44,941 nt of DNA from Intestinibacillus massiliensis (lineage in GTDB: Bacteria > Bacillota > Clostridia > Oscillospirales > Butyricicoccaceae), in assembly GCF_900155735.1 (NCBI RefSeq), contig NZ_LT707060.1:122260-167200 (forward strand), in the 5' to 3' direction. Position 1 is the first letter of the stretch; each line of letters starts with the position of its first letter. The position numbers and the translations under genes were made by a program. This document shows, piece by piece, positions 1 through 44,941 of the stretch. The notes beneath the pieces were generated by a model. The model was given only the letters and a program-made list of their open reading frames with translations. It did no database searches and was not told where the DNA came from.

Positions 1-2
1 CG

Positions 3-827
3 GGGGAGACCCTGGAGGTCAAGCTGGGCGAGGGCACGCTGTTTGTAGACGGTAAGCAGGGGAGCGTCAAGGGCTGGACGGACGTCACCGACCAGGAAAA
101 GGCGGTCGCCGAGGGTACCAAGCTCACCGTATATTACGGCCCCGTCATGACGGCGAGCGAGCCTGCGCAGGTAACCGCCGAGGCGGTCGTCGTCAACCAG
201 GAGGAGCCGGGCGCCGGCGTACGCCTGCTGACCGCGGAGCGCGCGACAGTCAACCCGGACGGCAGCGTGACGCTGCTGGCGGAGAACGGCGGCATCCTGG
301 TGACGGTACCGGCAGATGCGCCGGTCGCGCCGTACCTGACGAAGAATATCGTCAAGAACACCGATATCCGCATGGGCGTGCGCGTGCTGGCGTGGTATGA
401 CGTGGTAGCGGAATCCTATCCCGCGCAGGCCACGGCGACGAAGGCCGTGCTGCTGCCCGCGCAGGATCGCGAGCTGACCATGGTTTCCGAGGGCGACATC
501 GCGATCGGCAAGGCCAAGGTGGAAAACGGCATCGTCATGGTACCGCTGCGCCAGGTCGCGGAGAAGCTCGGCTTCAAGGTCACCTGGGACGGCGCTGCGG
601 AATCCGTGCACCTGACCGACGGCACGCGCCAGATAACGGTCAAGCTGGGCGTGGACAGCTATGCCTATTCCGCGGCAAAGGAAGGCCTGGCTGGCATGTC
701 CGCACCGGCCTCCCTGGGCGCGGCGGCGTATGAAGCCGAGGGCACGACCTGGGCGCCCGCCGAGTTGTTCAACCTGCTGGTGGAAGGCAGCCCGGTGCGC
801 CTGAATGATGACGTACTGTATATTTAA
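3..827 (+). CDS. C-terminal part of a surface protein with a copper-amine-oxidase-N (stalk) domain
   Basis: The frame is open from the first bases of the window, so the gene starts upstream and only its last 274 codons are seen. The final ~110 residues match the copper amine oxidase N-terminal repeat domain, with the typical core MVPLRQVAEKLGFKVTWDG. In clostridia this domain usually sits on secreted or wall-bound proteins and does not itself indicate amine oxidase activity. The upstream part is beta-rich and unrecognised. The gene stops at 825-827 just before a strong hairpin at 851-886. An internal ATG at 147 has no ribosome-binding site and is not the start. Function is unknown; an extracellular location is inferred from the domain. 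Confidence 0.7.
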   Translation, partial: GETLEVKLGEGTLFVDGKQGSVKGWTDVTDQEKAVAEGTKLTVYYGPVMTASEPAQVTAEAVVVNQEEPGAGVRLLTAERATVNPDGSVTLLAENGGILVTVPADAPVAPYLTKNIVKNTDIRMGVRVLAWYDVVAESYPAQATATKAVLLPAQDRELTMVSEGDIAIGKAKVENGIVMVPLRQVAEKLGFKVTWDGAAESVHLTDGTRQITVKLGVDSYAYSAAKEGLAGMSAPASLGAAAYEAEGTTWAPAELFNLLVEGSPVRLNDDVLYI

Positions 828-850
828 ACATTAAAATTACAATTAGCGAC

Positions 851-886
851 AAAAAGGGGACGGTGCAGGTGCACCGTCCCCTTTTT
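851..886. terminator. Bidirectional intrinsic terminator after the surface protein gene
   Basis: Perfect 16-bp inverted repeat (851-866 and 871-886) around a 4-nt loop, with A5 on the left and T5 on the right so it can act on either strand. It directly follows the stop codon at 827. Confidence 0.85.
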
Positions 887-920
887 GTGCGGAGGTTTCC
901 CAGCCAAAACCGGCATATAA

Positions 921-952
921 AAGAGGGCTTTCCCATCCGGGAAAGCCCTCTT
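921..952 (-). terminator. Terminator of the nfnAB operon
   Basis: Perfect 14-bp stem (921-934 and 939-952) with a 4-nt loop. Read on the minus strand it follows the nfnB stop by about 20 nt and ends in a T-rich run. Confidence 0.8.
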
Positions 953-972
953 GATTGCGAAGCTTGCGGGGA

Positions 973-2364
973 TTACGCTTTATTGCGGATGTATTCGTCC
1001 ATCGCCGCCGCCGCGCGCTTGCCCGCGCCCATGGCGAGGATGACGGTCGCCGCGCCGGTGACCGCGTCGCCACCCGCGAACACGCCGTCCTTGGAGGTGA
1101 CGCCGTGCTCGTCGTCTGCTACGATGCAGCCCTTGCGGTTGGTATCCAGGCCGGGGGTGGTCGTGCGGATCAGCGGGTTCGGGCTGGTGCCGATCGCCGC
1201 GATAACGCAGTCCAGGTCGAGCGTGAACTCGCTGCCTTCGACCGGCACCGGGCGGCGGCGGCCGGAAGCGTCCGGCTCGCCGAGCTCCATCGCCTGGCAG
1301 CGCATGCCGGTGACGTTGTAGTTCTCGTCCGCCAGCACCTCAAGCGGCGCGGTCAGGAACTTGAAGACCACGCCCTCTTCCTTGGCGTGATGGATCTCCT
1401 CCAGGCGGGCGGGGAGTTCCTTCTCCGAGCGGCGGTAGACGATATAGACCTCTTCCGCACCCATGCGCTTGGCGCAGCGCGCCGCGTCCATGGCCACGTT
1501 GCCGCCGCCGACGACCGCGACCTTGTGCGCGTGCTGGATCGGCGTGGGGGAACCGTCCTCATAGGCCTTCATCAGGTTGATACGGGTCAGGTATTCGTTC
1601 GCGGAATACACGCCGTTGGCGTTCTCGCCCGGCACGCCGATAAAGGTCGGCAGGCCGGCGCCCGAACCGACGAAGATGGCCTCGTAGCCGTCCGCAAACA
1701 GCTCGTCGATCGTCTCGGAACGGCCGACGACGAAGTTCAGCACGAACTCGACGCCGAGATCCCCCAGCGTGTCGATCTCCTTCTGGACGATTGCCTTGGG
1801 CAGGCGGAATTCCGGGATGCCGTACATCAGCACGCCGCCCGCGGTATGTAACGCCTCAAAAACGGTGACCTCGTAGCCCAGGCGCGCCAGGTCGCCCGCG
1901 CAGGTCAGGCCGGCAGGGCCCGCGCCGACGATGGCGCACTTGTGGCCGTTCGGCTGCGGCTTCTGCGGCTTTTCCTCGCCGTGCTCGCGCGCATAGTCCG
2001 CGACAAAGCGCTCCAGGCGGCCGATCGCCACCGGCTCGCCCTTGATGCCGCGCACGCACTTCTGCTCGCACTGGGTCTCCTGCGGGCACACACGGCCGCA
2101 GACGGCGGGCAGGGAGGAGGTTTCCTTGATCTTGGCGGCCGCCTCGAGAAACTTGCCCTCGGCGACGAGCGCGATAAACTCCGGGATCTTGACCTGTACG
2201 GGGCAGCCCGCAATGCAGGGCTTGTTCTTGCAGTTTAAGCAGCGGCCGGCCTCTTCGATCGCCATTTCGGGGGTATAGCCGAGCGTGACCTCTTCAAAGT
2301 TCTTGTTGCGGACGTTGGGGTTCTGCTCGGGCATGGGCATCTTCTTGGGATTCATGTTAGGCAT
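973..2364 (-). CDS. nfnB: NfnB: NADPH-side subunit of electron-bifurcating ferredoxin:NADP oxidoreductase
   Basis: 463 aa, related to the glutamate synthase small subunit. In NfnAB this subunit carries the bifurcating FAD and couples NADPH with ferredoxin and, through NfnA, with NADH. Two cysteine clusters for 4Fe-4S centres are visible: C42, C45, C50, C54 and C89, C93, C99, C103. A first dinucleotide fold has GAGPAG at 147-152 and a second has GGGNVAMD. The start is fixed by AGGAGG eight nucleotides upstream of the ATG. The gene follows nfnA with a 1-nt gap, so the two are translated together. A plain NADPH-dependent glutamate synthase beta subunit would be the alternative, but the directly linked NfnA-type partner favours Nfn. 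Confidence 0.88.
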   Translation of the reverse strand: MPNMNPKKMPMPEQNPNVRNKNFEEVTLGYTPEMAIEEAGRCLNCKNKPCIAGCPVQVKIPEFIALVAEGKFLEAAAKIKETSSLPAVCGRVCPQETQCEQKCVRGIKGEPVAIGRLERFVADYAREHGEEKPQKPQPNGHKCAIVGAGPAGLTCAGDLARLGYEVTVFEALHTAGGVLMYGIPEFRLPKAIVQKEIDTLGDLGVEFVLNFVVGRSETIDELFADGYEAIFVGSGAGLPTFIGVPGENANGVYSANEYLTRINLMKAYEDGSPTPIQHAHKVAVVGGGNVAMDAARCAKRMGAEEVYIVYRRSEKELPARLEEIHHAKEEGVVFKFLTAPLEVLADENYNVTGMRCQAMELGEPDASGRRRPVPVEGSEFTLDLDCVIAAIGTSPNPLIRTTTPGLDTNRKGCIVADDEHGVTSKDGVFAGGDAVTGAATVILAMGAGKRAAAAMDEYIRNKA

Positions 2365-2365
2365 C

Positions 2366-3211
2366 TTATTTGACCTCCTGCTTCATGAGATTGCACTGGT
2401 GGTGCTCGACGGCGGCCTTCTCCTGCGCCTTGTACATCGCGCCGCGGCGCATGGAGCCGTCGAAGTCGACCAGGTGGCCGTCGAAATCCGGGCCGTCGAC
2501 ACAGGCGAACTTGGTCTCGCCGCCGACCGTCAGGCGGCAGCCGCCGCACATGCCGGTGCCGTCCACCATGATCGTATTCATGGAAACGATGGTCTTGATG
2601 CCGTAGGGGCGGGTGGTTTCGGAAACGAACTTCATCATGATCATCGGGCCGATCGCGATGACCGCGTCATACTGGTTGCCGGCGTCGATGAGTTCCTTCA
2701 GGACCTGGGTGACGAGCGCCTTGCGGCCGTTCGAACCGTCGTCCGTTACAATATGCAGGTTGGTGCAGGCCGCCTTCATCTCGTCCTCGAGGATGATGAT
2801 ATCCTTGGAGCGGAAGCCCGCGATCAGGTCGACCTCGCAGCCCATTTCGTGCAGCTTCTTGGCCTGCGGGTAGGCGATAGCGCAGCCGAGGCCGCCGCCG
2901 ACGACCGCGACCTTCTTGAGGCCTTCCAGCTCGCTCGCACGGCCGAGGGGGCCGACGAAGTCATGCAGGCTGTCGCCCTCTTCCAGGCAGCCCAGCGCCA
3001 TCGTGGTCGCGCCGACCTCCTGGAAGATAATCGTAATCGTGCCCGCCGCGCGGTCATACTCCGCAATCGTCAGCGGGATGCGCTCGCCGTCTTCGGTGAC
3101 ACGCAGGATGATGAACTGGCCGGGCTCGGCCTTGCGCGCGACGTTGGGCGCGTGGATCACCATAAGCTTGGTGTTCGCGTTCAGCGTCTTTTTCTTTAAA
3201 ATTTCAAACAT
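2366..3211 (-). CDS. nfnA: NfnA: NADH/FAD subunit of electron-bifurcating ferredoxin:NADP oxidoreductase
   Basis: 281 aa, of the ferredoxin-NADP reductase-like family (also annotated as sulfide dehydrogenase subunit). The N-terminal FAD domain contains RIPLTI at 44-49, the NAD-binding fold contains VVGGGLGCA at 103-111, and a C-terminal 2Fe-2S site shows C222, C225 and C237 with D217 nearby as a possible fourth ligand. It lies first in a two-gene operon with nfnB and has its own consensus promoter at 3256-3284. Together the pair balances NADH, NADPH and ferredoxin in anaerobes. The same family includes PyrK, whose gene opens at 44655, but the fused architecture with nfnB decides the assignment here. 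Confidence 0.88.
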   Translation of the reverse strand: MFEILKKKTLNANTKLMVIHAPNVARKAEPGQFIILRVTEDGERIPLTIAEYDRAAGTITIIFQEVGATTMALGCLEEGDSLHDFVGPLGRASELEGLKKVAVVGGGLGCAIAYPQAKKLHEMGCEVDLIAGFRSKDIIILEDEMKAACTNLHIVTDDGSNGRKALVTQVLKELIDAGNQYDAVIAIGPMIMMKFVSETTRPYGIKTIVSMNTIMVDGTGMCGGCRLTVGGETKFACVDGPDFDGHLVDFDGSMRRGAMYKAQEKAAVEHHQCNLMKQEVK

Positions 3212-3255
3212 CGGTATCTGATTCCTCCTCTATAACATCCGGTACAAGCGCTTTC

Positions 3256-3284
3256 ATTATACAATTTCCTGCACGATTATGCAA
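3256..3284 (-). promoter_or_regulatory. Sigma-A promoter of nfnAB
   Basis: On the minus strand TTGCAT, 17-nt spacer, TATAAT. The -10 (3256-3261) lies 45 nt upstream of the nfnA start. Confidence 0.8.
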
Positions 3285-3343
3285 GAGCGGGCGGCGGATT
3301 TCGAAAGAAAGTGCTATAAAAAAGCAAGTTTACAAAATTTGAT

Positions 3344-4090
3344 TCAATAATTTAGCGTGATATATTCAGAACGCACATATCCGGTATCGCCGCCCCGGCG
3401 CACCAGGAACCAGCCGTTCCACGCCCCGAGGACAGTAAGCGGTTCGCCGTCCGCGGCGGTGGCCACGACCGGTGCGTCATAGGCGGGGCGCGAACGGATA
3501 TTGAGATACCCGGAGGACAGGTCGGCCGTCGCCTGCCGCGCGGGGGAAGGCTCGATAAACGGGATGCCGAAATACTCCGTCAGCGACAGCACGATGTTGC
3601 GCGCCAGGTTCTGGATGTTCGCGCGGATCCAGGCCGCGTCGTCCGGGTTGTCGTGATAGGCGAACTCGACCAGCACGCCCGGCGCGCGCGTGCGCACCAC
3701 CTCCCCGAGCGAGGTGGTCGGCACCGCCTTGACGAGCGACGAGTCCGGGTACAGGTATTTCAGGTTGTTCGCGATGATCTCGGCAAGCTGTTCGCTGCGC
3801 GCGGAGGACGGGTTGTAATACACGTCGGTGCCGCGCAGCAGGCCGGACATGCTGGGGGGCGAGGCGTTGGAATGCAGCGCGAGGTGCACATCGTACCCGC
3901 CCTGGTTTGAGGCGGCGATGGACGAGGCGGCGGTCATATCGGGGGTGTTGCGCACAAACCCGATCCCGCTGGACGTCAGGTACGGCTCCATGGCGTCGGC
4001 GATCAGGTTCATGTAATACTCTTCGTTGCCCTCTCCGCCGTAGTAGGGGTTGTACTCCTGTGTGGATGGCGATAAGTAGATGGTTGGCAT
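3344..4090 (-). CDS. N-acetylmuramoyl-L-alanine amidase (Amidase_3) with C-terminal SH3b domain
   Basis: 248 aa. Residues 1-175 are an Amidase_3 zinc amidase that would cut the lactyl-amide bond of peptidoglycan: LHSNA and VEFAYHDNPDDAAW carry the later histidine and the catalytic glutamate region. Residues ~188-248 (LNIRSRPAYDAPVV to the end) are a bacterial SH3 wall-binding domain. There is no signal peptide, so export would be by mother-cell lysis or another route, as for some sporulation autolysins. The first zinc-ligand region reads SPSTQEYN, where I expect a histidine. AGGAGG precedes the ATG. A CATAGACT element upstream (minus strand, near 4121) faintly resembles a mother-cell -10 box, which is weak evidence. 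Confidence 0.8.
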   Translation of the reverse strand: MPTIYLSPSTQEYNPYYGGEGNEEYYMNLIADAMEPYLTSSGIGFVRNTPDMTAASSIAASNQGGYDVHLALHSNASPPSMSGLLRGTDVYYNPSSARSEQLAEIIANNLKYLYPDSSLVKAVPTTSLGEVVRTRAPGVLVEFAYHDNPDDAAWIRANIQNLARNIVLSLTEYFGIPFIEPSPARQATADLSSGYLNIRSRPAYDAPVVATAADGEPLTVLGAWNGWFLVRRGGDTGYVRSEYITLNY

Positions 4091-4103
4091 AGGACGGCCT
4101 CCT

Positions 4104-4115
4104 TTGAAACGGTTC
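4104..4115. promoter_or_regulatory. Degenerate copy of a LacI-like palindrome upstream of the amidase
   Basis: TGAAACGGTTCG differs at two positions from the perfect palindrome at 4204-4215 and lies exactly 100 bp from it. It sits just upstream of the amidase ribosome-binding site. The operator role is inferred. Confidence 0.35.
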
Positions 4116-4203
4116 GTTGTGTTTGCAGTCTATGCCGCGGCGTGCGGACAGGTGAACGCCGCGGCGTGCCGGGGGCGTGCAAAAACAGGGGATAACATCC
4201 TAT

Positions 4204-4215
4204 TGAACCGGTTCA
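4204..4215. promoter_or_regulatory. Perfect 12-bp palindrome, candidate LacI-family operator
   Basis: TGAACCGGTTCA is fully self-complementary with a central CG, as in LacI-family operators. It lies 22 nt upstream of the -35 box of the gene starting at 4339. No LacI-type regulator is encoded in the window. Confidence 0.4.
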
Positions 4216-4237
4216 CTTTTTAGGGGCGGCAATCGTA

Positions 4238-4266
4238 TTGCGGTAAGGCGGCGGGTTTCCTATACT
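4238..4266 (+). promoter_or_regulatory. Promoter of the flavin reductase-like gene
   Basis: TTGCGG, 17-nt spacer, TATACT. The -10 ends 72 nt before the chosen ATG. Confidence 0.6.
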
Positions 4267-4338
4267 GGATGCAAGGATAGGCGGGACACCTCCCACACTA
4301 TGACAAACCACATAGGAAAAATGAAAGGATGCAGGGAA

Positions 4339-5226
4339 ATGGAACACAAATATTTTGACGTCGCCGAAATCTATGCCGATATTGAGGCAAAGGACCGCTT
4401 TGACATGGGCGATATCCTGACCCGCTACGAGGACTACGGCTTTTCGCACCGCTGGATCCAGCCGCCGGTCGCCTGTTACCTGATCTCCACGCTGGACGGG
4501 CAGGGCAACGGCAACGTCGCCCCGATTTCCATGGGCACCGCCATGTGGGGCGAGCCGGCGGACTGTGGCTGGTATTTCTGCTTCGCGGTACAGAACCGCC
4601 GCCAGACCCGCATCAACCTTGACCAGACGAAGGAATGCGTCGTGTGCTATTACGACGCGCCGCTCGCCCGGCAAAGCTGGATGTGCGGCCTGCCGGTGCC
4701 GCACGGAATCAGCGAGCTGGACGTCGCCGGGCTGACCCCGCTGCCGTCCCGCCAGGTCAAGGCGCCGGGCATTGCCGAGTGCGTCTCCAACGTGGAGGTC
4801 AAGATCGTGGATTCCTACCCGCTGTCCAATACCACGCTGTATATTGGCCGAACCGTCGGGTGCAGCGTGCAGAAGGATGTGCTGGAGCGCGACATTGCAA
4901 GCCCCTACCAGCCCGGCCTGGGCGGCACCAGCCTTCTGTTTGAGGTCTCGATCACGGGCGACCCCTCCCGGCTCAACTACGAGGTGCTCGACCACAGCAA
5001 GGTGATCCCCACCGACCCGCAGCTTGGCGACCTGCACCGCTGGATCGGCAACTTCGATACCTGGATGGACAGCGAGGAAAAGCGCGGCCGCATTACGGCG
5101 GAAGAAAAGGGGCGCCTGCTGGCGCTGAACAAAAGCTGGCGCTTTGATCCCGACCCGCGGGGCAACAAGGCGGTCAAGGACGAGCTGACGCGCATGCTGC
5201 ATGAAATCTGCTGGCGGGAAATCTAA
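4339..5226 (+). CDS. Flavin reductase-like (DIM6/NTAB) FMN-binding protein
   Basis: 295 aa from the chosen start. The split-barrel fold is recognised from PVACYLISTLDGQGNGNVAPIS at the N-terminus and FCFAVQNRRQTRINL, which match the FMN-binding part of flavin reductase-like proteins. These use FMN for reductase or oxygenase-partner roles; the substrate cannot be told. The C-terminal ~80 residues are an extension with charged helices. The ATG at 4339 is preferred over in-frame ATGs at 4300 and 4321 because an AGGA sits 9 nt before it. The gene is monocistronic, flanked by its own promoter and terminator. Confidence 0.65.
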   Translation: MEHKYFDVAEIYADIEAKDRFDMGDILTRYEDYGFSHRWIQPPVACYLISTLDGQGNGNVAPISMGTAMWGEPADCGWYFCFAVQNRRQTRINLDQTKECVVCYYDAPLARQSWMCGLPVPHGISELDVAGLTPLPSRQVKAPGIAECVSNVEVKIVDSYPLSNTTLYIGRTVGCSVQKDVLERDIASPYQPGLGGTSLLFEVSITGDPSRLNYEVLDHSKVIPTDPQLGDLHRWIGNFDTWMDSEEKRGRITAEEKGRLLALNKSWRFDPDPRGNKAVKDELTRMLHEICWREI

Positions 5227-5238
5227 CACCACTAGATG

Positions 5239-5268
5239 GCAAAAGGGCGGCAGCGGCCGCCCTTTTGC
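5239..5268 (+). terminator. Terminator after the flavin reductase-like gene
   Basis: 13-bp perfect stem (5239-5251 and 5256-5268), loop AGCG, with four T in the right arm. It begins 12 nt after the stop codon. Confidence 0.7.
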
Positions 5269-5286
5269 ACGCATAGATGGAAGCAC

Positions 5287-5322
5287 ACAGGGCGTGCACA
5301 CTGCAAAGTGTGCACGCCCTGT
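5287..5322. repeat. 36-bp near-perfect palindrome between convergent genes
   Basis: Two 16-nt arms (5287-5302 and 5307-5322) pair without mismatch around a 4-nt loop. Neither strand continues into a real T-run, so it is not a classical terminator. It could be a dispersed REP-like palindrome or an mRNA-stabilising end. Confidence 0.6.
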
Positions 5323-5361
5323 ATGTTTAGGGAGCATATGGAAAATGATTTTGGGGCTATT

Positions 5362-6396
5362 TTAACGGGCGACCTCGGCCCAGCCGCCGGTCAGGTTGGA
5401 CTGCTCCATCGCGTCGATGCACAGCACGACTTCAAGCCCGTCCTCGCCGGTGATGAAGGGCGCCGTATCGCGCTCGATGCAGTCGATAAAGGACTCGTCG
5501 ATGTGCGTCAGCAGGGTGACGTCCTGATGCGGGTTGTCCGCGAAGTCGATCTTGGTCACGGTGCCGTCCTTTTTCTCGACCTTGACCGCGCAGTCCGGCC
5601 CGTACAGCGTGATGACGCCCTCCGTGCCGAAGAACTGGGTCATGCGGTCGTTGCCGCTCATGCTCGTCCAGCTGTAAACCATCAGGCCGACCACGCCGTT
5701 TTCCATCTCGACAATGCTCATCGCGTTGTCGTCTACGCCGATCAGGTTGCCGTCCGGCCCGCGCTTTGCGAGCGTGGGCGTGTAACTCAGGACGCGCTTA
5801 TAACGCGAACCGACGATATAATGCATCAGGTCGATGCGGTGCGAGCCGACGTCCGACATGACGCCGCGGCCGGACAGCGCGCGGCTAAAATACATGTTGT
5901 TGACGCCGAGCGCGGAGCTGTATTCCGGCCCCTTGATGCCCAGGAAGGTGCGGAAGGTGATGAGGCTGCCGATCTCGCCTGCCTCCAGCAGTTCCTTGGC
6001 CTTCCGGTGCGGCTCGTAAAAGCGCTGGTTGTGCGAGATCATGAGCTTCTTGCCACTCTTCCCCGCGGCGGCGATCATGGCGCGCGCGTCCGCGGCGGAG
6101 GCCGCCATCGGCTTTTCGCACAGCACGTGCTTGCCGGCCTCGAGCGCCTTTACGGTCAGCTCGCAGTGCGAGCGGGTGGCGGTGCACACGTCGACCGCGT
6201 CGATGGCGGGGTCGGCTAGCATTTCCTCCAGCGAGGCGTAGGCCTTGCCGCCGTACTTCTGCGCGTATTCCTCCGCGCGCCCGGCCATGCCGTCGAAAAA
6301 GCCGTAGACTGTGGCCTTTTCCGGGATGAGCTTCAGCGCCGGGATATGGCGGAAGCTTGCGATGCCGCCGCAGCCGATAATACCTACGTTTACCAT
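5362..6396 (-). CDS. Gfo/Idh/MocA family oxidoreductase, last gene of the Liv-like operon
   Basis: 344 aa. The N-terminal NAD(P) fold has GIIGCGG at 5-11. The family catalytic set is present as K95 in CEKP, D182 and H186 in SDVGSHRIDL. Members oxidise sugars, inositols or related hydroxyl compounds. The ATG at 6396 is chosen over a GTG nine nt upstream because GAGGTG is ideally spaced for the ATG. It follows livF by 78 nt, with a hairpin but no T-run between them, so co-transcription with the transporter is likely. The substrate is unknown and presumably enters through this ABC transporter. Confidence 0.8.
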   Translation of the reverse strand: MVNVGIIGCGGIASFRHIPALKLIPEKATVYGFFDGMAGRAEEYAQKYGGKAYASLEEMLADPAIDAVDVCTATRSHCELTVKALEAGKHVLCEKPMAASAADARAMIAAAGKSGKKLMISHNQRFYEPHRKAKELLEAGEIGSLITFRTFLGIKGPEYSSALGVNNMYFSRALSGRGVMSDVGSHRIDLMHYIVGSRYKRVLSYTPTLAKRGPDGNLIGVDDNAMSIVEMENGVVGLMVYSWTSMSGNDRMTQFFGTEGVITLYGPDCAVKVEKKDGTVTKIDFADNPHQDVTLLTHIDESFIDCIERDTAPFITGEDGLEVVLCIDAMEQSNLTGGWAEVAR

Positions 6397-6434
6397 ATCT
6401 TTCACCTCAAGTCCATTGGGTTAACGGTTTGCCG

Positions 6435-6469
6435 CCCCAAAGCGTCCCCTGCTGGGGACGCTTTAGGGG
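6435..6469. repeat. Long intercistronic hairpin between livF and the oxidoreductase gene
   Basis: 15-bp stem (left arm 6435-6449, right arm 6454-6469 with one bulged A), loop TGCT. It lacks a T-run on the minus strand, so partial attenuation or transcript protection is more likely than full termination. Confidence 0.55.
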
Positions 6470-6474
6470 CAGCT

Positions 6475-7182
6475 TTACATGCCAAGGTAGGCCTGCTGTA
6501 CTTCTTCGGAATTAAGCAGGTCCTGCGCCGAACCGGACAGGACGATCTTGCCGGTTTCGAGCACATAGGCGCGATCGGAAATCTTGAGCGCGGCGCGCGC
6601 GTTCTGCTCCACGAGCAGCACGGTGGTGCCGAGGTCGCGGATGCGCTGGATCAGGTTGAAGATCTCCTTGACGATCAGCGGCGCGAGGCCCATGGAAGGC
6701 TCGTCGAGCAGCATCAGCTTGGGCTTGCCCATCAGCGCGCGGGCGACGGCCAGCATCTGCTGTTCGCCGCCGGACAGCGTGCCCGCGACCTGGCTGGCGC
6801 GCTCCTCCAGGCGGGGGAACAGCGCGTAGACCGTCTTGAGGGTCGCCGCGTTGGTATCGGCCTTTTGCAGGTAGCCGCCCATCATCAGGTTGTCGTAGAC
6901 CGTGAAATCCGGGAACACCTGCCGCCCCTCGGGCGACAGCACGATGCCGGCCTTGACGCGCTTCTGGGATTCCCAGCGCGAAATGTCCTGGTCCTCAAAG
7001 AAGATTTTGCCGCCGTTTAGCTCCTTGAGGCCGGTGATGGTGTGCATCGTCGTGGTCTTGCCCGCGCCGTTGGCGCCGATCAGGGTGACGATCTCGCCCT
7101 GGTTCACCTCGCAGGAGATGCCCTTGAGCGCGTTAATACTGCCGTAATTGGATACGACGTTTTCCAGGCGTAACAGTGCCAT
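6475..7182 (-). CDS. livF: LivF-type ABC transporter ATPase
   Basis: 235 aa, cytoplasmic ATPase of a branched-chain amino acid-type (HAAT) importer. Walker A GANGAGKT is at 36-43, the signature LSGGE at 136-140 and Walker B LMLLDEP follows at 157-163. A longer open frame continues upstream into livG, but the true ATG is at 7182: it has GGAGG about ten nt before it and begins the conserved MALLRLENV. The livG stop lies at 7185, so the two genes nearly touch. LivF pairs with LivG on the LivHM permease. Confidence 0.9.
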   Translation of the reverse strand: MALLRLENVVSNYGSINALKGISCEVNQGEIVTLIGANGAGKTTTMHTITGLKELNGGKIFFEDQDISRWESQKRVKAGIVLSPEGRQVFPDFTVYDNLMMGGYLQKADTNAATLKTVYALFPRLEERASQVAGTLSGGEQQMLAVARALMGKPKLMLLDEPSMGLAPLIVKEIFNLIQRIRDLGTTVLLVEQNARAALKISDRAYVLETGKIVLSGSAQDLLNSEEVQQAYLGM

Positions 7183-7184
7183 GC

Positions 7185-7952
7185 TCAGTCGTCCTCCTTC
7201 CCGAGATAGGCCTCGATGACCTTGGGGTTGCCGCGCACTTCCGCGGGCGTGCCCTCCGCAAGCAGCTCGCCGTAGTTGAGGACGTACAAGCGCTCGCAGA
7301 CGTTCATGACAAATTTCATATCGTGCTCGATCAGCAGCACGGTCTCGCCCAGCTCCTTGAGCTGCTGCACCATATGCAGCAGGTCCTCGGTCTCCTGCTC
7401 GTTCATGCCCGCGGCGGGTTCGTCCAGCAGGAGCAGCTTGGGCTGCGTCGCCAGCGCGCGGGCGATCTCCAGGCGGCGCTGCTTGCCGTAGGGCAGGGAA
7501 CTGGCCAGCGCGTAGCGGTCCTCCCACAGGTCCATCAGCCGCAGCAGCTCCTCGGCGCGCGCGCCACATGCCTTTTCCTCGCGCCGCTTTTTCGGCGTAT
7601 GGAAGATCGCGTCCACCAGGTTCACGCTGGTACGGCCATGCATGCCGACGATGACGTTGTCCAGCGCGGACATCTTGCTGAATAGGCGGATGTTTTGGAA
7701 GGTGCGTGCAAAGCCCTTGCGCGCGATGACGTGCGGCTTCTGGCCGGTGATGTCCTCGCCGCCCAGTTCGACCTTGCCCTCGGTCGGGTTGTAGATGCCG
7801 GTGATGATGTTGAACAGCGTGGTTTTGCCCGCGCCGTTCGGGCCGATGATGCCGACGATCTCGCCCTTTTCAATGTGCATATTGATATCGCTCAGCGCCT
7901 TTAGGCCGCCGAACTTCTGTGTCACGGAGGTGACCTTTAAAACACTGCTCAT
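7185..7952 (-). CDS. livG: LivG-type ABC transporter ATPase
   Basis: 255 aa. Walker A GPNGAGKTT, the LivG-specific signature variant LPYGKQRRLEIARAL and Walker B LLLLDEPAAGMN are all present, as are the long insert and the C-terminal EAYLG typical of LivG. The ATG overlaps the livM stop by 4 nt (ATGA), indicating translational coupling. It hydrolyses ATP to drive import through LivHM. The true substrate of this transporter may not be an amino acid, given the enzymes in the operon. Confidence 0.9.
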   Translation of the reverse strand: MSSVLKVTSVTQKFGGLKALSDINMHIEKGEIVGIIGPNGAGKTTLFNIITGIYNPTEGKVELGGEDITGQKPHVIARKGFARTFQNIRLFSKMSALDNVIVGMHGRTSVNLVDAIFHTPKKRREEKACGARAEELLRLMDLWEDRYALASSLPYGKQRRLEIARALATQPKLLLLDEPAAGMNEQETEDLLHMVQQLKELGETVLLIEHDMKFVMNVCERLYVLNYGELLAEGTPAEVRGNPKVIEAYLGKEDD

Positions 7953-8956
7953 TCCGCTTTGCCCCCCGTTTTTCCAGGTTCTGCCGCGCGCCGGGATAGC
8001 GCGCGCTGCTTGAGGTACTTAAAGTTTACGTTGCCCAGGATCCCGTCGGGCTTGACCATCATCAGCACGACGATCAGGATGCCGTAGAACAGGTTGCGGT
8101 ACATGCCGAGCGCGCGGATGGTCTCCGGGATGATGGTCAGGATGGACGCGCCCAGGATGGTGCCCGGGATCGAGCCGAGGCCGCCGAAGATCGCCATGAC
8201 CAGCATATCGGTCGAGGCGGCGGTTGTGAAGCTCGTCGGGTCGATGTAATTGATGTAGTGGGCGTAGAACGCGCCGGCCACGCCGACGATCATGGAGGAG
8301 ATGATAAAGACCATGATCTTGTACTTGAACACGTTGACGCCCATCGCCTGCGCGGCTAGGTCGTCCTCCCGGATGGCCATGATCGCCGTGCCGATGCGGG
8401 AATGCACGATACTGTAAATCACGAGCGCGGACAGGATGACGAGCACCAGCATGACGAAGTAGATCTGTGTGTTGGACGACAGGTCGATGCCGAAAAAGTT
8501 CGGGGACGGGATGCCCGGGATGCCGAGCGGGCCGCGGGTCAGGCCGGTCCAGTTCATTTCCACCAGGCGGATGATCTCACAGAAGCCCAGCGTGACGATC
8601 GTCAGGAAGTAGCCCTTCAGCTTGAGGGCGGCGCCGCCGAGCAGCAGGCTGAACACCCCCGCGACGATGGCGGCCGCGACCATGCACGCGCCCATGCCCA
8701 GGCCGGCGCGCGTGGCGATCAGGGCGGCGGTATACGCGCCGATGCCCCAGAAGGCCGCGTGGCCGAGCGTCATCAGGCCGAGGAACCCGGTCAGCAGGTT
8801 CAGGCTGAGCGCGATCATGACGTACATGAAGCAGATCGTCATGATACGCAGGATGTACGAGGAGGATACGGCGAATGGGAAGGCAATCAGCAGCACGATC
8901 AGGACAACCGAGATCGCGCGCATATGCAATGCGACAAAATCAAGCGCTTTTTTCAC
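7949..8956 (-). CDS. livM: LivM-type ABC transporter permease
   Basis: 335 aa, polytopic membrane protein with about eight hydrophobic segments. It has the LivM landmarks LGHAAFWGIGAYTAAL, the EDDLAAQAMGVNVFKYK cytoplasmic loop that contacts the ATPase, and MAIFGGLGSIPG. A GTG at 8956 is chosen as start because GGGGG lies nine nt before it, whereas a TTG at 8965 would sit inside the ribosome-binding site. It is 4 nt overlapped with livG downstream and spaced 15 nt from the livH stop. Confidence 0.88.
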   Translation of the reverse strand: MKKALDFVALHMRAISVVLIVLLIAFPFAVSSSYILRIMTICFMYVMIALSLNLLTGFLGLMTLGHAAFWGIGAYTAALIATRAGLGMGACMVAAAIVAGVFSLLLGGAALKLKGYFLTIVTLGFCEIIRLVEMNWTGLTRGPLGIPGIPSPNFFGIDLSSNTQIYFVMLVLVILSALVIYSIVHSRIGTAIMAIREDDLAAQAMGVNVFKYKIMVFIISSMIVGVAGAFYAHYINYIDPTSFTTAASTDMLVMAIFGGLGSIPGTILGASILTIIPETIRALGMYRNLFYGILIVVLMMVKPDGILGNVNFKYLKQRALSRRAAEPGKTGGKAE

Positions 8957-8971
8957 TGCGTGCAACCCCCT

Positions 8972-9850
8972 TTAAACCTTGTTGATCTTCTTCTTGCCAA
9001 ACAGGCCGGCCGGCTTGACAAGGATGATGATGATCAGGATGATGAACGCCACCGCGTCGCGGTAGCCTGCGCTGATATAGCTTGCGCCCAGCGTTTCGAA
9101 CAGGCCGACGAGCAGGCCGCCGACCATCGCGCCCGGCAGCACGCCGACGCCGCCGAGGACCGCGGAGGCCATGGTCTTCATGCCGATGGTAAAGCCCATG
9201 TTGATGTCGATGGTCTGGTAATACATACCGACCAGCGTGCCCGCGATCGCCGCGAGCGCCGAGGAGATGATGAAGGTCACGGAAATGACCATGTTGACGT
9301 TCACGCCCATCAGGCGGGCGGCGTCCGCGTTCTGCGCGGTGCAGCGCATGGCCTTGCCGAGCTTGGTCTTATAGGTGACGTAGGACAGCACGCCCATGAG
9401 CAGCAGCGCCACGGCCAGGATGACGATCTGGCTCGTGTTGACGGTCGTCCCGCCGACCTGGAACTGGCCGAAGTCGATCAGGTTCGGGTAGGGCTTGGTC
9501 TGGCTGCCGAAGAACAGCAGGATGACGTTGTCGATCACCGTTGCAAAGCCCATGGTGGTGATGAGGCCGGTGAGCTTGGGCGCTTTCTTTTCGCGCAAAC
9601 GGCGCAGCGCGAAACGGTCGAGGCAGAAACCGACGACGCCGGTCATCACGACGCCCAGGATGAACGCCAGGATGAAGTGCCCCTGCATGGTGGTATACAC
9701 CATGAGCGTCAGGTAGCCGCCCAGCATGTAGATCGAGCCGTTTGCGAAGTTGACCAGTTCCAGCACGCCGAATACCATCGTAAAGCCGATCGCTACCAGC
9801 GCGTATGTACTGCCGATGGTCAACCCGTTGAGGATTTGTTCAAATAGCAT
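8972..9850 (-). CDS. livH: LivH-type ABC transporter permease
   Basis: 292 aa, polytopic. LivH landmarks include LNGLTIGSTYALVAIGFT at the N-terminus, the loop TAQNADAARLMGVNVN that docks on the ATPase, and SAVLGGVGVLPGAMVGG. It forms the channel with LivM. AAGGAG lies about 11 nt before the ATG. Upstream, 75 nt separate it from the URO-D-fold gene and contain a strong hairpin. Confidence 0.88.
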   Translation of the reverse strand: MLFEQILNGLTIGSTYALVAIGFTMVFGVLELVNFANGSIYMLGGYLTLMVYTTMQGHFILAFILGVVMTGVVGFCLDRFALRRLREKKAPKLTGLITTMGFATVIDNVILLFFGSQTKPYPNLIDFGQFQVGGTTVNTSQIVILAVALLLMGVLSYVTYKTKLGKAMRCTAQNADAARLMGVNVNMVISVTFIISSALAAIAGTLVGMYYQTIDINMGFTIGMKTMASAVLGGVGVLPGAMVGGLLVGLFETLGASYISAGYRDAVAFIILIIIILVKPAGLFGKKKINKV

Positions 9851-9879
9851 AAGGATGCTTTCTCCTTCCTAATAGGGCA

Positions 9880-9927
9880 AGAGCGGGAAGCGGCCTGAAA
9901 ACGCCCGCCGCCCGCTCTGCTTTTTTT
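9880..9927. repeat. Hairpin between the URO-D-fold gene and livH
   Basis: Stem AGAGCGGG (9880-9887) with CCCGCTCT (9911-9918), plus inner pairing. The T7 run (9921-9927) is on the plus strand, where no gene is read. On the minus strand the hairpin is not followed by T, so it may tune livH expression or protect the upstream mRNA end. Confidence 0.5.
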
Positions 9928-10975
9928 ATTTCAGGATGCCTTCTTCCTCGACCACCTCGCGCATCAGCGTGAAGACATAGCGGTCTACATCCATCGGCAG
10001 CGCGCAGCCGGGCGCGAAGATAAAGCGGCTGTCGCCGCACTCCTCCAGCGCGGTCACGAGGCGGCGGCGCAGGGTCTCCTTGATCGCGTCGCGGTCGTTT
10101 TCGGCATTGTGGAAGTCGTGGTGCTGGTCGATGCCGCCGATAAGGACCTTGTCGGTCATCTCGCGCACCTGCTTGATCGAGGTCAGCTTGGACATATCCG
10201 GGATACGCGTGCAGTTCTCCCAGTTGAGCGCCTGGATCGGGTAATCGAGGTACTCCCCGAAGGTCAGGTTCTCGCAGTAGTGGATGTGGAACATGTTAAA
10301 CCAGGTGCGGCCCTTGATGTAGTTGAGCAGCTCCAGGTCGTAGGGGTGGCAGAACTCGTCCTGCGCCGCCTTGGAGATCAGGTCGCGGCAGCCCCACTGC
10401 GTGGACAGGAAGATGCCGTCTATCCCGGCCTCGATCATGCGGTCGAGCAGCTTCTTGTTGGTCTCGAGCAGCGCTTCGAGCGCCTTGTGCACGTACTGCG
10501 GGTGCTCCGCCATAAGCTGCATGACCGGCGCGGGGTTGGTGGAGGAGATCATTTCCTGCAGCCAGGTCAGCGGGGTGAAGATGGTTGCGAGCACGGGCAC
10601 GTCGCCGTGGTAGTGCCCGCAGACGTTCTTGGCAAGCTGGATTTCGCGCTGGAACACCGCGTTCGTATCCGGGTCGATAACGGGCAGGTTCGCGACGTCC
10701 TCCGGGGTTTTGACCGGGTATTCCAGGAACTCGCCCGACCATTCCTTAGGGTCGTTGCGCCAGCGGATCTTCGCGCCGTAGGCGTCGGCGAAATAGTGGC
10801 CGTTCGACATGAGCTTGACAAAATCCCAGTCGTTGTTGTCGGTAAAATCGATGGTCGCCTTGGTGAAGTCGCGCACATTGCGGTCGACCATCGGCATATG
10901 TACCCAGCCGGACAGGCCGATACGGTCAAAAGGCTTTTTTTCCACCATCGCGCGGAGGCGTTCGGTCTTTGTCAT
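9926..10975 (-). CDS. Uroporphyrinogen decarboxylase-fold (methyltransferase-like) protein in a Liv operon
   Basis: 349 aa, URO-D superfamily. Many members are not heme enzymes but zinc-dependent methyltransferases of the MtaA/MtbA kind that work with corrinoid proteins. Candidate metal-site residues are H230, H232 and C234 in HIHYCENL, and C324 in APGCALP. The last matches the methyltransferase-type C-terminal cysteine motif; the first resembles H-x-C with histidine in place of cysteine. No corrinoid protein or heme-synthesis gene is nearby. AAAGGGG lies upstream of the ATG. It sits between livK and livH in one direction of transcription, so it probably acts on the imported compound. The exact reaction is unknown. 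Confidence 0.75.
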   Translation of the reverse strand: MTKTERLRAMVEKKPFDRIGLSGWVHMPMVDRNVRDFTKATIDFTDNNDWDFVKLMSNGHYFADAYGAKIRWRNDPKEWSGEFLEYPVKTPEDVANLPVIDPDTNAVFQREIQLAKNVCGHYHGDVPVLATIFTPLTWLQEMISSTNPAPVMQLMAEHPQYVHKALEALLETNKKLLDRMIEAGIDGIFLSTQWGCRDLISKAAQDEFCHPYDLELLNYIKGRTWFNMFHIHYCENLTFGEYLDYPIQALNWENCTRIPDMSKLTSIKQVREMTDKVLIGGIDQHHDFHNAENDRDAIKETLRRRLVTALEECGDSRFIFAPGCALPMDVDRYVFTLMREVVEEEGILK

Positions 10976-11090
10976 TTTTATTTCCCCTTTGTTCTAAAAT
11001 GAGAGGCCGTTTGAAAGGTCGTGGCGTTTGGCTAGAGCAGCTTATTCCTAAACAGGCTGCCAGAGCAACGGCCCTAAATGGTTTCCAGTG

Positions 11091-11127
11091 TTTCGCCGCG
11101 CCCGTTTGGAAGGCGGGCGCGGCGAAA
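11091..11127. repeat. Intercistronic hairpin downstream of livK
   Basis: 14-bp perfect stem (11091-11104 and 11114-11127) with a 9-nt loop, 38 nt after the livK stop. There is no T-run on the minus strand after it. Such hairpins behind binding-protein genes commonly stabilise the first cistron so the binding protein is made in excess. That role is inferred. Confidence 0.6.
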
Positions 11128-11164
11128 AAAGAAGAGAAGGTTTACGCGAAGAGAAGTAGAGGCG

Positions 11165-12373
11165 TTACGCGTTATAAGAGGCGAACTCGCCGTCCTTGAC
11201 CGTATAGATGAATACGTCCTTGACGACGTACTGGCCGTCAAACGACATCGACTTGCCGGAAGCGACCTCGATGGGCGCCTTGTGCATCTCGTCGATCAGC
11301 GCCTGCGGGTCGGTCGTGCCGACGTTCTTGGCCGCGGTCATCGCGAGCATCGCCGCGTCATAGGCGGAGGCCGCAAAGCCGTCGCACGGGACGTCCGGGT
11401 ACTTTTCCGTGTAGCGTTTGGTAAAGTCCTTGAGGTATTCGCTGTAGTCGTTTTCGCCGTTCATGATGGAATCCAGGTAAACCGGGGTCGTGCCCGCCAG
11501 GATGATGCCGTCCGCCTTGTTGCCGACGAGGTCCAGGAACTCCTGCTTGAACACGTTGCCGGGGCCTGCGAGCTGCACGCCGGTCAGGCCGACCTTTTCG
11601 GTCTGCAGGATGGCGTTCGCAACGTCGTTATACTCGCCGTCGATATAGAGGATAGCCGGATTCGCGGCCTTTGCCTTGGACAGGATCGGGGTGAAGTCCT
11701 TGGTCTGCTGCGGGACGAAGTTCTCGATCAGGACGACCTTGCCGCCCAGGTCCTCATAGGTCTTTTTCATGATCTCCGCGCCCGCGACGCCGAGGTCGGT
11801 GTTCTGGTGGATGATCGCCAGGTCGCCGCCGCCGAACTTTTCAAACAGCAGGTTGGTGGTCTTGGTGCGCTCGAGGTCCGCGATCGGGGAGATCGGGATC
11901 ATCATCTTGCCCATTTCCGGGAAGTCCGGGTGGGAGGTGTTCGGGGAGACGAGCGGCATGGAGTTCTTTTCATAAACCGGCGCCGCCGCCATCGTGACGC
12001 TCGAGCCGAAGGAGCCTACGGTCGCGAACACGTCCTTTTCGCCCACGATCTTGTTGGCGATGTTGATGCCTTCCTTCTGGTCGCCCTTGTCGTCGTTGAT
12101 CTCGAGGACGACGTCTTCGCCGCCCAGGCCGCCAGCCGCGTTAAAATCCGCAACCGCCATTTCCAGCGCGTTCTTATAGCTGATGCCGTACTGCATGGTG
12201 TTGCCGGTCAGCGGGATCGAAGCCGCCAGCGTGTGCTTGGTATACTGGACGCCGCCCTCGGAGGGGGTGCCGTTTGCCGCGGGGGTATCGTCCTTGGCCG
12301 CATCGCCGCCGCAGCCGGTGAGCAGGCTGGCCGCCATGACGCCCGCCATGCATAAAGACAGGAATTTTTTCAT
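11165..12373 (-). CDS. livK: LivK-type substrate-binding lipoprotein
   Basis: 402 aa. A lipoprotein signal peptide (MKKFLSLCMAGVMAASLLTGC) ends at lipobox cysteine C21, followed by a DTPAANGTPSEGG linker. The mature part is a type I periplasmic-binding fold of the amide/branched-chain family: PLTGNTMQYGISYKNALEMAV and ITP-like SPNTSHPDFPEMG are characteristic. It captures the solute outside the membrane for LivHMGF. A longer open frame exists, but ATG 12373 has GGAGG in position. It is the first gene of the operon, behind the promoter at 12489-12517. Confidence 0.88.
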   Translation of the reverse strand: MKKFLSLCMAGVMAASLLTGCGGDAAKDDTPAANGTPSEGGVQYTKHTLAASIPLTGNTMQYGISYKNALEMAVADFNAAGGLGGEDVVLEINDDKGDQKEGINIANKIVGEKDVFATVGSFGSSVTMAAAPVYEKNSMPLVSPNTSHPDFPEMGKMMIPISPIADLERTKTTNLLFEKFGGGDLAIIHQNTDLGVAGAEIMKKTYEDLGGKVVLIENFVPQQTKDFTPILSKAKAANPAILYIDGEYNDVANAILQTEKVGLTGVQLAGPGNVFKQEFLDLVGNKADGIILAGTTPVYLDSIMNGENDYSEYLKDFTKRYTEKYPDVPCDGFAASAYDAAMLAMTAAKNVGTTDPQALIDEMHKAPIEVASGKSMSFDGQYVVKDVFIYTVKDGEFASYNA

Positions 12374-12488
12374 TTTCGTTTCCTCCCAAAATTTTGTTTT
12401 GTACGGCTGCCCCCAAAGCAGGCCGCACGCCATATTTAAGCTCCCCAGGAGTTTAAACCTATTTTCATAGTGGATTAGTATGAATTAG

Positions 12489-12517
12489 ATTGTATACCGG
12501 GAATCCGGATTTGTCAA
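12489..12517 (-). promoter_or_regulatory. Promoter of the Liv/URO-D/oxidoreductase operon
   Basis: Minus strand TTGACA, 17-nt spacer, TACAAT. The -35 overlaps the stop codon of the upstream cysteine desulfidase gene. It leaves a leader of about 110 nt before livK. Confidence 0.8.
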
Positions 12518-13794
12518 TCGTCCACCATAATTTTGAGCACCTCGACGTCGGTCTGCTTCATGCCGTCGCGGCCGAGCCGGCCGACGCTTTCGATCGTCTT
12601 TTCCAGGTCGTCCTTCACGATGCCCTCGCCGGCGTTAAAATATTCGTCCTTCATGGCCATGTAATGCGCCATGACCGCCGCATCGACCGCGGAGGCGATT
12701 TTCGCCGCGCAGGACGGCTTTGCGCCGTCGCACACGATGCCGGAAACGTTCGCGAGCGTGTTGGTGATGGTGTGGGATACGCGCTCGTACCCGCCGCCGC
12801 TCAAGTAGGTGATCGCCGCGCCCGCGCCGCACGCCGCGCTGACCGCGCCGCAGTAGGCGGAAAGGCGGCCGATTGCCGTCTTCTGATGGATGGCGACCAG
12901 GTTGCTGACGAGCAGCGCCCGGTACAGCTTTTCCCGGCTCGCGCCAAGCTCCTTGGCAAATTCTATGACGGGCAGGGACGCGGTCATGCCCTGGTTGCCG
13001 CTGCCGGAATTGATGACGACCGGCAGTACGCAGCCGCTCATGCGGGCGTCCGACCCGGCGGCCGCGCTCGCTTTCGCACGGACCTTGACGTCGTCGCCGT
13101 AGACGCTGAGCAGCGTTTTGCCGACGTTGGCGCCGTAGTCCTTGGCCAGCCCCTCTTTGGAAATCGCAGTGTTGCACTCGATCTGCTGGTCGAGCACGCC
13201 GCGCACGGTATCCAGGTCGGCATGGTCGGCATAATCCAGGATATCGCGGATGTTCAGGCAGCTGTGGTCGGGTTCCGCGGCCTCGGCCTGCGTTTCGCCC
13301 GGGTCGGCGCGGAACAGGGTCTCGCCGTTTTTCTCGATGCGCACGATGTTCGTGTGCTCGTTCAGGATTTCGACCGTCGCGGTGTCTTCCCCCGCGGAGG
13401 CGGTCAGGATGATGTGCAGGTTGGCGGTACCGTGCAGCACCTCGACCTTACAAAGCCCCCCGGCGAGCAGCGCGCGGGCCTTTTCAACATCCTCCGGGGT
13501 AACGGTGGTCAGCACCTCGAGCTTGCGCGCGGGGTCGCCGCCGACCGCGCCGACAATGGCGGCGGTCTCGATGCCCTTCATATTGCCGGTGTTCGGTACG
13601 ATGACGCCCTTGACGTTTTTCACGATGTTGCCGCTGCACGCCGCTACGATATGCTCCGGGAAACGGCCAAGCGTCTGCCGGGCGACCGCGCTTGCGTAGG
13701 ATATCGCGATCGGCTCGGTGCAGCCCAGCGCCGGGACAAGCTCGCTTTTCAGGATGGCGGTGTACTGGCTGTAAAGCTGTTCTTTATCGCTCAT
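12514..13794 (-). CDS. cyuA: L-cysteine desulfidase / UPF0597 (CyuA-type) enzyme
   Basis: 426 aa. This serine-dehydratase-alpha-like family breaks L-cysteine into pyruvate, ammonia and sulfide with a 4Fe-4S cluster. The proposed nucleophile is C25 in LGCTEPIA. Later cysteines suited to the cluster lie in MSGCVLPV, YCGAVSAACGAG and VCDGAKPSC. The N-terminal MSDKEQLYSQY at ATG 13794 is chosen; AGGAG is rather far (13 nt), but no better start exists. Some family members act on other amino acids or serine, so the substrate is probable, not certain. It has its own consensus promoter at 13891-13920. Confidence 0.75.
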   Translation of the reverse strand: MSDKEQLYSQYTAILKSELVPALGCTEPIAISYASAVARQTLGRFPEHIVAACSGNIVKNVKGVIVPNTGNMKGIETAAIVGAVGGDPARKLEVLTTVTPEDVEKARALLAGGLCKVEVLHGTANLHIILTASAGEDTATVEILNEHTNIVRIEKNGETLFRADPGETQAEAAEPDHSCLNIRDILDYADHADLDTVRGVLDQQIECNTAISKEGLAKDYGANVGKTLLSVYGDDVKVRAKASAAAGSDARMSGCVLPVVINSGSGNQGMTASLPVIEFAKELGASREKLYRALLVSNLVAIHQKTAIGRLSAYCGAVSAACGAGAAITYLSGGGYERVSHTITNTLANVSGIVCDGAKPSCAAKIASAVDAAVMAHYMAMKDEYFNAGEGIVKDDLEKTIESVGRLGRDGMKQTDVEVLKIMVDD

Positions 13795-13890
13795 TGCTGT
13801 GTCTTCACTCCTATGGTCTGCAATTGATGGCTTCCCTGGCCGACGGCCCGGGCCATAATCCCGGCGGTGTTCCCCTGCCGGAGTAACCAC

Positions 13891-13920
13891 AGTATAAGGG
13901 GAAGGGGGAAGCGTTGTCAA
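13891..13920 (-). promoter_or_regulatory. Promoter of the cysteine desulfidase gene
   Basis: Minus strand TTGACA, 18-nt spacer, TATACT. The ~90-nt leader contains two GC-rich hairpins (around 13844-13856 and 13861-13881). I see no known riboswitch in it. Confidence 0.75.
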
Positions 13921-14746
13921 TTTTGGCGGGAGCGAAGAGGATACAAATTAATTGTGCAAAATGACGGAAAAATGCTGGGAAATCACCAGGAAGTTTCGCG
14001 GAAACCATCCGGATTCTCCATAGCGCACAGGATTTTGTGGGTAAATTGCACAATTAAATAGGGTTATTAATGTGCAAACAGGTAGATTCGCACAGAGAGG
14101 AAGCCCGAAAAAATGAAATGCAGGATTTACAATAAAAACTTGCATAAAGAGAAATGGCGAAATATTTGTATTTATAATTGGATATTATTCCAAATTAAAC
14201 GGAAAAAATACGGAAAACAGAACGTTTTACGGGTTGGTAAATTAAGGCGCGCACCTTGGGGCGACAGCAAGATTACACACCGGGTGATGCCAAAACGCCC
14301 GGTTCCGGCGGAAAAACTCAGCAATATTTTTCACCTGTTCCGGTGGAATCGGAAAAATCAAAAGAAAAATATGCGGTTTTGCCAACTGGCGGGACACAAA
14401 ATTGCTTTGCCGTGCATTTTGTTCACACTTCTTGTCATTATATACAAAGAATCTTGTTGCACAGCGGGTCGGATATGGAAAAGGCTGGCGGAAGGGGCTG
14501 CGGTAAATTGTCCTGCTGCGGGCGGGTAACGTTTGTGCAGATAAGGGATAGTTGGGATAAAAATGCGGATATTTAACGTGATTTTTGCAGATATACGCAA
14601 AAAATATGCCGCAATCGGCAAAGGATAACGGCGGGCGCGGCCGCCGCGCATACGGGGCGCGGGGGTGCACAAAATTGCTGCGCCGCATACGGGGACGCCC
14701 CTGCTGCAATAAAAAAGCCCACGCCCTGCAAAGCGGTTTTTGCATG
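13921..14746. other. Gene-free, AT-richer stretch with repeated TTGTGCA-type words
   Basis: About 830 nt with no convincing gene. The base composition is clearly lower in GC than in the flanking genes. An 11-nt inverted repeat, TTAATTGTGCA (13948-13958) and TGCACAATTAA (14047-14057), is followed by a third near copy, TTAATGTGCA (14067-14076). Further GTGCA/TGCAC words occur near 14460, 14534 and 14667. An open frame at 14113-14529 has only a poor ribosome-binding site and a composition unlike its neighbours. The stretch may be decayed sequence, a regulator-binding region or an RNA gene. Confidence 0.45.
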
Positions 14747-14778
14747 AAAAACCGGCGGCATCGTCCTCTTGCCGCCGG
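14747..14778 (-). terminator. Terminator of the AraC regulator gene
   Basis: Minus-strand stem of 9 bp (14770-14778 with 14752-14760) followed by T5. It starts 6 nt beyond the stop at 14784. Confidence 0.8.
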
Positions 14779-14783
14779 CGGGG

Positions 14784-15635
14784 TCAATATTGTTTTTTCT
14801 GCACCTGCGCGCGGAACTCGTTGGGGGTCTTGCCGGTCGTCTTTTTAAAAACGTTGAGGAAATAGTTGAAGTTCGCATACCCGACCATTTGGGATATCTG
14901 CTTGACTGGGTAATTGGTGGTGCACAGCAGGTTTTGCGCCTCGCCGATCCGCAGGCGGATGACATAGCGGATCATGGGGATGCCCAGGTGGCTTTTCATG
15001 ATGTGCGCCAGGTAAAAGGTGCTCACATAAAATTTGTCCGCCACGCTTTTGAGGGACAGGTTTTCACAGTAGTGCACCTTGAGGTACTCCTCCACCTGCT
15101 CCGCCAGGCGCGAGGTCATGCGGTCAATCTCCAGCGACTTTTCCGGGACGGCGCTGCTCCGCGCGATCAGCGCGAAAACACCGAGCAGCACGCCGCCGCA
15201 TACCTGCTCGTACCGCGGTTTAGAGTTGTTGTATTCGGTCTCGATGAGGCGCAGGCAGGACAGCAGCTCGTCGTGGTATTCGTTCTTCGGGATCACCGGG
15301 CAGGCGTCGTCCGGCAGCAGGTGGTTGGGCGGCATGCCGGCCAGCAGCACATTGTCCAGGCCGTAGACGTATTTTTCCACCACAACGCCGGCTTCATACT
15401 TTTCGCTGTGCATGGCGTCCTGGTTGATGAGCAGCAGGTCGCCTTCCGTGAACGGGTATTCCTTGCCGCGCACGGAAACCGTGCCGCTGCCGTGCGCCAG
15501 GTAGACGAGCTCGCAGATATCCTCATGCTTATGATAAAAGTATTCCGCGCTCTCGCTGTGCTGGTGCAGGATGTACCGCAGGGAGGGGAGATACCGCTCC
15601 TTGACGGGGTATTTTTCAAAATCAGCCTGTTGCAT
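14784..15635 (-). CDS. AraC family regulator with N-terminal cupin sensor
   Basis: 283 aa. The N-terminal ~160 residues are a cupin-like ligand domain (HQHSESAEYFYHKHEDICELVYL). The C-terminal ~100 residues hold two helix-turn-helix motifs with the family signature around RLRIGEAQNLLCTTNYPVKQISQMVGYANFNYFLNVFKKTTGKTP. AAAGGAGG precedes the ATG. It lies 33 nt behind the inositol-dehydrogenase-like gene in the same direction, so the pair is probably one operon with the regulator second, from the promoter at 16745-16773. It likely senses a sugar or cyclitol. Confidence 0.85.
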   Translation of the reverse strand: MQQADFEKYPVKERYLPSLRYILHQHSESAEYFYHKHEDICELVYLAHGSGTVSVRGKEYPFTEGDLLLINQDAMHSEKYEAGVVVEKYVYGLDNVLLAGMPPNHLLPDDACPVIPKNEYHDELLSCLRLIETEYNNSKPRYEQVCGGVLLGVFALIARSSAVPEKSLEIDRMTSRLAEQVEEYLKVHYCENLSLKSVADKFYVSTFYLAHIMKSHLGIPMIRYVIRLRIGEAQNLLCTTNYPVKQISQMVGYANFNYFLNVFKKTTGKTPNEFRAQVQKKQY

Positions 15636-15668
15636 GCCGCACCTCCTTTCCCTATTCGTTCCCGCCGC

Positions 15669-16688
15669 CTATACCGTCCCGCGCGTGAGCGTCGGCAGCG
15701 CCACCGGGCGGTTTTCCGCCGCAGACTGCCGCGCGGCCAGGCCGATGCGCAGCGCCTGCAGGCCGTCGAACCCGTCCGCCTGCACCGGCGCGTCCCCGGC
15801 GCAGGCGGCTGCAAAAGCGGCAAACTGCGCCGCATAGGCCTGTTCGTAGCGGGGGAGGAACGGCCCGACCGGGGCGGCGTATTCCGCGTGCCCGTCCAAA
15901 TGCAGGGAAACCGTGGAGGCGCGCTCGTTATCCGCCGTCAGGCAGCCGCGCGAGCCGAAGGCCTCGGCGCGCTGGTCGTGCCCATAGGAGCACTGGCGGC
16001 AATTGTCGATCAGCGCGGTCGCGCCGTTTTCAAACTTCAGCATGGCGGCCGCGGTGTCGTAATCCCCGGCTTCCCGGATGGCGGGGTCGGTCAGCACGTC
16101 GCCGTGCGCATAGACCTCCCGCACCTCGCTGCACGCAAGGTACCGCGCCATATCGATATCATGCACCATCATGTCGAGGAAAATACCGCCGGAGCCGGGC
16201 AGGTAGGAGAGCGGCGGCGGCGCGATGTTCCGCGAGGTCAGCTTGAGGGTGCGCACGTCGCCGAGGCCGCCCGCAACGATACGGTCGTGCATCAGGCGGA
16301 AATTCCGGTCGAAGCGCCGCTGGAACCCGACCTGGAGGACAACGCCCGCGCGGTCGGCCGCGCGCATCGCGTCCACGACGCGCTGGGGGGACAGGCTGAC
16401 CGGCTTTTCACAGAAAACGTGCTTGCCCGCGTCCGCCGCTTCCTCGATCAGGCGCGCATGGGAATCCCCCGGGGTGCAGATCAGCACCGCGCCGATCCTG
16501 GGGTCGCGCAGCAGGTCGTGATAATCGTTTGTCAGGCAGGCCACGCCCGCGTCCCGCGCCCAGCCGGCCAGTTCCCGGCGGAGCTGCCGTACCGCGACTG
16601 CGCGGACATGCAGCCCGGTCGCGTGCCGCCGCAGCACTTCCGCGTGCGTTTTGCCGATGCGCCCCGCGCCGATAATCCCCACGTCCAT
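15669..16688 (-). CDS. Inositol 2-dehydrogenase-like Gfo/Idh/MocA oxidoreductase
   Basis: 339 aa. NAD fold GIIGAGRIG at 4-12, and the catalytic set K95 (CEKP), D172 and H176 (LDMMVHDIDM). These occupy the same positions that I recall for Bacillus subtilis IolG. The GFQRRFD and VHDIDMARYL segments are typical of inositol dehydrogenases. It would oxidise myo-inositol or a stereoisomer to an inosose with NAD. AAGGGGG precedes ATG 16688. It is a separate paralog of the iolG at 33019 and carries its own promoter and AraC regulator, which suggests a different isomer or glycoside. Confidence 0.75.
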   Translation of the reverse strand: MDVGIIGAGRIGKTHAEVLRRHATGLHVRAVAVRQLRRELAGWARDAGVACLTNDYHDLLRDPRIGAVLICTPGDSHARLIEEAADAGKHVFCEKPVSLSPQRVVDAMRAADRAGVVLQVGFQRRFDRNFRLMHDRIVAGGLGDVRTLKLTSRNIAPPPLSYLPGSGGIFLDMMVHDIDMARYLACSEVREVYAHGDVLTDPAIREAGDYDTAAAMLKFENGATALIDNCRQCSYGHDQRAEAFGSRGCLTADNERASTVSLHLDGHAEYAAPVGPFLPRYEQAYAAQFAAFAAACAGDAPVQADGFDGLQALRIGLAARQSAAENRPVALPTLTRGTV

Positions 16689-16744
16689 GCCGGTGTTCCC
16701 CCTTACACGCCGTATTTTTCATAAAAGGCGCCTAGATGGTCTCT

Positions 16745-16773
16745 ATTTTAGTGGATTCTGCCCAAAATGTCAA
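16745..16773 (-). promoter_or_regulatory. Promoter of the dehydrogenase/AraC pair
   Basis: Minus strand TTGACA, 17-nt spacer, TAAAAT, with the -10 57 nt before the ATG at 16688. Confidence 0.8.
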
Positions 16774-16952
16774 TTGGCGGCGAAAATGCGCGTGCTGTAC
16801 GGTACGGCGGTGGATTTGGGCGGTTTTGGACGGATACCGGCCGGATATGCCGAAGCAGCGCGCCGGAAAGTTGTTTTTTTGCCGTGCGCTTCAGACAGGA
16901 TTTTTATGCATGCCCATGGCAGAATAAAAAGAAAACGCAGGAGGGACGGTCT

Positions 16953-17015
16953 ATGAGGGCGATGCGGGTCGCGGTATGGCTGCTGGCGTTTGCGTTTGCG
17001 GCATTTTTGCGGTAA
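16953..17015 (+). CDS. Candidate 20-residue hydrophobic peptide
   Basis: ATG at 16953 has GGAGG at an ideal 8-nt distance, and the frame encodes a short peptide with two arginines, then a run of about 13 hydrophobic residues, ending in R. It looks like a single membrane segment. A possible promoter (TTGCCG, 17 nt, TTTTAT, about 16880-16908) is weak. A hairpin follows at once. The peptide lies between two minus-strand operons, so the only plus-strand product here would be this. It could be a membrane micropeptide, a type I toxin-like peptide or chance. Confidence 0.35.
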   Translation: MRAMRVAVWLLAFAFAAFLR

Positions 17016-17021
17016 ACGGAA

Positions 17022-17056
17022 GGGGGCGGGGATGGCAAAAAGCCATGCCCGCCCCC
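17022..17056. terminator. GC-rich hairpin shared by the micropeptide and ABC module ends
   Basis: 15-bp stem with one G-G mismatch (17022-17036 and 17042-17056), loop A5. No T-run on either strand, so termination is possible but not certain. It lies 6 nt from the ABC ATPase stop at 17063. Confidence 0.5.
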
Positions 17057-17062
17057 GGCGCG

Positions 17063-17785
17063 TTATCCGGTAAATTTGCGCCACCGCGCGGGGTCGTACC
17101 CCGCGGCGTCCTGCATCAGCCCGACAAGCGTTCGCCCTTGGGCGCGCAGGTCGTCCAGGTAGACGTCCACGCGTATTTCGCCGTCGTGCAGGAGGATGGC
17201 GCGGTCTAAAAAGTTCTCGATCTCGTCGACCTGGTGTGTTGCAACCAGAATGGTTTCGCCGTGGTGCAGCGAGCCGGCCATCAGCTTCAGGAAATCCCGG
17301 CGCGTGAAAATATCCTTGCCGAGAAACGGCTCGTCGAGTAGCAGGTACCTTGCCCCGCGGGAGAACCCGGCTGCGACCTCCAGCTTGGCGCGCTGCCCGT
17401 TGGAAAATGTGCGCGCGGGCCGGTCCGTGGGGAGCTGGAAGAAGGAGAGCAGCTTTTCGTACCGTGCGCGGTCAAAACCTGGGTACAGGTCGGCCTGGAA
17501 CACGCCGTAGGCGGACGGCGAAAGGAAGGGCGGGAAGCTGCCCGCCTCGGTCATATAGGACAGCTCGTCATAGCACGCCTGCGGCAGGCGGCCGTCGATC
17601 TGTACGGCGCGGGGGTCCCCTGCGTTTGTCAGCCCCATAATGGCGCGCAGCAGCGTCGATTTGCCCGCGCCGTTCGCACCCAGCACGCCCACGACCTCGC
17701 CGTCCGGGATGGTGAGGGACGGGATATAGAGGTCGCAGTGCGCGCTGTCAGGATAGGATTTTGCCAGGTGTTCGATCGTAATCAT
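17063..17785 (-). CDS. ABC transporter ATP-binding protein of a YtrA-type module
   Basis: 240 aa. Walker A GANGAGKST at 34-42. The signature region is degenerate (FSNGQRAKLEVAAGFSRG) and Walker B reads YLLLDEPF. These features fit the exporter or drug-efflux class (YtrB/CcmA-like). The ATG overlaps the stop of the upstream 454-residue gene by 4 nt. With the GntR regulator, the membrane protein and the 454-residue protein it forms a four-gene operon. In related modules such transporters respond to cell-wall antibiotics; that function is not shown here. Confidence 0.85.
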   Translation of the reverse strand: MITIEHLAKSYPDSAHCDLYIPSLTIPDGEVVGVLGANGAGKSTLLRAIMGLTNAGDPRAVQIDGRLPQACYDELSYMTEAGSFPPFLSPSAYGVFQADLYPGFDRARYEKLLSFFQLPTDRPARTFSNGQRAKLEVAAGFSRGARYLLLDEPFLGKDIFTRRDFLKLMAGSLHHGETILVATHQVDEIENFLDRAILLHDGEIRVDVYLDDLRAQGRTLVGLMQDAAGYDPARWRKFTG

Positions 17786-19146
17786 GCGGCATCCCCCTCT
17801 ATGCGGTAATTTTGGAGCATGTAGTATTGCGTGCGGTAGGGCGGCACGCCGGCATAATAGACGCCCGAATGGATCTGCGTCTTATTGTCGTCCGCCATGC
17901 CGCTGTCGAACTGCCCCGCATAGAGCAGCGCGGCGCTTCCCATGTCCGACGGTTCGTACACCGCGACATAGACGTCGAAAAAGCCGACGGCCATGGAGGC
18001 GCCCTCATAGGTCGCGTAGGTCGTGTCCGGCGCGACCTGGCGCAGGCCGGATACGAGCAGCTTGCCGTCCCGCCACGCGAGGTAATAGACCGAATCGAGC
18101 GGCAGACTGTCCGCGCGCATCGCGGAAGCCGGGGCGGAAAGCAGCGGCGTGAAGCCGTCAGCGCCGATACGCAGGGCGAGAAAGCGCGCGTCCAGCATAT
18201 TGGTCATCAGCGGCTCGCCCGCATCGTACCCGGCCAGGTGCACAGCGCACACGGCCTGCCCCTGGCTGGTATCCGTGCAGAGCGTATAGGAAACGCGGCC
18301 GCCCTGCAGCGGCGCTTCATAGCTGCCGCAGGCGTTGCCGTCCTGGTCGAGCAGCGTGAGCGTAACGCCGTCCCGGCTGCGCGTCAGCAAGACCAGGTAT
18401 TCGCCCGCCGCCGCCAGCCCAAGCACGGGCGTGCCGCTGCCGACCGAAGCGATGCAGTCCGCATCACCGTATTCCAGCGGCTGTTCCACATATCCCCGGT
18501 AGGGGTCGGCGCTGTCGGGGCGGAAGGTATCCGGGTCGAGCGCCAGGCGGAACAGGCCGTTTTCCCCCTGGTAACCCAGCGCCGGGTCGGAATTGTCCAG
18601 GATATAGTAAAGCGTGGAGCCGATGAAGGCGCTGTGTACGGACGGGTTGAATGTGGGGAAATCGTCCGGCTTATACGGCTTGCCGGTATAAAGCCCGGTG
18701 AACACCCCGGCGCCGGCCATTGCGCCGGAATACCAGGCGTTGCCGCGGGAGTAGAAGTTGAGGTACAGGTAAATACCGGTTTCCGCCCCGCGTGCCGCCG
18801 TTTCCATCCGGAATTCGCCCACTTTATCCCGTCGCCCCGGGATGGTGACCGAAAGGGGGCGGTCGATATATTCCGTGGCGTAAAGAGGGTCTGTGAGCAC
18901 CGTATCGGTCGACGGCGCGCCGTCCCGCAGCGAGACCGTGCGGAGGTGGCGCTCGTCGCGCAGGTCGAAGGAAAGCGGGAAGGTGCGCAGCGCGGCGCGG
19001 TCTCCCGTGAGGTCCTGGAGCGTGGCCGCGGCGGCATATCCCGCGGCAATGCGCCAGAAAAACAGCCCGGCAAAGCAAATGAGGACGGTTGCCGCAAGGA
19101 TGGGCAGGACGTGCGCGCGCCAGAGGGCGGCAATGCGTTTTTTCAT
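17782..19146 (-). CDS. Membrane-anchored extracytoplasmic protein of unknown function in the ABC module
   Basis: 454 aa, not recognised. One N-terminal membrane segment (about residues 14-33) anchors a ~420-residue outside domain. That domain has repeated beta-strand-like blocks with LVLLTRSRDGVTLTLLDQDGN and similar, which suggest a beta-propeller, but I cannot assign a family. ATG 19146 has AGGAGGG nine nt upstream; a longer open frame above it is discarded. Its position between the permease and ATPase genes, with 4-nt overlap to the latter, makes it a likely accessory or sensor part of the transporter. Confidence 0.75.
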   Translation of the reverse strand: MKKRIAALWRAHVLPILAATVLICFAGLFFWRIAAGYAAAATLQDLTGDRAALRTFPLSFDLRDERHLRTVSLRDGAPSTDTVLTDPLYATEYIDRPLSVTIPGRRDKVGEFRMETAARGAETGIYLYLNFYSRGNAWYSGAMAGAGVFTGLYTGKPYKPDDFPTFNPSVHSAFIGSTLYYILDNSDPALGYQGENGLFRLALDPDTFRPDSADPYRGYVEQPLEYGDADCIASVGSGTPVLGLAAAGEYLVLLTRSRDGVTLTLLDQDGNACGSYEAPLQGGRVSYTLCTDTSQGQAVCAVHLAGYDAGEPLMTNMLDARFLALRIGADGFTPLLSAPASAMRADSLPLDSVYYLAWRDGKLLVSGLRQVAPDTTYATYEGASMAVGFFDVYVAVYEPSDMGSAALLYAGQFDSGMADDNKTQIHSGVYYAGVPPYRTQYYMLQNYRIEGDAA

Positions 19147-19165
19147 AATGTGGCTCCCTCCTTTG

Positions 19166-19981
19166 TCAGGGCAGGTTGAATGTGCGGACATAGCGCAAGA
19201 CGGTGCTGGCAGAGAGCCAGGCCGCCCAGAGGAGCAGGAATACCGGGACGGGCAGCAGGCTCCAGAAAAATTCGGCCACGGCCGCGGCCTGTACGCACAC
19301 GCCATAGGTCACGGCAGGGACAAGCACGGTGAACAGCAGGCCGAAACGGCTGCCGTGCGACGCGCCGTAGGCCGTGCAGCCCGCCAGCAGGACGGCGAGG
19401 GCGGCCGATGTGGCCAGCTCCAGCAGGGTGCCCGGCAGCGTCACGCGCAGCAGCGGGGTGCGTACAAAGGCAAGGTACAGGCCGTCCGCCTGCCCCACGG
19501 GCGGGAACGGGCCGGTCACGGTTTCGGCGGCGGCCAGGTTGCCGGCATAGGCGGGGAACTGCGCGGCGGCTTCGGCGGCGGCGTGCCGCCACGCCGGGTA
19601 ACAGGCGATGGCGGTCAGGTTTTGCAGCGCGAACAGGGCGAGTACAAACAGGGCGGCCACCCCCAGTTCCGCGGCAGGCAGCGCCCAGCGGGGCGCGGGC
19701 AGGCTCATCATGCCGTATACGGGTTTCACGCCGTCCTCCTCCACGAGGCTGTAGTACCGCAGGGCGAGCAGCACGCAGGCGAGCGTTACCGCGAGCACGA
19801 AGGGGTATTCCAGGTGCGCGGCCTGGAGCACCTGGTCATAGGACAGGTAGGCGTTTTCGACCGCGCCGCCCACGGACAGTACGGCGATCAGGTCCCAAAG
19901 CACAAGCACCGCCGCGGCGCACGCGAGGTACTGCCAGCTCCAGCGCAATAGCCAGCGCATCAGCTTATCGCAGAGTTTCAT
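19166..19981 (-). CDS. Membrane protein, putative permease of the YtrA-type ABC module
   Basis: 271 aa with about six hydrophobic segments. The first starts near residue 15 and the last includes PVPVFLLLWAAWLSAS. There is no strong family motif; the role follows from its place with the ATPase and GntR gene. ATG 19981 (MKLCDKLM) is chosen since GGAGG is 7 nt upstream, while the ATG at 19987 would be too close. It lies 47 nt after the gntR stop, and that gap contains a second copy of the operator-like palindrome. Confidence 0.75.
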   Translation of the reverse strand: MKLCDKLMRWLLRWSWQYLACAAAVLVLWDLIAVLSVGGAVENAYLSYDQVLQAAHLEYPFVLAVTLACVLLALRYYSLVEEDGVKPVYGMMSLPAPRWALPAAELGVAALFVLALFALQNLTAIACYPAWRHAAAEAAAQFPAYAGNLAAAETVTGPFPPVGQADGLYLAFVRTPLLRVTLPGTLLELATSAALAVLLAGCTAYGASHGSRFGLLFTVLVPAVTYGVCVQAAAVAEFFWSLLPVPVFLLLWAAWLSASTVLRYVRTFNLP

Positions 19982-19995
19982 ATCCATCCCTCCAT

Positions 19996-20013
19996 GTATT
20001 ATATCCATAGTAC
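19996..20013. promoter_or_regulatory. Second GntR operator-like palindrome, inside the operon
   Basis: GTATTATATCCATAGTAC has the same 18-nt length and an identical first eight bases as the palindrome at 20430-20447. It lies between gntR and the permease gene. Confidence 0.45.
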
Positions 20014-20028
20014 ATATTGCATAAAAAA

Positions 20029-20406
20029 TTACGGGGCGTCCCACAGCTCGCCGAGCAGCGACATCACGCGCGGCAAGGTCAGGCCGCTCTGGCGCGCCTG
20101 CTGCACGAATGCGCGGACAAGGCCGCGCGTCAGCGCGTCGCCGAGCTGTGCGCGCAGGGCGGGCGTCAGCCGGATCACGCTGCCCGCGTTGCCGTTGGTC
20201 ACGATAAAACCCTGCTCCTCCATCAAACGGAAGGCTTTTTGCACGGTGTTGGGGTTGATATCGAGCGTTTGCGCGATTTCGCGGCGGGAGGGGAGCGGGT
20301 CGCCGTCGTCGGCGCAGCCGATGACGATCATGCGGCGCACGTGCGCGGCAAGTTGCTGGTACACGGGTTCGCGGCTGTTCAGTATCAGGCCTTCAAACGA
20401 GACCAT
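20029..20406 (-). CDS. YtrA-type GntR regulator of the ABC module
   Basis: 125 aa, the short YtrA kind without a large ligand domain. The winged helix occupies residues ~10-75: REPVYQQLAAHVRRMIVIG, then LPSRREIAQTLDINPNTVQKAFRLMEEQGFI. The remaining ~45 residues form a dimerising helix pair. ATG 20406 has GGAGGGG upstream; a longer open frame is discarded. It is the first gene of the operon, and its promoter overlaps a palindrome, so it most likely represses itself and the transporter until an inducer arrives. Confidence 0.88.
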   Translation of the reverse strand: MVSFEGLILNSREPVYQQLAAHVRRMIVIGCADDGDPLPSRREIAQTLDINPNTVQKAFRLMEEQGFIVTNGNAGSVIRLTPALRAQLGDALTRGLVRAFVQQARQSGLTLPRVMSLLGELWDAP

Positions 20407-20429
20407 GGATATCCCCTCCTTCCTTATGC

Positions 20430-20460
20430 GTATTATAGCAGTAATACACGGCGCTGTCAA
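20430..20460 (-). promoter_or_regulatory. Consensus promoter overlapped by a GntR operator
   Basis: Minus strand TTGACA (20455-20460), 17-nt spacer, TATAAT (20432-20437). The palindrome GTATTA-N6-TAATAC (20430-20447) covers the -10 and part of the spacer, so a bound repressor would block RNA polymerase. Confidence 0.85.
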
Positions 20461-20480
20461 GACAGATTGCCCGCGCCGCA

Positions 20481-20509
20481 TTGACGGGAAAGCCCGGATA
20501 CAGTACAAT
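20481..20509 (+). promoter_or_regulatory. Promoter of the FNT-like gene
   Basis: TTGACG, 17-nt spacer, TACAAT, divergent from the gntR promoter with 20 nt between the two -35 boxes. Confidence 0.75.
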
Positions 20510-20539
20510 AAATGGGTAAGGCAGAGGAGGAAAAAAGGG

Positions 20540-21169
20540 ATGCATTGGGGAAAGCTGTTTGTTTCCGCCGGCCTGGCCGGCGTCATGATTTCGGCAGGGG
20601 GGATGGTTTACCTGTCCTGCGCGGCCAAGGGGCAGCCGGTTGCCGGGGCGGTGCTGTTTGCGGTCGGGCTGTTTACCGTATGCGCGTATGGGCTGGCGCT
20701 GTTCACCGGGCGCGTGGGGTACCTGACGGTGAACCCGCCGTCCTACCTCGCCGAGCTTGCGGCCGTATGGCTCGGGAATGCGGCCGGCACGCTGCTTTGT
20801 GGCTTGGCGGCCCGTATCGCGCTGCCGGGCGCCGCGGAGGGCGCGGCGGCGCTGACGGCGGCAAAGCTGTCGCAGCACCCGGTGCAGACCGTGCTGCTCG
20901 GCCTGTTTTGCGGCCTGCTGATGTACATCGCGGTCGACCATTTCCGCAAGGGCGCGGGTTGCGGGCGGTACCTGGGCATCCTGCTGTGCGTGCCCGCGTT
21001 TATCCTGGCCGGCTTTGAGCACTGCGTGGCGGACATGTTTTACCTTTCCGCCGGGGCGTCCACGGCGCAGGCCGCCGCGTGCATCCGTTTCCTGCTCCTG
21101 GCAACGGCGGGCAATGCGGCGGGCGCCGTGCTGCTCCCGCTGGGACGGGCGGCAAATACGTGCGGATAA
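20540..21169 (+). CDS. Formate/nitrite transporter (FNT) family-like membrane protein
   Basis: 209 aa with about six membrane segments. The FNT-type pattern GFEHCVADMFYLSAG lies near residue 165, and AGLAGVMISAGGMVYL near the start matches the first FNT helix. FNT proteins are channels for formate, nitrite or hydrosulfide. This one is shorter than the usual 250-280 residues. ATG 20540 has AGAGGAGG nine nt upstream. It is transcribed divergently from the YtrA-type module and ends 66 nt before the cysteine-rich gene. The substrate is not deducible; the cysteine desulfidase 7 kb away makes hydrosulfide thinkable only. Confidence 0.7.
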   Translation: MHWGKLFVSAGLAGVMISAGGMVYLSCAAKGQPVAGAVLFAVGLFTVCAYGLALFTGRVGYLTVNPPSYLAELAAVWLGNAAGTLLCGLAARIALPGAAEGAAALTAAKLSQHPVQTVLLGLFCGLLMYIAVDHFRKGAGCGRYLGILLCVPAFILAGFEHCVADMFYLSAGASTAQAAACIRFLLLATAGNAAGAVLLPLGRAANTCG

Positions 21170-21235
21170 AGCAAGAATGCAGTAGTATTTCCGATCAAAA
21201 TGTTATATGATTCATCTAACAAATGGGGAGAAAGG

Positions 21236-21577
21236 ATGCTGTGTATTATGCAGATTGACAACAACGAACTCGCGATCCGCCAGAACGAGCTGGACCGTGC
21301 CGGGCACAAAAAAGAAGCGTACGAAATGAAGATGGAGTTTTTGAGGCAAGTCCGTGAAAGCGGCGACCATTGCCCCTGCAAAGAGGCGTGCCCGCACCAT
21401 GGCAACTGCTTTGAATGCGTGACCATCCATCGCGGCCATCGCGACCATCTGCCGATGTGCATGTGGGATATGATCAACGAGCGCCTTCACGCGCTTTCCC
21501 TGCTGACAGAAGGCTCCCTCATGGAATATGAGAAGAAATGCGCCGGTTGCGCGGGCTGCACCGGGGACTGCGGATGA
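21236..21577 (+). CDS. Small cysteine/histidine-rich protein of unknown function
   Basis: 113 aa, not assigned to a family. The N-terminal half is helical and charged. The middle block CPCKEACPHHGNCFECV followed by HRGHRDHLPMC and the tail CAGCAGCTGDC hold ten cysteines and several histidines, as expected of a zinc or Fe-S site. ATG 21236 has GGGGAG upstream; an ATG 12 nt further in would also serve. The next gene starts within its stop (ATGA overlap), so the two are coupled and probably work together. Confidence 0.7.
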   Translation: MLCIMQIDNNELAIRQNELDRAGHKKEAYEMKMEFLRQVRESGDHCPCKEACPHHGNCFECVTIHRGHRDHLPMCMWDMINERLHALSLLTEGSLMEYEKKCAGCAGCTGDCG

Positions 21578-21906
21578 AAAAGGAGCTCAAGTGCCTGCGC
21601 TGCGGCACGGTAATGCGGTCGATGGGCATGGAGTCGATCCAGCTCGGGCACGTCGGCCTGTTCCTTGGCCAGCTCGACAATAAGCTGACCGGCACGCTGG
21701 ACGTGGAAATCATGGTGTGTCCGGCCTGCCACAAGCTGGAGCTTTACGAGTGTGGCGGCGGGGAAATTGAGCCTCCCGTGAATACGGCGCGCCTGAACCC
21801 GGTGGAGCCGGAGGGGGGCGGGGCGGAAGGCGGCCGCCCGCCGTTCGGGGGGTACCGCACGCGCGGCCACGCCCGGCGGCGCAAAGGCAAAAGGCAAGAT
21901 GGGTGA
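21574..21906 (+). CDS. Small zinc-ribbon protein with basic tail
   Basis: 110 aa. CLRCG (7-11) and CPACHK (49-54) form a likely zinc ribbon, preceded by a beta-rich middle. The last ~40 residues are rich in proline, glycine and arginine (YRTRGHARRRKGKRQ) and could bind nucleic acid. It overlaps the preceding cysteine-rich gene by 4 nt and ends 8 nt before a strong terminator. Its function is unknown. Confidence 0.7.
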   Translation: MKKELKCLRCGTVMRSMGMESIQLGHVGLFLGQLDNKLTGTLDVEIMVCPACHKLELYECGGGEIEPPVNTARLNPVEPEGGGAEGGRPPFGGYRTRGHARRRKGKRQDG

Positions 21907-21914
21907 AAACCATT

Positions 21915-21952
21915 AAAAGGCGCGTCCCTACCAAAAGGGGCGCGCCTTTTTT
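21915..21952 (+). terminator. Terminator after the two small cysteine-rich genes
   Basis: 14-bp stem with one G-T pair (arms 21915-21928 and 21937-21950), ending in T6 on the plus strand. Confidence 0.85.
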
Positions 21953-21961
21953 GTGCGGAAA

Positions 21962-21989
21962 CGCCCGCTTTCCGGCTGGAAAACGGGCG
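21962..21989 (-). terminator. Weak hairpin at the end of the DUF554 gene
   Basis: CGCCCG and TTTCC pair with GGAAA and CGGGCG around a 4-nt loop, 8 nt past the stop on the minus strand. There is only a short T-run. Confidence 0.5.
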
Positions 21990-21997
21990 ATATGGGA

Positions 21998-22702
21998 TCA
22001 GAGGTTGCAAAGGTAGGAGAACGGCATGACCAGCACAAGCGCGGGGAGCAGGTTGGTCACGGGGATATCCTTCATCTTTGCAATGCGGAAGCCGGTGAAG
22101 AACATGATCGCGCCGCCGCAGGCCTGGAAATCGGCCAGCATGACCGGCGTGGCGTGCGGCACGATGAGGCCGGCGCACGCAAACAGCAGGAACAGCACGA
22201 CGGCCTGCGGCGCGGCCAGCAGGCTGACGATGATGCCCAGCGTCGTGGCGAACACGATCGCGGTCACGAAGTCCAGCACGGATTTGGCGATCAGGAAGCT
22301 GCCGTCGCCGGTCATGCCCTCGTTCAGGGCGCCGAAGAAGCCGGAACCGTTGAACACGAACAGGATGATGACCGCGATCAGCATGTTGATATCCGCGTGG
22401 TCGCCGCCGGAGAGCTTGGGCATGATGCGGGTGACGGCCTTCTGCGCATGCGCGCCGACGCTGTCCAGCCGCTCCTCCAGGTGGAGCAGTTCCCCGATGA
22501 TCGCGCCGATCAGCAGCGCGCCGACAACGGCGGCCATGGTTTTTAGGTCGCGCATGGTCGCCACGCCGATGACAAACGACATGATGCCGCAATAAAGCGG
22601 AAGGTGTTCCTTGAGGAACCCCGGGATAAAGCGCCGCAGCAGGGTGCCCAGCAGGCCGCCCAGCAGCACGGAACAGATGTTGACAATAATGCCCATCGGC
22701 AT
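21998..22702 (-). CDS. DUF554 family membrane protein
   Basis: 234 aa with about seven hydrophobic segments. It has the family opening GIIVNICSVLLGGLLGTLLRRFIP and the later GACGG-like SGFFGALNEGMTGDGSFLIAKSVLDF. The family is conserved in Firmicutes and archaea and probably moves a small solute, but its function is not established. AGGGGG is nine nt upstream of ATG 22702. It lies only 26 nt downstream of the terminator of the sugar ABC operon on the same strand, with no clear promoter, so readthrough may express it. Confidence 0.8.
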   Translation of the reverse strand: MPMGIIVNICSVLLGGLLGTLLRRFIPGFLKEHLPLYCGIMSFVIGVATMRDLKTMAAVVGALLIGAIIGELLHLEERLDSVGAHAQKAVTRIMPKLSGGDHADINMLIAVIILFVFNGSGFFGALNEGMTGDGSFLIAKSVLDFVTAIVFATTLGIIVSLLAAPQAVVLFLLFACAGLIVPHATPVMLADFQACGGAIMFFTGFRIAKMKDIPVTNLLPALVLVMPFSYLCNL

Positions 22703-22727
22703 AGCGATCGACCCCCTTAATATGTTA

Positions 22728-22773
22728 CCAAAAAGGCGGCATGTCCCGGGTTAGGGATATGCCGCCTTTTTGG
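22728..22773 (-). terminator. Terminator of the sugar ABC transporter operon
   Basis: Long stem of about 19 bp (22728-22746 and 22755-22773) flanked by A5 and T5, so it is functional on both strands. It follows the binding-protein stop at 22805. Confidence 0.85.
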
Positions 22774-22804
22774 TTATGCCGTCAGCACGGCAGCCTTTTA
22801 TTGC

Positions 22805-23794
22805 TTACTGGTAGTCCGCAACGTTGTCCTTGTTGACCCATACGCACTCGGTGTAGTTGATCGGCTCAACATCTTCGCCGTTCAGGACCTTTACCATGGT
22901 CTCAACGCCCAGCGCGCCCTGGCCGGGTGCATCCTGGGAAACGGTGCCTGCCAGGCGGCCGTCAGCAACAGCCTTGACAGCGTCGGAAACGGCATCCAGG
23001 CCGAAGACCGGGATATCCGCCTGCTTGCCGGCGTCTTCGATCGCCTTCAGGGCGCCCATCGCCATGGAGTCGTTCTGGGAAACAACCGCGTTGATTTCCT
23101 TGCCGGTGGAGAGCCAGTTCTCCATCAGGGTCAGCGCTTCCTCGGTTACCCAGTTCGCGGTCTCCTGGTAAACAACCGTGACGTCCGGGTTCTGCGCCAG
23201 GATCTCGTCATAGCCGGCCTTGCGCTTGAGCTGCGCGTCGGAGCCCATCGGCCCGTAGATGATGACGATGTTGCCCTTGCCGCCGATCGCGTCGACAGCC
23301 TTCTGCATCTCCAGCTTGCTGGCCGCAGCCTCGTCGCCGCCGCAGTAGGAAGCCGCCATGGTGTCCTGGTTCTTCATCTGCTGTACGACGGTGATGACCG
23401 GTACTTTGGCCTCGTTCGCAGACTTGACAGCCGGGACGATGCCGTCCGCGGAAATCGGCTCTACCAGGATGCCGTCGTAGCCCTGGTTGATCGCGGTCTC
23501 GATCTGGTTAATCTGGGTCGCCTGGTCCTGCTTGCCGTCGAATACTTCAACGGTAACGCCCAGCTCCGCAGCCTTTTCCTTTGCGCCCTTGCCGACCGCA
23601 GTGGTGAACTCGTTGGTCTGGTGGCTCATGCACAGTGCGATCTTGTAGTTCTTCTGGCTGGAACCGGCGGTGTCGGCGGTATCGCCCGCGGCCGGCTTCT
23701 GGTCAGCGTCCTTGCCGGCCGTGTCGCCGCCGCAAGCCGCCAGGCTCATAGCCATAGCGCCGACGAGCAGCATGGATAATAATCTCTTCTTCAT
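22805..23794 (-). CDS. Sugar/cyclitol-binding lipoprotein of a CUT2 ABC transporter
   Basis: 329 aa. The signal peptide ends at lipobox LAAC with C21. The mature fold is of the ribose-binding type: IALCMSHQTNEFTTAVGKGAKEKAAELG, QINQIETAINQGYDGILVEP, and the QNDSMAMGALKAIEDAG hinge segment. It hands substrate to the permease encoded just upstream. AGGAGG precedes ATG 23794. The neighbourhood of iol genes makes an inositol-binding protein (IbpA/InoA-like) more likely than ribose; that is context, not sequence proof. Confidence 0.88.
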   Translation of the reverse strand: MKKRLLSMLLVGAMAMSLAACGGDTAGKDADQKPAAGDTADTAGSSQKNYKIALCMSHQTNEFTTAVGKGAKEKAAELGVTVEVFDGKQDQATQINQIETAINQGYDGILVEPISADGIVPAVKSANEAKVPVITVVQQMKNQDTMAASYCGGDEAAASKLEMQKAVDAIGGKGNIVIIYGPMGSDAQLKRKAGYDEILAQNPDVTVVYQETANWVTEEALTLMENWLSTGKEINAVVSQNDSMAMGALKAIEDAGKQADIPVFGLDAVSDAVKAVADGRLAGTVSQDAPGQGALGVETMVKVLNGEDVEPINYTECVWVNKDNVADYQ

Positions 23795-23847
23795 GTTTCT
23801 TCCTCCTAAAAACAATAGGTGAATTTATATCAAAGCCAGGGAAGCGC

Positions 23848-24837
23848 TTAGCTGCGCTTGCCCTTGCCCTTGATATCAAGCAGTACTGCGAAGATGATGA
23901 TGAGGCCCTTGATGATGAGCTGGAAGTTGGAGTTTACGCTCATGATATCCAGGCCGTTGGAGATGACCGCGAGCATCAGCGCGCCGATGACGACGCCGTA
24001 CCACTTGCCGGAGCCGCCGGACATCGAAACGCCGCCGATAACGGCCGCCGCGATGGCGTCCATCTCATAGCTCTGGCCGGCCGTCGGGGAGCCGGTGATC
24101 GTACGGGACGCGACGAGCAGGCCGCAAAGGCCGGCCAGCAGGCCCGCGATCGTGAACACGATGACGCGCAGCTTGCGAACGTTGATGCCGGAGACGGAAG
24201 CCGCGGTTGCGTTGCCGCCGATCGCATAGATGCGGCGGCCAAAGACGGTCTTGCCCAGGATAAACGCGCAGATCGCGACAATAATGATGAGGTAGACCGC
24301 GAGGATCGGGACGACGCCGCCAACCTGGATGGACGCGATGGACTCAAACGCCGGGGTGACGTCGAAAATCGGTGAGCCGCCGGATATGATCAGCGCGAGG
24401 CCGCGGACAATGGTCATGGAGCCGAGGGTCACGATGAATGCCGGGATGGAGCCGTAGGCGATGCCGACGCCGTTGAGTGCGCCGACGAGCGCGCCGACGA
24501 GCAGCGCCAGCAGGATCGGGACGATGAAGGGGTACTGGCCGTTCGCCGCGCCGTCCGCTGCCGGGTGGGCGAACATGGTCGCGATCACGCCGGTCAGCGC
24601 GACCGTCGAGCCGACCGACAGGTCGATATCGCCAGAGATGATGACGAAGGTCATGCCCATGGCGAGGATGCCGTTGATCGCCGTCTGCTTGACGACGTTC
24701 AGCAGGTTACGCGGCGTGACGAAGGTGCCGCCGGAAACGATCGCCAGGATGACGACCAGGGCGATGAAGACAAGGATCAGGCCGAAGTCCTTCATCGAAA
24801 CTTTTTTCGGGCTTAAGGTATTCGTGTTGCTTTTCAT
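23848..24837 (-). CDS. CUT2 sugar ABC transporter permease
   Basis: 329 aa, RbsC-like, with about nine membrane segments. Typical segments are GMTFVIISGDIDLSVGSTVALTGV, the loop GRRIYAIGGNATAASVSGINVRKLR, and DAIAAAVIGGVSMSGGSG. The chosen ATG is 24837 with GGGGAG ten nt upstream; it overlaps nothing and sits 7 nt after the ATPase stop. It forms a homodimeric channel with the two-domain ATPase. Confidence 0.9.
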   Translation of the reverse strand: MKSNTNTLSPKKVSMKDFGLILVFIALVVILAIVSGGTFVTPRNLLNVVKQTAINGILAMGMTFVIISGDIDLSVGSTVALTGVIATMFAHPAADGAANGQYPFIVPILLALLVGALVGALNGVGIAYGSIPAFIVTLGSMTIVRGLALIISGGSPIFDVTPAFESIASIQVGGVVPILAVYLIIIVAICAFILGKTVFGRRIYAIGGNATAASVSGINVRKLRVIVFTIAGLLAGLCGLLVASRTITGSPTAGQSYEMDAIAAAVIGGVSMSGGSGKWYGVVIGALMLAVISNGLDIMSVNSNFQLIIKGLIIIFAVLLDIKGKGKRS

Positions 24838-24844
24838 TGTTATA

Positions 24845-26338
24845 TCACTCCCCAAACTGTGCAGCGTATGTCATAATGCGTTCCTGAGAGAAATCCGGGC
24901 GGCCGACTTCGCCGGTCAGGCGGCCTTCCGACATGACGATGATGCGGTCCGCCAGGCCCATGACCTCCGGGATTTCAGAAGAAATGACGATGACGGCCTT
25001 GCCGTTTTTGACCATTTCGCCGATCAGCAGATAGATATCGCGCTTCGCGCCGACGTCGATGCCGCGCGTCGGCTCATCGAGGATAATGATATCCGGCTCG
25101 GTGAGCAGCCACTTGGCCAGGACGACCTTCTGCTGGTTGCCGCCGGACAGGTTGCCGACGAGCGTCTGGCGGGTGGGCGTCTTGATCGAGAGCTCATCAA
25201 TGTAATGGGTGGAAACTTCCTTTTCCTTGCCGCCGTTGATCAGGCCGTTTTTAAACAGCTGCGACAGGTGGACGAGCGTGATGTTCTGCTCGACCGAACC
25301 GACGAGGTTCAGGCCGGTGAACTTGCGGTCCTCCGTGATGAGCGCGATTTTGTTTGCAATCGCGTCCTTGGGGCTGTGGATGTTCACTTTCTGGCCGCGG
25401 ATGAAGACCTCCCCCGAGGACTTGCGGCGGATGCCGAAAATCGTCTCGACCAGTTCGGAGCGCCCCGCGCCGACCAGGCCGGCAATGCCGAGCACTTCGC
25501 CGGTGCGCAGTTCGAAGCTGACGTTTTTGACCCTTTTGCCCATCGAGATGTTTTTGACCTCAAGGATCGGCCCGCCGATTTCCGCGTCGGCCTTCGGGAA
25601 GACCTCGGTGATGTCGCGGCCGACCATCATGCGGATGAGCTGGTCGCTCGTCATGCCGGCCGCCGGGTTCGTGCCGATGAACTGGCCGTCGCGCAGCACG
25701 GTGATGGTGTCGCAGATTTCAAAAATCTCGTCCATCTTGTGGGATATGTAGATGATGGCGACGTTCTCCGCCTTAAGGCGGCGGATCTGCGTAAACAGCG
25801 TGTCAACCTCATGCTCGGTGATCGCGGACGTCGGCTCGTCCATGACGACGACGCGCGCGTTGAGCGAGATCGCCTTGACGATTTCGATCAGCTGGCACTG
25901 CGCGACGCTCAGGTCGCGCATATAGGCATCGGAGGGGATATCGATATTCAGGTCGGCGAGCAGCGCGCGCGTTTCGCGGAGCATGCCAGCCTTGTCGACG
26001 AGCCCCAGCTTGGTCCGTTTCTCACGTCCGATGAAGACGTTTTCAAAAACCTGCATGTCCAGGATCGGGTTCAGCTCCTGATGGATCATGGCGATGCCGT
26101 GCTCCATTGCGTCACGCGGGTTTTTGCAGGTGATTTTTTGTCCGTCCAGGACGATTTCCCCGGCGTCCGCCGAATAAATGCCCATTAGGATTTTCATCAG
26201 GGTGGACTTGCCTGCGCCGTTTTCGCCCATCAGCGCATGCACCTCGCCCGGGCGAACCTGCAGGGTGACGTCGTTCAGCACCTGAACACCTGGAAAGCTC
26301 TTCATGATGTGATTCATTTCCAGAATGTATTCCGACAT
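24845..26338 (-). CDS. CUT2 sugar ABC transporter ATPase with two nucleotide-binding domains
   Basis: 497 aa, RbsA/MglA/IatA-like tandem ATPase. Domain 1 has Walker A GENGAGKSTLMKILMG at residues 38-53, with the helper sequence IYISHKMDEIFEICD. Domain 2 has the usual degenerate Walker A (GLVGAGRSELVETIFG) and an intact signature LSGGNQQKVVLAKWL with LDEPTRGID. AGGAGG precedes ATG 26338. It is the first gene of the operon ATPase-permease-binding protein, behind the promoter at 26427-26455. Confidence 0.92.
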   Translation of the reverse strand: MSEYILEMNHIMKSFPGVQVLNDVTLQVRPGEVHALMGENGAGKSTLMKILMGIYSADAGEIVLDGQKITCKNPRDAMEHGIAMIHQELNPILDMQVFENVFIGREKRTKLGLVDKAGMLRETRALLADLNIDIPSDAYMRDLSVAQCQLIEIVKAISLNARVVVMDEPTSAITEHEVDTLFTQIRRLKAENVAIIYISHKMDEIFEICDTITVLRDGQFIGTNPAAGMTSDQLIRMMVGRDITEVFPKADAEIGGPILEVKNISMGKRVKNVSFELRTGEVLGIAGLVGAGRSELVETIFGIRRKSSGEVFIRGQKVNIHSPKDAIANKIALITEDRKFTGLNLVGSVEQNITLVHLSQLFKNGLINGGKEKEVSTHYIDELSIKTPTRQTLVGNLSGGNQQKVVLAKWLLTEPDIIILDEPTRGIDVGAKRDIYLLIGEMVKNGKAVIVISSEIPEVMGLADRIIVMSEGRLTGEVGRPDFSQERIMTYAAQFGE

Positions 26339-26426
26339 GTATAATCCTCCTGCTTCCTTAGATTTTTAAGGGGCTACTGGGGCAAATTATGATAATTGGA
26401 TATTTCCGTTTCTTTCCCCAGTCGTA

Positions 26427-26455
26427 AGAATATCACAAATGTATACAAAAATCAA
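26427..26455 (-). promoter_or_regulatory. Sugar ABC operon promoter with an operator in its spacer
   Basis: Minus strand TTGATT, 17-nt spacer, TATTCT. The spacer contains TTGTATACAT (plus-strand 26439-26448), nine of ten bases identical to the palindrome next to the GntR gene at 27911-27920. This position would let a regulator block the promoter. Confidence 0.65.
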
Positions 26456-26505
26456 TGCATAATTTTTGTTAGGTGTAGGGTGATTCGTGGTTTTCTCATG
26501 GAAAA

Positions 26506-26539
26506 GTATTGCCGCAATGCAACAGCATTGCGGCAATAC
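26506..26539 (-). terminator. Terminator of the iron alcohol dehydrogenase gene
   Basis: Perfect 15-bp stem (26506-26520 and 26525-26539), 4-nt loop, followed on the minus strand by TTTT. It lies 55 nt past the stop codon. Confidence 0.8.
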
Positions 26540-26594
26540 ACAGAACCATGTTTGTGGAAAATGCACGAATCAAAGTTTCAGCACATTGCCTTCC

Positions 26595-27707
26595 TTAAAG
26601 GCGGGAAGCATAGATCTCACGGATTTCCGCAACAGAAAGCCCTACATAGTTATTGCCGAGCAGGCGCTGCTGGTTGTCGACCGTGCTCTGTGCAAACGGG
26701 TCGAGGTCGGCTTCGGTCGCGCCGTAGTCGCTCATGCGCTTCTTGTGCAGGATCTTTTCAAGCAGGGCGTCGAGGTTGTCGAACGCATCGCCGGTGGTGC
26801 CGAGGATCTCGTTAATCAGGTCGGCAAACTGGGCGATCTTGCCGTCCGGGTCCTTCTTGCGGTAGACGCGCAGCACGTCGACGAAGAACTGGTAGTTGGA
26901 CTCGCCGTGCGCGACGTGGTACTTGCTGCCCAGCGCATAGCTCATGGCGTGGACCGCGGCGCAGCCCGCGTTGCCGAACGCGATGCCCGCCTGGTTGGAG
27001 GCGCGCAGGAACTCGGTGCTCAGCTCGAAACGGGTGTCCGCGCCCTTTTCGGCGATTGCCACATAGCCGCCCAGGATGGTGCGCATCGCCACGTCGGAGA
27101 ACATCTCGGAGAACGGCGTGCACTTCGGGCTGAGGTAGGACTCGACCGCGTGGATCAGCGCGTCGATCGAGCTGGTCGCAAATACGCCGTAGGGCAGGGA
27201 GGACAGGAATTCCGGGATCAGCACGGCATAGTCCGCGTACATGTGCTCGGAAACCAGGCCCATCTTGGTGCCCTTGCGGGTGCGGTTGATGATGGCGATG
27301 TTTGTGACTTCGGAGCCGGTGCCGCAGGTCGTCGGGATGATGACCAGGTTGCGCTTGCGCTCCAGGTTCGCCATATTGTCGTACAGGGCGTCCACGCCGG
27401 ACTCGCCGCCCAGCGCCAGCACCTTGGCGATGTCGATGATCGTGCCGCCGCCGACTGCGATGACGCGGTTGGTCGGGACCTTGTGGGCTTCTTCGAGGAT
27501 GGCGTCCACCATGAGGTCGGAAGGCTCGCCTCCGCCGTACTTCTCCTGGAAGATCGTGTGGCAGGGCAGGTTAAAGCGTTCCATAAAGGGCTTGTAGATG
27601 TATTCGTTGGTCAGGATCAGGTCAGTTTCGCACAGGTTGAAGTCCTTGACAAAGGCTTCAAAGGTGTCGGCCTCGACGATCGTCGGACGGACGGAAAAGG
27701 TTTTCAT
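26595..27707 (-). CDS. Iron-containing alcohol dehydrogenase, 4-hydroxybutyrate dehydrogenase-like
   Basis: 370 aa. From memory it is collinear with Clostridium kluyveri 4-hydroxybutyrate dehydrogenase (371 aa), sharing ILTNEYIYKPF, IFQEKYGGGEPSD, PTTCGTGSEVTN and DNQQRLLGNNY-type blocks. The NAD-binding GGG is at 86-88. Metal ligands are D182, H186, H253 and H267. It interconverts omega-hydroxy acids and semialdehydes (succinate semialdehyde for the reference enzyme). AGGAGG lies ten nt before ATG 27707. It is divergent from the GntR regulator and sits between an inositol-type transporter and iol genes, so a shorter semialdehyde from inositol is a reasonable substrate. Confidence 0.82.
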   Translation of the reverse strand: MKTFSVRPTIVEADTFEAFVKDFNLCETDLILTNEYIYKPFMERFNLPCHTIFQEKYGGGEPSDLMVDAILEEAHKVPTNRVIAVGGGTIIDIAKVLALGGESGVDALYDNMANLERKRNLVIIPTTCGTGSEVTNIAIINRTRKGTKMGLVSEHMYADYAVLIPEFLSSLPYGVFATSSIDALIHAVESYLSPKCTPFSEMFSDVAMRTILGGYVAIAEKGADTRFELSTEFLRASNQAGIAFGNAGCAAVHAMSYALGSKYHVAHGESNYQFFVDVLRVYRKKDPDGKIAQFADLINEILGTTGDAFDNLDALLEKILHKKRMSDYGATEADLDPFAQSTVDNQQRLLGNNYVGLSVAEIREIYASRL

Positions 27708-27772
27708 GGTGATACAGCCTCCTGTTGTGAATTTTGTCCGAGGGGACGGACGACTTTGTTGTTGACACGTCC

Positions 27773-27801
27773 AGTATAGGAGAGTTAAAAACAAATGTCA
27801 A
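27773..27801 (-). promoter_or_regulatory. Promoter of the iron alcohol dehydrogenase gene
   Basis: Minus strand TTGACA, 17-nt spacer, TATACT. The inverted words TTGACACGT (27762-27770) and ACGTGTCAA (27833-27841) flank it at near-equal distance and could be a looping operator pair. Confidence 0.8.
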
Positions 27802-27908
27802 ACAATTTCTTCGCATAATTCGCCTGTCAAAAACGTGTCAAAATCAAGAAGGGTGGAAAAATCAGAACATTAAAGCACGTTAAATGCAGATTATACATCA
27901 AAAAGCCG

Positions 27909-27922
27909 AATTGTATACAATT
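27909..27922. promoter_or_regulatory. Perfect 14-bp palindrome, candidate FadR/GntR operator
   Basis: AATTGTATACAATT. The core fits the TnGTnnACnA pattern known for FadR-type GntR regulators. It lies between the divergent alcohol dehydrogenase and gntR genes, 22 nt upstream of the gntR -35. Confidence 0.6.
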
Positions 27923-27944
27923 ATTTCGTTTCTTATTTTTGACC

Positions 27945-27973
27945 TTGACTTGCATACATTTCTTTGTTATGCT
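27945..27973 (+). promoter_or_regulatory. Promoter of the GntR regulator gene
   Basis: TTGACT, 17-nt spacer, TATGCT. The first bases of the expected transcript run into the palindrome at 27979-27999. Confidence 0.65.
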
Positions 27974-27978
27974 TTAGT

Positions 27979-27999
27979 CAACGTAGCAGGGCTACGTTG
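27979..27999. promoter_or_regulatory. 21-bp palindrome at the gntR transcription start
   Basis: Perfect 9-nt arms CAACGTAGC and GCTACGTTG around AGG. It sits at the expected +1 region, as a repressor site or a 5' hairpin would. Confidence 0.5.
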
Positions 28000-28047
28000 G
28001 CTGTACAACAAACGCCTATACATAATGCATAGAATGGGGATGACGGT

Positions 28048-28734
28048 TTGGGCGAATTGACGAAAGACAATAAGGTAAGCCTTGGGGAGACCGTCTACCA
28101 GTACATCCTCAAAATGATCCTGACCGGGGAAATCGCCTGCGGCGAGCGCATCCCGGAGGACAGCCTGGCGCTGCGCCTGGGCATCAGCCGCACCCCGATC
28201 CGCGAGGCGCTGCGCCGCCTGCACGGGGAAGGGCTGATCAACATTTACCCCAAACGGTTCGCCGAGGTGATCTCCTTTACCGAGGCGGATATCCGGAACC
28301 TCGGCATTATCCGGCTGAACCAGGACATCCTAGCCGCCCAGCTGGCCATCTATAACGGCAGCAACGCGGATTTCGACCGGCTGCACGAGATGAGCGAGCA
28401 GTGCCGCTACTACAACAGCCAGGATGATATGTACATGAAAATCAAGGCGGATTCGGATTTCCACCTGATGCTTTCGGAGATCAGCGGCAACCCGCTGCTG
28501 CACGACATGCAGGAGACGCTGTACAAGAAGGTCAGCCTGCTCATGGCGGCGCGCGGCGCGGAGGAGTCCTGCCAGATCGGCCTGCACGACGATATCGTGC
28601 GCGGCCTCAAGGAGCGCAACACCGAGCTGGTGGTGACCAGCCTGATCGAACACCTTTCCGGGTTTTACCATATTACAGGCCTGTCCTGCCGCCTCGAACT
28701 GACGCAGGGGCTCAACAGGCGCACCGCCATTTAG
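28048..28734 (+). CDS. FadR-type (FCD) GntR regulator of the inositol region
   Basis: 228 aa. A winged helix at residues ~10-75 (SLGETVYQYILKMILTGEI, RLGISRTPIREALRRLHGEGLI) precedes an all-helical FCD ligand domain. In the FCD domain, DSDFHLMLSEISGN and the later HDDIVRGL and HLSGFYH carry the usual metal-binding acid and histidines. The only in-frame start with a ribosome-binding site is TTG at 28048, GGGG eight nt before. FCD regulators usually sense carboxylic or sugar acids. It likely controls itself, the divergent dehydrogenase and the sugar transporter through TTGTATACAA-like sites. Confidence 0.82.
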   Translation: MGELTKDNKVSLGETVYQYILKMILTGEIACGERIPEDSLALRLGISRTPIREALRRLHGEGLINIYPKRFAEVISFTEADIRNLGIIRLNQDILAAQLAIYNGSNADFDRLHEMSEQCRYYNSQDDMYMKIKADSDFHLMLSEISGNPLLHDMQETLYKKVSLLMAARGAEESCQIGLHDDIVRGLKERNTELVVTSLIEHLSGFYHITGLSCRLELTQGLNRRTAI

Positions 28735-28852
28735 GGCAGTTCCGGCAGACCATATCTTTTTTATACTTTTTTCATACTGCTTGCACGCCCGGCGGCTGCC
28801 ATCAGCCGCCGGCGGGTGCGGGTGGCCGGCTGGGATTAAGGAGCGCATGCGC

Positions 28853-29722
28853 ATGATACAGTGCTTTGTCAAAAAGAATTACGTGCCGAGCTTCCATCTG
28901 AACCGTGAGCCTCGGCTCATTTACGTCAGTAAAATAGAGGAAGAGGCCAGCGTCCACCCGCGCGTCATGCACGCGCACGACGACCTGGTCGAAATCGTAC
29001 TGATCACGAGCGGCGGCGGCGAATACTCGATCGGCGGCGTGCGCCACAAGGTGCGCCGCGGCGACCTTGCCATCTATAACAGCGGCGTCGTACACGACGA
29101 GCTTTCCGGGCCGGACGTGCTGATCGGCAGCTATTGCTGCGCGGTCGGCGGCCTGCACATCGAGGGCCTGCGCGAAAACGCGCTGATCAGCGACAAGGGC
29201 TCGCCGGTGTTCCACGTGGAGGAGCCCCAGTGCGCCATGCTGGAAAACCTGCTCGACCTGATGTTTTCCGAGCTGGTAAGCGGCCAGGGCGGCGGCGAGG
29301 AGACCTGCCACCACCTGTTGCTGGCGCTGCTGACCTGCTGCTGGCATGTCACGCACGGCGTGCCGCGCGGCGAGGAGTGCAGCGTCAACGTGCTTGGCAC
29401 CCGCATCAAGAAATATATCGACGCGCACTACTCGGAGGACATCAGCCTCCAGTCGATTTCCGAGCACCTGAACATCAGCCCCTATTACCTATCCCACGTA
29501 TTCAAGGACATGACGGGGTATTCCCCGCTCCAATATATCGTGCGCCGCCGCATCGGGGAGGCGCAGACCCTGCTCATTTCGACCGACTATCCCGTCACGC
29601 GCATCGCGTCCATGGTGGGGTATGACAACCCGAGCCATTTTAACCTGCTGTTTGCCAAAAACGTCGGCATGACGCCGCGGAAATACCGCAAAAACTACAT
29701 CGTCGAGAGCAGTTCGGAATAG
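28853..29722 (+). CDS. AraC family regulator upstream of iolD
   Basis: 289 aa with an N-terminal cupin (HARVMHAHDDLVEIVLITSGGGEYSIGG-type block) and a C-terminal AraC domain with ISLQSISEHLNISPYYLSHVFKDMTGYSP and RIGEAQTLLISTDYPVTRIASMVGY. ATG 28853 is preferred over the ATG six nt earlier because AAGGAG is then nine nt away. A hairpin (28789-28812) precedes it. It faces in the iol direction, 215 nt before iolD. The iolD promoter has a good -10 but a poor -35, as often seen with AraC activators, so it probably activates iolDEGB. Confidence 0.85.
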   Translation: MIQCFVKKNYVPSFHLNREPRLIYVSKIEEEASVHPRVMHAHDDLVEIVLITSGGGEYSIGGVRHKVRRGDLAIYNSGVVHDELSGPDVLIGSYCCAVGGLHIEGLRENALISDKGSPVFHVEEPQCAMLENLLDLMFSELVSGQGGGEETCHHLLLALLTCCWHVTHGVPRGEECSVNVLGTRIKKYIDAHYSEDISLQSISEHLNISPYYLSHVFKDMTGYSPLQYIVRRRIGEAQTLLISTDYPVTRIASMVGYDNPSHFNLLFAKNVGMTPRKYRKNYIVESSSE

Positions 29723-29843
29723 CCTTGCGGGGCGGGCGGGAGTCCCGACCGCAAGAATGCTCTATTTTTCGTTTGGCAGCCCCCTTGCCCCCACTGGGCG
29801 CGGCGGCGGCACACCAGCGAAAAGCAAGAATCCTCTAGAATAT

Positions 29844-29865
29844 TGTGCATACAATTGCTACAATA
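29844..29865 (+). promoter_or_regulatory. iolD promoter region: operator-like word and -10 box
   Basis: TTGTGCATACAA (29844-29855) resembles the GntR palindrome but with two extra central bases. TACAAT at 29860-29865 is a good -10; no matching -35 is seen. Confidence 0.4.
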
Positions 29866-29937
29866 GAAACAACAAAAAACCCTATGGAGACAATGATGCA
29901 CCGCAAGGTGCACAAGGAGAAAGGAAGGCGCATTATC

Positions 29938-31890
29938 ATGAACAAAATCAAAATGACCGTTGGTCAGGCAGTCGTCAAGTTCCTGAACAACCAGTACATC
30001 GAGATGGACGGTGTCGAGAACCCGTTTGTAGACGGCATCTTCACCATCTTCGGCCACGGCATGGTCGTTGGCCTTGGCCAGGCACTCGACGAGGATCCCG
30101 GTCGTCTGCGCGTATATCAGGGCAGAAACGAGCAGGGCATGGCGCACGCTGCGATCGCTTACGCGAAGCAGAACAACCGCCGCCGCATCCTGGCTTGCAC
30201 CTCTTCGATCGGCCCCGGCGCGGTGAACATGGTTACCGCAGCCCTGACCGCTTCGATCAACCACGTCCCGCTGCTCCTGTTCCCGTCCGACTCTTTCGCG
30301 ACCCGCCAGCCCGACCCGGTACTGCAGCAGATGGAAGTCCCGTCTGACCTGTCCATTACCGCGTCCGACTGCTTCAAGCCGGTTGCGAAGTATTGGGACC
30401 GTGTAACCCGCCCGGAGCAGCTGATGCCCGCGCTGATCAACGCAATGCGCGTACTGACCGACACCGCCGACTGCGGTACCGCGGTCGTTTCCCTGCCGCA
30501 GGACGTACAGGGCGAGAGCTTTGAGTTCCCGGAATACTTCTTCCAGAAGAGGGTACATCACATTTCCCGCCAGTGCGCCGACGAGTATGAAGTCAACAAG
30601 GCTGTCGAGGTCATCAAGGCTGCGAAGAAGCCGATGCTGATCTCCGGCGGCGGCGTGCGTTATTCCGAGGCCGGCCAGACCGTTATGGACTTTGCCAAGG
30701 CCTTTAACATCCCGGTTTCCCAGACCCAGGCCGGCCACTCCGCCCTGCCGGACTCCTTTGACCTGTCTGTCGGCGGCGTAGGCGTTACCGGCGGCCTGGC
30801 TGCGAACGCGCTGTGCAAGGACTGCGACCTGATCATCGGCGTCGGCACCCGCTTCAACGACTTCGTAACCGGCTCCAAGTGGGTCCTGTTCCGCAACCCG
30901 GACATGAAGGTCCTGGCGATCAACACCTCCGAGTTCCACGCTGAGAAGCTGGACGCGACCCGCTGCGTCGGCGACGCCAAGGTTACCCTCGAGGCGATCA
31001 TGGCCAAGCTGAAGGCGGAGGGCTACAAGTCCGCTTACACCAACGAGATCCAGGAGATCCGCGAGATCTGGGAGAAGGAGCGCCTCTCCGTCCTGGGCGT
31101 ACAGTACCATGGCGAGGGCTTCGGCGAAGGCAAGTTCGTACCGTGCGTACCGTCCTGGACCGAAAAGATCATGACCGACTTTATCCGTGACATCGGCGGC
31201 ACCATCACCGAGTCTAACGCGGTCGGCATCCTCCGCGAGGAGATCGACGACGACGCGATCGTCGTAGCGGCTGCAGGCTCCCTGCCGGCAGACCTCGAGC
31301 GCCTGTGGGTCACCGACGCCAAGGATACTTATCACATGGAATACGGCGCATCCTGCATGGGCTACGAGATCGCAGGCGCGTTCGGCGCCAAGCTGGCCGC
31401 CCCGAAGCAGGAAGTCTACTCGCTGACCGGCGACGGCTCCTTCCTGATGCTGAACTCCGAGCTTGCTACCGCAATGCAGGAGAATGTCAAGATCACCGTC
31501 GTTGTATTCGATAACGCTGCGTTCGGCTGCATCAACAACCTTCAGATGGGCAACGGCGTCGGCACCCTGTGCACCGAGATGCGTCACAGAAACGAAGAGT
31601 CCGGCAAGCTGGACGGCGCTTACTGCTACACCGACTTCGGCAAGATCGGCGAAGGCTACGGCATGAAGGCGTTCTACGCCAAGACCCCGGAAGAGTTCCG
31701 CGAGGCTGTCCGTGCGGCGAAGAAGGAATCCGTTTCCTGCATCATCGACGCAAAGGTACTGCCGAAGACCATGGCCGAGGGCTATGAGTCCTGGTGGCAC
31801 ATCGGCGTAGCTTCCACCTCCAAGTCTGCTGACGTACAGGAAGCCCGCAAGAGAATCGATGAGCACCTGGCTGAGGCTAGAATGTATTAA
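29938..31890 (+). CDS. iolD: IolD: 3D-(3,5/4)-trihydroxycyclohexane-1,2-dione hydrolase
   Basis: 650 aa, close to the usual IolD length. It is a thiamine diphosphate enzyme that opens the ring of diketo-inositol to 5-deoxyglucuronate. N-terminal pyrimidine-binding part: YQGRNEQGMAHAAIAYAKQ, with the acidic residue for the cofactor. C-terminal cofactor motif: GDGSFLMLNSEL to FDNAAFGCINN. The ATG at 29938 has GGAAGG nine nt upstream. Codons here are visibly biased (more GTA, GCT, TCT, CCG) than in neighbours, suggesting high expression. It stands first of the iol genes and is followed by a strong hairpin with T5. Confidence 0.92.
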   Translation: MNKIKMTVGQAVVKFLNNQYIEMDGVENPFVDGIFTIFGHGMVVGLGQALDEDPGRLRVYQGRNEQGMAHAAIAYAKQNNRRRILACTSSIGPGAVNMVTAALTASINHVPLLLFPSDSFATRQPDPVLQQMEVPSDLSITASDCFKPVAKYWDRVTRPEQLMPALINAMRVLTDTADCGTAVVSLPQDVQGESFEFPEYFFQKRVHHISRQCADEYEVNKAVEVIKAAKKPMLISGGGVRYSEAGQTVMDFAKAFNIPVSQTQAGHSALPDSFDLSVGGVGVTGGLAANALCKDCDLIIGVGTRFNDFVTGSKWVLFRNPDMKVLAINTSEFHAEKLDATRCVGDAKVTLEAIMAKLKAEGYKSAYTNEIQEIREIWEKERLSVLGVQYHGEGFGEGKFVPCVPSWTEKIMTDFIRDIGGTITESNAVGILREEIDDDAIVVAAAGSLPADLERLWVTDAKDTYHMEYGASCMGYEIAGAFGAKLAAPKQEVYSLTGDGSFLMLNSELATAMQENVKITVVVFDNAAFGCINNLQMGNGVGTLCTEMRHRNEESGKLDGAYCYTDFGKIGEGYGMKAFYAKTPEEFREAVRAAKKESVSCIIDAKVLPKTMAEGYESWWHIGVASTSKSADVQEARKRIDEHLAEARMY

Positions 31891-31937
31891 TAAGTACGCA
31901 TAAAGCGCACTTTCACAACTAAAACCGTACAAAATGT

Positions 31938-31981
31938 GCGGGCGCCCAAAGCATTACTGCCCGAAGGCGCCCGCCCTTTTT
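31938..31981 (+). terminator. Terminator-like hairpin between iolD and iolE
   Basis: 9-bp stem (31938-31946 and 31966-31974) with T5 at 31977-31981. It would end or reduce transcripts after iolD, giving more iolD than iolEGB message. Confidence 0.7.
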
Positions 31982-32042
31982 GCACCAAAAATCAAAAAAC
32001 TGCCTATTTTTGTGAGAGAAAATAAGGAGGAGAGAGAAGACT

Positions 32043-32942
32043 ATGCTGAACAAAGACAAGGTCCGTATTGGTATTGCACCGATTGCCTGGACCGAAGACG
32101 ACATGCCCGAAATGGGCGCGGAAAACAGCTTCCTGCAGACCATCAGCGAAATCTCCATGACCGATTATGTGGGCACTGAGATCGGCTGCCAGTATCCCCG
32201 CGACCCGGCGATCCTGAACAAGGAATTCGGCCGCCGCGGCATTTCCGCGATCACCGCGTGGATCAGCACCTATATCAATGAGCAGCCCCTGTGGTGGAAC
32301 GAGCGTGCCTTTATCGACCACATGCATTTCCTGAAGGCGATCGGCGCGGAAGTCATCAACGTTTCCGACCAGAGCTTCTCGATCCAGCACCAGTGGAACA
32401 CCCCGCTCAAGTATAAGAAGGTCCTGAACGACGACGAGTGGGAAGTACTGGCCAAGGGCCTTGACCACCTGGGCAAGATCGCTGTTGACAGCGGCATGAA
32501 GATCGTTTACCACCATCACATGACCACCACGGTGCAGACCACCGCGGAGATCGACCGCCTGATGGCGATGACCGACCCGAAGTTCGTCAACCTCATTTAT
32601 GATACCGGCCACCTGACCTTCTCCGGCGAGGATCCGATCGAGATCCTCAAGAAGCATCACGACCGCATCAAGCACGTCCACCTGAAGAACGTGCGCAAGG
32701 CCGCGATGGACAAGTGCTATGCGGAGGAGAAGAGCTTCCTGCGCTCCATCCCCGAAGGCGTATTCACCGTACCGGGCGACCCGGACGGCTGCGTGGACTT
32801 CCCGACCGTATTCAAGCTGCTCGACGAGTATAACTACGAGGGCTGGCTGGTCGTCGAGGCCGAGCAGGATCCGGCGATCGCAAACCCGCTCGAGTATGCC
32901 CGCATGGCGCGCGCGTACGTCCGCGAGCACACCGGCCTCTAA
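32043..32942 (+). CDS. iolE: IolE: myo-inosose-2 dehydratase
   Basis: 299 aa, TIM-barrel of the sugar isomerase/epimerase-like family. It dehydrates 2-keto-myo-inositol to the diketone used by IolD. Typical IolE segments are GIAPIAWTEDDMPEMG at the start, VYHHHMTTTVQT with metal-binding histidines, LIYDTGHLTFSGEDP, HVHLKNVR and VVEAEQDP with the final glutamate ligand. AAGGAGG lies upstream of ATG 32043. It is the second iol gene, 152 nt after iolD. Confidence 0.93.
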   Translation: MLNKDKVRIGIAPIAWTEDDMPEMGAENSFLQTISEISMTDYVGTEIGCQYPRDPAILNKEFGRRGISAITAWISTYINEQPLWWNERAFIDHMHFLKAIGAEVINVSDQSFSIQHQWNTPLKYKKVLNDDEWEVLAKGLDHLGKIAVDSGMKIVYHHHMTTTVQTTAEIDRLMAMTDPKFVNLIYDTGHLTFSGEDPIEILKKHHDRIKHVHLKNVRKAAMDKCYAEEKSFLRSIPEGVFTVPGDPDGCVDFPTVFKLLDEYNYEGWLVVEAEQDPAIANPLEYARMARAYVREHTGL

Positions 32943-33018
32943 GCGCTGCACATCTGAAAAGTGCCGCCCTTACCCGGAAAGTACAAGAGAATGCGAGCGT
33001 TAGGAGAGGAAGTCCCGT

Positions 33019-34038
33019 ATGAAAACTGTTAAGATTGGTTCCGTCGGCCTGGGCCGTCTGGGCTATGAGCATGCGAAAAATATTGCGACCCGTGTTCCTG
33101 GCGCCGAACTGACAGCAATCTGCGACGTTGCCGCCGACCGCGTGCGGGAAGTGGCGGAGGAACTAGGCGTCAAGTACCAGTACACCGACTTTGCCGAGAT
33201 GTGCGCCAACCCGGAACTGGATGCGATCGCCATCGTATCGCCCTCCATGTTCCACGGCGAGCAGATCAAAATGGCGCTGGACGCGGGCAAGCACGTCTTC
33301 TGCGACAAGCCGCTCGACACCACGGTGGAGAAGTGCAAGCTTGCGGAGAAGGCGGTCGAAGCGCATCCGGACAAGGTGTTTATGCTGGGTTTCATGCGCC
33401 GCTACGACCCCTCTTATGTAAAGGCAAAGGCGAAGCTTGACAACGGCGATATCGGCCGCGTCATCCTGGTGCGCTCCTATACCCAGGACCCGCGCACCAC
33501 GATCGAAGGCACCCTGAAATTCGCGCCGCACTCCGGCGGCCAGTTCCTCGACATGTGCGTGCATGACATCGACCTGGTGCGCTGGTTCACCGGCTCTGAG
33601 CCGAAGAATGTCTGGGGCATCGGCGGCGTGTTCGAGTTCGAGCTGTATCGCGAGCTGAACGACGGCGACAACGTTGCGTGCATGATGCAGTGCGAGAACG
33701 AGGCGATGGCGTTTATGTTCGCCGGCCGCGCTTCCGCGCACGGCTGCAACGTCGAGACCGAGATCGTCGGCACCCGCGGCACCCTGCGCATCGCGTCCGT
33801 CGGCACGGACAGCATGCTGGAAGTGATGAGCAAGCACGGCGTATGCCGCGAATGCTACCCGGATTTCCTGGCGCGCTGGCACGAGGCCTATACGAACGAG
33901 ATGATCGAATTCGTAAGCTGCATCCGCGAGGGGCGCAAGCCGGAGGTCACCGTTTACGACGGCACCGCCGTTTCCGAAATCGCCTACCGCTGCAAGGAAT
34001 CCTTTGAATGCGGCGAGATGCTCCCGTTAAGGGACTGA
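33019..34038 (+). CDS. iolG: IolG: myo-inositol 2-dehydrogenase
   Basis: 339 aa. NAD fold GSVGLGRLG at 7-15; catalytic K97 in CDKPLD, D178 and H182 in LDMCVHDIDLVRW; FMRRYDPSY follows the second strand. It oxidises myo-inositol to scyllo-inosose with NAD, the first step of the pathway. AGGAG with suitable spacing precedes the ATG. It lies 76 nt after iolE. Two other Gfo/Idh/MocA paralogs are in the window (5362-6396, 15669-16688); this one is assigned by its setting. Confidence 0.88.
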   Translation: MKTVKIGSVGLGRLGYEHAKNIATRVPGAELTAICDVAADRVREVAEELGVKYQYTDFAEMCANPELDAIAIVSPSMFHGEQIKMALDAGKHVFCDKPLDTTVEKCKLAEKAVEAHPDKVFMLGFMRRYDPSYVKAKAKLDNGDIGRVILVRSYTQDPRTTIEGTLKFAPHSGGQFLDMCVHDIDLVRWFTGSEPKNVWGIGGVFEFELYRELNDGDNVACMMQCENEAMAFMFAGRASAHGCNVETEIVGTRGTLRIASVGTDSMLEVMSKHGVCRECYPDFLARWHEAYTNEMIEFVSCIREGRKPEVTVYDGTAVSEIAYRCKESFECGEMLPLRD

Positions 34039-34070
34039 TTAGGAAGCTTCCTAACCGGATAATTTTATGA

Positions 34071-34107
34071 CAGGCCAGCCGCCCCCTTTAGAGCGGGGCG
34101 GCGCCTG
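34071..34107 (+). repeat. Intercistronic hairpin between iolG and iolB
   Basis: Stem CAGGC and GCCGCCCC pairing with GGGGCGGC and GCCTG. It lies just upstream of the iolB ribosome-binding site and has no T-run. Confidence 0.5.
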
Positions 34108-34128
34108 TATTGACAGGAGGTTTTTACA

Positions 34129-34920
34129 TTGAAGTACACAAGCAAGGGCCCGCTGGTAAAGGGCTACAATGCAATGGTCACCGACCAGAACCCGGAAATG
34201 ATGGGGATGGACTTTGGCATCTTTGCGATGACCGCGGGCGATAAGGCCAACTTTGACTATGCGCAGGAAGTCGTTTACGACCTGCTGTACGGCAAGGTTA
34301 CGCTCACCTGGGACGGCAAGTCCGAGACCGTGGAGCGCAAGGACTGCTTCCACGTCGGCCCGATCGTGCTGCACGTGCCGGAAAACACCGCGGTTACTGT
34401 AGAGTGCCTGTCCGACAAGGCGGAAATCGCGATCACCAAGACCGCCAACCCCAAGAAGTTCGAAGCGCGCCTGCTGCGCGACAACGACCTGCTGTGCGCG
34501 AATGAAGCACGCGGCAAGGGCATCATGAACGATATTTCCGCCCGCCTGGTGCGCACCTTCTTCGACCGCTCCAACTGCCCGGAGACCAACTTCTTCATCG
34601 GCGAAGTGGTACATGAGCCCGGCAAGTGGTCCTCCTACCCGCCGCATCACCATGTCGAGCCGGAACTGTACTACTACAAGTTCCTGCCGGAAGACGGCTA
34701 TGGCTACGGCGAGATCGACGACGACGTTTACAAGCTGCGCAACAACGACCTGACCGGCATGCCGAACGGCGCCACACATTCCCAGGTCGCAGCGCCGGGG
34801 TATTCCATGTTCTACCTGTGGGCGATCCGCCTCCAGGACGACAAGGACATCATCACCACGACCGACCCGCAGTACGCCTGGTGCGCGGAGCCGGACGCAA
34901 AGTTCTTCCCGGACATCTAA
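34129..34920 (+). CDS. iolB: IolB: 5-deoxy-glucuronate isomerase
   Basis: 263 aa double-cupin enzyme converting 5-deoxyglucuronate to 2-deoxy-5-keto-gluconate. Family landmarks: PGKWSSYPPHHHVEPELYYYKF (metal-binding HHH and E), and THSQVAAPGYSMFYLWAIRL. The usual HP in the last motif is HS here. The start is TTG at 34129 with a perfect AGGAGG eight nt upstream. It ends the iol cluster and is followed by a strong hairpin. The next enzymes of the pathway, IolC and IolJ, are not in the window. Confidence 0.9.
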   Translation: MKYTSKGPLVKGYNAMVTDQNPEMMGMDFGIFAMTAGDKANFDYAQEVVYDLLYGKVTLTWDGKSETVERKDCFHVGPIVLHVPENTAVTVECLSDKAEIAITKTANPKKFEARLLRDNDLLCANEARGKGIMNDISARLVRTFFDRSNCPETNFFIGEVVHEPGKWSSYPPHHHVEPELYYYKFLPEDGYGYGEIDDDVYKLRNNDLTGMPNGATHSQVAAPGYSMFYLWAIRLQDDKDIITTTDPQYAWCAEPDAKFFPDI

Positions 34921-34954
34921 ATCTGATAATCATTGTCTCCATGGTTATACGTAT

Positions 34955-34988
34955 GGAAGGCCGCGGCGCGTATGCGCCGCGGCCTTCC
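34955..34988 (+). terminator. Terminator of the iol cluster
   Basis: Perfect 15-bp stem (34955-34969 and 34974-34988), loop GTAT, 35 nt after the iolB stop. The tail is only partly T-rich. Confidence 0.7.
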
Positions 34989-35053
34989 TGTCTGTCCTGC
35001 GTAAAAGCCACCGGTTGCGCCGGCGTTTCCCCGGGTATGTACGGCGCAGCCCC

Positions 35054-35090
35054 GGCGGCGCGGGAACCTTTCCCCGCGTCCCGCGCCGCC
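35054..35090 (-). terminator. Hairpin after the 60-residue protein gene
   Basis: 12-bp perfect stem (35054-35065 and 35079-35090), 17 nt past the stop at 35107 on the minus strand. No T-run. Confidence 0.45.
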
Positions 35091-35106
35091 GCCTGCCAGA
35101 AGGGCG

Positions 35107-35289
35107 TCAGCCCATCATGCCTGCAATGCCGTGCGCCGCATCATGCGCAAGATGCTCGGCATGGCGCGCGCCGGCCTTGATTGCCCGGCGCGCCTTGGGA
35201 TTGTGCATCGCGCCTGCCGCCATAGCGGAAGCAATTGCGCCCGCTGCGACGCCTGCCGCGATCCCTGTTACAAATGGTGCTACCCGCAT
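35107..35289 (-). CDS. Small Ala/Gly-rich protein, unknown function
   Basis: 60 aa. The N-terminal ~27 residues are an Ala/Gly-rich helix able to span or lie in a membrane (FVTGIAAGVAAGAIASAMAAG). The rest is basic and histidine-rich. AGGGG lies about nine nt before ATG 35289. It faces opposite to its neighbours iolB and pyrR and has a hairpin after the stop. No family recognised. It could be a small membrane-associated protein; the low complexity keeps confidence moderate. Confidence 0.5.
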   Translation of the reverse strand: MRVAPFVTGIAAGVAAGAIASAMAAGAMHNPKARRAIKAGARHAEHLAHDAAHGIAGMMG

Positions 35290-35332
35290 ACGTCCCGTCC
35301 CCTTTCCTCATTGGACTGATTTATATGAAAAT

Positions 35333-35370
35333 GCCGCCGATCCTAGTTTGTCCGGCGGCCGCCGTTTTTT
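35333..35370 (+). terminator. Terminator-like hairpin upstream of the pyr promoter
   Basis: 7-bp stem GCCGCCG/CGGCGGC (35333-35339 and 35353-35359), then CGCCG and T6 on the plus strand. It may stop readthrough from the iol side. Confidence 0.4.
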
Positions 35371-35459
35371 CCCCGAGAGTTTGTACCGGATTTGCCGGGT
35401 TGTCACAAACAAGATAAAATTCACCGGCAATGGCAATTGGTTTTTTAGTGAATGCGACA

Positions 35460-35488
35460 TTTACAAAACGCGCAAAATAAGTTATACT
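35460..35488 (+). promoter_or_regulatory. Promoter of the pyrimidine operon
   Basis: TTTACA, 17-nt spacer, TATACT. It gives a leader of about 155 nt before pyrR. Confidence 0.8.
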
Positions 35489-35518
35489 AACGTGTAAGAA
35501 ATCAATGTTTTATGACGG

Positions 35519-35550
35519 CCTTTAAAGCGCAACCCGTGAGTTCGCCAAGG
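35519..35550 (+). promoter_or_regulatory. PyrR-binding stem-loop in the pyr leader
   Basis: CCTT and GCG-AAC pair with GTT-CGC and AAGG around a CCGTGA loop. This matches the general form of the PyrR anti-antiterminator (loop with CnGnGAG). When UMP is high, PyrR would hold this loop and let the terminator at 35598-35628 form. Confidence 0.7.
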
Positions 35551-35597
35551 TGGAAAACAGGCAAAGCAGGAAAACCAAGGGGTTTCTGTATTTTGTA

Positions 35598-35628
35598 GGC
35601 TTCCCGCCGGGTGTGGGAAGCCTTTTTT
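35598..35628 (+). terminator. Attenuator terminator of the pyr operon
   Basis: Stem GGCTTCCC/GGGAAGCC (35598-35605 and 35615-35622) followed by T6, ending 22 nt before the pyrR start codon. With the upstream PyrR loop it forms a classical attenuator. Confidence 0.85.
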
Positions 35629-35650
35629 GCGCCCGGAAGGAGGGCAAAGC

Positions 35651-36187
35651 GTGCATAAAAAAGCCGAAATCATGGACGAAGGCGGGATGCGCCGCGCGCT
35701 GACCCGGATCGCGTTCGAGATAATCGAGAAAAACCATGATATTCCCAGCATCCTGCTTGCGGGCGTCAAGACGCGCGGCGAATTTTTGGCAGGCCGCATC
35801 GCGGACAAGATCGGCGAAGTCGAAGGCGTGCGCCCGCCCGTGCTGGCGCTTGACATTTCCCCGCTGCGCGACGATATCCCGGCGGACAGCCGCCCGGCGG
35901 CGCGCTTTACGCCCAACCCCGCCGTGGAGGGCCGCACGGTCATCATTGTGGACGACGTGCTCTACACCGGGCGCACCGTGCGCGCCGCGATCGAAGCGGT
36001 GTCCCTGATGGGGCGCGCCGGGCGCATCCAGCTCGCCGTGCTGGTCGACCGGGGGCACCGGGAGCTGCCGATCCGGCCGGATTATATTGGCAAGAACCTG
36101 CCGACAGCGCAGAGCGAGCGCGTGCGCGTGATGGTACGCGAAGCGGACGGCTGCGACGGCGTCGTGATATTAGACGGGGAGGGATAA
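35651..36187 (+). CDS. pyrR: PyrR: pyrimidine operon attenuation protein / uracil phosphoribosyltransferase
   Basis: 178 aa, the usual size. The phosphoribosyl-diphosphate loop VDDVLYTGRT is at 100-109, and GVKTRGEFLA near 38-47 and VDRGHRELPIRPDYIGKNLPT near the end match the family. It binds the pyr leader RNA with UMP to end transcription and has weak uracil phosphoribosyltransferase activity. The start is GTG at 35651 with AAGGAGGG six nt upstream; an ATG-like longer frame is not supported. Its own leader carries the attenuator, so it is self-controlled. Confidence 0.93.
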   Translation: MHKKAEIMDEGGMRRALTRIAFEIIEKNHDIPSILLAGVKTRGEFLAGRIADKIGEVEGVRPPVLALDISPLRDDIPADSRPAARFTPNPAVEGRTVIIVDDVLYTGRTVRAAIEAVSLMGRAGRIQLAVLVDRGHRELPIRPDYIGKNLPTAQSERVRVMVREADGCDGVVILDGEG

Positions 36188-36189
36188 GT

Positions 36190-37161
36190 TTGATCACCAA
36201 CCTCAAGACGCGCAAGGACCTGCTCGGCCTGCGCGAATTACCGGCGCAGAGCATCCGCTCTATCCTGCATTCGGCGGAAACCATGAAATTTGTACTGAGC
36301 CAGCCGATTAAAAAAGCGCCCCACCTGATGGGCAAGAGCGTCGTCGAACTGTTCGTCGGCGAGTCCATCCGCACGAAGCTGTCGTTTGAGCTTGCGGCGC
36401 AGTATATGACCGGCACGGTGTCCACGATCTCGGTCGGCGACACCACGCGCGAGCGTATCCGCGACGTCGTCACCGCGATCGACCACATGGGGGCGGACGT
36501 CATCATCCTGCGGCACCCGTTTTCCGGCACGCCGCACATGATCGCGCCGCTGGTACAGGCCTCCATCATCAACGCCGGCGACGGCATCAACGAGCAGCCG
36601 ACCCAGGCGCTCGTCGATATTTTTACCATTTTTCAGAAAAAAGGCAGGATCAAGGGGCTGAACGTCGCGCTGACCGGCGATATCCTGCATAACCCGATCG
36701 CGCACTCCAATATCTGGGGGTTGCTCAAGCTGGGCGCGAACGTGCGCGTCGCCGGGCCGGCCACCCTGCTGCCGGCGGGCCTTGAAACCCTGGGCGTGCA
36801 GATTTGCCGCAGCCCGCGCGAGGCTGTGACGGACGCCGACGTTATTATGTCCATGCGCCTGCGCAGCGATGCAGTCGACCGCGGCCTGGTGCCGGACGAG
36901 CGCGAATACGCGCGCTGCTTCGGCCTGCATGAGCAGGAGCTGACCTATGCAAAGCCGGATGTGATCGTGATGCACGCGCTGCCGGTACGGCGCGGGGTGG
37001 ATATGTCCGGCGCGGTGATTGCGGGGCCGAACTCCGTGATCGACGAGCAAGTTACGAACGGCGTCGCCATTAAAATGGCCGTCCTCTACATGTTTGCGAA
37101 GAAAGGGGGGTTTTACGGTGATCCTGATCCGGAAGGGCCGTGTTGTCAGCCCGAGAAATAA
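36190..37161 (+). CDS. pyrB: PyrB-like aspartate carbamoyltransferase with an altered active site
   Basis: 323 aa, transcarbamoylase fold by overall similarity and operon place. Start is TTG at 36190, GGAGGG upstream, 2 nt after pyrR. Compared by eye with typical PyrB: the STRT loop reads SIRT (59-62), the lysine of the 80s loop is replaced (around T86), HPTQ reads QPTQ (Q136), the SR of HSRVARSN reads NP (N168, P169), and RIQ reads RLR (R225). R108 in RHP, Q139, and R223 are kept. The C-terminus has about 20 extra residues that overlap pyrC by 44 nt. Whether it carbamoylates aspartate is doubtful on these residues; a different substrate or a regulatory role are alternatives. Confidence 0.75.
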   Translation: MITNLKTRKDLLGLRELPAQSIRSILHSAETMKFVLSQPIKKAPHLMGKSVVELFVGESIRTKLSFELAAQYMTGTVSTISVGDTTRERIRDVVTAIDHMGADVIILRHPFSGTPHMIAPLVQASIINAGDGINEQPTQALVDIFTIFQKKGRIKGLNVALTGDILHNPIAHSNIWGLLKLGANVRVAGPATLLPAGLETLGVQICRSPREAVTDADVIMSMRLRSDAVDRGLVPDEREYARCFGLHEQELTYAKPDVIVMHALPVRRGVDMSGAVIAGPNSVIDEQVTNGVAIKMAVLYMFAKKGGFYGDPDPEGPCCQPEK

Positions 37162-38416
37162 GCTGTCCGGCGTGATGGACGTGCTGATCGACGGCGAGGC
37201 CATCGTAAAGCTCGCGCCTGAGCTGCCCCAGTATTACGAAGACGAAAACGTGCGTATTATAGAAGCGACCGGGTGCATTGTGACGCCCGGCCTGATCGAT
37301 ATCCACTGCCACCTGTGCGAGCCGGGCTTCGAGAGCCGCGAGGACATCGCCAGCGGCACGCGCGCCGCGGTGCGCGGCGGCTTTACCAGCATCGCCTGCA
37401 TGCCCGACACCCAGCCGAAGACCTGTTCCGCGCCGTCGGTCACCTATATCCTCGACCGCGCGCGCCGCGTGGGCGCGGCGCATGTGTTCCCGGTCGGCAC
37501 GATCACGCGCTATGGGCAGGGCGAACAGCTCGCGCCGATTGCAGAAATGAAAATGGCGGGCGCCGTCGCGGTCAGCGACGAGGCCGAGCCGACGGCCGAC
37601 GGCGGCGTGCTGCGCAACGCGCTCAAGTACGCGAACTCCTTTAAGATGCCCGTGCTGACGAACTGCCTCGACCGCTCCATCGCCGCGACCGGCGTGATGA
37701 ACGAGGGGCTGGTCAGCACGCTGCACGGCCTGATGCCGATCCCGAAATCCGCGGAACAGTCGGTCGTGGCGCGCAACGTGATCCTGTCGCTCGAAACCGG
37801 CTGCCCGGTGCACCTGAGCCATATTTCCACCGAAGGCTCGGTTGAAATCGTGCGCTGGGGCAAGAAGATGGGCGCGCGGGTCACGGCGGATACCTGCCCG
37901 CAGTACTTCTCCCTGACGGAAGAGGCGGTCACCGGCTACAACACGATGGCAAAGCTCGACCCGCCGCTGCGCGCGCAGGCTGACGTCGACGCGGTGGTCG
38001 AGGGGCTGCGGGACGGCACGATCGATATCATCTCCACCGACCATATGCCGTGCACCGAGGACAGCAAGATCGCCGAGTTCGCCCGCGCGGCATACGGCAT
38101 GAGCAGCCTGGAGACCGCGCTGGCCGCCAGCCTGACGTACCTCTACCACACGGGCAAGCTGTCCATGGGCGACCTGATCTATAAAATGACCGCCGCGCCG
38201 GCAGACCTGCTGCAGCTTGGACGGAGCGAGCTCCGGGAAGGCGCGCGCGCGGATATCACCATATTCGACCCGAACGCCACCTGGAAGGTGCGCCGCGAGG
38301 CGTTTGAATCCAAGGGCAAGAACACGCCGTACGAAGGCATGGAATTGCAGGGCGAAGTCATATCAACCATTGTCAGCGGCAGCATCCGTGTGCTTGACCG
38401 CATGGTGATGATGTAA
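37118..38416 (+). CDS. pyrC: PyrC-like class I dihydroorotase with an altered active site
   Basis: 432 aa, amidohydrolase fold. GTG 37118 has AGGGGGG seven nt upstream and lies inside the pyrB frame. Metal-ligand H63 and H65 (HCH), D154, H235 and D308 are kept. By-eye comparison with usual PyrC shows HLREPG as HLCEPG (C67), PNTNP as PDTQP (D97), SHCED as TNCLD (N182 for the zinc histidine), CPHY as CPQY (Q262), AKMNPPLR as AKLDPPLR (D281) and TDHAPH as TDHMPC (C312). These include the arginine, asparagine and histidine that hold the substrate carboxylate. It may be inactive as dihydroorotase, structural, or specific for another ring. Confidence 0.75.
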   Translation: MILIRKGRVVSPRNKLSGVMDVLIDGEAIVKLAPELPQYYEDENVRIIEATGCIVTPGLIDIHCHLCEPGFESREDIASGTRAAVRGGFTSIACMPDTQPKTCSAPSVTYILDRARRVGAAHVFPVGTITRYGQGEQLAPIAEMKMAGAVAVSDEAEPTADGGVLRNALKYANSFKMPVLTNCLDRSIAATGVMNEGLVSTLHGLMPIPKSAEQSVVARNVILSLETGCPVHLSHISTEGSVEIVRWGKKMGARVTADTCPQYFSLTEEAVTGYNTMAKLDPPLRAQADVDAVVEGLRDGTIDIISTDHMPCTEDSKIAEFARAAYGMSSLETALAASLTYLYHTGKLSMGDLIYKMTAAPADLLQLGRSELREGARADITIFDPNATWKVRREAFESKGKNTPYEGMELQGEVISTIVSGSIRVLDRMVMM

Positions 38417-38445
38417 GCCCGGATAGGGCGGGAAGGAGCACATAC

Positions 38446-39363
38446 ATGTCCATTCAAACCTTAGTCGAGAAAATCCGTGAGAAGGGGAACCCGACGGTCG
38501 CGGGCCTGGACGCGCGCCTGGAGTACATCCCGGAGACGATCGTCCGACGCCACCTGATGCTGCACGGCGAAACGCTGCGCGCCGCGGCGGAGAGCGTCGT
38601 GGAGTTCAACTGCGGCCTGATGGACGCGCTGGCCGATATCGTCCCCGCGGTCAAACCGCAGGCGGCCTATTATGAGCTGCTCGGCTCCTACGGCGCGATG
38701 GCGCTCAAGGAGACCATCGATTACGCGCACGCCAAGGGCCTTTACGTCATCGCGGATATCAAGCGCAACGACATCGGCGCGACGGCCGCGGCCTATGCGG
38801 AGGCCTACCTCGGCAAGACCCGCGTGGGCGATACCGAGATCGCGCCCTACGGCGCGGACAGCGCCACGGTCAACGCCTATCTGGGCACGGACGGCATCGA
38901 GCCTTTCCTGAAGGAGTGCCGCACGCGCGGGAAGGGCGTCTTCGTCCTGGTCAAGACCTCGAACCCGTCCTCGGGCGAGTTCCAGAACCGCGATATGGAG
39001 GGGCAGCCGCTTTACGCCCGCGTGGCCGAGATGATGGCCAAGTGGGGCGAAGGGCTGGATACGCCCTGCGGCTACAACCAGGTCGGCGCGGTCGTCGGCG
39101 CGACCTACCCGGAGGAGCAGAAAATCATCCGCACCCTGCTGCCGCGCGCATATTTCCTCGTGCCGGGCTACGGCGCGCAGGGCGCGACCGCCAAGGATAT
39201 CGCAAACGCCTTTAACGACGACGGCCTGGGCGCCATCGTCAACTCCTCCCGCGGCATCATGTGCGCGTGGAAGAAGACGGGCAACAACGGCGCGGATTAC
39301 AAGGAAGCGGCGCGCGCGGAGGCCATCCGCATGCGCGACGATATCGTAGCGGCGATCCGGTAA
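38446..39363 (+). CDS. pyrF: PyrF: orotidine 5'-phosphate decarboxylase, long clostridial type
   Basis: 305 aa. The catalytic DxKxxD motif is intact as ADIKRNDIGATA, followed by SNPSSGEFQNR and the phosphate-binding PGYGAQG and NSSRGIMCAW. It makes UMP from orotidine monophosphate, the last step of de novo synthesis. AAGGAG precedes ATG 38446, 29 nt after pyrC. In contrast to pyrB and pyrC its active site looks normal. Confidence 0.93.
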   Translation: MSIQTLVEKIREKGNPTVAGLDARLEYIPETIVRRHLMLHGETLRAAAESVVEFNCGLMDALADIVPAVKPQAAYYELLGSYGAMALKETIDYAHAKGLYVIADIKRNDIGATAAAYAEAYLGKTRVGDTEIAPYGADSATVNAYLGTDGIEPFLKECRTRGKGVFVLVKTSNPSSGEFQNRDMEGQPLYARVAEMMAKWGEGLDTPCGYNQVGAVVGATYPEEQKIIRTLLPRAYFLVPGYGAQGATAKDIANAFNDDGLGAIVNSSRGIMCAWKKTGNNGADYKEAARAEAIRMRDDIVAAIR

Positions 39364-39451
39364 GCCTGTGGGACGCGCCGGGGCGGGCGGCTACCCGCCC
39401 CGGGATCACTTAGGGAAAACGAATTTCATATATTTAGGAGCGTGGGTATCT

Positions 39452-40549
39452 TTGAAAAAAGCATTTTTGCTGCTGGCGGACGGCACCCTGTTTGAGGGAC
39501 AGGCCGTCGGCTATGAGGGCAGCAGCATCGGCGAGGTCGTATTCAACACCGGTATGGCCGGCTACCAGGAGGTCCTGACCGACCCGTCCTACTATGGGCA
39601 GGTCGTCACGATGACCTATCCGCTGGTCGGCAACTATGGCATCAACTTTGAGGACTATGAGAGCCGCAAGAGCTGGGTTTCCGGCTTTATCATGCGCGAG
39701 ATGTGCGAATACCCGTCGAACTGGCGCTGCAAGCACACCCTGGACGAGTATCTCAAAATGCAGAAGGTCGTCGGCCTTTCCGGCATCGACACGCGCAAGC
39801 TGACCCGTATGCTGAGAAACAGCGGTGTAATGAACGGCGTGATTTATACGGAGGGTCATGAGCCGGACGAGGAGACCCTCGCACGCATGAAGGCCTATAC
39901 GGTCAAGGACGCGGTGCGGGCGGTTTCCTGCACGGAAAACAAGGTATACCCCGCGGTGGGCGAGGCCAAGTACCGCATTGCGCTGTTTGATTTCGGCGTC
40001 AAGTACAATATCGAGCGGGAGCTGTGCCGCCGCGGCTGCGAGGTCGTCAAGGTGCCCGGCTTTACATCGGCGGAAACCGTCCTTGCGGGCGGCTATGACG
40101 GCGTGATGCTGTCGAACGGGCCCGGCGACCCGGCGGAAAACGTCGAGATCGTCGAAAACCTGCGTAAGCTGGCCGACAGCGGCATCCCGATCTTCGGCAT
40201 CTGCCTGGGGCACCAGCTGATGAGCCTGGCGATCGGCGCGGAGACCCGCAAGCTCAAGTACGGCCACCGCGGCGTCAACCACCCGGTCAAGGACCTGGAC
40301 GCGGACCGCACCTATATCACTTCGCAGAACCACGGCTATGCCGTCGTCGGCGAGACGGTTGACCCGGCGGTCGCCCGCGTGCGGTATGTGAACCTGAACG
40401 ACGGCACCGTAGAGGGCGTCGAGCATATCGGCCGGCCGATCTTCACGGTGCAGTACCACCCCGAAGTCTGCCCCGGCCCGATGGACACCTCGTACCTGTT
40501 CGACATCTTCATCCAAAACATTGAGAAAACCAAGGGAGGCGCCCAGTAA
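39452..40549 (+). CDS. carA: CarA: carbamoyl phosphate synthase small subunit
   Basis: 365 aa. The N-terminal domain opens KKAFLLLADGTLFEGQAVG. The C-terminal class I glutamine amidotransferase has the nucleophile in GICLGHQLM and the partner His-Glu in QYHPEVCPGP. It supplies ammonia from glutamine to CarB. The start is TTG at 39452 with AGGAG 11 nt upstream; a longer open frame starts at 39368 without support. The stop overlaps the carB ATG (TAATG), a translational coupling that keeps the subunits balanced. Confidence 0.92.
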   Translation: MKKAFLLLADGTLFEGQAVGYEGSSIGEVVFNTGMAGYQEVLTDPSYYGQVVTMTYPLVGNYGINFEDYESRKSWVSGFIMREMCEYPSNWRCKHTLDEYLKMQKVVGLSGIDTRKLTRMLRNSGVMNGVIYTEGHEPDEETLARMKAYTVKDAVRAVSCTENKVYPAVGEAKYRIALFDFGVKYNIERELCRRGCEVVKVPGFTSAETVLAGGYDGVMLSNGPGDPAENVEIVENLRKLADSGIPIFGICLGHQLMSLAIGAETRKLKYGHRGVNHPVKDLDADRTYITSQNHGYAVVGETVDPAVARVRYVNLNDGTVEGVEHIGRPIFTVQYHPEVCPGPMDTSYLFDIFIQNIEKTKGGAQ

Positions 40550-43500
40550 TGCCATTAAGAAAAGATATCCATAAGGTAATGGTGCTCGGCTCCGGCCCGA
40601 TCGTCATCGGCCAGGCGGCGGAGTTCGACTATGCGGGCACGCAGGCCTGCCGCGCGCTGCGCGAAGAGGGGCTTGAGGTTGTGCTCGTCAACTCCAACCC
40701 CGCGACCATCATGACCGACAAGGCCATGGCGGACAAGGTCTATATCGAGCCTATGACCATCGAGGCCGTACAGGAGATCATCAAGAAGGAGCGCCCGGAC
40801 TCCCTGCTGCCGAACCTCGGCGGCCAGACCGGCCTGAACCTCGCCATGGAGCTGTGTGAAAACGGCTTCCTGGATAAGATGGGCGTTAAGCTGCTCGGCG
40901 CGAACCCGACCACCATCGCCAAGGCAGAGGATCGCCAGATGTTCAAGGACACGATGGAGAAGATCGGCGAGCCGTGCATCGCCTCCAAGGTCGTGCACAC
41001 GGTCGAGGACGCGGTCGAATTTACAAAAGAAATCGGCCTGCCCGTCATCATCCGCCCGGCGTACACGCTCGGCGGCACCGGCGGCGGCATCGCGTATAGC
41101 TGGGAACAGCTCCGCGAGATCGCGGCTTCCGGCATCATGTACTCCCGCGTGGACGAAATCCTGGTCGAGAAGTGCATCGCGGGCTGGAAGGAAATCGAAT
41201 ACGAGGTCATGCGCGACGCCAAGGGCAACGCGATCACGATCTGTAACATGGAAAACGTCGACCCGGTCGGCGTGCACACGGGTGACTCGGTCGTCGTCGC
41301 GCCGTCCCAGACGCTGTGCGACAAGGAATACCAGATGCTGCGCACCTCCGCGCTCAACATCATCACCGAGCTGGGGATCGAGGGCGGCTGCAACGTGCAG
41401 TACGCGCTCAACCCGGATTCCTTTGAATATGCGGTTATCGAGGTCAACCCGCGCGTATCGCGCTCCTCCGCGCTGGCTTCCAAGGCGACCGGATACCCGA
41501 TCGCCAAGGTGACGGCCAAGATCGCGGTCGGCTACGGCCTGGACGAAATCGAAAACGCGGTGACGGGCAAGACCAAGGCCTGCTTCGAGCCGACGATCGA
41601 CTACTGCGTCGTCAAGTTCCCGCGCTGGCCGTTTGACAAGTTCGTGTACGCGGACAACACGCTCGGCACCCAGATGAAGGCGACCGGCGAGGTCATGGCG
41701 ATCGATAATAACTTCGAGGGCGCGCTGATGAAGGCCGTGCGCGGCTGCGAAATCAAGATGTCCTCCCTGATCGCCCCGCGCCTGCGCGAGAAGACGGACG
41801 ACGAAATCCGCGCCGCGGTCTCCGTCACGGACGACGAGCGCCTCTTTAACATCTGCGAGGCCTTCCGCCGCGGCATCATGACGGTGCAGGAGGTCTTTGA
41901 CATCACGAAGATCGACGTCTGGTTCCTGCACAAGTTCATGAACATCGTGGACATGGAGAACACGCTGAAGGCGGCGGACGCCATGACGCACGGGCTGTAT
42001 CAGCGCGCCAAGAAGCTCGGCTTCCTGGATAAGACCATTGAGGAGCTGTCCGGCAAGGCGATCCCGGCGGACGTGAAGCGCCTGCCGGTCTACAAGATGG
42101 TCGATACCTGCGCGGCCGAATTTGAGGCGCAGACCCCGTATTATTACTCCACCTGGGACGAGGAGACCGAGGTAAAGCCCGCCAGCGGCAAGCAGAAGGT
42201 GCTCGTCCTCGGCTCCGGCCCGATCCGTATCGGCCAGGGCATCGAGTTCGATTACTGCTCGGTACACGCGGTCTGGGCGCTGCAGGAGCGCGGCTGCGAG
42301 ACCGTGATCATCAACAACAACCCGGAGACCGTGTCCACCGACTTTGACACGGCAGACCGCCTGTATTTCGAGCCGCTGACCCCGGAGGACGTGACCGGCG
42401 TGGCCATGGCGGAAAAGCCGGATTATGCGATCGTGCAGTTCGGCGGGCAGACGGCGATCAACCTCGCCGCGCACATCGAGTCGCTCGGCATCCCGATCCT
42501 CGGCACCCCGGCGTGGTCGATCGACGCGGCAGAGGACCGCGAGAAGTTCGACGTCATCCTGGAGCAGTGCGGCATCCCGCGCCCGGCCGGCCACACGGTC
42601 ATGACCGAGGAAGAGGCGGTGCGCGCCGCGGACGACCTCGGCTACCCGGTGCTGGTGCGCCCGTCCTACGTGCTCGGCGGCCAGGGCATGGAGATCGCGT
42701 ACAAGGAAGAGGACGTGCGCGAGTTCATGAAGGTCATCACCCGCAACAAGGTGGAAAACCCGGTGCTGGTCGATAAGTACATGATGGGGCGCGAGATTGA
42801 GGTCGACGCGATCTGCGACGGCGACGATATCCTGATCCCCGGCATCATGGAGCATCTGGAGCGCGCGGGCGTGCACTCCGGCGACTCCATCTCGGTCTAC
42901 CCGTCCATCACGATCGAAGACCGCCACAAGGAGACCATCATCAAGTACACCGAGGCGCTGGCGAAGTCCCTGGCCGTCCTCGGCCTGGTCAATATCCAGT
43001 TCGTGCTGTATAACGACGAGGTGTACGTCATCGAGGTCAACCCGCGCTCGTCCCGTACCGTGCCCTATATCTCCAAGGTCACGGGCGTGCCGATGGTCGA
43101 CCTGGCGACCCGCTGCATGTTCGGCGAGAAGCTGCGCGACATGGGCTGCGGCATCGGCCTGCATCCGGAAAGCGACCACTACGCCGTCAAGGTGCCGGTC
43201 TTCTCGTTCCAGAAGCTGCGAGACCTCGACACGCAGCTGGGGCCGGAGATGAAGTCCACCGGCGAGGTGCTCGGTGTGTCCACCTCGTTCCGCGAGGCGC
43301 TGCTCAAGGGCCTCATGGGCGCGGGCTTCCAGATGAAGAAGCGCGGCGCGGTGCTGATTTCCGTGCGCGACTCGGACAAGCAGGAAGCCATCAAGATCGC
43401 GGAGCGCTTTGAGCGCCTGGGCTTCGACATCTACGCGACGAGCGGCACGGCGAACGTCCTCAACCGCCACATGGTTGCGACGAACGCGATCCGCAACGTG

Positions 43501-43737
43501 GACGAGCCCGCCCCGAACATCATCGACCTGATCGAGTCCGGCAAGGTGGATTACGTCATCGCGACCTCGGTCAAGGGGCGCCATCCGGAGCTTGGCTCCG
43601 TGCACATCCGCCGCACGGCGGTTGAGCGCGCCATCCCGTGCCTGACCTCCATCGACACGGCCTCCGCGCTGCTGCGCTGCCTGGAAGGCGATATCAAAAT
43701 CGAAAACTGCCAGATGGTCGATATCAACACGATCTAA
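40549..43737 (+). CDS. carB: CarB: carbamoyl phosphate synthase large subunit
   Basis: 1062 aa, full length. Two homologous synthetase halves: the first starts VLGSGPIVIGQAAEFDYAGTQACRAL, and the second, near residue 552, repeats VLGSGPIRIGQGIEFDYCSVHAVWAL. Both contain ATP-grasp loops (GGTGGGIA, GGQGMEIA). The C-terminal ~130 residues are the allosteric methylglyoxal-synthase-like domain, with TSGTANVL. It makes carbamoyl phosphate from bicarbonate, ammonia and two ATP for pyrimidines and arginine. A perfect terminator follows. No unusual residues seen. Confidence 0.95.
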   Translation: MPLRKDIHKVMVLGSGPIVIGQAAEFDYAGTQACRALREEGLEVVLVNSNPATIMTDKAMADKVYIEPMTIEAVQEIIKKERPDSLLPNLGGQTGLNLAMELCENGFLDKMGVKLLGANPTTIAKAEDRQMFKDTMEKIGEPCIASKVVHTVEDAVEFTKEIGLPVIIRPAYTLGGTGGGIAYSWEQLREIAASGIMYSRVDEILVEKCIAGWKEIEYEVMRDAKGNAITICNMENVDPVGVHTGDSVVVAPSQTLCDKEYQMLRTSALNIITELGIEGGCNVQYALNPDSFEYAVIEVNPRVSRSSALASKATGYPIAKVTAKIAVGYGLDEIENAVTGKTKACFEPTIDYCVVKFPRWPFDKFVYADNTLGTQMKATGEVMAIDNNFEGALMKAVRGCEIKMSSLIAPRLREKTDDEIRAAVSVTDDERLFNICEAFRRGIMTVQEVFDITKIDVWFLHKFMNIVDMENTLKAADAMTHGLYQRAKKLGFLDKTIEELSGKAIPADVKRLPVYKMVDTCAAEFEAQTPYYYSTWDEETEVKPASGKQKVLVLGSGPIRIGQGIEFDYCSVHAVWALQERGCETVIINNNPETVSTDFDTADRLYFEPLTPEDVTGVAMAEKPDYAIVQFGGQTAINLAAHIESLGIPILGTPAWSIDAAEDREKFDVILEQCGIPRPAGHTVMTEEEAVRAADDLGYPVLVRPSYVLGGQGMEIAYKEEDVREFMKVITRNKVENPVLVDKYMMGREIEVDAICDGDDILIPGIMEHLERAGVHSGDSISVYPSITIEDRHKETIIKYTEALAKSLAVLGLVNIQFVLYNDEVYVIEVNPRSSRTVPYISKVTGVPMVDLATRCMFGEKLRDMGCGIGLHPESDHYAVKVPVFSFQKLRDLDTQLGPEMKSTGEVLGVSTSFREALLKGLMGAGFQMKKRGAVLISVRDSDKQEAIKIAERFERLGFDIYATSGTANVLNRHMVATNAIRNVDEPAPNIIDLIESGKVDYVIATSVKGRHPELGSVHIRRTAVERAIPCLTSIDTASALLRCLEGDIKIENCQMVDINTI

Positions 43738-43744
43738 GGCTCTT

Positions 43745-43780
43745 AAAAGGGGATCCGCCGAAAGCCGGCGGATCCCCTTT
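43745..43780 (+). terminator. Terminator of the pyrR-carB operon
   Basis: 15-bp stem (about 43746-43760 and 43766-43780), loop AAAGC, ending CCTTT, 7 nt after the carB stop. Confidence 0.8.
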
Positions 43781-43803
43781 CCCATGTTTGCTTGCAAAAC
43801 AAG

Positions 43804-43832
43804 TTGACGCGGGACGGTGGAGGATGTAAAAT
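43804..43832 (+). promoter_or_regulatory. Promoter of the tandem membrane-protein genes
   Basis: TTGACG, 17-nt spacer, TAAAAT; -10 ends 52 nt before the first ATG. Confidence 0.7.
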
Positions 43833-43884
43833 AAAGGCATCCAAAGGGGAATCCTGACAGCGGGTAACCGGAAGGGGGCGGCTT

Positions 43885-44205
43885 ATGGAGGGCAAGAGCG
43901 GTTTGCGGTGCTGGTGCGAAGCGCATCAGGAACGGCTCCGCAAAATCGTGTCGGATGGCGTGAGGCTTCTGGGCATGGGAACCGTGGCGTTATCCCTGTT
44001 ATGGAGAATCGGCTTTGCATGGGCATATGTTTTTTTGCTTGTGTGGATCGCCATAGAGGGATGCTTCCTCATAGCGGTCGGGGTGCTGCGGCTGACCGGC
44101 CTGCTGACGCGCGCCCGCCCGATGGGCGATGGTGAGAAAGCGCTCTGGGGTCTCATGGTAGGGCTGATTTTACTGGGTATGGTGCTCGTTCTGGCACCGT
44201 ATTAA
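43885..44205 (+). CDS. Small membrane protein, first of a tandem paralogous pair
   Basis: 106 aa with three hydrophobic segments (about 30-45, 48-70, 85-105). The N-terminal CWCEAHQERLRKIVSDGVRLL resembles the start of the next gene's product, so they are paralogs. No known family. AGGGGG six nt before ATG 43885. It has its own promoter between carB and pyrK. Confidence 0.65.
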   Translation: MEGKSGLRCWCEAHQERLRKIVSDGVRLLGMGTVALSLLWRIGFAWAYVFLLVWIAIEGCFLIAVGVLRLTGLLTRARPMGDGEKALWGLMVGLILLGMVLVLAPY

Positions 44206-44222
44206 TGAAAGGGGGCGGGCGT

Positions 44223-44519
44223 ATGTGGGCTTGGTGTGAAAAGCATCAAAAGCTGGTTTCCCGCGCGGTGCAGGCCGTATGGCTGCTCGCGGCCATCGCG
44301 CTGTTTTGCATCGTCATCAGCGGGCCATGGGGCACGGCATGGCCGGAGCACGTGCAGGTGATCGTCCTGGTACTGTACGCCGCCGCGTCCCTTGTGCGGC
44401 TGCTCGCGCAGCGTCTGGGGCTGGTGAAGGCCAACGGGCGCGGCATGGGCGTGCATCTCGCGGCCAGCTTTGCCATCCTGCTGGTTTTGCTCATCCTGAT
44501 ATCCCTTCCGCCACATTGA
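44223..44519 (+). CDS. Small membrane protein, second of the tandem pair
   Basis: 98 aa with three hydrophobic segments (about 17-36, 43-58, 79-95). It starts MWAWCEKHQKLVSRAVQAVW, alike the preceding protein. ATG 44223 with AGGGGG upstream is chosen over an ATG overlapping the previous stop at 44205, since that one has no ribosome-binding site. Followed by a strong terminator. Function unknown. Confidence 0.65.
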   Translation: MWAWCEKHQKLVSRAVQAVWLLAAIALFCIVISGPWGTAWPEHVQVIVLVLYAAASLVRLLAQRLGLVKANGRGMGVHLAASFAILLVLLILISLPPH

Positions 44520-44522
44520 CGG

Positions 44523-44551
44523 AAAACCCGCCGGGGAACCGGCGGGTTTTT
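44523..44551 (+). terminator. Terminator before pyrK
   Basis: 12-bp perfect stem (44523-44534 and 44539-44550), loop GGAA, with T5 at the end. Confidence 0.88.
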
Positions 44552-44654
44552 GTATCCGGATTGAAAATTATCGGTAAAGCGCGCCGATGCCCTTCCTATT
44601 TGCGCGGAAATCATGTAAAATAGTACGCAGAAGCAAACGTTATAGGAGGTATTT

Positions 44655-44941
44655 ATGGCAATTCAGGAAATTTGTACGGTTGCCGGCTGCACGGGCATCG
44701 CGCCGGGGCTGTTTGAGATGGTGCTGGAAGCGCCTGGGATTGCCCAGGCGGCGAAGCCGGGGCAGTTTGTGCACCTGGCTTGCGGGGAAGGCAACCTGCT
44801 GCGCCGCCCGATCTCGGTCTGCACGGCGCAGGGCACGGCGCTGCGCCTGGTATTCCAGGTCAAGGGCGCGGGGACGGAATGGCTTTCCGCGCGGCGCGCG
44901 GGCGACCGCGTCGACGTGCTGGGGCCGCTCGGCCACGGGTT
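44655..44941 (+). CDS. pyrK: PyrK: electron transfer subunit of dihydroorotate dehydrogenase B (5' part)
   Basis: The first 95 codons are seen; the gene runs off the window. The opening matches the ferredoxin-reductase-like FAD domain, with PGQFVHL, the FAD motif RRPISVC and VLGPLGHG. PyrK carries FAD and a 2Fe-2S centre and passes electrons from dihydroorotate oxidation in PyrD to NAD. AGGAGG is five nt before ATG 44655. A TAAAAT -10 at 44616-44621 with only a weak -35 may be its promoter, since a terminator separates it from the genes before. pyrD probably follows. Confidence 0.9.
   Translation, partial: MAIQEICTVAGCTGIAPGLFEMVLEAPGIAQAAKPGQFVHLACGEGNLLRRPISVCTAQGTALRLVFQVKGAGTEWLSARRAGDRVDVLGPLGHG

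Follow-up and report, generated by a model that had tools for sequence, protein, structure and literature searches.

The window analysed here, a stretch of 44,941 nucleotides (44.9 kb) from Intestinibacillus massiliensis, carries a gene for an iron-containing reductase of the 4-hydroxybutyrate dehydrogenase type (HBD), which lies between a set of sugar transporter genes and a cluster of inositol catabolism genes (Table 1). The open reading frame is a real gene. On its 3' side and on the same strand are three genes of the sugar transporter that the first-pass annotation of this DNA had placed next to it; they resemble ribose/galactose-type models and all score under the respective cut-offs. On the other side, a divergent GntR-family regulator and an AraC-family regulator precede the iolDEGB genes, after which come pyrimidine genes. 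The upper inositol pathway is represented in the window by IolD and IolE, both over their cut-offs. The iolB-type gene, short of its NCBIfam cut-off, passes the Pfam KduI/IolB threshold at 156.4 bits; its start was called at a TTG, and a start at 34174 is possible. Other IolG copies in the genome score over the cut-off of 355, at 370.9 and 444.7 bits. The second iolG of the window is linked to the cluster by function only, and that part of the window is without the operator-like word described below.

Table 1. Genes and operator-like words of the window, numbered from its first nucleotide.
Feature	Position	Strand	Basis or remark
Second iolG	15669..16688	-	370.9 bits, over cut-off 355
Sugar ABC transporter substrate-binding protein (RbsB type)	22805..23815	-	Below curated cut-off
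Sugar ABC transporter permease	23848..24855	-	Below curated cut-off
Sugar ABC transporter ATP-binding protein (MglA/XylG/RbsA type)	24845..26338	-	599.1 bits, curated cut-off 828 missed
Operator-like word TGTATACA	26440..26447	.	About 100 bp ahead of the transporter ATPase gene
HBD, iron-containing 4-hydroxybutyrate-dehydrogenase-type reductase	26595..27707	-	ORF of 370 aa, ATG 27707 to stop 26595; Pfam Fe-ADH; solved relative
Operator-like word within palindrome TTGTATACAA (27911-27920)	27912..27919	.	Between HBD and GntR gene
Second operator-like word TGCATACA, HBD/GntR intergenic	27951..27958	+	Word search
GntR-family regulator	28048..28734	+	Divergent from HBD; start codon uncertain; candidate operator-word reader
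AraC-family regulator	28847..29722	+	54-55% identity with an AraC-family regulator next to class A loci L068 and L077 (see text)
Operator-like word TGCATACA	29846..29853	+	About 90 bp ahead of iolD ATG (29938)
iolD	29938..31890	+	868.6 bits, over cut-off 715
iolE	32043..32942	+	374.3 bits, over cut-off 290
iolG-type dehydrogenase	33019..34038	+	330.9 bits, NCBIfam cut-off 355 missed
iolB-type isomerase (KduI/IolB)	34129..34920	+	NCBIfam 94.9 bits, cut-off 205 missed

HBD scores over the gathering threshold in both Fe-ADH Pfam domains (PF00465, 93.4 bits; PF25137, 126.9 bits). Its closest solved structure, matched over the full length at E 1.2e-109, is PDB entry 30sm, named Cvir-Hbd2 by its depositors, with 182 of 364 aligned residues (50%) identical. 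These results uphold the original description of the protein as a 4-hydroxybutyrate dehydrogenase-like enzyme. The curated NCBIfam model for 4-hydroxybutyrate dehydrogenases, NF058672, which covers one lineage, gives HBD 112.9 bits against a cut-off of 500; because the HBD of a second locus in this genome, L018, also fails (117.8 bits), the model seems not to cover this branch. The name used here therefore rests on the depositors' label for Cvir-Hbd2 and on gene context. D182, H186, H253 and H267 are unchanged in all 47 rows of the HBD alignment, and are the putative metal ligands, following the D/H/H/H pattern of the Fe-ADH family. Thirty-one alignment positions set HBD classes A and B, defined below, apart from class C, and Cvir-Hbd2 has many of these residues in common with classes A and B. 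Reading the substrate from class-specific residues was considered and set aside, none of the 31 being assignable to the active site without coordinates. Taken with its context, the protein is best supported as a predicted semialdehyde-type reductase tied to inositol catabolism.

Within the window, the word TGYATACA is confined to the four places listed in Table 1, that is, upstream of the transporter, of HBD/GntR and of iolD. The six strand matches compare with 1.04 expected, and none of 100 shuffles scored as high, a count that is not a blind test because the word had been picked by eye from these same promoters ahead of counting. A genome-wide count gave 25 strand matches of TGTATACAA (20 places) against nine for the reversed pattern; the iolD site in the window (TGCATACAA) is a variant outside this count. 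Ten of these places are no more than 315 bp upstream of genes for sugar-binding proteins, transporters, IolE, Gfo/Idh or IolG-type proteins, HBD/GntR or AbfD (the 4-hydroxybutyryl-CoA dehydratase type), while the remaining ten are inside or next to other genes, some of them unidentified. Two of the first ten are copies of TGTATACA about 80 and about 120 bp upstream of a stand-alone pair of genes for AbfD and a CoA-transferase (CAT) on contig C33 (L087); TGTATACA also precedes a further iolE, the second, and a Gfo/Idh gene (L021). The operator that HBD and the transporter had been said to share can thus be recognised as a candidate. Its binder may be the window GntR protein, which is 35-39% identical to regulators near HBD at three loci of relatives (L088, L089 and L091, all class B); at two of these (L088 and L089, 35-38% identical) the operator word precedes HBD as well. 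Inositol would be the presumed inducer of the gene set that bears the word.

The classical lower inositol pathway could not be recognised. An iolA gene was not found in the window, and no gene of the whole genome reaches the curated threshold (256.3 against 448.5 bits at best), in agreement with the earlier observation that iolA is missing. Likewise, no gene in the genome passes the iolC cut-off (best 187.4 against 300 bits). The best-scoring gene encodes a PfkB kinase and has genes for a PTS transporter and a HAD hydrolase next to it (L016); it therefore probably belongs to another sugar operon. No IolJ was found when nine stretches of this genome (the window, L016-L021, L086 and L087) were compared with the IolJ seed. 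Among 87 genomes of the family, iolA exceeds its curated cut-off in none, iolC in five and iolD in 46. The models themselves work, since among 14 control genomes iolA passed in five and iolC in three.

A related-locus search in a collection of genome contigs returned two loci only. The genome encodes four HBDs of this type: the window gene and those at L017, L018 and L019. The L017 gene has two class I CoA-transferase pairs and a further transporter of the ribose type as neighbours, and the L019 gene is without such partner genes. At L018, HBD shares a row with AbfD, CAT, thiolase, enoyl-CoA hydratase (crotonase) and 3-hydroxybutyryl-CoA dehydrogenase; the row follows genes for an ABC transporter whose binding protein is of family 3, a type that often carries amino acids. 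This row is read as a predicted 4-hydroxybutyrate route of the GABA type. Its HBD has the same closest solved relative as the window HBD (30sm), and the operator word occurs there inside the HBD coding sequence only, with none upstream.

The pair at L087 is thus the second AbfD-CAT pair of the genome, so that the CoA transferase and abfD genes that the first-pass annotation had suggested looking for are present twice. The two AbfD proteins are identical (99.0% in DNA) and the two CAT proteins 89% identical. The L087 AbfD matches 1u8v, the solved Clostridium-type 4-hydroxybutyryl-CoA dehydratase of GABA metabolism, at E 4.3e-225 over 480 residues and is over threshold in the HpaB Pfam domains; no NCBIfam model matches it at E 1e-60 or better, and the L018 AbfD scores under the cut-off of the HpaB monooxygenase model (183.4 against 480.2). 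C98, C102, H291, C298 and Y295 are unchanged in 21 AbfD sequences and presumably correspond to the cluster-ligand positions of 1u8v and the Clostridium aminobutyricum enzyme. For the L087 CAT, the closest solved structures are 4-hydroxybutyrate CoA-transferases (3eh7, E 1.1e-147; 3gk7; 3d3u, to 5.8e-134), and CAT is under the cut-off of the NCBIfam butyryl-CoA:acetate model (364.2 against 674.8). A single transketolase N-half is present in the genome at E 1e-50 or better (C34:101348, locus L086), adjoining iolB and DeoR genes. Since the fetched stretch is without the operator word, it looks like the housekeeping copy, and as the only one found at this threshold it would serve both roles. Transketolase presence was discarded as evidence in itself: nearly every genome of the family (82 of 87) has an N-half at this threshold, and therefore only an extra copy inside the gene rows counts.

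Such rows are found in relatives, for which iolD or HBD neighbourhoods were fetched and genes called with our own ORF caller, which overlooked or shortened some genes in the fetched loci. In class A the order is iolD-iolB-HBD-CAT-AbfD-tktN-tktC, where tktN and tktC together form a split transketolase. All seven genes are present at seven loci (L066, L068, L069, L070, L077, L078 and L098). L067 has six, its stretch stopping inside tktN; L103, L104 and L152-L156 show parts of the class A set, truncated where the contig or the fetched stretch ends; and L079 stops after HBD. Variants include iolD-iolB-HBD followed by another gene (L075), iolB-HBD-CAT-AbfD without iolD (L072) and one genome, G033, with the class A set in two places (L071 and L097). 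An IolG-like gene lies between AbfD and tktN at L077. In class B, the order is HBD-tktN-tktC-zinc dehydrogenase-AbfD-CAT, to which L088 and L089 add genes for a glycyl radical enzyme with its activase and for a sodium symporter (families scanned on L088). Class C is the L018 type. The transketolases of classes A and B have no residue set that distinguishes them from housekeeping ones, save one C-half position and two at the alignment ends. In the window itself, none of CAT, AbfD and transketolase accompanies HBD in a row; HBD is linked to AbfD and CAT by the common operator word in this genome and by the single row in class A.

Counts across the family were made on 81 HBD rows (matches at E 1e-70 or better), 70 iolD rows and 73 AbfD rows, and are lower bounds for adjacency because many rows are truncated at contig ends. 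In 17 of the 70 iolD rows (from 46 genomes) an HBD is no more than 6 kb away, where uniform placement would give about 0.7; these 17 of the 46 iolD-bearing genomes are the window genome and 16 others. By the same distance, five of the 70 iolD rows have iolC and none has both iolC and HBD. AbfD is within 6 kb of 58 of the 81 HBDs. At least 18 HBDs have tktN within 8 kb and at least ten within 300 bp, as counted from 51 hand-chosen tktN rows, so that omitted rows could only raise the transketolase counts; five of these ten have AbfD within 6 kb, and none has iolD within 6 kb. At most 18 of the 81, the window HBD among them, have neither AbfD nor tktN nearby.

Beyond the family, iolD was detected at E 1e-180 or better in 22 of 257 order-level genomes, four of them outside the family. 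All four out-of-family loci (L146-L149) carry homologues of iolG, aldehyde dehydrogenase, iolE, iolD, iolB, iolC and iolJ in that order, and have no HBD, CAT, AbfD or transketolase in the 19.5 kb fetched per locus. In L147, the one of the four that was scanned, both IolA (544.4 against 448.5) and IolC (396.2 against 300) exceed their cut-offs. As the iolC-iolJ loci are without these genes nearby and the HBD-iolD loci are without iolC, the HBD-CAT-AbfD-transketolase and iolC-iolJ-iolA sets look like alternatives in sequence comparisons. This two-way split does not cover every iolD locus, since a third type (L074, L081-L085), found by DeoR, iolB and a housekeeping-type transketolase, has neither HBD nor iolC within the fetched stretch.

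Compared with 13 class A IolD proteins, the window IolD shows 83-88% identity, as against 47-51% with those of DeoR-type clusters and 45% with that of the iolC-type locus L080. Between the window HBD and those of class A the identity is 53-60%. For the comparison of HBD sequences, a short L029 match and matches below 38% identity were dropped, and 68 sequences were collapsed to 46. The window HBD groups in trees with the HBD of L034 (64% identical) and that of L022, a contig from an uncultured member of the Eubacteriales, with support of 99/97 with outgroups and 86/94 without. The possibility that it is a class A gene that has moved was considered, the constrained tree being disfavoured at an AU p of 0.023, in a test that is weak because the group was chosen after the first tree, the class-A-like row L095 was left outside it and long branches are present. 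This value makes orthology to class A HBD doubtful. If the tree is right, HBD would have joined inositol genes twice.

The first question is the size of the molecule on which HBD acts. AbfD-type enzymes act on four-carbon gamma-hydroxyacyl-CoA, and AbfD is not known to act on 3-hydroxypropionate, though the CoA-transferase might be broader. Given the partners of HBD in relatives and the operator word before the L087 pair, it is likely that the product is a C4 acid bound for CAT and AbfD and not a C3 acid. We consider it reasonably probable that inositol breakdown here takes an alternative lower pathway ending in butyrate, with HBD as its semialdehyde reductase. Read directly from the sequences are the genes themselves, their linkage in relatives, the common operator-like word and the iolC and iolA scores below cut-off; the exact C4 acid and the butyrate product are what we infer from them.

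Such a pathway might run as follows. IolG, IolE, IolD and IolB produce 2-deoxy-5-keto-gluconate, as is established for these families, from which point IolC, IolJ and IolA would be bypassed. Counted from the keto end, this compound has the C3/C4 configuration of fructose and xylulose, and it is therefore a plausible transketolase donor. Transketolase would take off its two terminal carbons, leaving a C4 semialdehyde that is most simply malic semialdehyde (3-hydroxy-4-oxobutanoate). HBD would then reduce this to 3,4-dihydroxybutyrate, or make 4-hydroxybutyrate if the 3-hydroxyl had been lost earlier. CAT would form the CoA ester of the gamma-hydroxy acid, and AbfD would take off the 4-hydroxyl to give the enol of acetoacetyl-CoA (or crotonyl-CoA), and then butyrate. 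Whether the C4 semialdehyde originates from transketolase is evenly balanced in our judgement; if it does, malic semialdehyde is somewhat favoured over succinate semialdehyde. That the L087 and L018 AbfD proteins are identical speaks for plain 4-hydroxybutyryl-CoA as the substrate, or for a tolerant enzyme, rather than for a 3,4-dihydroxy compound as dedicated substrate; if the substrate is the plain one, an earlier step must remove the 3-hydroxyl. In its most complete form the proposal is tentative: an undescribed pathway in which transketolase replaces IolC and IolJ and cleaves 2-deoxy-5-keto-gluconate to malic semialdehyde, with the C2 unit passing to the pentose-phosphate pool, HBD forms 3,4-dihydroxybutyrate, and CAT and AbfD yield acetoacetyl-CoA, which would be new for a 4-hydroxybutyryl-CoA dehydratase. 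The glycyl-radical operons with transketolase, HBD, AbfD and CAT would feed the same chemistry from other polyols.

A C4 route could also do without transketolase, with some other dehydratase and reductase giving succinate semialdehyde, which HBD would convert to true 4-hydroxybutyrate. Extra sugar-isomerase-like TIM-barrel and Gfo/Idh genes do occur in the vicinity of class A rows and downstream of operator words, and the shared AbfD sequence of L018 and L087 would suit such a substrate. However, the Gfo/Idh gene beside the sugar transporter at the class A locus L066 is by score an ordinary IolG (438.1 against 355 bits), and the split transketolase sits inside the class A rows, so that we regard this route as unlikely. 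It is rather improbable that HBD is an ordinary 4-hydroxybutyrate dehydrogenase, supplied with succinate semialdehyde from elsewhere and merely neighbouring the inositol genes. The resemblance to Cvir-Hbd2, which the L018 HBD shares, and the AbfD common to both pairs are what this would predict, but the genome already has the L018 row with its own HBD and no operator word upstream, HBD is found by iolD in 16 other genomes, and the word that HBD has in common with the transporter and iolD occurs nowhere else in the window.

The least probable reading, in which HBD turns malonate semialdehyde from the classical iolC/iolJ route into 3-hydroxypropionate and regenerates NAD, draws on the missing iolA, on the word shared by HBD and iolD and on 3-hydroxypropionate formation from inositol as published for Mitsuokella with a 3-oxopropionate reductase (in the available part of PMC7618129), and is strongly disfavoured by the low iolC score, by the lack of iolC within 6 kb in all 17 iolD loci with HBD, by the CAT and AbfD partners in relatives and by the operator word at L087. 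This was the proposal of the first-pass annotation, which was probably wrong on substrate and product; its inositol-linked semialdehyde-type reductase in a genome without a recognisable iolA stands.

The preferred reading, an inositol pathway ending in butyrate, can be set beside published observations. In the faecal microbiota of one donor, [13C6]phytate gave [13C4]butyrate and [13C2]acetate with no other intermediates, according to the available text of that study (PMC7618129). Two labelled acetyl-CoA would also yield [13C4]butyrate from fully labelled phytate. A 2025 review, in the part available, describes gut inositol-to-butyrate conversion as uncharacterised and names Dysosmobacter and Intestinibacillus (PMC12482443). 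By title and start of abstract, no such route appeared among the open-access matches listed for transketolase or 4-hydroxybutyryl-CoA dehydratase with inositol, nor among those for malonic semialdehyde reductase with inositol. The gene rows provide a concrete, testable gene set for inositol-to-butyrate conversion. They also caution that genomes annotated by iolA and iolC would here be taken as incapable of completing inositol degradation. Should the proposed transketolase and dehydratase reactions prove true, two well-known enzymes would have substrates not found in the open-access literature searched.

Known systems resemble the proposed one in part. Inositol or phytate is converted to 3-hydroxypropionate in Mitsuokella jalaludinii, where a semialdehyde reductase likewise closes inositol breakdown; in the available text, the product differs in having three carbons, the reductase is annotated as a 2-hydroxy-3-oxopropionate reductase and AbfD is unnamed (PMC7618129). 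Anaerostipes forms propionate from inositol, and the accessible portion of that report describes a similarly anaerobic process without the IolA reaction and with CoA-transferase chemistry, which differs in using IolC/IolJ and a 3-oxoacid CoA transferase on 3-oxopropionate (C3) (PMC8355322). Cvir-Hbd2 is, like HBD, a member of the iron-ADH family, with the 50% identity extending over the full length, whereas HBD sits in an inositol catabolism context, from which its substrate is predicted, and is far from the NF058672 cut-off. The 2-hydroxy-3-oxopropionate reductase of Mitsuokella presumably belongs to a different enzyme family from HBD. The fermentation of 4-aminobutyrate via 4-hydroxybutyrate in Clostridium aminobutyricum uses HBD, 4-hydroxybutyrate CoA-transferase and AbfD. 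The same three enzyme types would act serially here, as they would in the L018 row, and AbfD and CAT match solved members; the proposed feed, in contrast, is IolG, IolE, IolD and IolB with transketolase and not GABA or succinate, and a separate HBD and a second AbfD-CAT pair carry the operator word. With the Bacillus subtilis iol pathway (iolABCDEFGHIJ; compare L146-L149), the system has IolG, IolE, IolD and IolB in common, but IolC and IolA are below cut-off in this genome, and the class A rows have HBD, CAT, AbfD and an extra transketolase instead.

Two AbfD (4-hydroxybutyryl-CoA dehydratase-type) genes of the window's own genome, one in L018, a row of HBD (4-hydroxybutyrate-dehydrogenase-type reductase), AbfD and CAT (CoA-transferase-type) genes with 3-hydroxybutyryl-CoA dehydrogenase, crotonase and thiolase genes, and one in the stand-alone AbfD-CAT pair of L087, encode identical proteins, with DNA identity of 99.0%. 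Because identical or near-identical pairs recur within genomes, namely those of the relatives G002 (L093/L105), G054 (L067/L091) and G006 (L072/L089), their sequences suggest recent duplication or gene conversion. Two sugar-binding-protein genes (L131, L134), one at a contig end, share N-terminal sequence and upstream TTGTATACAA, and are probably a duplicate or an assembly overlap.

In the window, the perfect inverted repeat that lies past the HBD stop codon and ahead of the first transporter gene is, by its sequence, possibly a terminator or an mRNA-stabilising hairpin. Genes resembling a branched-chain-amino-acid-type ABC transporter also occur there. At the HBD paralogue locus L017, the neighbours of HBD are a CaiB-like gene and a cupin gene, two pairs of class I CoA-transferase genes and a ribose-type ABC transporter. 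The putative operator word was absent from this tabulated stretch in the word search of fetched loci, and the neighbourhood could represent a separate acid pathway. Elsewhere in the genome, iolB, DeoR and the transketolase halves tktN and tktC are followed by malic enzyme and a second iolE. A second-type iolD adjoins iolB in relatives (L082, L083) and is missing from this genome.

The class B operons (L088, L089) combine a split transketolase, HBD, AbfD and CAT with an uncharacterised glycyl radical enzyme, its activase, a sodium symporter and an idonate-5-dehydrogenase/threonine-dehydrogenase-like gene. TTGTATACA words precede both HBD and the symporter. These operons may supply the C4 route proposed from inositol to butyrate with carbon from a different polyol or sugar acid.

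Coordinates of the features discussed
Feature	Location	Basis
ABC transporter-like genes	window 6475-12433	
URO-D (uroporphyrinogen-decarboxylase-family) gene, amid transporter-like genes	window 9926-10975	family scan
Binding protein, Peripla_BP_6	window 11165-12433	family scan
Inverted repeat, 15 bp, 4-base loop	window 26506-26539	
HBD paralogue locus	L017:74-9746	
AbfD	L018:7745-9190	
AbfD	L087:9592-11037	
iolB/transketolase region	L086:11337-15200	
Second iolE region	L021:620-2944	
Class B operon	L088:104-12163	
Class B operon	L089:1-11806	
Sugar-binding-protein gene	L131:14770-15466	
Sugar-binding-protein gene	L134:5984-6952
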